A stretch of DNA of 64,000 bases, taken from Haliotis asinina. Its lineage: Eukaryota > Mollusca > Gastropoda > Lepetellida > Haliotidae. Made by a program: the position numbers and the translations under genes. The notes under the pieces were generated by a model, which was given only the letters and a program-made list of their open reading frames with translations, did no database searches and was not told where the DNA came from. The stretch covers positions 37,707 to 101,706 of the forward strand of contig NW_027133922.1 in NCBI RefSeq assembly GCF_037392515.1. Reading direction: 5' to 3'. Shown here piece by piece: positions 1 through 64,000 of this stretch (position 1 is the stretch's first letter; every line of letters starts with the position of its first letter).

Positions 1-336
1 GAGGATGAGACAGCGGAATTGAGAGCAGAGATTGATGAGGCCACTGGGAAAAAAGATGACTGGTCTGGTCAGGAGTCTCAGGGCAAGAATGGTACGAAGT
101 CAGCTCCGGATGTTAGTGACGTTCAAGAAACAACAAGTAGTTTGGAGAAACCAGAGAATGGAAACAACAGGAAACGGCCCTCTTCTCCAGTGAGAAAGAC
201 TGATAAGGCAGCCAAGATGGTGCACGACACCATGAAAGATGTCCACAGAAGAGAGGCCACAGGGTGGAGGCCAGAAGCCCGAGATGTTGACACAGATGAT
301 TCTGAGAGCAGCGGCTTGGGAAGTCCTGTGACATAG
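1..336 (+). CDS. LINE ORF1 protein, C-terminal fragment
   Basis: The frame is open from base 1 through the TAG at 334-336, so this is the C-terminal part (111 codons) of a protein that starts outside the window. In LINEs the first ORF encodes an RNA-binding chaperone that packages the element RNA with ORF2p. The visible part is hydrophilic: Glu/Asp/Lys/Gly/Ser-rich at first, then a basic NRKRPSSPVRK stretch that could be a nuclear localisation signal, then an acidic end (DVDTDDSESSGLGS). No zinc knuckle, RRM or coiled coil is visible in this part. The call as ORF1 rests on position and strand, upstream of ORF2 in the same element. A TTG at 19 lies in frame, but nothing supports a start there. 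Confidence 0.65.
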   Translation, partial: EDETAELRAEIDEATGKKDDWSGQESQGKNGTKSAPDVSDVQETTSSLEKPENGNNRKRPSSPVRKTDKAAKMVHDTMKDVHRREATGWRPEARDVDTDDSESSGLGSPVT

Positions 337-714
337 GTTTCTTGTATCCCGATCCAACTAGATGACGAACTGGACACGCCCCTGGATTTTGAACATGGAT
401 TTGTGCTTCCAACGATGTGTGATATTCTTATTTTGTGATGATGTTTCGGACACGCCCATGGACTACGACCTAGAACAATGGATTAACAATACACGGTTTT
501 GGCCGGGTCCCGACTCTTGTGAGTATTGTAAATATTTGCACGTCTGTAGGTTTATGTTGTGTTTAACTATTTACTATTGTATACTTACTTATCGGTTTAG
601 CTTTGTTTCTTTGTACAGTTGTTTGTGTGTTTGTTGTACAGTTGTATCTGTAGATATGTTACTACGTTTCATGTACGTTTTGGTGTAGACACCAAAATAG
701 CCATATAAGAGAAT
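337..714 (+). other. Inter-ORF region of the LINE
   Basis: This is the 378 bp between the ORF1 stop and the ORF2 start. An ATG frame of 108 codons runs from 362 to 688, but its product is Cys/Val/Leu/Tyr-rich with no recognisable domain, so I do not call it a gene. Two related acidic peptides can be read here in different frames (DDELDTPLDFE from 361, DDVSDTPMDYD from 437), suggesting a small duplication or decayed coding sequence downstream of the ORF1 stop. The last part is T-rich and ends with a perfect hairpin at 678-697. Confidence 0.6.
678..697 (+). promoter_or_regulatory. Perfect hairpin 17 nt before ORF2 start
   Basis: TTTTGGTGT (678-686) and ACACCAAAA (689-697) are perfect 9-nt reverse complements separated by AG. 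In RNA a few inner pairs would open to form the loop. It ends 17 nt before the ORF2 ATG at 715. A role in translation of the second ORF, by reinitiation or internal entry, is inference only. Confidence 0.5.
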
Positions 715-3700
715 ATGTGTAGTATAGCAAGTATAAATTGTGCTGGTATCAGGGGAGGGACTAGAAGGCGTGTGTTATGTGAGGAATGGAAGAGAATGAA
801 TGTGGATATTTTATTTCTGCAAGAATGTCATGTTGCTTGTGTGAAAGAAGGAGAGACTGTAGAAAGACTGTTTGAATGTAAGGCCTTCTGGAGTTTTGGT
901 ACGGGAAACGCACGTGGGGTTGGTATTTTATTATCTGGTAAATTGAATTATAAAATTGTTCATTTTTATTACGACTTTGATGGCAGGCTCTTTGTTTTAG
1001 ATATTGATATTGGTAGTCATTGTTATAGATTTATAAATATTTATGCTCCAAACCATTACTCAGATAGAAGGGATTTCTTGTTATCATTGGAAAATCATTT
1101 TGTTACTCGCCGCCATGTTGTGCTTGGGGGAGATTTTAATTTTGTTTTATCAACCACTTTAGATAAAGTTGGGGGGAATCCAAATTGTGGTACTGCAGGG
1201 GCAACGATTTTGAAACGTTTTTTAAATTCCTATAAATTAACGGACCCTTTCCGGGCATTACATAAGAATAAAGTCAAAACGACATGGCGAGGTGGAAATG
1301 TTAGCTGCCGGCTAGATAGATTTTATATCTCTGCTCCATTATTACCGGTTGTTAAAAGTTGTGATGTGCAACCATGTTCCATTTCTGACCACGATTATTG
1401 TGTTCTGGAGTTGGAGGTTGTTGATTGCATCTCTGTAGGACCTGGTTATTGTAAATTCAATAATTCTTTACTTAAAGACAAATCGTTTATATTGGAATTT
1501 CAAAAGTTTTGGGAATCTTTACATGTTCAGGCGGATTTGTCTCTTTCGGATTGGGATAGCCTTAAGGCTCAAATTAAGACTTTTGTTTTGGCTTATGGGA
1601 GAAAGGTAGCTGCCAATAAAAGAGGTATTTTACAGCAGCTTCAAAGGCGATACAGAGATCTGATAGCTGCAGAAGGTCAGAGACCTGGCGAGTATGCAGA
1701 ACAGTTAAAAGCAATCAAGTCACAACTTTATGATTTTCATTATGATAGGGTACAGGGAAGTGCAATCCGCTCCAGAGTGCAGGTTTTGGAAAATAATGAG
1801 AAACCATCAAAACAATTTTTACAGACTGAATTTCAACGCTCTGGAGATAAAACCATTCATATTTTGGAGAATGGTTCTGAAACTTATGATAAAAATGATA
1901 CTATTCGGAACTATTGCAGGGAGTTTTACCAAAATTTATACACCCCTGAGGAAATTGATGATTTTTATTGTTCCGAATTCCTTGAGGATTTGCCTTTCTT
2001 GGATAGGGCCTCGGCTGATAGCATAGAGGGAGCTGTGACAAAAGAGGAGATTTTACTAGCGCTTCGCGGGATGGATAATAATAAAGCCCCTGGGTTGGAT
2101 GGTTTAAGTAAGGAGTTTTATCTCAAGTTTTGGCCTTTATTACAAGATGTATTATTACATATTTATAATTTGTCAATACAATTGGGTACTCTTAGTGATT
2201 CTCAGAAATTAGGTTGTATTTCTTTGTTATGTAAGGACCCCAAAGCTCCTCAGTTGTTACGTAACTGGCGCCCTATCAGCCTCTTAAATGTAGATTATAA
2301 AATATTGTCTAGGGTTGTACAAAACCGGTTGTCATCAGTCATTGCTGAGATTGTGCACCCTGATCAGACATGTTCAATCAGGGGCAGATCTATAGCGGAC
2401 AACATACATCTTCTACGCAATGTAGTTGATTATGTGGAGCAAAAAGGAGATTCTGTGGCCTTTGTTTGCCTTGATCAGGAGAAGGCTTTTGATCGGGTAA
2501 ATCATGATTTCATGTTCAGGGCCCTACATCAGTATGGGTTTGGTCCAGAGTTTATTAACCTGGTCAGCCTGTTATATTACAACGTTAGTAGTACCGTGTT
2601 AGTAAACGGTTTTTTTTCGGACAAATTCCCTGTGAGGAGGGGGGTCAGGCAAGGCTGTAGCCTAAGCCCCTTGTTGTATGTTTTAGTTTTCGAACCTTTT
2701 GCTATTAAAGTAAGGAGTGACAAGTTAATCAAGGGCATTAAAATTCCCGGTGTTAACGAAGAAGCCAAAATATCAGCTTATGCTGATGATGGGACTGGTA
2801 TATGTGCGAATGAGATGAGTGTTAGACGGTTGCTTCAAGTGAGTGAGTGGTATGGTAGAGGTACTGGTGCCCGTCTCAACATGGCCAAAACAAAGGCCAT
2901 ATCTTTCGGGAAATGGCGTTCTTCGGCCGACCATCCTTTCGGTATATCATGGCCCGATTCTTGCAAAATTTTGGGGGTTGTTTTTGGTAGTAATGTCACT
3001 CCTGATGATAACTGGAATAAAATTTTAACAAAATTCCACGGGGTTCTAAATTTTAACTTTAAAGATAGGTTCTTATCCATATATGGTAAGTCCACTATTT
3101 GCAATGTCATGGCCATGTCGAAGTTGTGGTATGTTGCAGCTGTATTGCACATGCCCAAACACTTTGTCGATATTTTCACACGAGTAGCATTTGATTTTTT
3201 CTGGGAATCCCATCATTTTGAGCCTTTAGCTAGAAGTATTCTATATAATGATAAGGAGTTTGGAGGTGTTAATTTTCCCCATATACCAACACGCCTTCAT
3301 GCTTTACGTTTGTATCATTTACATAAAATTATTAATAATAGTCAGTGTAAATATGCATGTTTTGCCTTGTATTGGATAGGGTTTTCTCTCAAAGAAATTA
3401 ATTCTGATTTTGCTTCCAATTTATTACCTCATTCTGACTACATACCGCCATATTATAAAAAGATTTTAGAATCTTATCGATATTTTAAGTCACTGTACCC
3501 TAATTATAATTGGTTTCAACCTGTTAAAAGTGGTGTATTTTACCAAATGTTAATTACTCATACATGTACAGAGCCTGTCATCTTCAAACACTTTCCGGAT
3601 GTGCTTTTTAAGCCTGCTTTTCTACTACTATGCGACTCGTTTCTTGACCCCGTACTGAAAAATTTCTCATGGCGTCTCCTTCATGACATTATCCCAACTA

Positions 3701-4161
3701 ATTATACACTTTATTGCAGACGTCATTCTTTAATTAAAACATGTACTTTTTGTAACGAAACTGAGTCTGTTGAGCACTTATTCTTTAATTGTAACATGGT
3801 TTCTTCTCTTTGGAGTATTGTCAGTAAATGGGTTTTGGATCTATCGTTTGGCTTAATTGATTTAAATGCTAGTAAGATTCGATTTAATCAGTTGTTTTTT
3901 TGTCATTGTAATTATCGGAAATGTGTCATTGTATACCTGGTGTGTTTGGCTAAACATCAGATTTGGCGTGATAGGTGTAATTTCAAAAATGGTAGGAAAG
4001 GGGTGACTAAGGAAAGTATGGTTGCCCGGTTTTTGGAAAGATTACGTTTTCGAATTGTTGTAGACAAAGCCCGTTTACCTGACACTTTATTTGATAAGTA
4101 CTGGGTGCAATGTAAATTGTTTTGCACCACTAATAATAACAAGGTGGAATTTACTTTTTAA
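715..4161 (+). CDS. LINE ORF2 protein: endonuclease-reverse transcriptase
   Basis: Intact protein of 1148 residues, ATG at 715 and TAA at 4159-4161. It would nick target DNA and reverse-transcribe the element RNA in the nucleus. Residues 1 to about 235 are an AP-endonuclease-like domain: SINCAG (Asn8), LQECH (Glu37), YAPN (110-113), GGDFN (Asp140, Asn142), the LDRFY stretch (Asp201) and the terminal SDH (224-226). All expected catalytic positions are present. The reverse transcriptase spans roughly 440-760: KAPGLDG (457-463), the NWRPISLLN block, LDQEKAFDR (catalytic Asp587), RRGVRQGCSLSPLL, and AYADD with catalytic Asp691 and Asp692. A C-terminal zinc-binding motif C-x2-C-x7-H-x4-C uses Cys1010, Cys1013, His1021 and Cys1026. 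No RNase H domain was seen. The length fits L1/Tx1-type ORF2 proteins. An unbroken frame with all catalytic residues implies a recent, possibly active copy. The start is the first ATG in frame and leads directly into the endonuclease motif. Confidence 0.95.
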   Translation: MCSIASINCAGIRGGTRRRVLCEEWKRMNVDILFLQECHVACVKEGETVERLFECKAFWSFGTGNARGVGILLSGKLNYKIVHFYYDFDGRLFVLDIDIGSHCYRFINIYAPNHYSDRRDFLLSLENHFVTRRHVVLGGDFNFVLSTTLDKVGGNPNCGTAGATILKRFLNSYKLTDPFRALHKNKVKTTWRGGNVSCRLDRFYISAPLLPVVKSCDVQPCSISDHDYCVLELEVVDCISVGPGYCKFNNSLLKDKSFILEFQKFWESLHVQADLSLSDWDSLKAQIKTFVLAYGRKVAANKRGILQQLQRRYRDLIAAEGQRPGEYAEQLKAIKSQLYDFHYDRVQGSAIRSRVQVLENNEKPSKQFLQTEFQRSGDKTIHILENGSETYDKNDTIRNYCREFYQNLYTPEEIDDFYCSEFLEDLPFLDRASADSIEGAVTKEEILLALRGMDNNKAPGLDGLSKEFYLKFWPLLQDVLLHIYNLSIQLGTLSDSQKLGCISLLCKDPKAPQLLRNWRPISLLNVDYKILSRVVQNRLSSVIAEIVHPDQTCSIRGRSIADNIHLLRNVVDYVEQKGDSVAFVCLDQEKAFDRVNHDFMFRALHQYGFGPEFINLVSLLYYNVSSTVLVNGFFSDKFPVRRGVRQGCSLSPLLYVLVFEPFAIKVRSDKLIKGIKIPGVNEEAKISAYADDGTGICANEMSVRRLLQVSEWYGRGTGARLNMAKTKAISFGKWRSSADHPFGISWPDSCKILGVVFGSNVTPDDNWNKILTKFHGVLNFNFKDRFLSIYGKSTICNVMAMSKLWYVAAVLHMPKHFVDIFTRVAFDFFWESHHFEPLARSILYNDKEFGGVNFPHIPTRLHALRLYHLHKIINNSQCKYACFALYWIGFSLKEINSDFASNLLPHSDYIPPYYKKILESYRYFKSLYPNYNWFQPVKSGVFYQMLITHTCTEPVIFKHFPDVLFKPAFLLLCDSFLDPVLKNFSWRLLHDIIPTNYTLYCRRHSLIKTCTFCNETESVEHLFFNCNMVSSLWSIVSKWVLDLSFGLIDLNASKIRFNQLFFCHCNYRKCVIVYLVCLAKHQIWRDRCNFKNGRKGVTKESMVARFLERLRFRIVVDKARLPDTLFDKYWVQCKLFCTTNNNKVEFTF

Positions 4162-4339
4162 TATGTAAATGTTTGATATACTATGTTTCTCAATGTCCAT
4201 TTAATTCTACATCTATATAACATGTATATGTAAATATAAATTATAAGTACTTTCCACCTTTAGTTTTGTATATGTCCCTCAGTTGAAATAGTCTGCCATC
4301 CCATGTATAAAGTTTTATTTTATGGTATGACTATTAGGA

Positions 4340-4447
4340 CCCAGACACCTTTTCTTTTAATCATCATCTCTGTATACCATCAACATTTTCATTTAATGTA
4401 TACTGCTGTATAGACTCATGTCCATTCCTATCCTCAAGGTGTCTGGG
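4340..4447 (+). repeat. Inverted repeat in LINE 3' UTR (12-bp arms)
   Basis: CCCAGACACCTT at 4340-4351 is the exact reverse complement of AAGGTGTCTGGG at 4436-4447. The intervening 84 nt hold a second short hairpin at 4399-4412. The structure ends 42 nt before the first poly(A) base. Confidence 0.7.
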
Positions 4448-4476
4448 GAGTATTGTTCTTAGGCCCATTTAATGTA

Positions 4477-4482
4477 AATAAA
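4477..4482 (+). promoter_or_regulatory. Polyadenylation signal AATAAA of the LINE
   Basis: Canonical hexamer, 7 bases before the A-rich tail starts at 4490, in the expected position for the element's transcript end. Confidence 0.75.
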
Positions 4483-4489
4483 CTTTATT

Positions 4490-4513
4490 AAAAACAAAAA
4501 AAAAAAAAAAAAA
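4490..4513 (+). repeat. Poly(A) tail of the LINE
   Basis: Five A, one C, then eighteen A, followed directly by U1 sequence. It marks the 3' junction made by target-primed reverse transcription. Because the target continues CAAGG, the junction can be placed anywhere between U1 nt 33/34 and 36/37, depending on whether CAA is counted as tail. Confidence 0.9.
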
Positions 4514-4644
4514 CAAGGCTGTGGGCCCGGGGCGAGACCTTTCCATTGCACCTCGGTTTGGTTGACCCCTGCGATCGTCCCAAATGTGGACGACTCGGGT
4601 GCGCAATTTATAAGTGTGGGGGACTGCGTTCGCGCTCTCCCCTT
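4514..4644 (+). pseudogene. U1: U1 snRNA gene, 5' part removed by LINE insertion (nt 34-164)
   Basis: Nucleotides 34-164 of U1 are present and identical to the copy at 5116-5279. Nucleotides 1-33, with the 5' splice-site-pairing end and half of stem-loop I, are replaced on this side by the LINE 3' end; they probably lie upstream of the element, outside the window. The gene is broken and cannot make U1. Its identity with the array consensus suggests a recent insertion. Confidence 0.95.
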
Positions 4645-5115
4645 GAAAATCAACCCCAAAAATAGATATTTTCAGTTGACACTTCCCCCACTTCCAAATC
4701 ACTTGAAGATGATTGTTTTCCCGTGTGTGTATGTGCAAACTATGTGTTTTTAATGCGCATGTGTTAATCTGTTTGCTGTGGCAAAAGTATATGTTTAAAG
4801 CAAGTCTGAGTTTGATGTATTTCAGATGGGATCGCTTTGTCAGCCAGTTGTTGTGTTTGGACTGTCAAGTTGTCTCCCCTGCGTCCCGGATCAGAGATGC
4901 ACGTGCATGCAGTCTAAATGGAAATAAATCCGTCTGTGTGTGTTTTTATCTATCAGTAATTTTTTCACAAAGTGAAGGTACTAATGGACTGTTCTGTACA
5001 ATAAACTGTACGAACAATTAACCTGCCATGAAATATATGTGAAGCGTTGATGATGTGACACCTGAATAGGGCAACGCCAGGGTGATGTAAGTGAAAACTG
5101 GAACCTGTCCCAAGC

Positions 5116-5279
5116 ATACTTACCTGGCACAGGCTTTACAGTGATCCGCAAGGCTGTGGGCCCGGGGCGAGACCTTTCCATTGCACCTCGGTTTGGTTGA
5201 CCCCTGCGATCGTCCCAAATGTGGACGACTCGGGTGCGCAATTTATAAGTGTGGGGGACTGCGTTCGCGCTCTCCCCTT
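5116..5279 (+). ncRNA. U1: U1 snRNA, copy P1 (reference copy)
   Basis: U1 snRNA recognises 5' splice sites in the spliceosome. The gene aligns with the remembered human U1 over 164 nt without gaps. Nt 1-11 are AUACUUACCUG, the splice-site-pairing end. Helix H pairs 12-15 with 119-122. Stem I pairs ACAG (23-26) with CUGU (39-42) around the 12-nt loop 27-38. Stem II ends in AUUGCAC (65-71), the U1A site. Stem III pairs UCGUCC (95-100) with GGACGA (108-113) around CAAAUGU. Stem IV keeps the UUCG-capped GC helix. Helix H, stem I and stem III differ from human by compensatory pairs. Two protein sites are unusual: loop I reads AUCCGCAAG where U1-70K normally meets AUCANGAAG, and the Sm site reads AAUUUAUAA instead of AAUUUGUGG. 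It is therefore either a lineage-typical U1, a variant U1, or a decayed array. Confidence 0.93.
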
Positions 5280-5292
5280 GAAAATCAACCCC

Positions 5293-5301
5293 AAAAATAG
5301 A
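5293..5301 (+). terminator. 3'-box-like snRNA 3'-end signal (representative)
   Basis: AAAAATAGA begins 14 nt after the U1 3' end and fits the AAARNNAGA core of the metazoan snRNA 3' box, which directs Integrator cleavage of Pol II snRNA transcripts. The upstream GTTT part of the vertebrate consensus is absent (CCCC instead). The element recurs at the same offset in other units; three + copies carry a base change in it (13556, 14191, 37043). Confidence 0.55.
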
Positions 5302-5531
5302 TATTTTCAGTTGACACTTCCCCCACTTCCAAATCACTTGAAGATGATTGTTTTCCCGTGTGTGTATGTGCAAACTATGTGTTTTTAATGCGCATGTGTT
5401 AATCTGTTTGCTGTGGCAAAAGTATATGTTTAAAGCAAGTCTGAGTTTGATGTATTTCAGATGGGATCGCTTTGTCAGCCAGTTGTTGTGTTTGGACTGT
5501 CAAGTTGTCTCCCCTGCGTCCCGGATCAGAG

Positions 5532-5543
5532 ATGCACGTGCAT
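5532..5543 (+). promoter_or_regulatory. 12-bp palindrome at -219, candidate distal element (representative)
   Basis: ATGCACGTGCAT is its own reverse complement and carries a CACGTG core. It lies at -219 to -208 from the next U1 start (5751), where vertebrate snRNA genes keep their distal sequence element with octamer-type ATGC sites. The position is suggestive; the function is inferred. Two units have the central T changed to C (24589, 25859). Confidence 0.4.
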
Positions 5544-5691
5544 GCAGTCTAAATGGAAATAAATCCGTCTGTGTGTGTTTTTATCTATCAGTAATTTTTT
5601 CACAAAGTGAAGGTACTAATGGACTGTTCTGTACAATAAACTGTACGAACAATTAACCTGCCATGAAATATATGTGAAGCGTTGATGATGT

Positions 5692-5707
5692 GACACCTGA
5701 ATAGGGC
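5692..5707 (+). promoter_or_regulatory. PSE-like stretch at -59 to -44 (representative)
   Basis: GACACCTGAATAGGGC sits at the usual place of the snRNA proximal sequence element and loosely resembles the vertebrate TCACC-N-TNA type. There is no TATA box downstream, as expected for a Pol II-transcribed U1 gene. PSEs diverge quickly between phyla, so the call is positional. Confidence 0.35.
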
Positions 5708-5750
5708 AACGCCAGGGTGATGTAAGTGAAAACTGGAACCTGTCCCAAGC

Positions 5751-5914
5751 ATACTTACCTGGCACAGGCTTTACAGTGATCCGCAAGGCTGTGGGCCCGG
5801 GGCGAGACCTTTCCATTGCACCTCGGTTTGGTTGACCCCTGCGATCGTCCCAAATGTGGACGACTCGGGTGCGCAATTTATAAGTGTGGGGGACTGCGTT
5901 CGCGCTCTCCCCTT
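5751..5914 (+). ncRNA. U1: U1 snRNA, copy P2
   Basis: Matches P1. Confidence 0.92.
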
Positions 5915-6385
5915 GAAAATCAACCCCAAAAATAGATATTTTCAGTTGACACTTCCCCCACTTCCAAATCACTTGAAGATGATTGTTTTCCCGTGTGTGT
6001 ATGTGCAAACTATGTGTTTTTAATGCGCATGTGTTAATCTGTTTGCTGTGGCAAAAGTATATGTTTAAAGCAAGTCTGAGTTTGATGTATTTCAGATGGG
6101 ATCGCTTTGTCAGCCAGTTGTTGTGTTTGGACTGTCAAGTTGTCTCCCCTGCGTCCCGGATCAGAGATGCACGTGCATGCAGTCTAAATGGAAATAAATC
6201 CGTCTGTGTGTGTTTTTATCTATCAGTAATTTTTTCACAAAGTGAAGGTACTAATGGACTGTTCTGTACAATAAACTGTACGAACAATTAACCTGCCATG
6301 AAATATATGTGAAGCGTTGATGATGTGACACCTGAATAGGGCAACGCCAGGGTGATGTAAGTGAAAACTGGAACCTGTCCCAAGC

Positions 6386-6549
6386 ATACTTACCTGGCAC
6401 AGGCTTTACAGTGATCCGCAAGGCTGTGGGCCCGGGGCGAGACCTTTCCATTGCACCTCGGTTTGGTTGACCCCTGCGATCGTCCCAAATGTGGACGACT
6501 CGGGTGCGCAATTTATAAGTGTGGGGGACTGCGTTCGCGCTCTCCCCTT
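6386..6549 (+). ncRNA. U1: U1 snRNA, copy P3
   Basis: Matches P1. Confidence 0.92.
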
Positions 6550-7020
6550 GAAAATCAACCCCAAAAATAGATATTTTCAGTTGACACTTCCCCCACTTCC
6601 AAATCACTTGAAGATGATTGTTTTCCCGTGTGTGTATGTGCAAACTATGTGTTTTTAATGCGCATGTGTTAATCTGTTTGCTGTGGCAAAAGTATATGTT
6701 TAAAGCAAGTCTGAGTTTGATGTATTTCAGATGGGATCGCTTTGTCAGCCAGTTGTTGTGTTTGGACTGTCAAGTTGTCTCCCCTGCGTCCCGGATCAGA
6801 GATGCACGTGCATGCAGTCTAAATGGAAATAAATCCGTCTGTGTGTGTTTTTATCTATCAGTAATTTTTTCACAAAGTGAAGGTACTAATGGACTGTTCT
6901 GTACAATAAACTGTACGAACAATTAACCTGCCATGAAATATATGTGAAGCGTTGATGATGTGACACCTGAATAGGGCAACGCCAGGGTGATGTAAGTGAA
7001 AACTGGAACCTGTCCCAAGC

Positions 7021-7184
7021 ATACTTACCTGGCACAGGCTTTACAGTGATCCGCAAGGCTGTGGGCCCGGGGCGAGACCTTTCCATTGCACCTCGGTTTG
7101 GTTGACCCCTGCGATCGTCCCAAATGTGGACGACTCGGGTGCGCAATTTATAAGTGTGGGGGACTGCGTTCGCGCTCTCCCCTT
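7021..7184 (+). ncRNA. U1: U1 snRNA, copy P4
   Basis: Matches P1. Confidence 0.92.
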
Positions 7185-7655
7185 GAAAATCAACCCCAAA
7201 AATAGATATTTTCAGTTGACACTTCCCCCACTTCCAAATCACTTGAAGATGATTGTTTTCCCGTGTGTGTATGTGCAAACTATGTGTTTTTAATGCGCAT
7301 GTGTTAATCTGTTTGCTGTGGCAAAAGTATATGTTTAAAGCAAGTCTGAGTTTGATGTATTTCAGATGGGATCGCTTTGTCAGCCAGTTGTTGTGTTTGG
7401 ACTGTCAAGTTGTCTCCCCTGCGTCCCGGATCAGAGATGCACGTGCATGCAGTCTAAATGGAAATAAATCCGTCTGTGTGTGTTTTTATCTATCAGTAAT
7501 TTTTTCACAAAGTGAAGGTACTAATGGACTGTTCTGTACAATAAACTGTACGAACAATTAACCTGCCATGAAATATATGTGAAGCGTTGATGATGTGACA
7601 CCTGAATAGGGCAACGCCAGGGTGATGTAAGTGAAAACTGGAACCTGTCCCAAGC

Positions 7656-7819
7656 ATACTTACCTGGCACAGGCTTTACAGTGATCCGCAAGGCTGTGGG
7701 CCCGGGGCGAGACCTTTCCATTGCACCTCGGTTTGGTTGACCCCTGCGATCGTCCCAAATGTGGACGACTCGGGTGCGCAATTTATAAGTGTGGGGGACT
7801 GCGTTCGCGCTCTCCCCTT
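7656..7819 (+). ncRNA. U1: U1 snRNA, copy P5
   Basis: Matches P1. Confidence 0.92.
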
Positions 7820-8290
7820 GAAAATCAACCCCAAAAATAGATATTTTCAGTTGACACTTCCCCCACTTCCAAATCACTTGAAGATGATTGTTTTCCCGTG
7901 TGTGTATGTGCAAACTATGTGTTTTTAATGCGCATGTGTTAATCTGTTTGCTGTGGCAAAAGTATATGTTTAAAGCAAGTCTGAGTTTGATGTATTTCAG
8001 ATGGGATCGCTTTGTCAGCCAGTTGTTGTGTTTGGACTGTCAAGTTGTCTCCCCTGCGTCCCGGATCAGAGATGCACGTGCATGCAGTCTAAATGGAAAT
8101 AAATCCGTCTGTGTGTGTTTTTATCTATCAGTAATTTTTTCACAAAGTGAAGGTACTAATGGACTGTTCTGTACAATAAACTGTACGAACAATTAACCTG
8201 CCATGAAATATATGTGAAGCGTTGATGATGTGACACCTGAATAGGGCAACGCCAGGGTGATGTAAGTGAAAACTGGAACCTGTCCCAAGC

Positions 8291-8454
8291 ATACTTACCT
8301 GGCACAGGCTTTACAGTGATCCGCAAGGCTGTGGGCCCGGGGCGAGACCTTTCCATTGCACCTCGGTTTGGTTGACCCCTGCGATCGTCCCAAATGTGGA
8401 CGACTCGGGTGCGCAATTTATAAGTGTGGGGGACTGCGTTCGCGCTCTCCCCTT
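8291..8454 (+). ncRNA. U1: U1 snRNA, copy P6
   Basis: Matches P1. Confidence 0.92.
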
Positions 8455-8925
8455 GAAAATCAACCCCAAAAATAGATATTTTCAGTTGACACTTCCCCCA
8501 CTTCCAAATCACTTGAAGATGATTGTTTTCCCGTGTGTGTATGTGCAAACTATGTGTTTTTAATGCGCATGTGTTAATCTGTTTGCTGTGGCAAAAGTAT
8601 ATGTTTAAAGCAAGTCTGAGTTTGATGTATTTCAGATGGGATCGCTTTGTCAGCCAGTTGTTGTGTTTGGACTGTCAAGTTGTCTCCCCTGCGTCCCGGA
8701 TCAGAGATGCACGTGCATGCAGTCTAAATGGAAATAAATCCGTCTGTGTGTGTTTTTATCTATCAGTAATTTTTTCACAAAGTGAAGGTACTAATGGACT
8801 GTTCTGTACAATAAACTGTACGAACAATTAACCTGCCATGAAATATATGTGAAGCGTTGATGATGTGACACCTGAATAGGGCAACGCCAGGGTGATGTAA
8901 GTGAAAACTGGAACCTGTCCCAAGC

Positions 8926-9089
8926 ATACTTACCTGGCACAGGCTTTACAGTGATCCGCAAGGCTGTGGGCCCGGGGCGAGACCTTTCCATTGCACCTCG
9001 GTTTGGTTGACCCCTGCGATCGTCCCAAATGTGGACGACTCGGGTGCGCAATTTATAAGTGTGGGGGACTGCGTTCGCGCTCTCCCCTT
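8926..9089 (+). ncRNA. U1: U1 snRNA, copy P7
   Basis: Matches P1. Confidence 0.92.
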
Positions 9090-9560
9090 GAAAATCAACC
9101 CCAAAAATAGATATTTTCAGTTGACACTTCCCCCACTTCCAAATCACTTGAAGATGATTGTTTTCCCGTGTGTGTATGTGCAAACTATGTGTTTTTAATG
9201 CGCATGTGTTAATCTGTTTGCTGTGGCAAAAGTATATGTTTAAAGCAAGTCTGAGTTTGATGTATTTCAGATGGGATCGCTTTGTCAGCCAGTTGTTGTG
9301 TTTGGACTGTCAAGTTGTCTCCCCTGCGTCCCGGATCAGAGATGCACGTGCATGCAGTCTAAATGGAAATAAATCCGTCTGTGTGTGTTTTTATCTATCA
9401 GTAATTTTTTCACAAAGTGAAGGTACTAATGGACTGTTCTGTACAATAAACTGTACGAACAATTAACCTGCCATGAAATATATGTGAAGCGTTGATGATG
9501 TGACACCTGAATAGGGCAACGCCAGGGTGATGTAAGTGAAAACTGGAACCTGTCCCAAGC

Positions 9561-9724
9561 ATACTTACCTGGCACAGGCTTTACAGTGATCCGCAAGGCT
9601 GTGGGCCCGGGGCGAGACCTTTCCATTGCACCTCGGTTTGGTTGACCCCTGCGATCGTCCCAAATGTGGACGACTCGGGTGCGCAATTTATAAGTGTGGG
9701 GGACTGCGTTCGCGCTCTCCCCTT
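9561..9724 (+). ncRNA. U1: U1 snRNA, copy P8
   Basis: Matches P1. Confidence 0.92.
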
Positions 9725-10195
9725 GAAAATCAACCCCAAAAATAGATATTTTCAGTTGACACTTCCCCCACTTCCAAATCACTTGAAGATGATTGTTTTC
9801 CCGTGTGTGTATGTGCAAACTATGTGTTTTTAATGCGCATGTGTTAATCTGTTTGCTGTGGCAAAAGTATATGTTTAAAGCAAGTCTGAGTTTGATGTAT
9901 TTCAGATGGGATCGCTTTGTCAGCCAGTTGTTGTGTTTGGACTGTCAAGTTGTCTCCCCTGCGTCCCGGATCAGAGATGCACGTGCATGCAGTCTAAATG
10001 GAAATAAATCCGTCTGTGTGTGTTTTTATCTATCAGTAATTTTTTCACAAAGTGAAGGTACTAATGGACTGTTCTGTACAATAAACTGTACGAACAATTA
10101 ACCTGCCATGAAATATATGTGAAGCGTTGATGATGTGACACCTGAATAGGGCAACGCCAGGGTGATGTAAGTGAAAACTGGAACCTGTCCCAAGC

Positions 10196-10359
10196 ATACT
10201 TACCTGGCACAGGCTTTACAGTGATCCGCAAGGCTGTGGGCCCGGGGCGAGACCTTTCCATTGCACCTCGGTTTGGTTGACCCCTGCGATCGTCCCAAAT
10301 GTGGACGACTCGGGTGCGCAATTTATAAGTGTGGGGGACTGCGTTCGCGCTCTCCCCTT
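10196..10359 (+). ncRNA. U1: U1 snRNA, copy P9
   Basis: Matches P1. Confidence 0.92.
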
Positions 10360-10830
10360 GAAAATCAACCCCAAAAATAGATATTTTCAGTTGACACTTC
10401 CCCCACTTCCAAATCACTTGAAGATGATTGTTTTCCCGTGTGTGTATGTGCAAACTATGTGTTTTTAATGCGCATGTGTTAATCTGTTTGCTGTGGCAAA
10501 AGTATATGTTTAAAGCAAGTCTGAGTTTGATGTATTTCAGATGGGATCGCTTTGTCAGCCAGTTGTTGTGTTTGGACTGTCAAGTTGTCTCCCCTGCGTC
10601 CCGGATCAGAGATGCACGTGCATGCAGTCTAAATGGAAATAAATCCGTCTGTGTGTGTTTTTATCTATCAGTAATTTTTTCACAAAGTGAAGGTACTAAT
10701 GGACTGTTCTGTACAATAAACTGTACGAACAATTAACCTGCCATGAAATATATGTGAAGCGTTGATGATGTGACACCTGAATAGGGCAACGCCAGGGTGA
10801 TGTAAGTGAAAACTGGAACCTGTCCCAAGC

Positions 10831-10994
10831 ATACTTACCTGGCACAGGCTTTACAGTGATCCGCAAGGCTGTGGGCCCGGGGCGAGACCTTTCCATTGCA
10901 CCTCGGTTTGGTTGACCCCTGCGATCGTCCCAAATGTGGACGACTCGGGTGCGCAATTTATAAGTGTGGGGGACTGCGTTCGCGCTCTCCCCTT
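10831..10994 (+). ncRNA. U1: U1 snRNA, copy P10
   Basis: Matches P1. Confidence 0.92.
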
Positions 10995-11465
10995 GAAAAT
11001 CAACCCCAAAAATAGATATTTTCAGTTGACACTTCCCCCACTTCCAAATCACTTGAAGATGATTGTTTTCCCGTGTGTGTATGTGCAAACTATGTGTTTT
11101 TAATGCGCATGTGTTAATCTGTTTGCTGTGGCAAAAGTATATGTTTAAAGCAAGTCTGAGTTTGATGTATTTCAGATGGGATCGCTTTGTCAGCCAGTTG
11201 TTGTGTTTGGACTGTCAAGTTGTCTCCCCTGCGTCCCGGATCAGAGATGCACGTGCATGCAGTCTAAATGGAAATAAATCCGTCTGTGTGTGTTTTTATC
11301 TATCAGTAATTTTTTCACAAAGTGAAGGTACTAATGGACTGTTCTGTACAATAAACTGTACGAACAATTAACCTGCCATGAAATATATGTGAAGCGTTGA
11401 TGATGTGACACCTGAATAGGGCAACGCCAGGGTGATGTAAGTGAAAACTGGAACCTGTCCCAAGC

Positions 11466-11629
11466 ATACTTACCTGGCACAGGCTTTACAGTGATCCGCA
11501 AGGCTGTGGGCCCGGGGCGAGACCTTTCCATTGCACCTCGGTTTGGTTGACCCCTGCGATCGTCCCAAATGTGGACGACTCGGGTGCGCAATTTATAAGT
11601 GTGGGGGACTGCGTTCGCGCTCTCCCCTT
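11466..11629 (+). ncRNA. U1: U1 snRNA, copy P11
   Basis: Matches P1. Confidence 0.92.
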
Positions 11630-12100
11630 GAAAATCAACCCCAAAAATAGATATTTTCAGTTGACACTTCCCCCACTTCCAAATCACTTGAAGATGATTG
11701 TTTTCCCGTGTGTGTATGTGCAAACTATGTGTTTTTAATGCGCATGTGTTAATCTGTTTGCTGTGGCAAAAGTATATGTTTAAAGCAAGTCTGAGTTTGA
11801 TGTATTTCAGATGGGATCGCTTTGTCAGCCAGTTGTTGTGTTTGGACTGTCAAGTTGTCTCCCCTGCGTCCCGGATCAGAGATGCACGTGCATGCAGTCT
11901 AAATGGAAATAAATCCGTCTGTGTGTGTTTTTATCTATCAGTAATTTTTTCACAAAGTGAAGGTACTAATGGACTGTTCTGTACAATAAACTGTACGAAC
12001 AATTAACCTGCCATGAAATATATGTGAAGCGTTGATGATGTGACACCTGAATAGGGCAACGCCAGGGTGATGTAAGTGAAAACTGGAACCTGTCCCAAGC

Positions 12101-12264
12101 ATACTTACCTGGCACAGGCTTTACAGTGATCCGCAAGGCTGTGGGCCCGGGGCGAGACCTTTCCATTGCACCTCGGTTTGGTTGACCCCTGCGATCGTCC
12201 CAAATGTGGACGACTCGGGTGCGCAATTTATAAGTGTGGGGGACTGCGTTCGCGCTCTCCCCTT
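12101..12264 (+). ncRNA. U1: U1 snRNA, copy P12
   Basis: Matches P1. Confidence 0.92.
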
Positions 12265-12735
12265 GAAAATCAACCCCAAAAATAGATATTTTCAGTTGAC
12301 ACTTCCCCCACTTCCAAATCACTTGAAGATGATTGTTTTCCCGTGTGTGTATGTGCAAACTATGTGTTTTTAATGCGCATGTGTTAATCTGTTTGCTGTG
12401 GCAAAAGTATATGTTTAAAGCAAGTCTGAGTTTGATGTATTTCAGATGGGATCGCTTTGTCAGCCAGTTGTTGTGTTTGGACTGTCAAGTTGTCTCCCCT
12501 GCGTCCCGGATCAGAGATGCACGTGCATGCAGTCTAAATGGAAATAAATCCGTCTGTGTGTGTTTTTATCTATCAGTAATTTTTTCACAAAGTGAAGGTA
12601 CTAATGGACTGTTCTGTACAATAAACTGTACGAACAATTAACCTGCCATGAAATATATGTGAAGCGTTGATGATGTGACACCTGAATAGGGCAACGCCAG
12701 GGTGATGTAAGTGAAAACTGGAACCTGTCCCAAGC

Positions 12736-12899
12736 ATACTTACCTGGCACAGGCTTTACAGTGATCCGCAAGGCTGTGGGCCCGGGGCGAGACCTTTCCA
12801 TTGCACCTCGGTTTGGTTGACCCCTGCGATCGTCCCAAATGTGGACGACTCGGGTGCGCAATTTATAAGTGTGGGGGACTGCGTTCGCGCTCTCCCCTT
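12736..12899 (+). ncRNA. U1: U1 snRNA, copy P13
   Basis: Matches P1. Confidence 0.92.
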
Positions 12900-13370
12900 G
12901 AAAATCAACCCCAAAAATAGATATTTTCAGTTGACACTTCCCCCACTTCCAAATCACTTGAAGATGATTGTTTTCCCGTGTGTGTATGTGCAAACTATGT
13001 GTTTTTAATGCGCATGTGTTAATCTGTTTGCTGTGGCAAAAGTATATGTTTAAAGCAAGTCTGAGTTTGATGTATTTCAGATGGGATCGCTTTGTCAGCC
13101 AGTTGTTGTGTTTGGACTGTCAAGTTGTCTCCCCTGCGTCCCGGATCAGAGATGCACGTGCATGCAGTCTAAATGGAAATAAATCCGTCTGTGTGTGTTT
13201 TTATCTATCAGTAATTTTTTCACAAAGTGAAGGTACTAATGGACTGTTCTGTACAATAAACTGTACGAACAATTAACCTGCCATGAAATATATGTGAAGC
13301 GTTGATGATGTGACACCTGAATAGGGCAACGCCAGGGTGATGTAAGTGAAAACTGGAACCTGTCCCAAGC

Positions 13371-13534
13371 ATACTTACCTGGCACAGGCTTTACAGTGAT
13401 CCGCAAGGCTGTGGGCCCGGGGCGAGACCTTTCCATTGCACCTCGGTTTGGTTGACCCCTGCGATCGTCCCAAATGTGGACGACTCGGGTGCGCAATTTA
13501 TAAGTGTGGGGGACTGCGTTCGCGCTCTCCCCTT
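13371..13534 (+). ncRNA. U1: U1 snRNA, copy P14
   Basis: Gene matches P1. The 3'-box-like signal has its last A changed to G at 13556, as in P15. Confidence 0.92.
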
Positions 13535-14005
13535 GAAAATCAACCCCAAAAATAGGTATTTTCAGTTGACACTTCCCCCACTTCCAAATCACTTGAAGAT
13601 GATTGTTTTCCCGTGTGTGTATGTGCAAACTATGTGTTTTTAATGCGCATGTGTTAATCTGTTTGCTGTGGCAAAAGTATATGTTTAAAGCAAGTCTGAG
13701 TTTGATGTATTTCAGATGGGATCGCTTTGTCAGCCAGTTGTTGTGTTTGGACTGTCAAGTTGTCTCCCCTGCGTCCCGGATCAGAGATGCACGTGCATGC
13801 AGTCTAAATGGAAATAAATCCGTCTGTGTGTGTTTTTATCTATCAGTAATTTTTTCACAAAGTGAAGGTACTAATGGACTGTTCTGTACAATAAACTGTA
13901 CGAACAATTAACCTGCCATGAAATATATGTGAAGCGTTGATGATGTGACACCTGAATAGGGCAACGCCAGGGTGATGTAAGTGAAAACTGGAACCTGTCC
14001 CAAGC

Positions 14006-14169
14006 ATACTTACCTGGCACAGGCTTTACAGTGATCCGCAAGGCTGTGGGCCCGGGGCGAGACCTTTCCATTGCACCTCGGTTTGGTTGACCCCTGCGAT
14101 CGTCCCAAATGTGGACGACTCGGGTGCGCAATTTATAAGTGTGGGGGACTGCGTTCGCGCTCTCCCCTT
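14006..14169 (+). ncRNA. U1: U1 snRNA, copy P15
   Basis: Gene matches P1. It shares the 3'-box A to G change (14191) with its neighbour P14. Confidence 0.92.
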
Positions 14170-14640
14170 GAAAATCAACCCCAAAAATAGGTATTTTCAG
14201 TTGACACTTCCCCCACTTCCAAATCACTTGAAGATGATTGTTTTCCCGTGTGTGTATGTGCAAACTATGTGTTTTTAATGCGCATGTGTTAATCTGTTTG
14301 CTGTGGCAAAAGTATATGTTTAAAGCAAGTCTGAGTTTGATGTATTTCAGATGGGATCGCTTTGTCAGCCAGTTGTTGTGTTTGGACTGTCAAGTTGTCT
14401 CCCCTGCGTCCCGGATCAGAGATGCACGTGCATGCAGTCTAAATGGAAATAAATCCGTCTGTGTGTGTTTTTATCTATCAGTAATTTTTTCACAAAGTGA
14501 AGGTACTAATGGACTGTTCTGTACAATAAACTGTACGAACAATTAACCTGCCATGAAATATATGTGAAGCGTTGATGATGTGACACCTGAATAGGGCAAC
14601 GCCAGGGTGATGTAAGTGAAAACTGGAACCTGTCCCAAGC

Positions 14641-14804
14641 ATACTTACCTGGCACAGGCTTTACAGTGATCCGCAAGGCTGTGGGCCCGGGGCGAGACCT
14701 TTCCATTGCACCTCGGTTTGGTTGACCCCTGCGATCGTCCCAAATGTGGACGACTCGGGTGCGCAATTTATAAGTGTGGGGGACTGCGTTCGCGCTCTCC
14801 CCTT
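14641..14804 (+). ncRNA. U1: U1 snRNA, copy P16
   Basis: Gene matches P1. The spacer after it has a private C to T change at 15042. Confidence 0.92.
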
Positions 14805-15275
14805 GAAAATCAACCCCAAAAATAGATATTTTCAGTTGACACTTCCCCCACTTCCAAATCACTTGAAGATGATTGTTTTCCCGTGTGTGTATGTGCAAAC
14901 TATGTGTTTTTAATGCGCATGTGTTAATCTGTTTGCTGTGGCAAAAGTATATGTTTAAAGCAAGTCTGAGTTTGATGTATTTCAGATGGGATCGCTTTGT
15001 CAGCCAGTTGTTGTGTTTGGACTGTCAAGTTGTCTCCCCTGTGTCCCGGATCAGAGATGCACGTGCATGCAGTCTAAATGGAAATAAATCCGTCTGTGTG
15101 TGTTTTTATCTATCAGTAATTTTTTCACAAAGTGAAGGTACTAATGGACTGTTCTGTACAATAAACTGTACGAACAATTAACCTGCCATGAAATATATGT
15201 GAAGCGTTGATGATGTGACACCTGAATAGGGCAACGCCAGGGTGATGTAAGTGAAAACTGGAACCTGTCCCAAGC

Positions 15276-15439
15276 ATACTTACCTGGCACAGGCTTTACA
15301 GTGATCCGCAAGGCTGTGGGCCCGGGGCGAGACCTTTCCATTGCACCTCGGTTTGGTTGACCCCTGCGATCGTCCCAAATGTGGACGACTCGGGTGCGCA
15401 ATTTATAAGTGTGGGGGACTGCGTTCGCGCTCTCCCCTT
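15276..15439 (+). ncRNA. U1: U1 snRNA, copy P17
   Basis: Matches P1. Confidence 0.92.
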
Positions 15440-15910
15440 GAAAATCAACCCCAAAAATAGATATTTTCAGTTGACACTTCCCCCACTTCCAAATCACTTG
15501 AAGATGATTGTTTTCCCGTGTGTGTATGTGCAAACTATGTGTTTTTAATGCGCATGTGTTAATCTGTTTGCTGTGGCAAAAGTATATGTTTAAAGCAAGT
15601 CTGAGTTTGATGTATTTCAGATGGGATCGCTTTGTCAGCCAGTTGTTGTGTTTGGACTGTCAAGTTGTCTCCCCTGCGTCCCGGATCAGAGATGCACGTG
15701 CATGCAGTCTAAATGGAAATAAATCCGTCTGTGTGTGTTTTTATCTATCAGTAATTTTTTCACAAAGTGAAGGTACTAATGGACTGTTCTGTACAATAAA
15801 CTGTACGAACAATTAACCTGCCATGAAATATATGTGAAGCGTTGATGATGTGACACCTGAATAGGGCAACGCCAGGGTGATGTAAGTGAAAACTGGAACC
15901 TGTCCCAAGC

Positions 15911-16074
15911 ATACTTACCTGGCACAGGCTTTACAGTGATCCGCAAGGCTGTGGGCCCGGGGCGAGACCTTTCCATTGCACCTCGGTTTGGTTGACCCCT
16001 GCGATCGTCCCAAATGTGGACGACTCGGGTGCGCAATTTATAAGTGTGGGGGACTGCGTTCGCGCTCTCCCCTT
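15911..16074 (+). ncRNA. U1: U1 snRNA, copy P18
   Basis: Matches P1. Confidence 0.92.
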
Positions 16075-16545
16075 GAAAATCAACCCCAAAAATAGATATT
16101 TTCAGTTGACACTTCCCCCACTTCCAAATCACTTGAAGATGATTGTTTTCCCGTGTGTGTATGTGCAAACTATGTGTTTTTAATGCGCATGTGTTAATCT
16201 GTTTGCTGTGGCAAAAGTATATGTTTAAAGCAAGTCTGAGTTTGATGTATTTCAGATGGGATCGCTTTGTCAGCCAGTTGTTGTGTTTGGACTGTCAAGT
16301 TGTCTCCCCTGCGTCCCGGATCAGAGATGCACGTGCATGCAGTCTAAATGGAAATAAATCCGTCTGTGTGTGTTTTTATCTATCAGTAATTTTTTCACAA
16401 AGTGAAGGTACTAATGGACTGTTCTGTACAATAAACTGTACGAACAATTAACCTGCCATGAAATATATGTGAAGCGTTGATGATGTGACACCTGAATAGG
16501 GCAACGCCAGGGTGATGTAAGTGAAAACTGGAACCTGTCCCAAGC

Positions 16546-16709
16546 ATACTTACCTGGCACAGGCTTTACAGTGATCCGCAAGGCTGTGGGCCCGGGGCGA
16601 GACCTTTCCATTGCACCTCGGTTTGGTTGACCCCTGCGATCGTCCCAAATGTGGACGACTCGGGTGCGCAATTTATAAGTGTGGGGGACTGCGTTCGCGC
16701 TCTCCCCTT
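16546..16709 (+). ncRNA. U1: U1 snRNA, copy P19
   Basis: Matches P1. Confidence 0.92.
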
Positions 16710-17180
16710 GAAAATCAACCCCAAAAATAGATATTTTCAGTTGACACTTCCCCCACTTCCAAATCACTTGAAGATGATTGTTTTCCCGTGTGTGTATGTG
16801 CAAACTATGTGTTTTTAATGCGCATGTGTTAATCTGTTTGCTGTGGCAAAAGTATATGTTTAAAGCAAGTCTGAGTTTGATGTATTTCAGATGGGATCGC
16901 TTTGTCAGCCAGTTGTTGTGTTTGGACTGTCAAGTTGTCTCCCCTGCGTCCCGGATCAGAGATGCACGTGCATGCAGTCTAAATGGAAATAAATCCGTCT
17001 GTGTGTGTTTTTATCTATCAGTAATTTTTTCACAAAGTGAAGGTACTAATGGACTGTTCTGTACAATAAACTGTACGAACAATTAACCTGCCATGAAATA
17101 TATGTGAAGCGTTGATGATGTGACACCTGAATAGGGCAACGCCAGGGTGATGTAAGTGAAAACTGGAACCTGTCCCAAGC

Positions 17181-17344
17181 ATACTTACCTGGCACAGGCT
17201 TTACAGTGATCCGCAAGGCTGTGGGCCCGGGGCGAGACCTTTCCATTGCACCTCGGTTTGGTTGACCCCTGCGATCGTCCCAAATGTGGACGACTCGGGT
17301 GCGCAATTTATAAGTGTGGGGGACTGCGTTCGCGCTCTCCCCTT
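17181..17344 (+). ncRNA. U1: U1 snRNA, copy P20
   Basis: Matches P1. Confidence 0.92.
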
Positions 17345-17815
17345 GAAAATCAACCCCAAAAATAGATATTTTCAGTTGACACTTCCCCCACTTCCAAATC
17401 ACTTGAAGATGATTGTTTTCCCGTGTGTGTATGTGCAAACTATGTGTTTTTAATGCGCATGTGTTAATCTGTTTGCTGTGGCAAAAGTATATGTTTAAAG
17501 CAAGTCTGAGTTTGATGTATTTCAGATGGGATCGCTTTGTCAGCCAGTTGTTGTGTTTGGACTGTCAAGTTGTCTCCCCTGCGTCCCGGATCAGAGATGC
17601 ACGTGCATGCAGTCTAAATGGAAATAAATCCGTCTGTGTGTGTTTTTATCTATCAGTAATTTTTTCACAAAGTGAAGGTACTAATGGACTGTTCTGTACA
17701 ATAAACTGTACGAACAATTAACCTGCCATGAAATATATGTGAAGCGTTGATGATGTGACACCTGAATAGGGCAACGCCAGGGTGATGTAAGTGAAAACTG
17801 GAACCTGTCCCAAGC

Positions 17816-17979
17816 ATACTTACCTGGCACAGGCTTTACAGTGATCCGCAAGGCTGTGGGCCCGGGGCGAGACCTTTCCATTGCACCTCGGTTTGGTTGA
17901 CCCCTGCGATCGTCCCAAATGTGGACGACTCGGGTGCGCAATTTATAAGTGTGGGGGACTGCGTTCGCGCTCTCCCCTT
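17816..17979 (+). ncRNA. U1: U1 snRNA, copy P21
   Basis: Matches P1. Confidence 0.92.
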
Positions 17980-18450
17980 GAAAATCAACCCCAAAAATAG
18001 ATATTTTCAGTTGACACTTCCCCCACTTCCAAATCACTTGAAGATGATTGTTTTCCCGTGTGTGTATGTGCAAACTATGTGTTTTTAATGCGCATGTGTT
18101 AATCTGTTTGCTGTGGCAAAAGTATATGTTTAAAGCAAGTCTGAGTTTGATGTATTTCAGATGGGATCGCTTTGTCAGCCAGTTGTTGTGTTTGGACTGT
18201 CAAGTTGTCTCCCCTGCGTCCCGGATCAGAGATGCACGTGCATGCAGTCTAAATGGAAATAAATCCGTCTGTGTGTGTTTTTATCTATCAGTAATTTTTT
18301 CACAAAGTGAAGGTACTAATGGACTGTTCTGTACAATAAACTGTACGAACAATTAACCTGCCATGAAATATATGTGAAGCGTTGATGATGTGACACCTGA
18401 ATAGGGCAACGCCAGGGTGATGTAAGTGAAAACTGGAACCTGTCCCAAGC

Positions 18451-18614
18451 ATACTTACCTGGCACAGGCTTTACAGTGATCCGCAAGGCTGTGGGCCCGG
18501 GGCGAGACCTTTCCATTGCACCTCGGTTTGGTTGACCCCTGCGATCGTCCCAAATGTGGACGACTCGGGTGCGCAATTTATAAGTGTGGGGGACTGCGTT
18601 CGCGCTCTCCCCTT
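18451..18614 (+). ncRNA. U1: U1 snRNA, copy P22
   Basis: Gene matches P1. Spacer has a private C to T change at 18655. Confidence 0.92.
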
Positions 18615-19085
18615 GAAAATCAACCCCAAAAATAGATATTTTCAGTTGACACTTTCCCCACTTCCAAATCACTTGAAGATGATTGTTTTCCCGTGTGTGT
18701 ATGTGCAAACTATGTGTTTTTAATGCGCATGTGTTAATCTGTTTGCTGTGGCAAAAGTATATGTTTAAAGCAAGTCTGAGTTTGATGTATTTCAGATGGG
18801 ATCGCTTTGTCAGCCAGTTGTTGTGTTTGGACTGTCAAGTTGTCTCCCCTGCGTCCCGGATCAGAGATGCACGTGCATGCAGTCTAAATGGAAATAAATC
18901 CGTCTGTGTGTGTTTTTATCTATCAGTAATTTTTTCACAAAGTGAAGGTACTAATGGACTGTTCTGTACAATAAACTGTACGAACAATTAACCTGCCATG
19001 AAATATATGTGAAGCGTTGATGATGTGACACCTGAATAGGGCAACGCCAGGGTGATGTAAGTGAAAACTGGAACCTGTCCCAAGC

Positions 19086-19249
19086 ATACTTACCTGGCAC
19101 AGGCTTTACAGTGATCCGCAAGGCTGTGGGCCCGGGGCGAGACCTTTCCATTGCACCTCGGTTTGGTTGACCCCTGCGATCGTCCCAAATGTGGACGACT
19201 CGGGTGCGCAATTTATAAGTGTGGGGGACTGCGTTCGCGCTCTCCCCTT
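19086..19249 (+). ncRNA. U1: U1 snRNA, copy P23
   Basis: Matches P1. Confidence 0.92.
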
Positions 19250-19720
19250 GAAAATCAACCCCAAAAATAGATATTTTCAGTTGACACTTCCCCCACTTCC
19301 AAATCACTTGAAGATGATTGTTTTCCCGTGTGTGTATGTGCAAACTATGTGTTTTTAATGCGCATGTGTTAATCTGTTTGCTGTGGCAAAAGTATATGTT
19401 TAAAGCAAGTCTGAGTTTGATGTATTTCAGATGGGATCGCTTTGTCAGCCAGTTGTTGTGTTTGGACTGTCAAGTTGTCTCCCCTGCGTCCCGGATCAGA
19501 GATGCACGTGCATGCAGTCTAAATGGAAATAAATCCGTCTGTGTGTGTTTTTATCTATCAGTAATTTTTTCACAAAGTGAAGGTACTAATGGACTGTTCT
19601 GTACAATAAACTGTACGAACAATTAACCTGCCATGAAATATATGTGAAGCGTTGATGATGTGACACCTGAATAGGGCAACGCCAGGGTGATGTAAGTGAA
19701 AACTGGAACCTGTCCCAAGC

Positions 19721-19884
19721 ATACTTACCTGGCACAGGCTTTACAGTGATCCGCAAGGCTGTGGGCCCGGGGCGAGACCTTTCCATTGCACCTCGGTTTG
19801 GTTGACCCCTGCGATCGTCCCAAATGTGGACGACTCGGGTGCGCAATTTATAAGTGTGGGGGACTGCGTTCGCGCTCTCCCCTT
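19721..19884 (+). ncRNA. U1: U1 snRNA, copy P24
   Basis: Matches P1. Confidence 0.92.
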
Positions 19885-20355
19885 GAAAATCAACCCCAAA
19901 AATAGATATTTTCAGTTGACACTTCCCCCACTTCCAAATCACTTGAAGATGATTGTTTTCCCGTGTGTGTATGTGCAAACTATGTGTTTTTAATGCGCAT
20001 GTGTTAATCTGTTTGCTGTGGCAAAAGTATATGTTTAAAGCAAGTCTGAGTTTGATGTATTTCAGATGGGATCGCTTTGTCAGCCAGTTGTTGTGTTTGG
20101 ACTGTCAAGTTGTCTCCCCTGCGTCCCGGATCAGAGATGCACGTGCATGCAGTCTAAATGGAAATAAATCCGTCTGTGTGTGTTTTTATCTATCAGTAAT
20201 TTTTTCACAAAGTGAAGGTACTAATGGACTGTTCTGTACAATAAACTGTACGAACAATTAACCTGCCATGAAATATATGTGAAGCGTTGATGATGTGACA
20301 CCTGAATAGGGCAACGCCAGGGTGATGTAAGTGAAAACTGGAACCTGTCCCAAGC

Positions 20356-20519
20356 ATACTTACCTGGCACAGGCTTTACAGTGATCCGCAAGGCTGTGGG
20401 CCCGGGGCGAGACCTTTCCATTGCACCTCGGTTTGGTTGACCCCTGCGATCGTCCCAAATGTGGACGACTCGGGTGCGCAATTTATAAGTGTGGGGGACT
20501 GCGTTCGCGCTCTCCCCTT
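20356..20519 (+). ncRNA. U1: U1 snRNA, copy P25
   Basis: Matches P1. Confidence 0.92.
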
Positions 20520-20990
20520 GAAAATCAACCCCAAAAATAGATATTTTCAGTTGACACTTCCCCCACTTCCAAATCACTTGAAGATGATTGTTTTCCCGTG
20601 TGTGTATGTGCAAACTATGTGTTTTTAATGCGCATGTGTTAATCTGTTTGCTGTGGCAAAAGTATATGTTTAAAGCAAGTCTGAGTTTGATGTATTTCAG
20701 ATGGGATCGCTTTGTCAGCCAGTTGTTGTGTTTGGACTGTCAAGTTGTCTCCCCTGCGTCCCGGATCAGAGATGCACGTGCATGCAGTCTAAATGGAAAT
20801 AAATCCGTCTGTGTGTGTTTTTATCTATCAGTAATTTTTTCACAAAGTGAAGGTACTAATGGACTGTTCTGTACAATAAACTGTACGAACAATTAACCTG
20901 CCATGAAATATATGTGAAGCGTTGATGATGTGACACCTGAATAGGGCAACGCCAGGGTGATGTAAGTGAAAACTGGAACCTGTCCCAAGC

Positions 20991-21154
20991 ATACTTACCT
21001 GGCACAGGCTTTACAGTGATCCGCAAGGCTGTGGGCCCGGGGCGAGACCTTTCCATTGCACCTCGGTTTGGTTGACCCCTGCGATCGTCCCAAATGTGGA
21101 CGACTCGGGTGCGCAATTTATAAGTGTGGGGGACTGCGTTCGCGCTCTCCCCTT
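20991..21154 (+). ncRNA. U1: U1 snRNA, copy P26
   Basis: Matches P1. Confidence 0.92.
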
Positions 21155-21625
21155 GAAAATCAACCCCAAAAATAGATATTTTCAGTTGACACTTCCCCCA
21201 CTTCCAAATCACTTGAAGATGATTGTTTTCCCGTGTGTGTATGTGCAAACTATGTGTTTTTAATGCGCATGTGTTAATCTGTTTGCTGTGGCAAAAGTAT
21301 ATGTTTAAAGCAAGTCTGAGTTTGATGTATTTCAGATGGGATCGCTTTGTCAGCCAGTTGTTGTGTTTGGACTGTCAAGTTGTCTCCCCTGCGTCCCGGA
21401 TCAGAGATGCACGTGCATGCAGTCTAAATGGAAATAAATCCGTCTGTGTGTGTTTTTATCTATCAGTAATTTTTTCACAAAGTGAAGGTACTAATGGACT
21501 GTTCTGTACAATAAACTGTACGAACAATTAACCTGCCATGAAATATATGTGAAGCGTTGATGATGTGACACCTGAATAGGGCAACGCCAGGGTGATGTAA
21601 GTGAAAACTGGAACCTGTCCCAAGC

Positions 21626-21789
21626 ATACTTACCTGGCACAGGCTTTACAGTGATCCGCAAGGCTGTGGGCCCGGGGCGAGACCTTTCCATTGCACCTCG
21701 GTTTGGTTGACCCCTGCGATCGTCCCAAATGTGGACGACTCGGGTGCGCAATTTATAAGTGTGGGGGACTGCGTTCGCGCTCTCCCCTT
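21626..21789 (+). ncRNA. U1: U1 snRNA, copy P27
   Basis: Matches P1. Confidence 0.92.
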
Positions 21790-22260
21790 GAAAATCAACC
21801 CCAAAAATAGATATTTTCAGTTGACACTTCCCCCACTTCCAAATCACTTGAAGATGATTGTTTTCCCGTGTGTGTATGTGCAAACTATGTGTTTTTAATG
21901 CGCATGTGTTAATCTGTTTGCTGTGGCAAAAGTATATGTTTAAAGCAAGTCTGAGTTTGATGTATTTCAGATGGGATCGCTTTGTCAGCCAGTTGTTGTG
22001 TTTGGACTGTCAAGTTGTCTCCCCTGCGTCCCGGATCAGAGATGCACGTGCATGCAGTCTAAATGGAAATAAATCCGTCTGTGTGTGTTTTTATCTATCA
22101 GTAATTTTTTCACAAAGTGAAGGTACTAATGGACTGTTCTGTACAATAAACTGTACGAACAATTAACCTGCCATGAAATATATGTGAAGCGTTGATGATG
22201 TGACACCTGAATAGGGCAACGCCAGGGTGATGTAAGTGAAAACTGGAACCTGTCCCAAGC

Positions 22261-22424
22261 ATACTTACCTGGCACAGGCTTTACAGTGATCCGCAAGGCT
22301 GTGGGCCCGGGGCGAGACCTTTCCATTGCACCTCGGTTTGGTTGACCCCTGCGATCGTCCCAAATGTGGACGACTCGGGTGCGCAATTTATAAGTGTGGG
22401 GGACTGCGTTCGCGCTCTCCCCTT
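22261..22424 (+). ncRNA. U1: U1 snRNA, copy P28
   Basis: Matches P1. Confidence 0.92.
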
Positions 22425-22895
22425 GAAAATCAACCCCAAAAATAGATATTTTCAGTTGACACTTCCCCCACTTCCAAATCACTTGAAGATGATTGTTTTC
22501 CCGTGTGTGTATGTGCAAACTATGTGTTTTTAATGCGCATGTGTTAATCTGTTTGCTGTGGCAAAAGTATATGTTTAAAGCAAGTCTGAGTTTGATGTAT
22601 TTCAGATGGGATCGCTTTGTCAGCCAGTTGTTGTGTTTGGACTGTCAAGTTGTCTCCCCTGCGTCCCGGATCAGAGATGCACGTGCATGCAGTCTAAATG
22701 GAAATAAATCCGTCTGTGTGTGTTTTTATCTATCAGTAATTTTTTCACAAAGTGAAGGTACTAATGGACTGTTCTGTACAATAAACTGTACGAACAATTA
22801 ACCTGCCATGAAATATATGTGAAGCGTTGATGATGTGACACCTGAATAGGGCAACGCCAGGGTGATGTAAGTGAAAACTGGAACCTGTCCCAAGC

Positions 22896-23059
22896 ATACT
22901 TACCTGGCACAGGCTTTACAGTGATCCGCAAGGCTGTGGGCCCGGGGCGAGACCTTTCCATTGCACCTCGGTTTGGTTGACCCCTGCGATCGTCCCAAAT
23001 GTGGACGACTCGGGTGCGCAATTTATAAGTGTGGGGGACTGCGTTCGCGCTCTCCCCTT
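22896..23059 (+). ncRNA. U1: U1 snRNA, copy P29
   Basis: Matches P1. Confidence 0.92.
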
Positions 23060-23530
23060 GAAAATCAACCCCAAAAATAGATATTTTCAGTTGACACTTC
23101 CCCCACTTCCAAATCACTTGAAGATGATTGTTTTCCCGTGTGTGTATGTGCAAACTATGTGTTTTTAATGCGCATGTGTTAATCTGTTTGCTGTGGCAAA
23201 AGTATATGTTTAAAGCAAGTCTGAGTTTGATGTATTTCAGATGGGATCGCTTTGTCAGCCAGTTGTTGTGTTTGGACTGTCAAGTTGTCTCCCCTGCGTC
23301 CCGGATCAGAGATGCACGTGCATGCAGTCTAAATGGAAATAAATCCGTCTGTGTGTGTTTTTATCTATCAGTAATTTTTTCACAAAGTGAAGGTACTAAT
23401 GGACTGTTCTGTACAATAAACTGTACGAACAATTAACCTGCCATGAAATATATGTGAAGCGTTGATGATGTGACACCTGAATAGGGCAACGCCAGGGTGA
23501 TGTAAGTGAAAACTGGAACCTGTCCCAAGC

Positions 23531-23694
23531 ATACTTACCTGGCACAGGCTTTACAGTGATCCGCAAGGCTGTGGGCCCGGGGCGAGACCTTTCCATTGCA
23601 CCTCGGTTTGGTTGACCCCTGCGATCGTCCCAAATGTGGACGACTCGGGTGCGCAATTTATAAGTGTGGGGGACTGCGTTCGCGCTCTCCCCTT
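23531..23694 (+). ncRNA. U1: U1 snRNA, copy P30
   Basis: Matches P1. Confidence 0.92.
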
Positions 23695-24165
23695 GAAAAT
23701 CAACCCCAAAAATAGATATTTTCAGTTGACACTTCCCCCACTTCCAAATCACTTGAAGATGATTGTTTTCCCGTGTGTGTATGTGCAAACTATGTGTTTT
23801 TAATGCGCATGTGTTAATCTGTTTGCTGTGGCAAAAGTATATGTTTAAAGCAAGTCTGAGTTTGATGTATTTCAGATGGGATCGCTTTGTCAGCCAGTTG
23901 TTGTGTTTGGACTGTCAAGTTGTCTCCCCTGCGTCCCGGATCAGAGATGCACGTGCATGCAGTCTAAATGGAAATAAATCCGTCTGTGTGTGTTTTTATC
24001 TATCAGTAATTTTTTCACAAAGTGAAGGTACTAATGGACTGTTCTGTACAATAAACTGTACGAACAATTAACCTGCCATGAAATATATGTGAAGCGTTGA
24101 TGATGTGACACCTGAATAGGGCAACGCCAGGGTGATGTAAGTGAAAACTGGAACCTGTCCCAAGC

Positions 24166-24329
24166 ATACTTACCTGGCACAGGCTTTACAGTGATCCGCA
24201 AGGCTGTGGGCCCGGGGCGAGACCTTTCCATTGCACCTCGGTTTGGTTGACCCCTGCGATCGTCCCAAATGTGGACGACTCGGGTGCGCAATTTATAAGT
24301 GTGGGGGACTGCGTTCGCGCTCTCCCCTT
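24166..24329 (+). ncRNA. U1: U1 snRNA, copy P31
   Basis: Gene matches P1. The palindrome in the spacer after it has T to C at 24589, which would affect the upstream region of P32. Confidence 0.92.
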
Positions 24330-24800
24330 GAAAATCAACCCCAAAAATAGATATTTTCAGTTGACACTTCCCCCACTTCCAAATCACTTGAAGATGATTG
24401 TTTTCCCGTGTGTGTATGTGCAAACTATGTGTTTTTAATGCGCATGTGTTAATCTGTTTGCTGTGGCAAAAGTATATGTTTAAAGCAAGTCTGAGTTTGA
24501 TGTATTTCAGATGGGATCGCTTTGTCAGCCAGTTGTTGTGTTTGGACTGTCAAGTTGTCTCCCCTGCGTCCCGGATCAGAGATGCACGCGCATGCAGTCT
24601 AAATGGAAATAAATCCGTCTGTGTGTGTTTTTATCTATCAGTAATTTTTTCACAAAGTGAAGGTACTAATGGACTGTTCTGTACAATAAACTGTACGAAC
24701 AATTAACCTGCCATGAAATATATGTGAAGCGTTGATGATGTGACACCTGAATAGGGCAACGCCAGGGTGATGTAAGTGAAAACTGGAACCTGTCCCAAGC

Positions 24801-24964
24801 ATACTTACCTGGCACAGGCTTTACAGTGATCCGCAAGGCTGTGGGCCCGGGGCGAGACCTTTCCATTGCACCTCGGTTTGGTTGAGCCCTGCGATCGTCC
24901 CAAATGTGGACGACTCGGGTGCGCAATTTATAAGTGTGGGGGACTGCGTTCGCGCTCTCCCCTT
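24801..24964 (+). ncRNA. U1: U1 snRNA, copy P32 (C86G)
   Basis: One substitution in the gene: C to G at 24886, nt 86, at the base of stem II. It is one of only two copies before 39 kb with a base substitution inside the gene. Confidence 0.92.
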
Positions 24965-25435
24965 GAAAATCAACCCCAAAAATAGATATTTTCAGTTGAC
25001 ACTTCCCCCACTTCCAAATCACTTGAAGATGATTGTTTTCCCGTGTGTGTATGTGCAAACTATGTGTTTTTAATGCGCATGTGTTAATCTGTTTGCTGTG
25101 GCAAAAGTATATGTTTAAAGCAAGTCTGAGTTTGATGTATTTCAGATGGGATCGCTTTGTCAGCCAGTTGTTGTGTTTGGACTGTCAAGTTGTCTCCCCT
25201 GCGTCCCGGATCAGAGATGCACGTGCATGCAGTCTAAATGGAAATAAATCCGTCTGTGTGTGTTTTTATCTATCAGTAATTTTTTCACAAAGTGAAGGTA
25301 CTAATGGACTGTTCTGTACAATAAACTGTACGAACAATTAACCTGCCATGAAATATATGTGAAGCGTTGATGATGTGACACCTGAATAGGGCAACGCCAG
25401 GGTGATGTAAGTGAAAACTGGAACCTGTCCCAAGC

Positions 25436-25599
25436 ATACTTACCTGGCACAGGCTTTACAGTGATCCGCAAGGCTGTGGGCCCGGGGCGAGACCTTTCCA
25501 TTGCACCTCGGTTTGGTTGACCCCTGCGATCGTCCCAAATGTGGACGACTCGGGTGCGCAATTTATAAGTGTGGGGGACTGCGTTCGCGCTCTCCCCTT
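25436..25599 (+). ncRNA. U1: U1 snRNA, copy P33
   Basis: Gene matches P1. The palindrome after it has the same T to C change (25859) seen two units earlier. Confidence 0.92.
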
Positions 25600-26070
25600 G
25601 AAAATCAACCCCAAAAATAGATATTTTCAGTTGACACTTCCCCCACTTCCAAATCACTTGAAGATGATTGTTTTCCCGTGTGTGTATGTGCAAACTATGT
25701 GTTTTTAATGCGCATGTGTTAATCTGTTTGCTGTGGCAAAAGTATATGTTTAAAGCAAGTCTGAGTTTGATGTATTTCAGATGGGATCGCTTTGTCAGCC
25801 AGTTGTTGTGTTTGGACTGTCAAGTTGTCTCCCCTGCGTCCCGGATCAGAGATGCACGCGCATGCAGTCTAAATGGAAATAAATCCGTCTGTGTGTGTTT
25901 TTATCTATCAGTAATTTTTTCACAAAGTGAAGGTACTAATGGACTGTTCTGTACAATAAACTGTACGAACAATTAACCTGCCATGAAATATATGTGAAGC
26001 GTTGATGATGTGACACCTGAATAGGGCAACGCCAGGGTGATGTAAGTGAAAACTGGAACCTGTCCCAAGC

Positions 26071-26234
26071 ATACTTACCTGGCACAGGCTTTACAGTGAT
26101 CCGCAAGGCTGTGGGCCCGGGGCGAGACCTTTCCATTGCACCTCGGTTTGGTTGACCCCTGCGATCGTCCCAAATGTGGACGACTCGGGTGCGCAATTTA
26201 TAAGTGTGGGGGACTGCGTTCGCGCTCTCCCCTT
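26071..26234 (+). ncRNA. U1: U1 snRNA, copy P34
   Basis: Matches P1. Confidence 0.92.
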
Positions 26235-26705
26235 GAAAATCAACCCCAAAAATAGATATTTTCAGTTGACACTTCCCCCACTTCCAAATCACTTGAAGAT
26301 GATTGTTTTCCCGTGTGTGTATGTGCAAACTATGTGTTTTTAATGCGCATGTGTTAATCTGTTTGCTGTGGCAAAAGTATATGTTTAAAGCAAGTCTGAG
26401 TTTGATGTATTTCAGATGGGATCGCTTTGTCAGCCAGTTGTTGTGTTTGGACTGTCAAGTTGTCTCCCCTGCGTCCCGGATCAGAGATGCACGTGCATGC
26501 AGTCTAAATGGAAATAAATCCGTCTGTGTGTGTTTTTATCTATCAGTAATTTTTTCACAAAGTGAAGGTACTAATGGACTGTTCTGTACAATAAACTGTA
26601 CGAACAATTAACCTGCCATGAAATATATGTGAAGCGTTGATGATGTGACACCTGAATAGGGCAACGCCAGGGTGATGTAAGTGAAAACTGGAACCTGTCC
26701 CAAGC

Positions 26706-26869
26706 ATACTTACCTGGCACAGGCTTTACAGTGATCCGCAAGGCTGTGGGCCCGGGGCGAGACCTTTCCATTGCACCTCGGTTTGGTTGACCCCTGCGAT
26801 CGTCCCAAATGTGGACGACTCGGGTGCGCAATTTATAAGTGTGGGGGACTGCGTTCGCGCTCTCCCCTT
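26706..26869 (+). ncRNA. U1: U1 snRNA, copy P35
   Basis: Matches P1. Confidence 0.92.
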
Positions 26870-27340
26870 GAAAATCAACCCCAAAAATAGATATTTTCAG
26901 TTGACACTTCCCCCACTTCCAAATCACTTGAAGATGATTGTTTTCCCGTGTGTGTATGTGCAAACTATGTGTTTTTAATGCGCATGTGTTAATCTGTTTG
27001 CTGTGGCAAAAGTATATGTTTAAAGCAAGTCTGAGTTTGATGTATTTCAGATGGGATCGCTTTGTCAGCCAGTTGTTGTGTTTGGACTGTCAAGTTGTCT
27101 CCCCTGCGTCCCGGATCAGAGATGCACGTGCATGCAGTCTAAATGGAAATAAATCCGTCTGTGTGTGTTTTTATCTATCAGTAATTTTTTCACAAAGTGA
27201 AGGTACTAATGGACTGTTCTGTACAATAAACTGTACGAACAATTAACCTGCCATGAAATATATGTGAAGCGTTGATGATGTGACACCTGAATAGGGCAAC
27301 GCCAGGGTGATGTAAGTGAAAACTGGAACCTGTCCCAAGC

Positions 27341-27504
27341 ATACTTACCTGGCACAGGCTTTACAGTGATCCGCAAGGCTGTGGGCCCGGGGCGAGACCT
27401 TTCCATTGCACCTCGGTTTGGTTGACCCCTGCGATCGTCCCAAATGTGGACGACTCGGGTGCGCAATTTATAAGTGTGGGGGACTGCGTTCGCGCTCTCC
27501 CCTT
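27341..27504 (+). ncRNA. U1: U1 snRNA, copy P36
   Basis: Matches P1. Confidence 0.92.
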
Positions 27505-27975
27505 GAAAATCAACCCCAAAAATAGATATTTTCAGTTGACACTTCCCCCACTTCCAAATCACTTGAAGATGATTGTTTTCCCGTGTGTGTATGTGCAAAC
27601 TATGTGTTTTTAATGCGCATGTGTTAATCTGTTTGCTGTGGCAAAAGTATATGTTTAAAGCAAGTCTGAGTTTGATGTATTTCAGATGGGATCGCTTTGT
27701 CAGCCAGTTGTTGTGTTTGGACTGTCAAGTTGTCTCCCCTGCGTCCCGGATCAGAGATGCACGTGCATGCAGTCTAAATGGAAATAAATCCGTCTGTGTG
27801 TGTTTTTATCTATCAGTAATTTTTTCACAAAGTGAAGGTACTAATGGACTGTTCTGTACAATAAACTGTACGAACAATTAACCTGCCATGAAATATATGT
27901 GAAGCGTTGATGATGTGACACCTGAATAGGGCAACGCCAGGGTGATGTAAGTGAAAACTGGAACCTGTCCCAAGC

Positions 27976-28139
27976 ATACTTACCTGGCACAGGCTTTACA
28001 GTGATCCGCAAGGCTGTGGGCCCGGGGCGAGACCTTTCCATTGCACCTCGGTTTGGTTGACCCCTGCGATCGTCCCAAATGTGGACGACTCGGGTGCGCA
28101 ATTTATAAGTGTGGGGGACTGCGTTCGCGCTCTCCCCTT
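27976..28139 (+). ncRNA. U1: U1 snRNA, copy P37
   Basis: Matches P1. Confidence 0.92.
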
Positions 28140-28610
28140 GAAAATCAACCCCAAAAATAGATATTTTCAGTTGACACTTCCCCCACTTCCAAATCACTTG
28201 AAGATGATTGTTTTCCCGTGTGTGTATGTGCAAACTATGTGTTTTTAATGCGCATGTGTTAATCTGTTTGCTGTGGCAAAAGTATATGTTTAAAGCAAGT
28301 CTGAGTTTGATGTATTTCAGATGGGATCGCTTTGTCAGCCAGTTGTTGTGTTTGGACTGTCAAGTTGTCTCCCCTGCGTCCCGGATCAGAGATGCACGTG
28401 CATGCAGTCTAAATGGAAATAAATCCGTCTGTGTGTGTTTTTATCTATCAGTAATTTTTTCACAAAGTGAAGGTACTAATGGACTGTTCTGTACAATAAA
28501 CTGTACGAACAATTAACCTGCCATGAAATATATGTGAAGCGTTGATGATGTGACACCTGAATAGGGCAACGCCAGGGTGATGTAAGTGAAAACTGGAACC
28601 TGTCCCAAGC

Positions 28611-28774
28611 ATACTTACCTGGCACAGGCTTTACAGTGATCCGCAAGGCTGTGGGCCCGGGGCGAGACCTTTCCATTGCACCTCGGTTTGGTTGACCCCT
28701 GCGATCGTCCCAAATGTGGACGACTCGGGTGCGCAATTTATAAGTGTGGGGGACTGCGTTCGCGCTCTCCCCTT
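28611..28774 (+). ncRNA. U1: U1 snRNA, copy P38
   Basis: Matches P1. Confidence 0.92.
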
Positions 28775-29245
28775 GAAAATCAACCCCAAAAATAGATATT
28801 TTCAGTTGACACTTCCCCCACTTCCAAATCACTTGAAGATGATTGTTTTCCCGTGTGTGTATGTGCAAACTATGTGTTTTTAATGCGCATGTGTTAATCT
28901 GTTTGCTGTGGCAAAAGTATATGTTTAAAGCAAGTCTGAGTTTGATGTATTTCAGATGGGATCGCTTTGTCAGCCAGTTGTTGTGTTTGGACTGTCAAGT
29001 TGTCTCCCCTGCGTCCCGGATCAGAGATGCACGTGCATGCAGTCTAAATGGAAATAAATCCGTCTGTGTGTGTTTTTATCTATCAGTAATTTTTTCACAA
29101 AGTGAAGGTACTAATGGACTGTTCTGTACAATAAACTGTACGAACAATTAACCTGCCATGAAATATATGTGAAGCGTTGATGATGTGACACCTGAATAGG
29201 GCAACGCCAGGGTGATGTAAGTGAAAACTGGAACCTGTCCCAAGC

Positions 29246-29409
29246 ATACTTACCTGGCACAGGCTTTACAGTGATCCGCAAGGCTGTGGGCCCGGGGCGA
29301 GACCTTTCCATTGCACCTCGGTTTGGTTGACCCCTGCGATCGTCCCAAATGTGGACGACTCGGGTGCGCAATTTATAAGTGTGGGGGACTGCGTTCGCGC
29401 TCTCCCCTT
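29246..29409 (+). ncRNA. U1: U1 snRNA, copy P39
   Basis: Matches P1. Confidence 0.92.
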
Positions 29410-29880
29410 GAAAATCAACCCCAAAAATAGATATTTTCAGTTGACACTTCCCCCACTTCCAAATCACTTGAAGATGATTGTTTTCCCGTGTGTGTATGTG
29501 CAAACTATGTGTTTTTAATGCGCATGTGTTAATCTGTTTGCTGTGGCAAAAGTATATGTTTAAAGCAAGTCTGAGTTTGATGTATTTCAGATGGGATCGC
29601 TTTGTCAGCCAGTTGTTGTGTTTGGACTGTCAAGTTGTCTCCCCTGCGTCCCGGATCAGAGATGCACGTGCATGCAGTCTAAATGGAAATAAATCCGTCT
29701 GTGTGTGTTTTTATCTATCAGTAATTTTTTCACAAAGTGAAGGTACTAATGGACTGTTCTGTACAATAAACTGTACGAACAATTAACCTGCCATGAAATA
29801 TATGTGAAGCGTTGATGATGTGACACCTGAATAGGGCAACGCCAGGGTGATGTAAGTGAAAACTGGAACCTGTCCCAAGC

Positions 29881-30044
29881 ATACTTACCTGGCACAGGCT
29901 TTACAGTGATCCGCAAGGCTGTGGGCCCGGGGCGAGACCTTTCCATTGCACCTCGGTTTGGTTGACCCCTGCGATCGTCCCAAATGTGGACGACTCGGGT
30001 GCGCAATTTATAAGTGTGGGGGACTGCGTTCGCGCTCTCCCCTT
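29881..30044 (+). ncRNA. U1: U1 snRNA, copy P40
   Basis: Matches P1. Confidence 0.92.
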
Positions 30045-30515
30045 GAAAATCAACCCCAAAAATAGATATTTTCAGTTGACACTTCCCCCACTTCCAAATC
30101 ACTTGAAGATGATTGTTTTCCCGTGTGTGTATGTGCAAACTATGTGTTTTTAATGCGCATGTGTTAATCTGTTTGCTGTGGCAAAAGTATATGTTTAAAG
30201 CAAGTCTGAGTTTGATGTATTTCAGATGGGATCGCTTTGTCAGCCAGTTGTTGTGTTTGGACTGTCAAGTTGTCTCCCCTGCGTCCCGGATCAGAGATGC
30301 ACGTGCATGCAGTCTAAATGGAAATAAATCCGTCTGTGTGTGTTTTTATCTATCAGTAATTTTTTCACAAAGTGAAGGTACTAATGGACTGTTCTGTACA
30401 ATAAACTGTACGAACAATTAACCTGCCATGAAATATATGTGAAGCGTTGATGATGTGACACCTGAATAGGGCAACGCCAGGGTGATGTAAGTGAAAACTG
30501 GAACCTGTCCCAAGC

Positions 30516-30679
30516 ATACTTACCTGGCACAGGCTTTACAGTGATCCGCAAGGCTGTGGGCCCGGGGCGAGACCTTTCCATTGCACCTCGGTTTGGTTGA
30601 CCCCTGCGATCGTCCCAAATGTGGACGACTCGGGTGCGCAATTTATAAGTGTGGGGGACTGCGTTCGCGCTCTCCCCTT
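30516..30679 (+). ncRNA. U1: U1 snRNA, copy P41
   Basis: Matches P1. Confidence 0.92.
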
Positions 30680-31150
30680 GAAAATCAACCCCAAAAATAG
30701 ATATTTTCAGTTGACACTTCCCCCACTTCCAAATCACTTGAAGATGATTGTTTTCCCGTGTGTGTATGTGCAAACTATGTGTTTTTAATGCGCATGTGTT
30801 AATCTGTTTGCTGTGGCAAAAGTATATGTTTAAAGCAAGTCTGAGTTTGATGTATTTCAGATGGGATCGCTTTGTCAGCCAGTTGTTGTGTTTGGACTGT
30901 CAAGTTGTCTCCCCTGCGTCCCGGATCAGAGATGCACGTGCATGCAGTCTAAATGGAAATAAATCCGTCTGTGTGTGTTTTTATCTATCAGTAATTTTTT
31001 CACAAAGTGAAGGTACTAATGGACTGTTCTGTACAATAAACTGTACGAACAATTAACCTGCCATGAAATATATGTGAAGCGTTGATGATGTGACACCTGA
31101 ATAGGGCAACGCCAGGGTGATGTAAGTGAAAACTGGAACCTGTCCCAAGC

Positions 31151-31314
31151 ATACTTACCTGGCACAGGCTTTACAGTGATCCGCAAGGCTGTGGGCCCGG
31201 GGCGAGACCTTTCCATTGCACCTCGGTTTGGTTGACCCCTGCGATCGTCCCAAATGTGGACGACTCGGGTGCGCAATTTATAAGTGTGGGGGACTGCGTT
31301 CGCGCTCTCCCCTT
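31151..31314 (+). ncRNA. U1: U1 snRNA, copy P42
   Basis: Matches P1. Confidence 0.92.
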
Positions 31315-31785
31315 GAAAATCAACCCCAAAAATAGATATTTTCAGTTGACACTTCCCCCACTTCCAAATCACTTGAAGATGATTGTTTTCCCGTGTGTGT
31401 ATGTGCAAACTATGTGTTTTTAATGCGCATGTGTTAATCTGTTTGCTGTGGCAAAAGTATATGTTTAAAGCAAGTCTGAGTTTGATGTATTTCAGATGGG
31501 ATCGCTTTGTCAGCCAGTTGTTGTGTTTGGACTGTCAAGTTGTCTCCCCTGCGTCCCGGATCAGAGATGCACGTGCATGCAGTCTAAATGGAAATAAATC
31601 CGTCTGTGTGTGTTTTTATCTATCAGTAATTTTTTCACAAAGTGAAGGTACTAATGGACTGTTCTGTACAATAAACTGTACGAACAATTAACCTGCCATG
31701 AAATATATGTGAAGCGTTGATGATGTGACACCTGAATAGGGCAACGCCAGGGTGATGTAAGTGAAAACTGGAACCTGTCCCAAGC

Positions 31786-31949
31786 ATACTTACCTGGCAC
31801 AGGCTTTACAGTGATCCGCAAGGCTGTGGGCCCGGGGCGAGACCTTTCCATTGCACCTCGGTTTGGTTGACCCCTGCGATCGTCCCAAATGTGGACGACT
31901 CGGGTGCGCAATTTATAAGTGTGGGGGACTGCGTTCGCGCTCTCCCCTT
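31786..31949 (+). ncRNA. U1: U1 snRNA, copy P43
   Basis: Matches P1. Confidence 0.92.
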
Positions 31950-32420
31950 GAAAATCAACCCCAAAAATAGATATTTTCAGTTGACACTTCCCCCACTTCC
32001 AAATCACTTGAAGATGATTGTTTTCCCGTGTGTGTATGTGCAAACTATGTGTTTTTAATGCGCATGTGTTAATCTGTTTGCTGTGGCAAAAGTATATGTT
32101 TAAAGCAAGTCTGAGTTTGATGTATTTCAGATGGGATCGCTTTGTCAGCCAGTTGTTGTGTTTGGACTGTCAAGTTGTCTCCCCTGCGTCCCGGATCAGA
32201 GATGCACGTGCATGCAGTCTAAATGGAAATAAATCCGTCTGTGTGTGTTTTTATCTATCAGTAATTTTTTCACAAAGTGAAGGTACTAATGGACTGTTCT
32301 GTACAATAAACTGTACGAACAATTAACCTGCCATGAAATATATGTGAAGCGTTGATGATGTGACACCTGAATAGGGCAACGCCAGGGTGATGTAAGTGAA
32401 AACTGGAACCTGTCCCAAGC

Positions 32421-32584
32421 ATACTTACCTGGCACAGGCTTTACAGTGATCCGCAAGGCTGTGGGCCCGGGGCGAGACCTTTCCATTGCACCTCGGTTTG
32501 GTTGACCCCTGCGATCGTCCCAAATGTGGACGACTCGGGTGCGCAATTTATAAGTGTGGGGGACTGCGTTCGCGCTCTCCCCTT
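32421..32584 (+). ncRNA. U1: U1 snRNA, copy P44
   Basis: Matches P1. Confidence 0.92.
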
Positions 32585-33055
32585 GAAAATCAACCCCAAA
32601 AATAGATATTTTCAGTTGACACTTCCCCCACTTCCAAATCACTTGAAGATGATTGTTTTCCCGTGTGTGTATGTGCAAACTATGTGTTTTTAATGCGCAT
32701 GTGTTAATCTGTTTGCTGTGGCAAAAGTATATGTTTAAAGCAAGTCTGAGTTTGATGTATTTCAGATGGGATCGCTTTGTCAGCCAGTTGTTGTGTTTGG
32801 ACTGTCAAGTTGTCTCCCCTGCGTCCCGGATCAGAGATGCACGTGCATGCAGTCTAAATGGAAATAAATCCGTCTGTGTGTGTTTTTATCTATCAGTAAT
32901 TTTTTCACAAAGTGAAGGTACTAATGGACTGTTCTGTACAATAAACTGTACGAACAATTAACCTGCCATGAAATATATGTGAAGCGTTGATGATGTGACA
33001 CCTGAATAGGGCAACGCCAGGGTGATGTAAGTGAAAACTGGAACCTGTCCCAAGC

Positions 33056-33219
33056 ATACTTACCTGGCACAGGCTTTACAGTGATCCGCAAGGCTGTGGG
33101 CCCGGGGCGAGACCTTTCCATTGCACCTCGGTTTGGTTGACCCCTGCGATCGTCCCAAATGTGGACGACTCGGGTGCGCAATTTATAAGTGTGGGGGACT
33201 GCGTTCGCGCTCTCCCCTT
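33056..33219 (+). ncRNA. U1: U1 snRNA, copy P45
   Basis: Matches P1. Confidence 0.92.
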
Positions 33220-33690
33220 GAAAATCAACCCCAAAAATAGATATTTTCAGTTGACACTTCCCCCACTTCCAAATCACTTGAAGATGATTGTTTTCCCGTG
33301 TGTGTATGTGCAAACTATGTGTTTTTAATGCGCATGTGTTAATCTGTTTGCTGTGGCAAAAGTATATGTTTAAAGCAAGTCTGAGTTTGATGTATTTCAG
33401 ATGGGATCGCTTTGTCAGCCAGTTGTTGTGTTTGGACTGTCAAGTTGTCTCCCCTGCGTCCCGGATCAGAGATGCACGTGCATGCAGTCTAAATGGAAAT
33501 AAATCCGTCTGTGTGTGTTTTTATCTATCAGTAATTTTTTCACAAAGTGAAGGTACTAATGGACTGTTCTGTACAATAAACTGTACGAACAATTAACCTG
33601 CCATGAAATATATGTGAAGCGTTGATGATGTGACACCTGAATAGGGCAACGCCAGGGTGATGTAAGTGAAAACTGGAACCTGTCCCAAGC

Positions 33691-33854
33691 ATACTTACCT
33701 GGCACAGGCTTTACAGTGATCCGCAAGGCTGTGGGCCCGGGGCGAGACCTTTCCATTGCACCTCGGTTTGGTTGACCCCTGCGATCGTCCCAAATGTGGA
33801 CGACTCGGGTGCGCAATTTATAAGTGTGGGGGACTGCGTTCGCGCTCTCCCCTT
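33691..33854 (+). ncRNA. U1: U1 snRNA, copy P46
   Basis: Matches P1. Confidence 0.92.
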
Positions 33855-34325
33855 GAAAATCAACCCCAAAAATAGATATTTTCAGTTGACACTTCCCCCA
33901 CTTCCAAATCACTTGAAGATGATTGTTTTCCCGTGTGTGTATGTGCAAACTATGTGTTTTTAATGCGCATGTGTTAATCTGTTTGCTGTGGCAAAAGTAT
34001 ATGTTTAAAGCAAGTCTGAGTTTGATGTATTTCAGATGGGATCGCTTTGTCAGCCAGTTGTTGTGTTTGGACTGTCAAGTTGTCTCCCCTGCGTCCCGGA
34101 TCAGAGATGCACGTGCATGCAGTCTAAATGGAAATAAATCCGTCTGTGTGTGTTTTTATCTATCAGTAATTTTTTCACAAAGTGAAGGTACTAATGGACT
34201 GTTCTGTACAATAAACTGTACGAACAATTAACCTGCCATGAAATATATGTGAAGCGTTGATGATGTGACACCTGAATAGGGCAACGCCAGGGTGATGTAA
34301 GTGAAAACTGGAACCTGTCCCAAGC

Positions 34326-34489
34326 ATACTTACCTGGCACAGGCTTTACAGTGATCCGCAAGGCTGTGGGCCCGGGGCGAGACCTTTCCATTGCACCTCG
34401 GTTTGGTTGACCCCTGCGATCGTCCCAAATGTGGACGACTCGGGTGCGCAATTTATAAGTGTGGGGGACTGCGTTCGCGCTCTCCCCTT
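34326..34489 (+). ncRNA. U1: U1 snRNA, copy P47
   Basis: Matches P1. Confidence 0.92.
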
Positions 34490-34960
34490 GAAAATCAACC
34501 CCAAAAATAGATATTTTCAGTTGACACTTCCCCCACTTCCAAATCACTTGAAGATGATTGTTTTCCCGTGTGTGTATGTGCAAACTATGTGTTTTTAATG
34601 CGCATGTGTTAATCTGTTTGCTGTGGCAAAAGTATATGTTTAAAGCAAGTCTGAGTTTGATGTATTTCAGATGGGATCGCTTTGTCAGCCAGTTGTTGTG
34701 TTTGGACTGTCAAGTTGTCTCCCCTGCGTCCCGGATCAGAGATGCACGTGCATGCAGTCTAAATGGAAATAAATCCGTCTGTGTGTGTTTTTATCTATCA
34801 GTAATTTTTTCACAAAGTGAAGGTACTAATGGACTGTTCTGTACAATAAACTGTACGAACAATTAACCTGCCATGAAATATATGTGAAGCGTTGATGATG
34901 TGACACCTGAATAGGGCAACGCCAGGGTGATGTAAGTGAAAACTGGAACCTGTCCCAAGC

Positions 34961-35124
34961 ATACTTACCTGGCACAGGCTTTACAGTGATCCGCAAGGCT
35001 GTGGGCCCGGGGCGAGACCTTTCCATTGCACCTCGGTTTGGTTGACCCCTGCGATCGTCCCAAATGTGGACGACTCGGGTGCGCAATTTATAAGTGTGGG
35101 GGACTGCGTTCGCGCTCTCCCCTT
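34961..35124 (+). ncRNA. U1: U1 snRNA, copy P48
   Basis: Matches P1. Confidence 0.92.
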
Positions 35125-35595
35125 GAAAATCAACCCCAAAAATAGATATTTTCAGTTGACACTTCCCCCACTTCCAAATCACTTGAAGATGATTGTTTTC
35201 CCGTGTGTGTATGTGCAAACTATGTGTTTTTAATGCGCATGTGTTAATCTGTTTGCTGTGGCAAAAGTATATGTTTAAAGCAAGTCTGAGTTTGATGTAT
35301 TTCAGATGGGATCGCTTTGTCAGCCAGTTGTTGTGTTTGGACTGTCAAGTTGTCTCCCCTGCGTCCCGGATCAGAGATGCACGTGCATGCAGTCTAAATG
35401 GAAATAAATCCGTCTGTGTGTGTTTTTATCTATCAGTAATTTTTTCACAAAGTGAAGGTACTAATGGACTGTTCTGTACAATAAACTGTACGAACAATTA
35501 ACCTGCCATGAAATATATGTGAAGCGTTGATGATGTGACACCTGAATAGGGCAACGCCAGGGTGATGTAAGTGAAAACTGGAACCTGTCCCAAGC

Positions 35596-35759
35596 ATACT
35601 TACCTGGCACAGGCTTTACAGTGATCCGCAAGGCTGTGGGCCCGGGGCGAGACCTTTCCATTGCACCTCGGTTTGGTTGACCCCTGCGATCGTCCCAAAT
35701 GTGGACGACTCGGGTGCGCAATTTATAAGTGTTGGGGACTGCGTTCGCGCTCTCCCCTT
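35596..35759 (+). ncRNA. U1: U1 snRNA, copy P49 (G138U)
   Basis: One substitution in the gene: G to T at 35733, nt 138, in the G run that starts stem IV. Confidence 0.92.
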
Positions 35760-36230
35760 GAAAATCAACCCCAAAAATAGATATTTTCAGTTGACACTTC
35801 CCCCACTTCCAAATCACTTGAAGATGATTGTTTTCCCGTGTGTGTATGTGCAAACTATGTGTTTTTAATGCGCATGTGTTAATCTGTTTGCTGTGGCAAA
35901 AGTATATGTTTAAAGCAAGTCTGAGTTTGATGTATTTCAGATGGGATCGCTTTGTCAGCCAGTTGTTGTGTTTGGACTGTCAAGTTGTCTCCCCTGCGTC
36001 CCGGATCAGAGATGCACGTGCATGCAGTCTAAATGGAAATAAATCCGTCTGTGTGTGTTTTTATCTATCAGTAATTTTTTCACAAAGTGAAGGTACTAAT
36101 GGACTGTTCTGTACAATAAACTGTACGAACAATTAACCTGCCATGAAATATATGTGAAGCGTTGATGATGTGACACCTGAATAGGGCAACGCCAGGGTGA
36201 TGTAAGTGAAAACTGGAACCTGTCCCAAGC

Positions 36231-36394
36231 ATACTTACCTGGCACAGGCTTTACAGTGATCCGCAAGGCTGTGGGCCCGGGGCGAGACCTTTCCATTGCA
36301 CCTCGGTTTGGTTGACCCCTGCGATCGTCCCAAATGTGGACGACTCGGGTGCGCAATTTATAAGTGTGGGGGACTGCGTTCGCGCTCTCCCCTT
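36231..36394 (+). ncRNA. U1: U1 snRNA, copy P50
   Basis: Matches P1. Confidence 0.92.
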
Positions 36395-36865
36395 GAAAAT
36401 CAACCCCAAAAATAGATATTTTCAGTTGACACTTCCCCCACTTCCAAATCACTTGAAGATGATTGTTTTCCCGTGTGTGTATGTGCAAACTATGTGTTTT
36501 TAATGCGCATGTGTTAATCTGTTTGCTGTGGCAAAAGTATATGTTTAAAGCAAGTCTGAGTTTGATGTATTTCAGATGGGATCGCTTTGTCAGCCAGTTG
36601 TTGTGTTTGGACTGTCAAGTTGTCTCCCCTGCGTCCCGGATCAGAGATGCACGTGCATGCAGTCTAAATGGAAATAAATCCGTCTGTGTGTGTTTTTATC
36701 TATCAGTAATTTTTTCACAAAGTGAAGGTACTAATGGACTGTTCTGTACAATAAACTGTACGAACAATTAACCTGCCATGAAATATATGTGAAGCGTTGA
36801 TGATGTGACACCTGAATAGGGCAACGCCAGGGTGATGTAAGTGAAAACTGGAACCTGTCCCAAGC

Positions 36866-37029
36866 ATACTTACCTGGCACAGGCTTTACAGTGATCCGCA
36901 AGGCTGTGGGCCCGGGGCGAGACCTTTCCATTGCACCTCGGTTTGGTTGACCCCTGCGATCGTCCCAAATGTGGACGACTCGGGTGCGCAATTTATAAGT
37001 GTGGGGGACTGCGTTCGCGCTCTCCCCTT
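36866..37029 (+). ncRNA. U1: U1 snRNA, copy P51
   Basis: Gene matches P1. First A of the 3'-box-like signal is C (37043). Confidence 0.92.
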
Positions 37030-37500
37030 GAAAATCAACCCCCAAAATAGATATTTTCAGTTGACACTTCCCCCACTTCCAAATCACTTGAAGATGATTG
37101 TTTTCCCGTGTGTGTATGTGCAAACTATGTGTTTTTAATGCGCATGTGTTAATCTGTTTGCTGTGGCAAAAGTATATGTTTAAAGCAAGTCTGAGTTTGA
37201 TGTATTTCAGATGGGATCGCTTTGTCAGCCAGTTGTTGTGTTTGGACTGTCAAGTTGTCTCCCCTGCGTCCCGGATCAGAGATGCACGTGCATGCAGTCT
37301 AAATGGAAATAAATCCGTCTGTGTGTGTTTTTATCTATCAGTAATTTTTTCACAAAGTGAAGGTACTAATGGACTGTTCTGTACAATAAACTGTACGAAC
37401 AATTAACCTGCCATGAAATATATGTGAAGCGTTGATGATGTGACACCTGAATAGGGCAACGCCAGGGTGATGTAAGTGAAAACTGGAACCTGTCCCAAGC

Positions 37501-37664
37501 ATACTTACCTGGCACAGGCTTTACAGTGATCCGCAAGGCTGTGGGCCCGGGGCGAGACCTTTCCATTGCACCTCGGTTTGGTTGACCCCTGCGATCGTCC
37601 CAAATGTGGACGACTCGGGTGCGCAATTTATAAGTGTGGGGGACTGCGTTCGCGCTCTCCCCTT
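37501..37664 (+). ncRNA. U1: U1 snRNA, copy P52
   Basis: Matches P1. Confidence 0.92.
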
Positions 37665-38135
37665 GAAAATCAACCCCAAAAATAGATATTTTCAGTTGAC
37701 ACTTCCCCCACTTCCAAATCACTTGAAGATGATTGTTTTCCCGTGTGTGTATGTGCAAACTATGTGTTTTTAATGCGCATGTGTTAATCTGTTTGCTGTG
37801 GCAAAAGTATATGTTTAAAGCAAGTCTGAGTTTGATGTATTTCAGATGGGATCGCTTTGTCAGCCAGTTGTTGTGTTTGGACTGTCAAGTTGTCTCCCCT
37901 GCGTCCCGGATCAGAGATGCACGTGCATGCAGTCTAAATGGAAATAAATCCGTCTGTGTGTGTTTTTATCTATCAGTAATTTTTTCACAAAGTGAAGGTA
38001 CTAATGGACTGTTCTGTACAATAAACTGTACGAACAATTAACCTGCCATGAAATATATGTGAAGCGTTGATGATGTGACACCTGAATAGGGCAACGCCAG
38101 GGTGATGTAAGTGAAAACTGGAACCTGTCCCAAGC

Positions 38136-38299
38136 ATACTTACCTGGCACAGGCTTTACAGTGATCCGCAAGGCTGTGGGCCCGGGGCGAGACCTTTCCA
38201 TTGCACCTCGGTTTGGTTGACCCCTGCGATCGTCCCAAATGTGGACGACTCGGGTGCGCAATTTATAAGTGTGGGGGACTGCGTTCGCGCTCTCCCCTT
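38136..38299 (+). ncRNA. U1: U1 snRNA, copy P53
   Basis: Gene matches P1. The spacer after it has one extra T in a T run near 38600, the first break of the 635-bp register. Confidence 0.92.
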
Positions 38300-38771
38300 G
38301 AAAATCAACCCCAAAAATAGATATTTTCAGTTGACACTTCCCCCACTTCCAAATCACTTGAAGATGATTGTTTTCCCGTGTGTGTATGTGCAAACTATGT
38401 GTTTTTAATGCGCATGTGTTAATCTGTTTGCTGTGGCAAAAGTATATGTTTAAAGCAAGTCTGAGTTTGATGTATTTCAGATGGGATCGCTTTGTCAGCC
38501 AGTTGTTGTGTTTGGACTGTCAAGTTGTCTCCCCTGCGTCCCGGATCAGAGATGCACGTGCATGCAGTCTAAATGGAAATAAATCCGTCTGTGTGTGTTT
38601 TTTATCTATCAGTAATTTTTTCACAAAGTGAAGGTACTAATGGACTGTTCTGTACAATAAACTGTACGAACAATTAACCTGCCATGAAATATATGTGAAG
38701 CGTTGATGATGTGACACCTGAATAGGGCAACGCCAGGGTGATGTAAGTGAAAACTGGAACCTGTCCCAAGC

Positions 38772-38935
38772 ATACTTACCTGGCACAGGCTTTACAGTGA
38801 TCCGCAAGGCTGTGGGCCCGGGGCGAGACCTTTCCATTGCACCTCGGTTTGGTTGACCCCTGCGATCGTCCCAAATGTGGACGACTCGGGTGCGCAATTT
38901 ATAAGTGTGGGGGACTGCGTTCGCGCTCTCCCCTT
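38772..38935 (+). ncRNA. U1: U1 snRNA, copy P54
   Basis: Matches P1. Confidence 0.92.
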
Positions 38936-39406
38936 GAAAATCAACCCCAAAAATAGATATTTTCAGTTGACACTTCCCCCACTTCCAAATCACTTGAAGA
39001 TGATTGTTTTCCCGTGTGTGTATGTGCAAACTATGTGTTTTTAATGCGCATGTGTTAATCTGTTTGCTGTGGCAAAAGTATATGTTTAAAGCAAGTCTGA
39101 GTTTGATGTATTTCAGATGGGATCGCTTTGTCAGCCAGTTGTTGTGTTTGGACTGTCAAGTTGTCTCCCCTGCGTCCCGGATCAGAGATGCACGTGCATG
39201 CAGTCTAAATGGAAATAAATCCGTCTGTGTGTGTTTTTATCTATCAGTAATTTTTTCACAAAGTGAAGGTACTAATGGACTGTTCTGTACAATAAACTGT
39301 ACGAACAATTAACCTGCCATGAAATATATGTGAAGCGTTGATGATGTGACACCTGAATAGGGCAACGCCAGGGTGATGTAAGTGAAAACTGGAACCTGTC
39401 CCAAGC

Positions 39407-39569
39407 ATACTTACCTGGCACAGGCTTTACAGTGATCCGCAAGGCTGTGGGCCCGGGGCGAGACCTTTCCATTGCACCTCGGTTTGGTTGACCCCTGCGA
39501 TCGTCCCAAATGTGGACGACTCGGGTGCGCAATTTATAAGTGTGGGGGCTGCGTTCGCGCTCTCCCCTT
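39407..39569 (+). ncRNA. U1: U1 snRNA, copy P55 (1-nt deletion)
   Basis: 163 nt: the A after the G run of stem IV is missing near 39548. This could be real or a sequencing error. Confidence 0.88.
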
Positions 39570-40040
39570 GAAAATCAACCCCAAAAATAGATATTTTCAG
39601 TTGACACTTCCCCCACTTCCAAATCACTTGAAGATGATTGTTTTCCCGTGTGTGTATGTGCAAACTATGTGTTTTTAATGCGCATGTGTTAATCTGTTTG
39701 CTGTGGCAAAAGTATATGTTTAAAGCAAGTCTGAGTTTGATGTATTTCAGATGGGATCGCTTTGTCAGCCAGTTGTTGTGTTTGGACTGTCAAGTTGTCT
39801 CCCCTGCGTCCCGGATCAGAGATGCACGTGCATGCAGTCTAAATGGAAATAAATCCGTCTGTGTGTGTTTTTATCTATCAGTAATTTTTTCACAAAGTGA
39901 AGGTACTAATGGACTGTTCTGTACAATAAACTGTACGAACAATTAACCTGCCATGAAATATATGTGAAGCGTTGATGATGTGACACCTGAATAGGGCAAC
40001 GCCAGGGTGATGTAAGTGAAAACTGGAACCTGTCCCAAGC

Positions 40041-40204
40041 ATACTTACCTGGCACAGGCTTTACAGTGATCCGCAAGGCTGTGGGCCCGGGGCGAGACCT
40101 TTCCATTGCACCTCGGTTTGGTTGACCCCTGCGATCGTCCCAAATGTGGACGACTCGGGTGCGCAATTTATAAGTGTGGGGGACTGCGTTCGCGCTCTCC
40201 CCTT
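40041..40204 (+). ncRNA. U1: U1 snRNA, copy P56
   Basis: Matches P1. Confidence 0.92.
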
Positions 40205-40675
40205 GAAAATCAACCCCAAAAATAGATATTTTCAGTTGACACTTCCCCCACTTCCAAATCACTTGAAGATGATTGTTTTCCCGTGTGTGTATGTGCAAAC
40301 TATGTGTTTTTAATGCGCATGTGTTAATCTGTTTGCTGTGGCAAAAGTATATGTTTAAAGCAAGTCTGAGTTTGATGTATTTCAGATGGGATCGCTTTGT
40401 CAGCCAGTTGTTGTGTTTGGACTGTCAAGTTGTCTCCCCTGCGTCCCGGATCAGAGATGCACGTGCATGCAGTCTAAATGGAAATAAATCCGTCTGTGTG
40501 TGTTTTTATCTATCAGTAATTTTTTCACAAAGTGAAGGTACTAATGGACTGTTCTGTACAATAAACTGTACGAACAATTAACCTGCCATGAAATATATGT
40601 GAAGCGTTGATGATGTGACACCTGAATAGGGCAACGCCAGGGTGATGTAAGTGAAAACTGGAACCTGTCCCAAGC

Positions 40676-40839
40676 ATACTTACCTGGCACAGGCTTTACA
40701 GTGATCCGCAAGGCTGTGGGCCCGGGGCGAGACCTTTCCATTGCACCTCGGTTTGGTTGACCCCTGCGATCGTCCCAAATGTGGACGACTCGGGTGCGCA
40801 ATTTATAAGTGTGGGGGACTGCGTTCGCGCTCTCCCCTT
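40676..40839 (+). ncRNA. U1: U1 snRNA, copy P57
   Basis: Matches P1. Confidence 0.92.
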
Positions 40840-41310
40840 GAAAATCAACCCCAAAAATAGATATTTTCAGTTGACACTTCCCCCACTTCCAAATCACTTG
40901 AAGATGATTGTTTTCCCGTGTGTGTATGTGCAAACTATGTGTTTTTAATGCGCATGTGTTAATCTGTTTGCTGTGGCAAAAGTATATGTTTAAAGCAAGT
41001 CTGAGTTTGATGTATTTCAGATGGGATCGCTTTGTCAGCCAGTTGTTGTGTTTGGACTGTCAAGTTGTCTCCCCTGCGTCCCGGATCAGAGATGCACGTG
41101 CATGCAGTCTAAATGGAAATAAATCCGTCTGTGTGTGTTTTTATCTATCAGTAATTTTTTCACAAAGTGAAGGTACTAATGGACTGTTCTGTACAATAAA
41201 CTGTACGAACAATTAACCTGCCATGAAATATATGTGAAGCGTTGATGATGTGACACCTGAATAGGGCAACGCCAGGGTGATGTAAGTGAAAACTGGAACC
41301 TGTCCCAAGC

Positions 41311-41474
41311 ATACTTACCTGGCACAGGCTTTACAGTGATCCGCAAGGCTGTGGGCCCGGGGCGAGACCTTTCCATTGCACCTCGGTTTGGTTGACCCCT
41401 GCGATCGTCCCAAATGTGGACGACTCGGGTGCGCAATTTATAAGTGTGGGGGACTGCGTTCGCGCTCTCCCCTT
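41311..41474 (+). ncRNA. U1: U1 snRNA, copy P58
   Basis: Matches P1. Confidence 0.92.
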
Positions 41475-41945
41475 GAAAATCAACCCCAAAAATAGATATT
41501 TTCAGTTGACACTTCCCCCACTTCCAAATCACTTGAAGATGATTGTTTTCCCGTGTGTGTATGTGCAAACTATGTGTTTTTAATGCGCATGTGTTAATCT
41601 GTTTGCTGTGGCAAAAGTATATGTTTAAAGCAAGTCTGAGTTTGATGTATTTCAGATGGGATCGCTTTGTCAGCCAGTTGTTGTGTTTGGACTGTCAAGT
41701 TGTCTCCCCTGCGTCCCGGATCAGAGATGCACGTGCATGCAGTCTAAATGGAAATAAATCCGTCTGTGTGTGTTTTTATCTATCAGTAATTTTTTCACAA
41801 AGTGAAGGTACTAATGGACTGTTCTGTACAATAAACTGTACGAACAATTAACCTGCCATGAAATATATGTGAAGCGTTGATGATGTGACACCTGAATAGG
41901 GCAACGCCAGGGTGATGTAAGTGAAAACTGGAACCTGTCCCAAGC

Positions 41946-42109
41946 ATACTTACCTGGCACAGGCTTTACAGTGATCCGCAAGGCTGTGGGCCCGGGGCGA
42001 GACCTTTCCATTGCACCTCGGTTTGGTTGACCCCTGCGATCGTCCCAAATGTGGACGACTCGGGTGCGCAATTTATAAGTGTGGGGGACTGCGTTCGCGC
42101 TCTCCCCTT
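41946..42109 (+). ncRNA. U1: U1 snRNA, copy P59
   Basis: Matches P1. Confidence 0.92.
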
Positions 42110-42580
42110 GAAAATCAACCCCAAAAATAGATATTTTCAGTTGACACTTCCCCCACTTCCAAATCACTTGAAGATGATTGTTTTCCCGTGTGTGTATGTG
42201 CAAACTATGTGTTTTTAATGCGCATGTGTTAATCTGTTTGCTGTGGCAAAAGTATATGTTTAAAGCAAGTCTGAGTTTGATGTATTTCAGATGGGATCGC
42301 TTTGTCAGCCAGTTGTTGTGTTTGGACTGTCAAGTTGTCTCCCCTGCGTCCCGGATCAGAGATGCACGTGCATGCAGTCTAAATGGAAATAAATCCGTCT
42401 GTGTGTGTTTTTATCTATCAGTAATTTTTTCACAAAGTGAAGGTACTAATGGACTGTTCTGTACAATAAACTGTACGAACAATTAACCTGCCATGAAATA
42501 TATGTGAAGCGTTGATGATGTGACACCTGAATAGGGCAACGCCAGGGTGATGTAAGTGAAAACTGGAACCTGTCCCAAGC

Positions 42581-42745
42581 ATACTTACCTGGCACAGGCT
42601 TTACAGTGATCCGCAAGGCTGTGGGCCCGGGGCGAGACCTTTCCATTGCACCTCGGTTTGGTTGACCCCTGCGATCGTCCCAAATGTGGACGACTCGGGT
42701 GCGCAATTTATAAGTGTGGGGGACTGCGTTCGCGCTCTCACCCTT
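42581..42745 (+). ncRNA. U1: U1 snRNA, copy P60 (1-nt insertion)
   Basis: An extra A interrupts the 3' strand of stem IV near 42740, and an extra G follows in the flank. The indel-rich part of the window begins here. Confidence 0.88.
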
Positions 42746-43217
42746 GAAAATCAAGCCCCAAAAATAGATATTTTCAGTTGACACTTCCCCCACTTCCAAA
42801 TCACTTGAAGATGATTGTTTTCCCGTGTGTGTATGTGCAAACTATGTGTTTTTAATGCGCATGTGTTAATCTGTTTGCTGTGGCAAAAGTATATGTTTAA
42901 AGCAAGTCTGAGTTTGATGTATTTCAGATGGGATCGCTTTGTCAGCCAGTTGTTGTGTTTGGACTGTCAAGTTGTCTCCCCTGCGTCCCGGATCAGAGAT
43001 GCACGTGCATGCAGTCTAAATGGAAATAAATCCGTCTGTGTGTGTTTTTATCTATCAGTAATTTTTTCACAAAGTGAAGGTACTAATGGACTGTTCTGTA
43101 CAATAAACTGTACGAACAATTAACCTGCCATGAAATATATGTGAAGCGTTGATGATGTGACACCTGAATAGGGCAACGCCAGGGTGATGTAAGTGAAAAC
43201 TGGAACCTGTCCCAAGC

Positions 43218-43381
43218 ATACTTACCTGGCACAGGCTTTACAGTGATCCGCAAGGCTGTGGGCCCGGGGCGAGACCTTTCCATTGCACCTCGGTTTGGTT
43301 GACCCCTGCGATCGTCCCAAATGTGGACGACTCGGGTGCGCAATTTATAAGTGTGGGGGACTGCGTTCGCGCTCTCCCCTT
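43218..43381 (+). ncRNA. U1: U1 snRNA, copy P61
   Basis: Matches P1. Confidence 0.92.
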
Positions 43382-43852
43382 GAAAATCAACCCCAAAAAT
43401 AGATATTTTCAGTTGACACTTCCCCCACTTCCAAATCACTTGAAGATGATTGTTTTCCCGTGTGTGTATGTGCAAACTATGTGTTTTTAATGCGCATGTG
43501 TTAATCTGTTTGCTGTGGCAAAAGTATATGTTTAAAGCAAGTCTGAGTTTGATGTATTTCAGATGGGATCGCTTTGTCAGCCAGTTGTTGTGTTTGGACT
43601 GTCAAGTTGTCTCCCCTGCGTCCCGGATCAGAGATGCACGTGCATGCAGTCTAAATGGAAATAAATCCGTCTGTGTGTGTTTTTATCTATCAGTAATTTT
43701 TTCACAAAGTGAAGGTACTAATGGACTGTTCTGTACAATAAACTGTACGAACAATTAACCTGCCATGAAATATATGTGAAGCGTTGATGATGTGACACCT
43801 GAATAGGGCAACGCCAGGGTGATGTAAGTGAAAACTGGAACCTGTCCCAAGC

Positions 43853-44016
43853 ATACTTACCTGGCACAGGCTTTACAGTGATCCGCAAGGCTGTGGGCCC
43901 GGGGCGAGACCTTTCCATTGCACCTCGGTTTGGTTGACCCCTGCGATCGTCCCAAATGTGGACGACTCGGGTGCGCAATTTATAAGTGTGGGGGACTGCG
44001 TTCGCGCTCTCCCCTT
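43853..44016 (+). ncRNA. U1: U1 snRNA, copy P62
   Basis: Matches P1. Confidence 0.92.
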
Positions 44017-44486
44017 GAAAATCAACCCCAAAAATAGATATTTTCAGTTGACACTTCCCCCACTTCCAAATCACTTGAAGATGATTGTTTTCCCGTGTGT
44101 GTATGTGCAAACTATGTGTTTTTAATGCGCATGTGTTAATCTGTTTGCTGTGGCAAAAGTATATGTTTAAAGCAAGTCTGAGTTTGATGTATTTCAGATG
44201 GGATCGCTTTGTCAGCCAGTTGTTGTGTTTGGACTGTCAAGTTGTCTCCCCTGCGTCCCGGATCAGAGATGCACGTGCATGCAGTCTAAATGGAAATAAA
44301 TCCGTCTGTGTGTGTTTTTATCTATCAGTAATTTTTTCACAAAGTGAAGGTACTATGGACTGTTCTGTACAATAAACTGTACGAACAATTAACCTGCCAT
44401 GAAATATATGTGAAGCGTTGATGATGTGACACCTGAATAGGGCAACGCCAGGGTGATGTAAGTGAAAACTGGAACCTGTCCCAAGC

Positions 44487-44656
44487 ATACTTACCTGGCA
44501 CAGGCTTTACAGTGATCCGCAAGGCTTGTGGGCCCGGGGCGAGACCTTTCCATTGCACCTCGTTTGGTTGACCCCTGCGATCGTCCCAAATGTGGACGAC
44601 TCGGGTGCGCAATTTATAAGTGTGGGGGGGGGACTGCGTTCGCGCTCTATCCCCTT
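44487..44656 (+). ncRNA. U1: U1 snRNA, copy P63 (several indels)
   Basis: 170 nt: extra T near nt 40, one G lost in CCTCGG, four extra G before stem IV and an extra AT near the end. Most changes are in homopolymers, as expected from read error. Confidence 0.85.
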
Positions 44657-45129
44657 GAAAATCAACCCCAAAAATAGATATTTTCAGTTGACACTTCCCC
44701 CACTTCCAAATCACTTGAAGATGATTGTTTTCCCGTGTGTGTATGTGCAAACTATGTGTTTTTAATGCGCATGTGTTAATCTGTTTGCTGTGGCAAAAGT
44801 ATATGTTTAAAGCAAGTCTGAGTTTGATGTATTTCAGATGGGATCGCTTTGTCAGCCAGTTGTTGTGTTTGGACTGTCAAGTTGTCTCCCCTGCGTCCCG
44901 GGATCAGAGATGCACGTGCATGCAGTCTAAATGGAAATAAATCCGTCTGTGTGTGTTTTTTATCTATCAGTAATTTTTTCACAAAGTGAAGGTACTAATG
45001 GACTGTTCTGTACAATAAACTGTACGAACAATTAACCTGCCATGAAATATATGTGAAGCGTTGATGATGTGACACCTGAATAGGGCAACGCCAGGGTGAT
45101 GTAAGTGAAAACTGGAACCTGTCCCAAGC

Positions 45130-45293
45130 ATACTTACCTGGCACAGGCTTTACAGTGATCCGCAAGGCTGTGGGCCCGGGGCGAGACCTTTCCATTGCAC
45201 CTCGGTTTGGTTGACCCCTGCGATCGTCCCAAATGTGGACGACTCGGGTGCGCAATTTATAAGTGTGGGGGACTGCGTTCGCGCTCTCCCCTT
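45130..45293 (+). ncRNA. U1: U1 snRNA, copy P64 (last + copy)
   Basis: The gene matches P1. Its downstream spacer has several one-base losses and folds back at 45684. Confidence 0.9.
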
Positions 45294-45660
45294 GAAAATC
45301 AACCCCCAAAAATAGATATTTTCAGTTGACACTTCCCCCACTTCCAAATCACTTGAAGATGATTGTTTCCCGTGTGTGTATGTGCAACTATGTGTTTTTA
45401 ATGCGCATGTGTTAATCTGTTTGCTGTGGCAAAAGTATATGTTTAAAGCAAGTCTGAGTTTGATGTATTTCAGATGGGATCGCTTTGTCAGCCAGTTGTT
45501 GTGTTTGGACTGTCAAGTTGTCTCCCCTGCGTCCCGGATCAGAGATGCACGTGCATGCAGTCTAAATGGAAATAAATCCGTCTGTGTGTGTTTTTATCTA
45601 TCAGTAATTTTTCACAAAGTGAAGGTACTAATGGACTGTTCTGTACAATAAACTGTACGA

Positions 45661-45717
45661 ACAATTAACCTGCATGAAATATATCGCTTCACATATATTT
45701 CATGGCAGGTTAATTGT
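45661..45717. repeat. Fold-back junction where the array reverses orientation
   Basis: The + unit stops after ...TGCATGAAATATAT (45684) and the reverse complement begins with CGCTTCAC followed by ATATATTTCATGGCAGG. The arms 45661-45684 and 45693-45717 are near-perfect reverse complements around an 8-nt loop, so the point is a tight palindrome inside the same part of the repeat. It is either a real inversion or a fold-back artefact of sequencing or assembly. Confidence 0.85.
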
Positions 45718-46087
45718 TTCGTACAGTTTATTGTAGCAGAACAGTCCATTAGTACCTTCACTTTGTGAAAAAATTACTGGATAGATAAAAACACACACAG
45801 ACTGATTTATTTCCATTTAGACTGCATGCACGTGCATCTCTGATCCGGGACGCAGGGAGACAACTTGACAGTCCAAACACAACAACTGGCTGTACAAAGC
45901 GATCCCATCTGAAATACATCAAACTCAGACTTGCTTTAAACATATACTTTTGCCACAGCAAACAGATTAACACATGCCATTAAAAACACATAGTTGCACA
46001 TACACACACGGGAAAACAAGCATCTTCAAGTGATTTGGAAGTGGGGAAGTGTCAACTGAAAATATCTATTTTGGGGGGTTGATTTTC

Positions 46088-46250
46088 AAGGGGAGAGCGC
46101 GAACGCAGTCCCCCACACTTATAAATTGCGCACCCGAGTCGTCCACATTTGGGACGATCGCAGGGTCAACCAAACCGAGGTGCAATGGGAAAGGTCTCGC
46201 CCCGGGCCCACAGCTTGCGGATCACTGTAAAGCCTGTGCCAGGTAAGTAT
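46088..46250 (-). ncRNA. U1: U1 snRNA, copy M1 (first - copy)
   Basis: 163 nt with three one-base indels relative to P1. It is convergent with P64. Confidence 0.87.
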
Positions 46251-46726
46251 GCTTGGGACAGGTTCCAGTTTTCACTTACATCACCCTGGCGTTGCCCTAT
46301 TCAGGTGTCACATCATCAACGCTTCACATATATTTCATGGCAGGTTAATTGTTCGTACAGTTTATTGTACAGAACAGTCCATTAGTACCTTCACTTTGTG
46401 AAAAAATTACTGAGAGATTAAAAACACACACAGGACGGATTTATTTCCATTTAGACTGCAATGCACGTGCAGCTCTGATCCGGACGGCAGGGGAGACAAC
46501 TTGACAGTGCCAAACGACAACAACTGGCCTGACAAAGCGATCCCATCTGAAATACATCAAACTCAGACTTGCTTTAAACATATACTTTTGCCACAGCAAA
46601 CAGATTAACACATGCGCATTAAAAACACATAGTTTGCACATACACACACGGGAAAACAATCATCTTCAAGTGATTTGGAAGTGGGGGAAGTGTCAACTGA
46701 AAATATCTATTTTTGGGTTGATTTTC

Positions 46727-46893
46727 AAGGGGAGAGCGCGAACGCAGTCCCCACACTTATAAATTGGCGCATCCCGAGTCGTCCACATTTGGGACGATCG
46801 CAGGGTCAACCAAAGCCGAGGTGCAATGGAAAGGTCTCGCCCCGGTGCCCACAGCCTTGCGGATCACTGTAGAAGCCTGTGCCAGGTAAGTAT
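46727..46893 (-). ncRNA. U1: U1 snRNA, copy M2 (several indels)
   Basis: 167 nt; at least six one-base gains or losses scattered through the gene. Confidence 0.85.
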
Positions 46894-47369
46894 GCTTGGG
46901 ACAGGTTCCAGTTTTCACTTACATCACCCTGGCGTTGCCCTATTCAGTGTGGTCACATCATCAACGCTTCACATATATTTCATGGCAGTTAATTGTTCGT
47001 ACAGTTTATTGTACAGAACTAGCCCATTAGTACCTTCACTTTGTGAAAAAATTACTGATAGATAAAAACACACACAGACGGGATTTATTTCCATTTAGAC
47101 TGCATGCACGTGCAGTCTCTGATCCGGGACGCAGGGGAGACAACTTGACAGTCCAAACACAACAACTGGCTGAGCAAAGCGATCCCATCTGAAGATACAT
47201 CAAACTCAGACTTGCTTTAAACATATACTTTTGCCACAGCAAACAGATTAACACATGCCATTAAAAACACATAGTTTGCACATACACACACGGGAAAACA
47301 ATCATCTTCAAGTGATTTGGAAGTGGGGGAAGTGTCAACTGAAAATATCTATTTTTGGGGTTGATTTTC

Positions 47370-47535
47370 AAGGGGAGAGCGCGAACGGCAGTCCCCGACA
47401 CTTATAAATTGCGCGACCCGAGTCGTCCACATTTGGGACGATCGCAGGGGTCAACCAAACCGAGGTGCAATGGAAAGGTCTCGCCCCGGGCCCACAGCCT
47501 TGCGGATCACTGTAAAGCCTGTGCCAGGTAAGTAT
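47370..47535 (-). ncRNA. U1: U1 snRNA, copy M3 (indels)
   Basis: 166 nt; extra bases in the stem IV region and a changed base near the Sm site. Confidence 0.86.
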
Positions 47536-48007
47536 GCTTGGGACAGGTTCCAGTTTTCACTTACATCACCCTGCGTTGCCCTATTCAGGTGTCACATCAT
47601 CAACGCTTTCACATGATATTTCATGGCAGGTTAATTGTTCGTACAGTTTATTGTACAGAACAGTCCATTAGTACCTCACTTTGTGAAAAAATTACTGATA
47701 GATAAAAACACACACAGACGGATTTATTTCCATTTAGACTGCATGCACGTGCATCTCTGATCCGGGACGCAGGGGAGACAACTTGACAGTCCAAACACAC
47801 AACTGGCTGACAAAGCGATCCCATCTGAAATACATCAAACTCAGACTTGCTTTAAACATATACTTTTGCCACAGCAAACAGATTAACACATGCGCATTAA
47901 AAACACATAGTTTGCACATACAGCACACGGGAAAACAATCATCTTCAAGTGATTTGGAAGTGGGGGAAGTGTCAACTGAAAATATCTATTTTTGGGGGTT
48001 GATTTTC

Positions 48008-48171
48008 AAGGGGAGAGCGCGAACGCAGTCCCCCACACTTATAAATTGCGCACCCGAGTCGTCCACATTTGGGACGATCGCAGGGGTCAACCAAACCGAG
48101 GTGCAATGGAAAGGTCTCGCCCCGGGCCCACAGCCTTGCGGATCACTGTAAAGCCTGTGCCAGGTAAGTAT
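48008..48171 (-). ncRNA. U1: U1 snRNA, copy M4
   Basis: Matches P1. Confidence 0.91.
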
Positions 48172-48644
48172 GCTTGGGACAGGTTCCAGTTTTCACTTAC
48201 ATCACCCTGGCGTTGCCCTATTCAGGTGTCACATCATCAACGCTTCACATATATTTCATGGCAGGTTAATTGTTCGTACAGTTTATTGTACAGAACAGTC
48301 CTATTAGTACCTTCACTTTGTGAAAAAATTACTGATAGATAAAAACACACACAGACGGATTTATTTCCATTTAGACTGCATGCACGTGCATCTCTGATCC
48401 GGGACGCAGGGGAGACAACTTGACAGTCCAAACACAACACTTGGCTGACAAAGCGATCCCATCTGAAATACATCAAACTCAGACTTGCTTTAAACATATA
48501 CTTTTGCCACAGCAAACAGATTAACACATGCGCATTAAAAACACATAGTTTGCACATACACACACGGGAAAACAATCATCTTCAAGTGATTTGGAAGTGG
48601 GGGAAGTGTCAACTGAAAATATCTATTTTTGGGGGTTGATTTTC

Positions 48645-48806
48645 AAGGGGAGAGCGCGAACGCAGTCCCCCACACTTATAAATTGCGCACCCGAGTCGTC
48701 CACATTTGGGACGATCGCAGGGTCACCAAACCGAGGTGCAATGGAAAGGTCTCGCCCCGGGCCCACAGCCTTGCGGATCACTGTAAAGCCTGTGCCAGGT
48801 AAGTAT
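48645..48806 (-). ncRNA. U1: U1 snRNA, copy M5 (2-nt loss)
   Basis: 162 nt; two bases lost around nt 82-89 between stems II and III. Confidence 0.88.
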
Positions 48807-49276
48807 GCTTGGGACAGGTTCCAGTTTTCACTTACATCACCCTGGCGTTGCCCTATTCAGGTGTCACATCATCAACGCTTCACATATATTTCATGGCAGG
48901 TTAATTGTTCGTACAGTTTATTGTACAGAACAGTCCATTAGTACCTTCACTTTGTGAAAAAATTACTGATAGATAAAAACACACACAGACGGATTTATTT
49001 CCATTTAGACTGCATGCACGTGCATCTCTGATCCGGACGCAGGGGAGACAACTTGACAGTCCAAACACAACAACTGGCTGACAAAGCGATCCCATCTGAA
49101 ATACATCAAACTCAGACTTGCTTTAAACATATACTTTTGCCACAGCAAACAGATTAACACATGCGCATTAAAAACACATAGTTTGCACATACACACACGG
49201 GAAAACAATCATCTTCAAGTGATTTGGAAGTGGGGGAAGTGTCAACTGAAAATATCTATTTTTGGGGTTGATTTTC

Positions 49277-49440
49277 AAGGGGAAGAGCGCGAACGCAGTC
49301 CCCCACACTTATAAATTGCGCACCCGAGTCGTCCACATTTGGGACGATCGCAGGGTCAACCAAACCGAGGTGCAATGGAAAGGTCTCGCCCCGGGCCCAC
49401 AGCCTTGCGGATCACTGTAAAGCCTGTGCCAGGTAAGTAT
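49277..49440 (-). ncRNA. U1: U1 snRNA, copy M6 (offsetting indels)
   Basis: 164 nt, but with one base gained in stem IV and one lost from the C run at nt 86-89. Confidence 0.88.
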
Positions 49441-49911
49441 GCTTGGACAGGTTCCAGTTTTCACTTACATCACCCTGGCGTTGCCCTATTCAGGTGTCAC
49501 ATCATCAACGCTTCACATATATTTCATGGCAGGTTAATTGTTCGTACAGTTTATTGTACAGAACAGTCCATTAGTACCTTCACTTTGTGAAAAAATTACT
49601 GATAGATAAAAACACACACAGACGGATTTATTTCCATTTAGACTGCATGCACGTTGCATCTCTGATCCGGGACGCAGGGGAGACAACTTGACAGTCCAAA
49701 CACAACAACTGGCTGACAAAGCGATCCCATCTGAAATACATCAAACTCAGACTTGCTTTAAACATATACTTTTGCCACAGCAAACAGATTAACACATGCG
49801 CATTAAAAACACATAGTTTGCACATACACACACGGGAAAACAATCATCTTCAAGTGATTTGGAAGTGGGGGAAGTGTCAACTGAAAATATCTATTTTTGG
49901 GGTTGATTTTC

Positions 49912-50074
49912 AAGGGAGAGCGCGAACGCAGTCCCCCACACTTATAAATTGCGCACCCGAGTCGTCCACATTTGGGACGATCGCAGGGGTCAACCAAACC
50001 GAGGTGCAATGGAAAGGTCTCGCCCCGGGCCCACAGCCTTGCGGATCACTGTAAAGCCTGTGCCAGGTAAGTAT
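49912..50074 (-). ncRNA. U1: U1 snRNA, copy M7 (1-nt loss)
   Basis: 163 nt; one C lost from the 3' strand of stem IV. Confidence 0.89.
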
Positions 50075-50546
50075 GCTTGGGACAGGTTCCAGTTTTCACT
50101 TACATCACCCTGGCGTTGCCCTATTCAGGTGTCACATCATCAACGCTTCACATATATTTCATGGCAGGTTAATTGTTCGTACAGTTTATTGTACAGAACA
50201 GTCCATTAGTACCTTCACTTTGTGAAAAAATTACTGATAGATAAAAACACACACAGACGGATTTATTTCCATTTAGACTGCATGCACGTGCATCTCTGAT
50301 CCGGGACGCAGGGGAGACAACTTGACAGTCCAAACACAACAACTGGCTGACAAAGCGATCCCATCTGAAATACATCAAACTCAGACTTGCTTTAAACATA
50401 TACTTTTGCCACAGCAAACAGATTAACACATGCGCATTAAAAACACATAGTTTTGCACATACACACACGGGAAAACAATCATCTTCAAGTGATTTGGAAG
50501 TGGGGGAAGTGTCAACTGAAAATATCTATTTTTGGGGTTGATTTTC

Positions 50547-50711
50547 AAGGGGAGAGCGCGAACGCAGTCCCCCACACTTATAAATTGCGCACCCGAGTCG
50601 TCCACATTTGGGAACGATCGCAGGGGTCAACCAAACCGAGGTGCAATGGAAAGGTCTCGCCCCGGGGCCCACAGCCTTGCGGATCACTGTAAAGCTGTGC
50701 CAGGTAAGTAT
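50547..50711 (-). ncRNA. U1: U1 snRNA, copy M8 (indels)
   Basis: 165 nt; two gains (stem III and the nt 45-52 G/C run) and one loss near nt 18. Confidence 0.87.
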
Positions 50712-51182
50712 GCTTGGGACAGGTTCCAGTTTTTCACTTACATCACCCTGGCGTTGCCCTATTCAGGTGTCACATCATCAACGCTTCACATATATTTCAT
50801 GGCAGGTTAATTGTTCGTACAGTTTATTGTACAGAACAGTCCATTAGTACCTTCACTTTGTGAAAAAATTACTGATAGATAAAAACACACACAGACGGAT
50901 TTATTTCCATTTAGACTGCATGCACGTGCATCTCTGATCCGGGACGCAGGGGAGACAACTTGACAGTCCAAACACAACAACTGGCTGACAAAGCGATCCC
51001 ATCTGAAATACATCAAACTCAGACTTGCTTTAAACATATACTTTTGCCACAGCAAACAGATTAACACATGCGCATTAAAAACACATAGTTTGCACATACA
51101 CACACGGGAAAACAATCATCTTCAAGTGATTTGGAAGTGGGGAAGTGTCAACTGAAAATATCTATTTTTGGGGTTGATTTTC

Positions 51183-51346
51183 AAGGGGAGAGCGCGAACG
51201 CAGTCCCCACACTTATAAATTGGCGCACCCGAGTCGTCCACATTTGGGACGATCGCAGGGGTCAACCAAACCGAGGTGCAATGGAAAGGTCTCGCCCCGG
51301 GCCCACAGCCTTGCGGATCACTGTAAAGCCTGTGCCAGGTAAGTAT
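51183..51346 (-). ncRNA. U1: U1 snRNA, copy M9 (offsetting indels)
   Basis: 164 nt; one G lost before stem IV and one base gained beside the Sm site. Confidence 0.88.
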
Positions 51347-51818
51347 GCTTGGGACAGGTTCCAGTTTTCACTTACATCACCCTGGCGTTGCCCTATTCAG
51401 GTGTCACATCATCAACGCTTCACATATATTTCATGGCAGGTTAATTGTTCGTACAGTTTATTGTACAGAACAGTCCATTAGTACCTTCACTTTGTGAAAA
51501 AATTACTGATAGATAAAAACACACACAGACGGATTTATTTCCATTTAGACTGCATGCACGTGCATCTCTGATCCGGGACGCAGGGGAGACAACTTGACAG
51601 TCCAAACACAACAACTGGCTGACAAAGCGATCCCATCTGAAATACATCAAACTCAGACCTTGCTTTAAACATATACTTTTGCCACAGCAAACAGATTAAC
51701 ACATGCGCATTAAAAACACATAGTTTGCACATACACACACGGGAAAACAATCATCTTCAAGTGATTTGGAAGTGGGGGAAGTGTCAACTGAAAATATCTA
51801 TTTTTGGGGTTGATTTTC

Positions 51819-51982
51819 AAGGGGAGAGCGCGAACGCAGTCCCCCACACTTATAAATTGCGCACCCGAGTCGTCCACATTTGGGACGATCGCAGGGGTCA
51901 ACCAAACCGAGGTGCAATGGAAAGGTCTCGCCCCGGGCCCACAGCCTTGCGGATCACTGTAAAGCCTGTGCCAGGTAAGTAT
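51819..51982 (-). ncRNA. U1: U1 snRNA, copy M10
   Basis: Matches P1; start of the cleaner part of the - block. Confidence 0.92.
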
Positions 51983-52453
51983 GCTTGGGACAGGTTCCAG
52001 TTTTCACTTACATCACCCTGGCGTTGCCCTATTCAGGTGTCACATCATCAACGCTTCACATATATTTCATGGCAGGTTAATTGTTCGTACAGTTTATTGT
52101 ACAGAACAGTCCATTAGTACCTTCACTTTGTGAAAAAATTACTGATAGATAAAAACACACACAGACGGATTTATTTCCATTTAGACTGCATGCACGTGCA
52201 TCTCTGATCCGGGACGCAGGGGAGACAACTTGACAGTCCAAACACAACAACTGGCTGACAAAGCGATCCCATCTGAAATACATCAAACTCAGACTTGCTT
52301 TAAACATATACTTTTGCCACAGCAAACAGATTAACACATGCGCATTAAAAACACATAGTTTGCACATACACACACGGGAAAACAATCATCTTCAAGTGAT
52401 TTGGAAGTGGGGGAAGTGTCAACTGAAAATATCTATTTTTGGGGTTGATTTTC

Positions 52454-52617
52454 AAGGGGAGAGCGCGAACGCAGTCCCCCACACTTATAAATTGCGCACC
52501 CGAGTCGTCCACATTTGGGACGATCGCAGGGGTCAACCAAACCGAGGTGCAATGGAAAGGTCTCGCCCCGGGCCCACAGCCTTGCGGATCACTGTAAAGC
52601 CTGTGCCAGGTAAGTAT
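52454..52617 (-). ncRNA. U1: U1 snRNA, copy M11
   Basis: Matches P1. Confidence 0.92.
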
Positions 52618-53087
52618 GCTTGGGACAGGTTCCAGTTTTCACTTACATCACCCTGGCGTTGCCCTATTCAGGTGTCACATCATCAACGCTTCACATATAT
52701 TTCATGGCAGGTTAATTGTTCGTACAGTTTATTGTACAGAACAGTCCATTAGTACCTTCACTTTGTGAAAAAATTACTGATAGATAAAAACACACACAGA
52801 CGGATTTATTTCCATTTAGACTGCATGCACGTGCATCTCTGATCCGGGACGCAGGGGAGACAACTTGACAGTCCAAACACAACAACTGGCTGACAAAGCG
52901 ATCCCATCTGAAATACATCAAACTCAGACTTGCTTTAAACATATACTTTTGCCACAGCAAACAGATTAACACATGCGCATTAAAAACACTAGTTTGCACA
53001 TACACACACGGGAAAACAATCATCTTCAAGTGATTTGGAAGTGGGGGAAGTGTCAACTGAAAATATCTATTTTTGGGGTTGATTTTC

Positions 53088-53251
53088 AAGGGGAGAGCGC
53101 GAACGCAGTCCCCCACACTTATAAATTGCGCACCCGAGTCGTCCACATTTGGGACGATCGCAGGGGTCAACCAAACCGAGGTGCAATGGAAAGGTCTCGC
53201 CCCGGGCCCACAGCCTTGCGGATCACTGTAAAGCCTGTGCCAGGTAAGTAT
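53088..53251 (-). ncRNA. U1: U1 snRNA, copy M12
   Basis: Gene matches P1; its spacer has lost one base near 52990. Confidence 0.92.
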
Positions 53252-53722
53252 GCTTGGGACAGGTTCCAGTTTTCACTTACATCACCCTGGCGTTGCCCTA
53301 TTCAGGTGTCACATCATCAACGCTTCACATATATTTCATGGCAGGTTAATTGTTCGTACAGTTTATTGTACAGAACAGTCCATTAGTACCTTCACTTTGT
53401 GAAAAAATTACTGATAGATAAAAACACACACAGACGGATTTATTTCCATTTAGACTGCATGCACGTGCATCTCTGATCCGGGACGCAGGGGAGACAACTT
53501 GACAGTCCAAACACAACAACTGGCTGACAAAGCGATCCCATCTGAAATACATCAAACTCAGACTTGCTTTAAACATATACTTTTGCCACAGCAAACAGAT
53601 TAACACATGCGCATTAAAAACACATAGTTTGCACATACACACACGGGAAAACAATCATCTTCAAGTGATTTGGAAGTGGGGGAAGTGTCAACTGAAAATA
53701 TCTATTTTTGGGGTTGATTTTC

Positions 53723-53886
53723 AAGGGGAGAGCGCGAACGCAGTCCCCCACACTTATAAATTGCGCACCCGAGTCGTCCACATTTGGGACGATCGCAGGG
53801 GTCAACCAAACCGAGGTGCAATGGAAAGGTCTCGCCCCGGGCCCACAGCCTTGCGGATCACTGTAAAGCCTGTGCCAGGTAAGTAT
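53723..53886 (-). ncRNA. U1: U1 snRNA, copy M13
   Basis: Matches P1. Confidence 0.92.
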
Positions 53887-54357
53887 GCTTGGGACAGGTT
53901 CCAGTTTTCACTTACATCACCCTGGCGTTGCCCTATTCAGGTGTCACATCATCAACGCTTCACATATATTTCATGGCAGGTTAATTGTTCGTACAGTTTA
54001 TTGTACAGAACAGTCCATTAGTACCTTCACTTTGTGAAAAAATTACTGATAGATAAAAACACACACAGACGGATTTATTTCCATTTAGACTGCATGCACG
54101 TGCATCTCTGATCCGGGACGCAGGGGAGACAACTTGACAGTCCAAACACAACAACTGGCTGACAAAGCGATCCCATCTGAAATACATCAAACTCAGACTT
54201 GCTTTAAACATATACTTTTGCCACAGCAAACAGATTAACACATGCGCATTAAAAACACATAGTTTGCACATACACACACGGGAAAACAATCATCTTCAAG
54301 TGATTTGGAAGTGGGGGAAGTGTCAACTGAAAATATCTATTTTTGGGGTTGATTTTC

Positions 54358-54521
54358 AAGGGGAGAGCGCGAACGCAGTCCCCCACACTTATAAATTGCG
54401 CACCCGAGTCGTCCACATTTGGGACGATCGCAGGGGTCAACCAAACCGAGGTGCAATGGAAAGGTCTCGCCCCGGGCCCACAGCCTTGCGGATCACTGTA
54501 AAGCCTGTGCCAGGTAAGTAT
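54358..54521 (-). ncRNA. U1: U1 snRNA, copy M14
   Basis: Matches P1. Confidence 0.92.
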
Positions 54522-54992
54522 GCTTGGGACAGGTTCCAGTTTTCACTTACATCACCCTGGCGTTGCCCTATTCAGGTGTCACATCATCAACGCTTCACAT
54601 ATATTTCATGGCAGGTTAATTGTTCGTACAGTTTATTGTACAGAACAGTCCATTAGTACCTTCACTTTGTGAAAAAATTACTGATAGATAAAAACACACA
54701 CAGACGGATTTATTTCCATTTAGACTGCATGCACGTGCATCTCTGATCCGGGACGCAGGGGAGACAACTTGACAGTCCAAACACAACAACTGGCTGACAA
54801 AGCGATCCCATCTGAAATACATCAAACTCAGACTTGCTTTAAACATATACTTTTGCCACAGCAAACAGATTAACACATGCGCATTAAAAACACATAGTTT
54901 GCACATACACACACGGGAAAACAATCATCTTCAAGTGATTTGGAAGTGGGGGAAGTGTCAACTGAAAATATCTATTTTTGGGGTTGATTTTC

Positions 54993-55156
54993 AAGGGGAG
55001 AGCGCGAACGCAGTCCCCCACACTTATAAATTGCGCACCCGAGTCGTCCACATTTGGGACGATCGCAGGGGTCAACCAAACCGAGGTGCAATGGAAAGGT
55101 CTCGCCCCGGGCCCACAGCCTTGCGGATCACTGTAAAGCCTGTGCCAGGTAAGTAT
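54993..55156 (-). ncRNA. U1: U1 snRNA, copy M15
   Basis: Matches P1. Confidence 0.92.
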
Positions 55157-55627
55157 GCTTGGGACAGGTTCCAGTTTTCACTTACATCACCCTGGCGTTG
55201 CCCTATTCAGGTGTCACATCATCAACGCTTCACATATATTTCATGGCAGGTTAATTGTTCGTACAGTTTATTGTACAGAACAGTCCATTAGTACCTTCAC
55301 TTTGTGAAAAAATTACTGATAGATAAAAACACACACAGACGGATTTATTTCCATTTAGACTGCATGCACGTGCATCTCTGATCCGGGACGCAGGGGAGAC
55401 AACTTGACAGTCCAAACACAACAACTGGCTGACAAAGCGATCCCATCTGAAATACATCAAACTCAGACTTGCTTTAAACATATACTTTTGCCACAGCAAA
55501 CAGATTAACACATGCGCATTAAAAACACATAGTTTGCACATACACACACGGGAAAACAATCATCTTCAAGTGATTTGGAAGTGGGGGAAGTGTCAACTGA
55601 AAATATCTATTTTTGGGGTTGATTTTC

Positions 55628-55791
55628 AAGGGGAGAGCGCGAACGCAGTCCCCCACACTTATAAATTGCGCACCCGAGTCGTCCACATTTGGGACGATCG
55701 CAGGGGTCAACCAAACCGAGGTGCAATGGAAAGGTCTCGCCCCGGGCCCACAGCCTTGCGGATCACTGTAAAGCCTGTGCCAGGTAAGTAT
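55628..55791 (-). ncRNA. U1: U1 snRNA, copy M16
   Basis: Matches P1. Confidence 0.92.
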
Positions 55792-56262
55792 GCTTGGGAC
55801 AGGTTCCAGTTTTCACTTACATCACCCTGGCGTTGCCCTATTCAGGTGTCACATCATCAACGCTTCACATATATTTCATGGCAGGTTAATTGTTCGTACA
55901 GTTTATTGTACAGAACAGTCCATTAGTACCTTCACTTTGTGAAAAAATTACTGATAGATAAAAACACACACAGACGGATTTATTTCCATTTAGACTGCAT
56001 GCACGTGCATCTCTGATCCGGGACGCAGGGGAGACAACTTGACAGTCCAAACACAACAACTGGCTGACAAAGCGATCCCATCTGAAATACATCAAACTCA
56101 GACTTGCTTTAAACATATACTTTTGCCACAGCAAACAGATTAACACATGCGCATTAAAAACACATAGTTTGCACATACACACACGGGAAAACAATCATCT
56201 TCAAGTGATTTGGAAGTGGGGGAAGTGTCAACTGAAAATATCTATTTTTGGGGTTGATTTTC

Positions 56263-56426
56263 AAGGGGAGAGCGCGAACGCAGTCCCCCACACTTATAAA
56301 TTGCGCACCCGAGTCGTCCACATTTGGGACGATCGCAGGGGTCAACCAAACCGAGGTGCAATGGAAAGGTCTCGCCCCGGGCCCACAGCCTTGCGGATCA
56401 CTGTAAAGCCTGTGCCAGGTAAGTAT
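56263..56426 (-). ncRNA. U1: U1 snRNA, copy M17
   Basis: Matches P1. Confidence 0.92.
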
Positions 56427-56897
56427 GCTTGGGACAGGTTCCAGTTTTCACTTACATCACCCTGGCGTTGCCCTATTCAGGTGTCACATCATCAACGCTT
56501 CACATATATTTCATGGCAGGTTAATTGTTCGTACAGTTTATTGTACAGAACAGTCCATTAGTACCTTCACTTTGTGAAAAAATTACTGATAGATAAAAAC
56601 ACACACAGACGGATTTATTTCCATTTAGACTGCATGCACGTGCATCTCTGATCCGGGACGCAGGGGAGACAACTTGACAGTCCAAACACAACAACTGGCT
56701 GACAAAGCGATCCCATCTGAAATACATCAAACTCAGACTTGCTTTAAACATATACTTTTGCCACAGCAAACAGATTAACACATGCGCATTAAAAACACAT
56801 AGTTTGCACATACACACACGGGAAAACAATCATCTTCAAGTGATTTGGAAGTGGGGGAAGTGTCAACTGAAAATATCTATTTTTGGGGTTGATTTTC

Positions 56898-57062
56898 AAG
56901 GGGAGAGCGCGAACGCAGTCCCCCACACTTATAAATTGCGCACCCGAGTCGTCCACATTTGGGACGATCGCAGGGGTCAACCAAACCGAGGTGCAATGGA
57001 AAGGTCTCGCCCCGGGGCCCACAGCCTTGCGGATCACTGTAAAGCCTGTGCCAGGTAAGTAT
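56898..57062 (-). ncRNA. U1: U1 snRNA, copy M18 (1-nt gain)
   Basis: 165 nt; one extra base in the G/C run around nt 45-52. Confidence 0.89.
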
Positions 57063-57533
57063 GCTTGGGACAGGTTCCAGTTTTCACTTACATCACCCTG
57101 GCGTTGCCCTATTCAGGTGTCACATCATCAACGCTTCACATATATTTCATGGCAGGTTAATTGTTCGTACAGTTTATTGTACAGAACAGTCCATTAGTAC
57201 CTTCACTTTGTGAAAAAATTACTGATAGATAAAAACACACACAGACGGATTTATTTCCATTTAGACTGCATGCACGTGCATCTCTGATCCGGGACGCAGG
57301 GGAGACAACTTGACAGTCCAAACACAACAACTGGCTGACAAAGCGATCCCATCTGAAATACATCAAACTCAGACTTGCTTTAAACATATACTTTTGCCAC
57401 AGCAAACAGATTAACACATGCGCATTAAAAACACATAGTTTGCACATACACACACGGGAAAACAATCATCTTCAAGTGATTTGGAAGTGGGGGAAGTGTC
57501 AACTGAAAATATCTATTTTTGGGGTTGATTTTC

Positions 57534-57697
57534 AAGGGGAGAGCGCGAACGCAGTCCCCCACACTTATAAATTGCGCACCCGAGTCGTCCACATTTGGGA
57601 CGATCGCAGGGGTCAACCAAACCGAGGTGCAATGGAAAGGTCTCGCCCCGGGCCCACAGCCTTGCGGATCACTGTAAAGCCTGTGCCAGGTAAGTAT
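57534..57697 (-). ncRNA. U1: U1 snRNA, copy M19
   Basis: Matches P1. Confidence 0.92.
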
Positions 57698-58168
57698 GCT
57701 TGGGACAGGTTCCAGTTTTCACTTACATCACCCTGGCGTTGCCCTATTCAGGTGTCACATCATCAACGCTTCACATATATTTCATGGCAGGTTAATTGTT
57801 CGTACAGTTTATTGTACAGAACAGTCCATTAGTACCTTCACTTTGTGAAAAAATTACTGATAGATAAAAACACACACAGACGGATTTATTTCCATTTAGA
57901 CTGCATGCACGTGCATCTCTGATCCGGGACGCAGGGGAGACAACTTGACAGTCCAAACACAACAACTGGCTGACAAAGCGATCCCATCTGAAATACATCA
58001 AACTCAGACTTGCTTTAAACATATACTTTTGCCACAGCAAACAGATTAACACATGCGCATTAAAAACACATAGTTTGCACATACACACACGGGAAAACAA
58101 TCATCTTCAAGTGATTTGGAAGTGGGGGAAGTGTCAACTGAAAATATCTATTTTTGGGGTTGATTTTC

Positions 58169-58333
58169 AAGGGGAGAGCGCGAACGCAGTCCCCCACACT
58201 TATAAATTGCGCACCCGAGTCGTCCACATTTGGGACGATCGCAGGGGTCAACCAAACCGAGGTGCAATGGAAAGGTCTCGCCCCGGGCCCACAGCCTTGC
58301 GGATCACTGTAAAGCCTGTGCCAGGGTAAGTAT
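58169..58333 (-). ncRNA. U1: U1 snRNA, copy M20 (extra C in 5' end)
   Basis: 165 nt; the 5' end reads AUACUUACCCUGG, one C more than P1, inside the splice-site-pairing segment. Confidence 0.88.
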
Positions 58334-58803
58334 GCTTGGGACAGGTTCCAGTTTTCACTTACATCACCCTGGCGTTGCCCTATTCAGGTGTCACATCATC
58401 AACGCTTCACATATATTTCATGCAGGTTAATTGTTCGTACAGTTTATTGTACAGAACAGTCCATTAGTACCTTCACTTTGTGAAAAAATTACTGATAGAT
58501 AAAAACACACACAGACGGATTTATTTCCATTTAGACTGCATGCACGTGCATCTCTGATCCGGGACGCAGGGGAGACAACTTGACAGTCCAAACACAACAA
58601 CTGGCTGACAAAGCGATCCCATCTGAAATACATCAAACTCAGACTTGCTTTAAACATATACTTTTGCCACAGCAAACAGATTAACACATGCGCATTAAAA
58701 ACACATAGTTTGCACATACACACACGGGAAAACAATCATCTTCAAGTGATTTGGAAGTGGGGGAAGTGTCAACTGAAAATATCTATTTTTGGGGTTGATT
58801 TTC

Positions 58804-58969
58804 AAGGGGAGAGCGCGAACGCAGTCCCCCACACTTATAAATTGCGCACCCGAGTCGTCCACATTTGGGGACGATCGCAGGGGTCAACCAAACCGAGGTG
58901 CAATGGAAAGGTCTCGCCCCGGGCCCACAGCCTTGCGGATCACTGTTAAAGCCTGTGCCAGGTAAGTAT
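58804..58969 (-). ncRNA. U1: U1 snRNA, copy M21 (2-nt gain)
   Basis: 166 nt; one extra C in stem III and one extra A in stem I. Confidence 0.88.
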
Positions 58970-59440
58970 GCTTGGGACAGGTTCCAGTTTTCACTTACAT
59001 CACCCTGGCGTTGCCCTATTCAGGTGTCACATCATCAACGCTTCACATATATTTCATGGCAGGTTAATTGTTCGTACAGTTTATTGTACAGAACAGTCCA
59101 TTAGTACCTTCACTTTGTGAAAAAATTACTGATAGATAAAAACACACACAGACGGATTTATTTCCATTTAGACTGCATGCACGTGCATCTCTGATCCGGG
59201 ACGCAGGGGAGACAACTTGACAGTCCAAACACAACAACTGGCTGACAAAGCGATCCCATCTGAAATACATCAAACTCAGACTTGCTTTAAACATATACTT
59301 TTGCCACAGCAAACAGATTAACACATGCGCATTAAAAACACATAGTTTGCACATACACACACGGGAAAACAATCATCTTCAAGTGATTTGGAAGTGGGGG
59401 AAGTGTCAACTGAAAATATCTATTTTTGGGGTTGATTTTC

Positions 59441-59604
59441 AAGGGGAGAGCGCGAACGCAGTCCCCCACACTTATAAATTGCGCACCCGAGTCGTCCACA
59501 TTTGGGACGATCGCAGGGGTCAACCAAACCGAGGTGCAATGGAAAGGTCTCGCCCCGGGCCCACAGCCTTGCGGATCACTGTAAAGCCTGTGCCAGGTAA
59601 GTAT
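59441..59604 (-). ncRNA. U1: U1 snRNA, copy M22
   Basis: Gene matches P1. Confidence 0.92.
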
Positions 59605-60074
59605 GCTTGGGACAGGTTCCAGTTTTCACTTACATCACCCTGGCGTTGCCCTATTCAGGTGTCACATCATCAACGCTTCACATATATTTCATGGCAGTTA
59701 ATTGTTCGTACAGTTTATTGTACAGAACAGTCCATTAGTACCTTCACTTTGTGAAAAAATTACTGATAGATAAAAACACACACAGACGGATTTATTTCCA
59801 TTTAGACTGCATGCACGTGCATCTCTGATCCGGGACGCAGGGGAGACAACTTGACAGTCCAAACACAACAACTGGCTGACAAAGCGATCCCATCTGAAAT
59901 ACATCAAACTCAGACTTGCTTTAAACATATACTTTTGCCACAGCAAACAGATTAACACATGCGCATTAAAAACACATAGTTTGCACATACACACACGGGA
60001 AAACAATCATCTTCAAGTGATTTGGAAGTGGGGGAAGTGTCAACTGAAAATATCTATTTTTGGGGTTGATTTTC

Positions 60075-60236
60075 AAGGGGAGAGCGCGAACGCAGTCCCC
60101 CACACTTATAAATTGCGCACCCGAGTCGTCCACATTTGGGACGATCGCAGGGGTCAACCAAACCGAGGTGCAATGGAAAGGTCTCGCCCGGGCCCACAGC
60201 CTTGCGGATCACTGTAAAGCCTGTGCCAGTAAGTAT
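60075..60236 (-). ncRNA. U1: U1 snRNA, copy M23 (C lost in 5' end)
   Basis: 162 nt; the 5' end reads AUACUUACUGG, one C fewer than P1 in the splice-site-pairing segment, and one G is lost around nt 49-52. Confidence 0.87.
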
Positions 60237-60706
60237 GCTTGGACAGGTTCCAGTTTTCACTTACATCACCCTGGCGTTGCCCTATTCAGGTGTCACATCA
60301 TCAACGCTTCACATATATTTCATGGCAGGTTAATTGTTCGTACAGTTTATTGTACAGAACAGTCCATTAGTACCTTCACTTTGTGAAAAAATTACTGATA
60401 GATAAAAACACACACAGACGGATTTATTTCCATTTAGACTGCATGCACGTGCATCTCTGATCCGGGACGCAGGGGAGACAACTTGACAGTCCAAACACAA
60501 CAACTGGCTGACAAAGCGATCCCATCTGAAATACATCAAACTCAGACTTGCTTTAAACATATACTTTTGCCACAGCAAACAGATTAACACATGCGCATTA
60601 AAAACACATAGTTTGCACATACACACACGGGAAAACAATCATCTTCAAGTGATTTGGAAGTGGGGGAAGTGTCAACTGAAAATATCTATTTTTGGGGTTG
60701 ATTTTC

Positions 60707-60870
60707 AAGGGGAGAGCGCGAACGCAGTCCCCCACACTTATAAATTGCGCACCCGAGTCGTCCACATTTGGGACGATCGCAGGGGTCAACCAAACCGAGG
60801 TGCAATGGAAAGGTCTCGCCCCGGGCCCACAGCCTTGCGGATCACTGTAAAGCCTGTGCCAGGTAAGTAT
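60707..60870 (-). ncRNA. U1: U1 snRNA, copy M24
   Basis: Gene matches P1; its upstream region has lost one G of the PSE-flanking GGGC. Confidence 0.91.
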
Positions 60871-61340
60871 GCTTGGGACAGGTTCCAGTTTTCACTTACA
60901 TCACCCTGGCGTTGCCTATTCAGGTGTCACATCATCAACGCTTCACATATATTTCATGGCAGGTTAATTGTTCGTACAGTTTATTGTACAGAACAGTCCA
61001 TTAGTACCTTCACTTTGTGAAAAAATTACTGATAGATAAAAACACACACAGACGGATTTATTTCCATTTAGACTGCATGCACGTGCATCTCTGATCCGGG
61101 ACGCAGGGGAGACAACTTGACAGTCCAAACACAACAACTGGCTGACAAAGCGATCCCATCTGAAATACATCAAACTCAGACTTGCTTTAAACATATACTT
61201 TTGCCACAGCAAACAGATTAACACATGCGCATTAAAAACACATAGTTTGCACATACACACACGGGAAAACAATCATCTTCAAGTGATTTGGAAGTGGGGG
61301 AAGTGTCAACTGAAAATATCTATTTTTGGGGTTGATTTTC

Positions 61341-61502
61341 AAGGGGAGAGCGCGAACGCAGTCCCCCACACTTATAAATTGCGCACCCGAGTCGTCCACA
61401 TTTGGGACGATCGCAGGGGTCAACCAAACCGAGGTGCAATGGAAAGGTCTCGCCCCGGCCCACAGCTTGCGGATCACTGTAAAGCCTGTGCCAGGTAAGT
61501 AT
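61341..61502 (-). ncRNA. U1: U1 snRNA, copy M25 (2-nt loss)
   Basis: 162 nt; two bases lost in the nt 36-50 region. Confidence 0.88.
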
Positions 61503-61974
61503 GCTTGGGACAGGTTCCAGTTTTCACTTACATCACCCTGGCGTTGCCCTATTCAGGTGTCACATCATCAACGCTTCACATATATTTCATGGCAGGGTTA
61601 ATTGTTCGTACAGTTTATTGTACAGAACAGTCCATTAGTACCTTCACTTTGTGAAAAAATTACTGATAGATAAAAACACACACAGACGGATTTATTTCCA
61701 TTTAGACTGCATGCACGTGCATCTCTGATCCGGGACGCAGGGGAGACAACTTGACAGTCCAAACACAACAACTGGCTGACAAAGCGATCCCATCTGAAAT
61801 ACATCAAACTCAGACTTGCTTTAAACATATACTTTTGCCACAGCAAACAGATTAACACATGCGCATTAAAAACACATAGTTTGCACATACACACACGGGA
61901 AAACAATCATCTTCAAGTGATTTGGAAGTGGGGGAAGTGTCAACTGAAAATATCTATTTTTGGGGTTGATTTTC

Positions 61975-62137
61975 AAGGGAGAGCGCGAACGCAGTCCCCC
62001 ACACTTATAAATTGCGCACCCGAGTCGTCCACATTTGGGACGATCGCAGGGGTCAACCAAACCGAGGTGCAATGGAAAGGTCTCGCCCCGGGCCCACAGC
62101 CTTGCGGATCACTGTAAAGCCTGTGCCAGGTAAGTAT
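61975..62137 (-). ncRNA. U1: U1 snRNA, copy M26 (1-nt loss)
   Basis: 163 nt; one C lost from the 3' strand of stem IV, as in M7. Confidence 0.89.
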
Positions 62138-62608
62138 GCTTGGGACAGGTTCCAGTTTTCACTTACATCACCCTGGCGTTGCCCTATTCAGGTGTCACAT
62201 CATCAACGCTTCACATATATTTCATGGCAGGTGTAATTGTTCGTACAGTTTATTGTACAGAACAGTCCATTAGTACCTTCACTTTGTGAAAAAATTACTG
62301 ATAGATAAAAACACACACAGACGGATTTATTTCCATTTAGACTGCATGCACGTGCATCTCTGATCCGGGACGCAGGGGAGACAACTTGACAGTCCAAACA
62401 CAACAACTGGCTGACAAAGCGGATCCCATCTGAAATACATCAAACTCAGACTTGCTTTAAACATATACTTTTGCACAGCAAACAGATTAACACATGCGCA
62501 TTAAAAACACATAGTTTGCACATACACACACGGGAAAACAATCATCTTCAAGTGATTTGGAAGTGGGGAAGTGTCAACTGAAAATATCTATTTTTGGGGT
62601 TGATTTTC

Positions 62609-62771
62609 AAGGGGAGAGCGCGAACGCAGTCCCCCACACTTATAAATTGCGCACCCGAGTCGTCCACATTTGGGACGATCGCAGGGGTCAACCAACCGAG
62701 GTGCAATGGAAAGGTCTCGCCCCGGGCCCACAGCCTTGCGGATCACTGTAAAGCCTGTGCCAGGTAAGTAT
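62609..62771 (-). ncRNA. U1: U1 snRNA, copy M27 (1-nt loss)
   Basis: 163 nt; one U lost from the internal U run of stem II. Confidence 0.89.
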
Positions 62772-63242
62772 GCTTGGGACAGGTTCCAGTTTTCACTTAC
62801 ATCACCCTGGCGTTGCCCTATTCAGGTGTCACATCATCAACGCTTCACATATATTTCATGGCAGGTTAATTGTTCGTACAGTTTATTGTACAGAACAGTC
62901 CATTAGTACCTTCACTTTGTGAAAAAATTACTGATAGATAAAAACACACACAGACGGATTTATTTCCATTTGAGACTGCATGCACGTGCATCTCTGATCC
63001 GGGACGCAGGGGAGACAACTTGACAGTCCAAACACAACAACTGGCTGACAAAGCGATCCCATCTGAAATACATCAAACTCAGACTTGCTTTAAACATATA
63101 CTTTTGCCACAGCAAACAGATTAACACATGCGCATTAAAAACACATAGTTTGCACATACACACACGGGAAAACAATCATCTTCAAGTGATTTGGAAGTGG
63201 GGAAGTGTCAACTGAAAATATCTATTTTTGGGGTTGATTTTC

Positions 63243-63405
63243 AAGGGGAGAGCGCGAACGCAGTCCCCCACACTTATAAATTGCGCACCCGAGTCGTCCA
63301 CATTTGGGACGATCGCAGGGGTCAACCAAACCGAGGTGCAATGGAAAGGTCTCGCCCCGGGCCCACAGCCTTGCGGATCACTGTAAAGCTGTGCCAGGTA
63401 AGTAT
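63243..63405 (-). ncRNA. U1: U1 snRNA, copy M28 (1-nt loss)
   Basis: 163 nt; one base lost near nt 18, as in M8. Confidence 0.89.
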
Positions 63406-63873
63406 GCTTGGGACAGGTTCCAGTTTTCACTTACATCACCCTGGCGTTGCCCTATTCAGGTGTCACATCATCAACGCTTCACATATATTTCATGGCAGGT
63501 TAATTGTTCGTACAGTTTATTGTACAGAACAGTCCATTAGTACCTTCACTTTGTGAAAAAATTACTGATAGATAAAAACACACACAGACGGATTTATTTC
63601 CATTTAGACTGCATGCACGTGCATCTCTGATCCGGGACGCAGGGAGACAACTTGACAGTCCAAACACAACAACTGGCTGACAAAGCGATCCATCTGAAAT
63701 ACATCAAACTCAGACTTGCTTTAAACATATACTTTTGCCACAGCAAACAGATTAACACATGCGCATTAAAAACACATAGTTTGCACATACACACACGGGA
63801 AAACAATCATCTTCAAGTGATTTGGAAGTGGGGAAGTGTCAACTGAAAATATCTATTTTTGGGGTTGATTTTC

Positions 63874-64000
63874 AAGGGGAGAGCGCGAACGCAGTCCCCC
63901 ACACTTATAAATTGCGCACCCGAGTCGTCCACATTTGGGACGATCGCAGGGGTCAACCAAACCGAGGTGCAATGGAAAGGTCTCGCCCCGGGCCCACAGC
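63874..64000 (-). ncRNA. U1: U1 snRNA, copy M29, cut by window end
   Basis: The 3' part of the gene only (about nt 38-164); the 5' end lies beyond the window. The visible part matches P1. Confidence 0.9.

What the first reader, a model, noticed from the sequence alone, without database searches (positions are those of the whole stretch)
4477..4644. LINE inserted inside a U1 snRNA gene: candidate U1-targeting Tx1-like element
The poly(A) tail runs directly into U1 nt 34, in sense orientation, at the head of a U1 array. Tx1-group LINEs are known to target multicopy RNA genes (Keno in U2, Mutsu in 5S), and I do not recall a well-described U1-specific member. One insertion cannot prove specificity: the other 92 complete copies in the window are empty.
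Basis: partly seen in the sequence, partly recalled or inferred. Interest (0 to 1): 0.85.

Follow-up and report, generated by a model that had tools for sequence, protein, structure and literature searches.

The report
LINE family targeting U1 snRNA genes
A jumping gene in this animal genome repeatedly lands at one spot inside the U1 splicing-RNA genes, and its closest relatives in the same genome do the same in the U4 and U2 splicing-RNA genes.

Summary
An APE-type LINE (intact 1148-aa ORF2, window 715-4161) ends in an 18-nt poly(A) that runs into U1 nt 34 at 4514, at the head of a 635-bp U1 array. Of 12 elements found by their 3' end, 8 sit at U1 nt 33/34, 1 at U1 nt 38 after filler, 2 in the head of another copy of the same element, and 1 is a short relic outside U1. 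The exact empty site occurs 807 times. Seven heads carry U1 nt 1-23. ORF2 is under purifying selection (dN/dS 0.10-0.18), so this is a U1-specific family, not one lucky hit.

A sister family (58% identical) sits in U4 genes at nt 31/32. Further relatives (41-43%) sit in U2 genes at or near the published Keno/Utopia position. U2-type copies that landed in a satellite carry U2 nt ~2-22 at the 5' end, so their RNA holds the snRNA's start; I infer that these LINEs use the snRNA promoter. The paper searches showed no U1- or U4-targeting LINE. Placement among named Tx1 elements could not be tested.

The parts
1..336 (+). 3' part of LINE ORF1; the full ORF1 in the C13 sister copy is 349 aa with a CCHC-like motif (CLRCHEIGHVRREC, read by eye)
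   Evidence: Pfam found no domain in that full-length ORF1
715..4161 (+). LINE ORF2, 1148 aa, intact
730..1392 (+). APE-type endonuclease domain of ORF2 (residues 6-226)
   Evidence: Pfam PF03372, E 1.5e-10
2242..2982 (+). reverse transcriptase domain of ORF2 (residues 510-756)
   Evidence: Pfam PF00078, E 4.2e-37
3652..3813 (+). C-terminal zinc-binding domain (zf-RVT, residues 980-1033)
   Evidence: Pfam PF13966, E 8.1e-9
4162..4495 (+). LINE 3' UTR
   Evidence: the 3' end query matched 13 genome places
4496..4513 (+). poly(A) tail, 18 nt; the seven copies measured range from 11 to 39 nt
4514..4644 (+). U1 snRNA gene remnant, nt 34-164 (3' target flank)
4645..5115 (+). spacer of the disrupted U1 unit (nt 34-635 of the unit identical to an intact unit, 602 of 602)
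5116..64000 (.). U1 array, mostly 635-bp units, 92 complete empty U1 genes; orientation flips from + to - between 45293 and 46088

Best explanation
It is a U1-snRNA-gene-specific, APE-encoding non-LTR retrotransposon. It belongs to a snRNA-gene-targeting group that in this one genome also has a U4-specific sister family and several U2-targeting (Keno-like) families. Mechanism: the ORF2 endonuclease nicks the bottom strand between U1 nt 33 and 34, and the free 3' end primes reverse transcription of the poly(A) end of the LINE RNA (inferred from the precise A(n)/nt 34 junctions). The upstream side is joined near U1 nt 23-31. Each insertion truncates one U1 gene out of more than 800. The RNA is most likely made from the host snRNA promoter and begins with the snRNA's first 20-30 nt. 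That the RNA holds the snRNA start is well supported for U2-type relatives, by copies in a satellite that still carry U2 nt ~2-22; for U1 and U4 it is inferred. The confidence given is for the U1-specific LINE; for the promoter step it is about 0.5.
For: 3' flanks: 8 of 12 visible 3' ends at U1 nt 33/34, 1 at nt 38, 2 in U1-LINE heads, 1 relic elsewhere. The 8 lie on C13 (three separate regions), C50 and C106, with 3' UTRs 0-8% diverged and tails of 11-39 A in the 7 measured. 5' flanks: U1 nt 1-23 then GTGATC in 7 heads; the eighth genome match is unrelated. ORF2 dN/dS 0.10-0.18 in five pairs of U1 copies, so coding capacity was selected, not merely duplicated with the array. Tree: U4 with U1A/U1B against four U2 families, 100/100 each. 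U4 junction string: 4 of 4 genome matches are the U4 LINE. U2 junction string: 55 places, not opened one by one. U2-type copies on C11/C22 (L069, L070) are flanked by satellite, carry U2 nt ~2-22 and show CACAAACT on both sides; C11 and C22 may share one event. Marks carried by heads: the nt 24-25 loss is in no intact U1 gene; T at U4 nt 42 is in 5 of 5 heads, but C in 5 of 5 distinct intact U4 genes and 4 of 4 3' flanks.
Against: C13 copies 1 and 2 are an exact 5,953-bp tandem pair, and copies 1-3 and the window copy are about 99.8% alike, so some may be array duplications; independent events are about 5-6, not 8. One relic (L013, 92 bp, 76%) is outside U1. GTGATC at the head may be the LINE's own conserved GTGA and not U1 nt 26-31, so the extent of the 5' loss is ambiguous. 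The window copy's own 5' junction is anomalous. No RNA data, no enzyme test, one genome.
Confidence: 0.93

Rival explanations
1. One chance insertion into a U1 gene that was then copied around the genome by unequal crossing-over and segmental duplication of the U1 array.
For: C13 copies 1 and 2 form an exact tandem pair (5,953 bp each) and copies 1-3 are about 99.8% identical to the window copy.
Against: Other copies differ by 5-15% over the 3' four-fifths of the element and by 22-30% in the matched stretches of the 5' part, have different tails and use nt 33 or 34; ORF2 is under purifying selection; the U4 and U2 relatives repeat the pattern in other genes.
Confidence: 0.05
2. A LINE with preference for a short motif that happens to lie in U1, not strict U1 specificity.
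For: Two copies sit in the head of another copy, L005 just before CGGG of the head GTGATCCACGGG, which resembles U1 GTGATCCG/CAAGG; one relic is elsewhere; U2-type relatives have copies in satellites.
Against: 9 of 12 visible 3' ends are in U1 itself, and the two self-insertions lie in heads of elements whose family sits in U1.
Confidence: 0.12
3. The junctions are assembly artefacts of a collapsed repeat array.
For: The window copy's 5' junction is an equal-offset replacement (U1 to offset 220, LINE from 218); the array in the window changes orientation.
Against: The same 3' junction recurs on three contigs with different tail lengths and element subfamilies, and the 5' junctions of seven other heads agree.
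Confidence: 0.03

Closest known systems
Keno (Tx1-clade LINE in U2 snRNA genes)
   Same: APE endonuclease; targets a snRNA gene. PMC4640811 (passages) says Keno and Utopia have the same 3' U2 flank and that U2 genes disrupted by Utopia in Phytophthora lack their first 38 bp; relatives in this genome join U2 after nt 35-36. The U1 and U4 families are relatives of these (41-43% aa).
   Different: Target is U1 nt 33/34 (U4 nt 31/32 in the sister), not U2; separate 100/100 clade. No Keno sequence was at hand.
Dada-U1 (DNA transposon in U1 snRNA genes)
   Same: Target gene is U1 (PMC3706591, passages).
   Different: Dada is a DDE transposon with 6-7-bp duplications; this is a LINE with RT and poly(A). 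The zebrafish Dada-U1 duplication GCGAAT/GCGAAC named there is not the sequence at the nt 33/34 junction here.
Utopia / NeSL / R2 group
   Same: Site-specific non-LTR elements; Utopia uses U2 (PMC4640811, passages).
   Different: They use a restriction-like endonuclease; here it is APE, and R2 proteins match far more weakly (8e-28) than human L1 ORF2p (1e-75).
Mutsu (5S), Dewa (tRNA-Leu spacer)
   Same: Other target-specific LINEs (named in PMC3706591, passages; Tx1 membership recalled).
   Different: Different target genes; sequences were not at hand for comparison.

Membership tests
APE-type LINE of the L1 superfamily | APE endonuclease plus RT in one ORF, poly(A) 3' end | tested here: met
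   best solved match human L1 ORF2p 1.3e-75 over residues 3-857
Tx1 clade | RT groups with named Tx1 members in a tree | not testable with these tools
   no named Tx1/Keno/Mutsu sequences available; the tree holds own-genome relatives only
Tx1 clade, target-specific members | sequence-specific insertion | tested here: met
Keno | insertion in U2 snRNA genes | tested here: not met
   this LINE is in U1; its 41-43% relatives are in U2
Keno | same U2 position for the U2-type relatives in this genome | tested here: inconclusive
   nt 35-36 here against 38 bp for Utopia in Phytophthora (PMC4640811, passages); the letters of the published junction were not seen
Dada-U1 | DDE transposase, no RT | tested here: not met
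Utopia/R2 | restriction-like endonuclease | tested here: not met
   Pfam APE domain instead

The most novel reading that the evidence does not exclude
One LINE group has specialised into separate U2, U1 and U4 families that all cut 31-36 nt after the snRNA start, inside functionally central parts of each RNA. They travel as RNAs made from the host snRNA promoter: a snRNA-derived leader, then a conserved intron-like stretch (GTGA...polypyrimidine-YAG), then a structured RNA before ORF1. The parasite would thus take its promoter, its landing homology and possibly its splicing from the splicing-RNA gene it destroys.
Probability: 0.35. Interest if true: 0.85.

Novelty: new variant of a known kind. 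Interest (0 to 1): 0.72.

Why it matters
As of 2015 the only snRNA-gene-specific transposons listed were Keno and Utopia (U2), Dada-U1 and Dada-U6 (PMC4640811, passages). A U1-specific LINE, with a U4-specific sister and U2-targeting relatives in one genome, gives a natural series of retargeted APE endonucleases with intact ORFs. That makes target recognition and target switching in LINEs directly testable. The snRNA leaders suggest how such LINEs get expressed.

Tried and rejected
Chance match: rejected (8 of 9 places are this LINE). Single insertion spread by array duplication: rejected as the sole cause, though it fits C13 copies 1 and 2. Ordinary target-site duplication at U1: not found; the 5' flank stops at nt 23 (7 heads) or nt 30 (one older head) and the 3' flank starts at nt 33/34. 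C7:36676066 as an eighth U1-LINE head: rejected, unrelated (L066). C16:49404910 as a ninth junction: rejected, unrelated (L075). L012 and L013 flanks as U1-LINE heads: no similarity above shuffles. tRNA genes in 14 loci of relatives: none found (ARAGORN, bacterial code). A search for further targets by the shared 5' motif gave 49 exact places on C2, C4, C7, C8, C11, C13, C22 and C106, reversed controls 0; only a sample of their flanks was opened, so U5, U6 or 5S families are not excluded. The protein search scored only 40 of 10,394 first-look candidates, so more distant families are not excluded. A plain alignment of the 5' RNA structure was not good enough for pair counts, and none were made. 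An exact human-like U2 string found nothing; U2 here has one more A.

Full report
Observation. In the window the poly(A) of a LINE (4496-4513) is followed directly by U1 nt 34 (4514), and the U1 remnant runs to 4644. The LINE has an intact 1148-aa ORF2 with APE, RT and zf-RVT domains. The window is G000:C50:37707-101706 of a 1.14-Gb genome in 159 contigs. The organism was not identified.

Other copies. A search with the 3' end (window 3900-4513) found 13 places. Two of them, L009 and L011, match adjoining parts of the query on one strand of C13 about 10 kb apart and are read as one element split by later DNA. That leaves 12 elements, each with a visible 3' flank. Eight are at U1 nt 33 or 34: L001-L004, L006-L008 and L011. 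L012 is at U1 nt 38 after a short filler. L005 and L010 run into the head of another copy (alignment scores 75 and 128 against shuffle maxima of 30 and 29). L013, a relic of about 90 bp at 76% identity, has an unrelated flank. A pattern search for AAAA-N(0-4)-U1 nt 34-47 gave 9 distinct places, 8 of them this LINE. The exact empty site occurs 807 times, so about 1% of sites are filled.

5' ends. At C13:43885893, 43891846, 43909577, 43916795 and 44385789, at the minus-strand head at C13:42643203 and at C106:13623, the flank is U1 nt 1-23 followed by GTGATC, with U1 nt 24-25 missing. The string with that loss occurs 8 times in the genome, 7 of them these heads and 1 unrelated. An older copy at 43929930 keeps U1 nt 1-30. 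Two readings fit: U1 nt 24-33 were lost and GTGATC belongs to the LINE, or the LINE RNA carries a U1 leader with a fixed 2-nt loss. The window copy's own 5' junction, just upstream of the window, is odd: it equals the U1 unit through offset 220 and the C13 copy from the same offset 218. Such an equal-length replacement may be an assembly or conversion event.

Independence. C13 copies 1 and 2 are an exact tandem pair, and copies 1-3 are about 99.8% identical to the window copy, so they may be array duplicates. Subfamily B (C106, L006, L008) matches the window at 93-95% from the ORF2 start to the 3' end, but only at about 70-78% in the matched stretches of the 5' part. This suggests recombination near the ORF1/ORF2 border. 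Counting each divergent lineage once gives about 5-6 insertion events. U1A against U1B has dS 0.18 and dN 0.023 (dN/dS 0.13); five pairs among U1 copies range from 0.10 to 0.18. Five U1 copies have ORF2 without stops.

Relatives. The protein search (40 candidates scored) shows a 58% family on C7 and 41-44% families on C2, C8, C11, C13 and C22. The C7 family sits in U4 genes of an array with units of about 1490 bp. The 3' UTR query matched 6 places: in the 4 near-identical ones the tail runs into U4 nt 32, and the two diverged ones (C10, C7:33948600) have no U4 at the 3' end. Its 5' flank is U4 nt 1-41 then TGAGG in 5 of 5 heads, where 5 of 5 distinct intact U4 genes read have CGAGG, giving a 10- to 15-bp duplication. 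Of nine sampled C2 and C8 3' flanks, seven enter U2 at AGTATCTG, L037 runs into the U2-like head of a further element, and one could not be read to its end. The U2 junction string occurs 55 times genome-wide. In intact U2 of this genome the junction is after nt 35 or 36. The C11/C22 copies sit in a satellite. In the ORF2 tree U4 joins U1A/U1B (100/100) apart from four U2 families (100/100; seven sequences). Human L1 ORF2p is the best solved match.

A leader from the snRNA. U2-type copies in the satellite on C11 and C22 (L069, L070) have satellite and no U2 promoter immediately upstream, yet start with U2 nt ~2-22 and are flanked by CACAAACT on both sides. L064 and L067 also carry U2-derived heads outside an ordinary U2 gene. 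The simplest reading is that the LINE RNA begins at or near the snRNA start. For U1 and U4 the marks carried by heads (nt 24-25 loss; T42) fit the same idea but do not prove it.

A conserved 5' region. The 14 heads compared have YAG followed by RTCKACG-like sequence; a pyrimidine tract precedes it in the 13 whose locus reaches that far, and L072 plus L071 shows it for the fourteenth. In minimum-energy folds of 13 of them, 8 (U4 and seven U2-type) form the same three-way junction; the three U1 segments, L063 and L064 do not. GTGA lies 35-72 nt upstream of the AG in 11 of 12 heads, against a mean of 2.05 and a maximum of 8 in 2000 base shuffles; U4 is the exception. These heads are related by descent, so this is conservation, not independent recurrence. 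The stretch resembles a mini-intron; no RNA was available.

Regularity. The three families cut at 33/34 (U1), 31/32 (U4) and after 35-36 (U2) from +1. From general knowledge (recalled) these are the U1-70K loop, the U4 5' stem-loop K-turn and the U2 branch-site region. The likeness was noted after the fact and not tested.

Literature. [quoted passage not shown] The passages seen of PMC3706591 and PMC8869645 add no U1 or U4 LINE, and PMC11203168 (passages) reports Tx1 in gastropods with no occurrence of 'snRNA' in its main text. Searches (listings) showed no other. Kojima and Fujiwara 2004 was not held and Repbase was not available, so a U1 or U4 family that is only in a database or in papers not held cannot be excluded.

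Changes at checking. The U2 position is now given as at or near the published one, the RNA folds are counted (8 of 13), and the L005/L010 and U4 nt 42 statements were tested.

Noticed in passing
L032, L033, L054, L055 (C7:33.75-33.92 Mb): A sister LINE family is inserted in U4 snRNA genes at nt 31/32 with a 10-15-bp duplication, in a U4 array of about 1490-bp units with U6 nearby.
   Followed up: yes
L069, L070 (C11:28815601-28816000; C22:400301-400700): U2-type LINE copies in a satellite carry U2 nt ~2-22 at the 5' end and CACAAACT on both sides.
   Followed up: partly
C13:43916795-43924180 and about 44379932: U2-type LINEs lie, partly in tandem, in the head of U1-LINEs at AGTATCTGAG, which resembles the U2 target AGTATCTGTTC.
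   Followed up: partly
L014:5958-6011, L046:648-695, L051:458-516 and other heads: Conserved 5' UTR: GTGA, polypyrimidine-YAG, then RTCKACGGGYGGG, in 8 of 13 folds a three-way junction before ORF1.
   Followed up: partly
window 45293-46088: The U1 array reverses orientation here, and many of the lower-scoring U1 copies lie on the minus-strand side; real inversion or assembly fold-back.
   Followed up: no
G000:C50:37087-37095 (just upstream of the window): The window LINE's 5' end is replaced by an equal length (about 218 bp) of U1 unit.
   Followed up: partly
C2:10805691-10981802 and C52: U2 junctions recur mostly every 9.35 kb, suggesting an amplified U2-plus-LINE unit.
   Followed up: no
L071 from about 170; L011 from about 1705: A GAGTGAGTGAGT...TTAATATTTA...CGGCAATATT repeat interrupts LINE copies; it recalls a SINE-like repeat of molluscs (recalled, not tested).
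   Followed up: no
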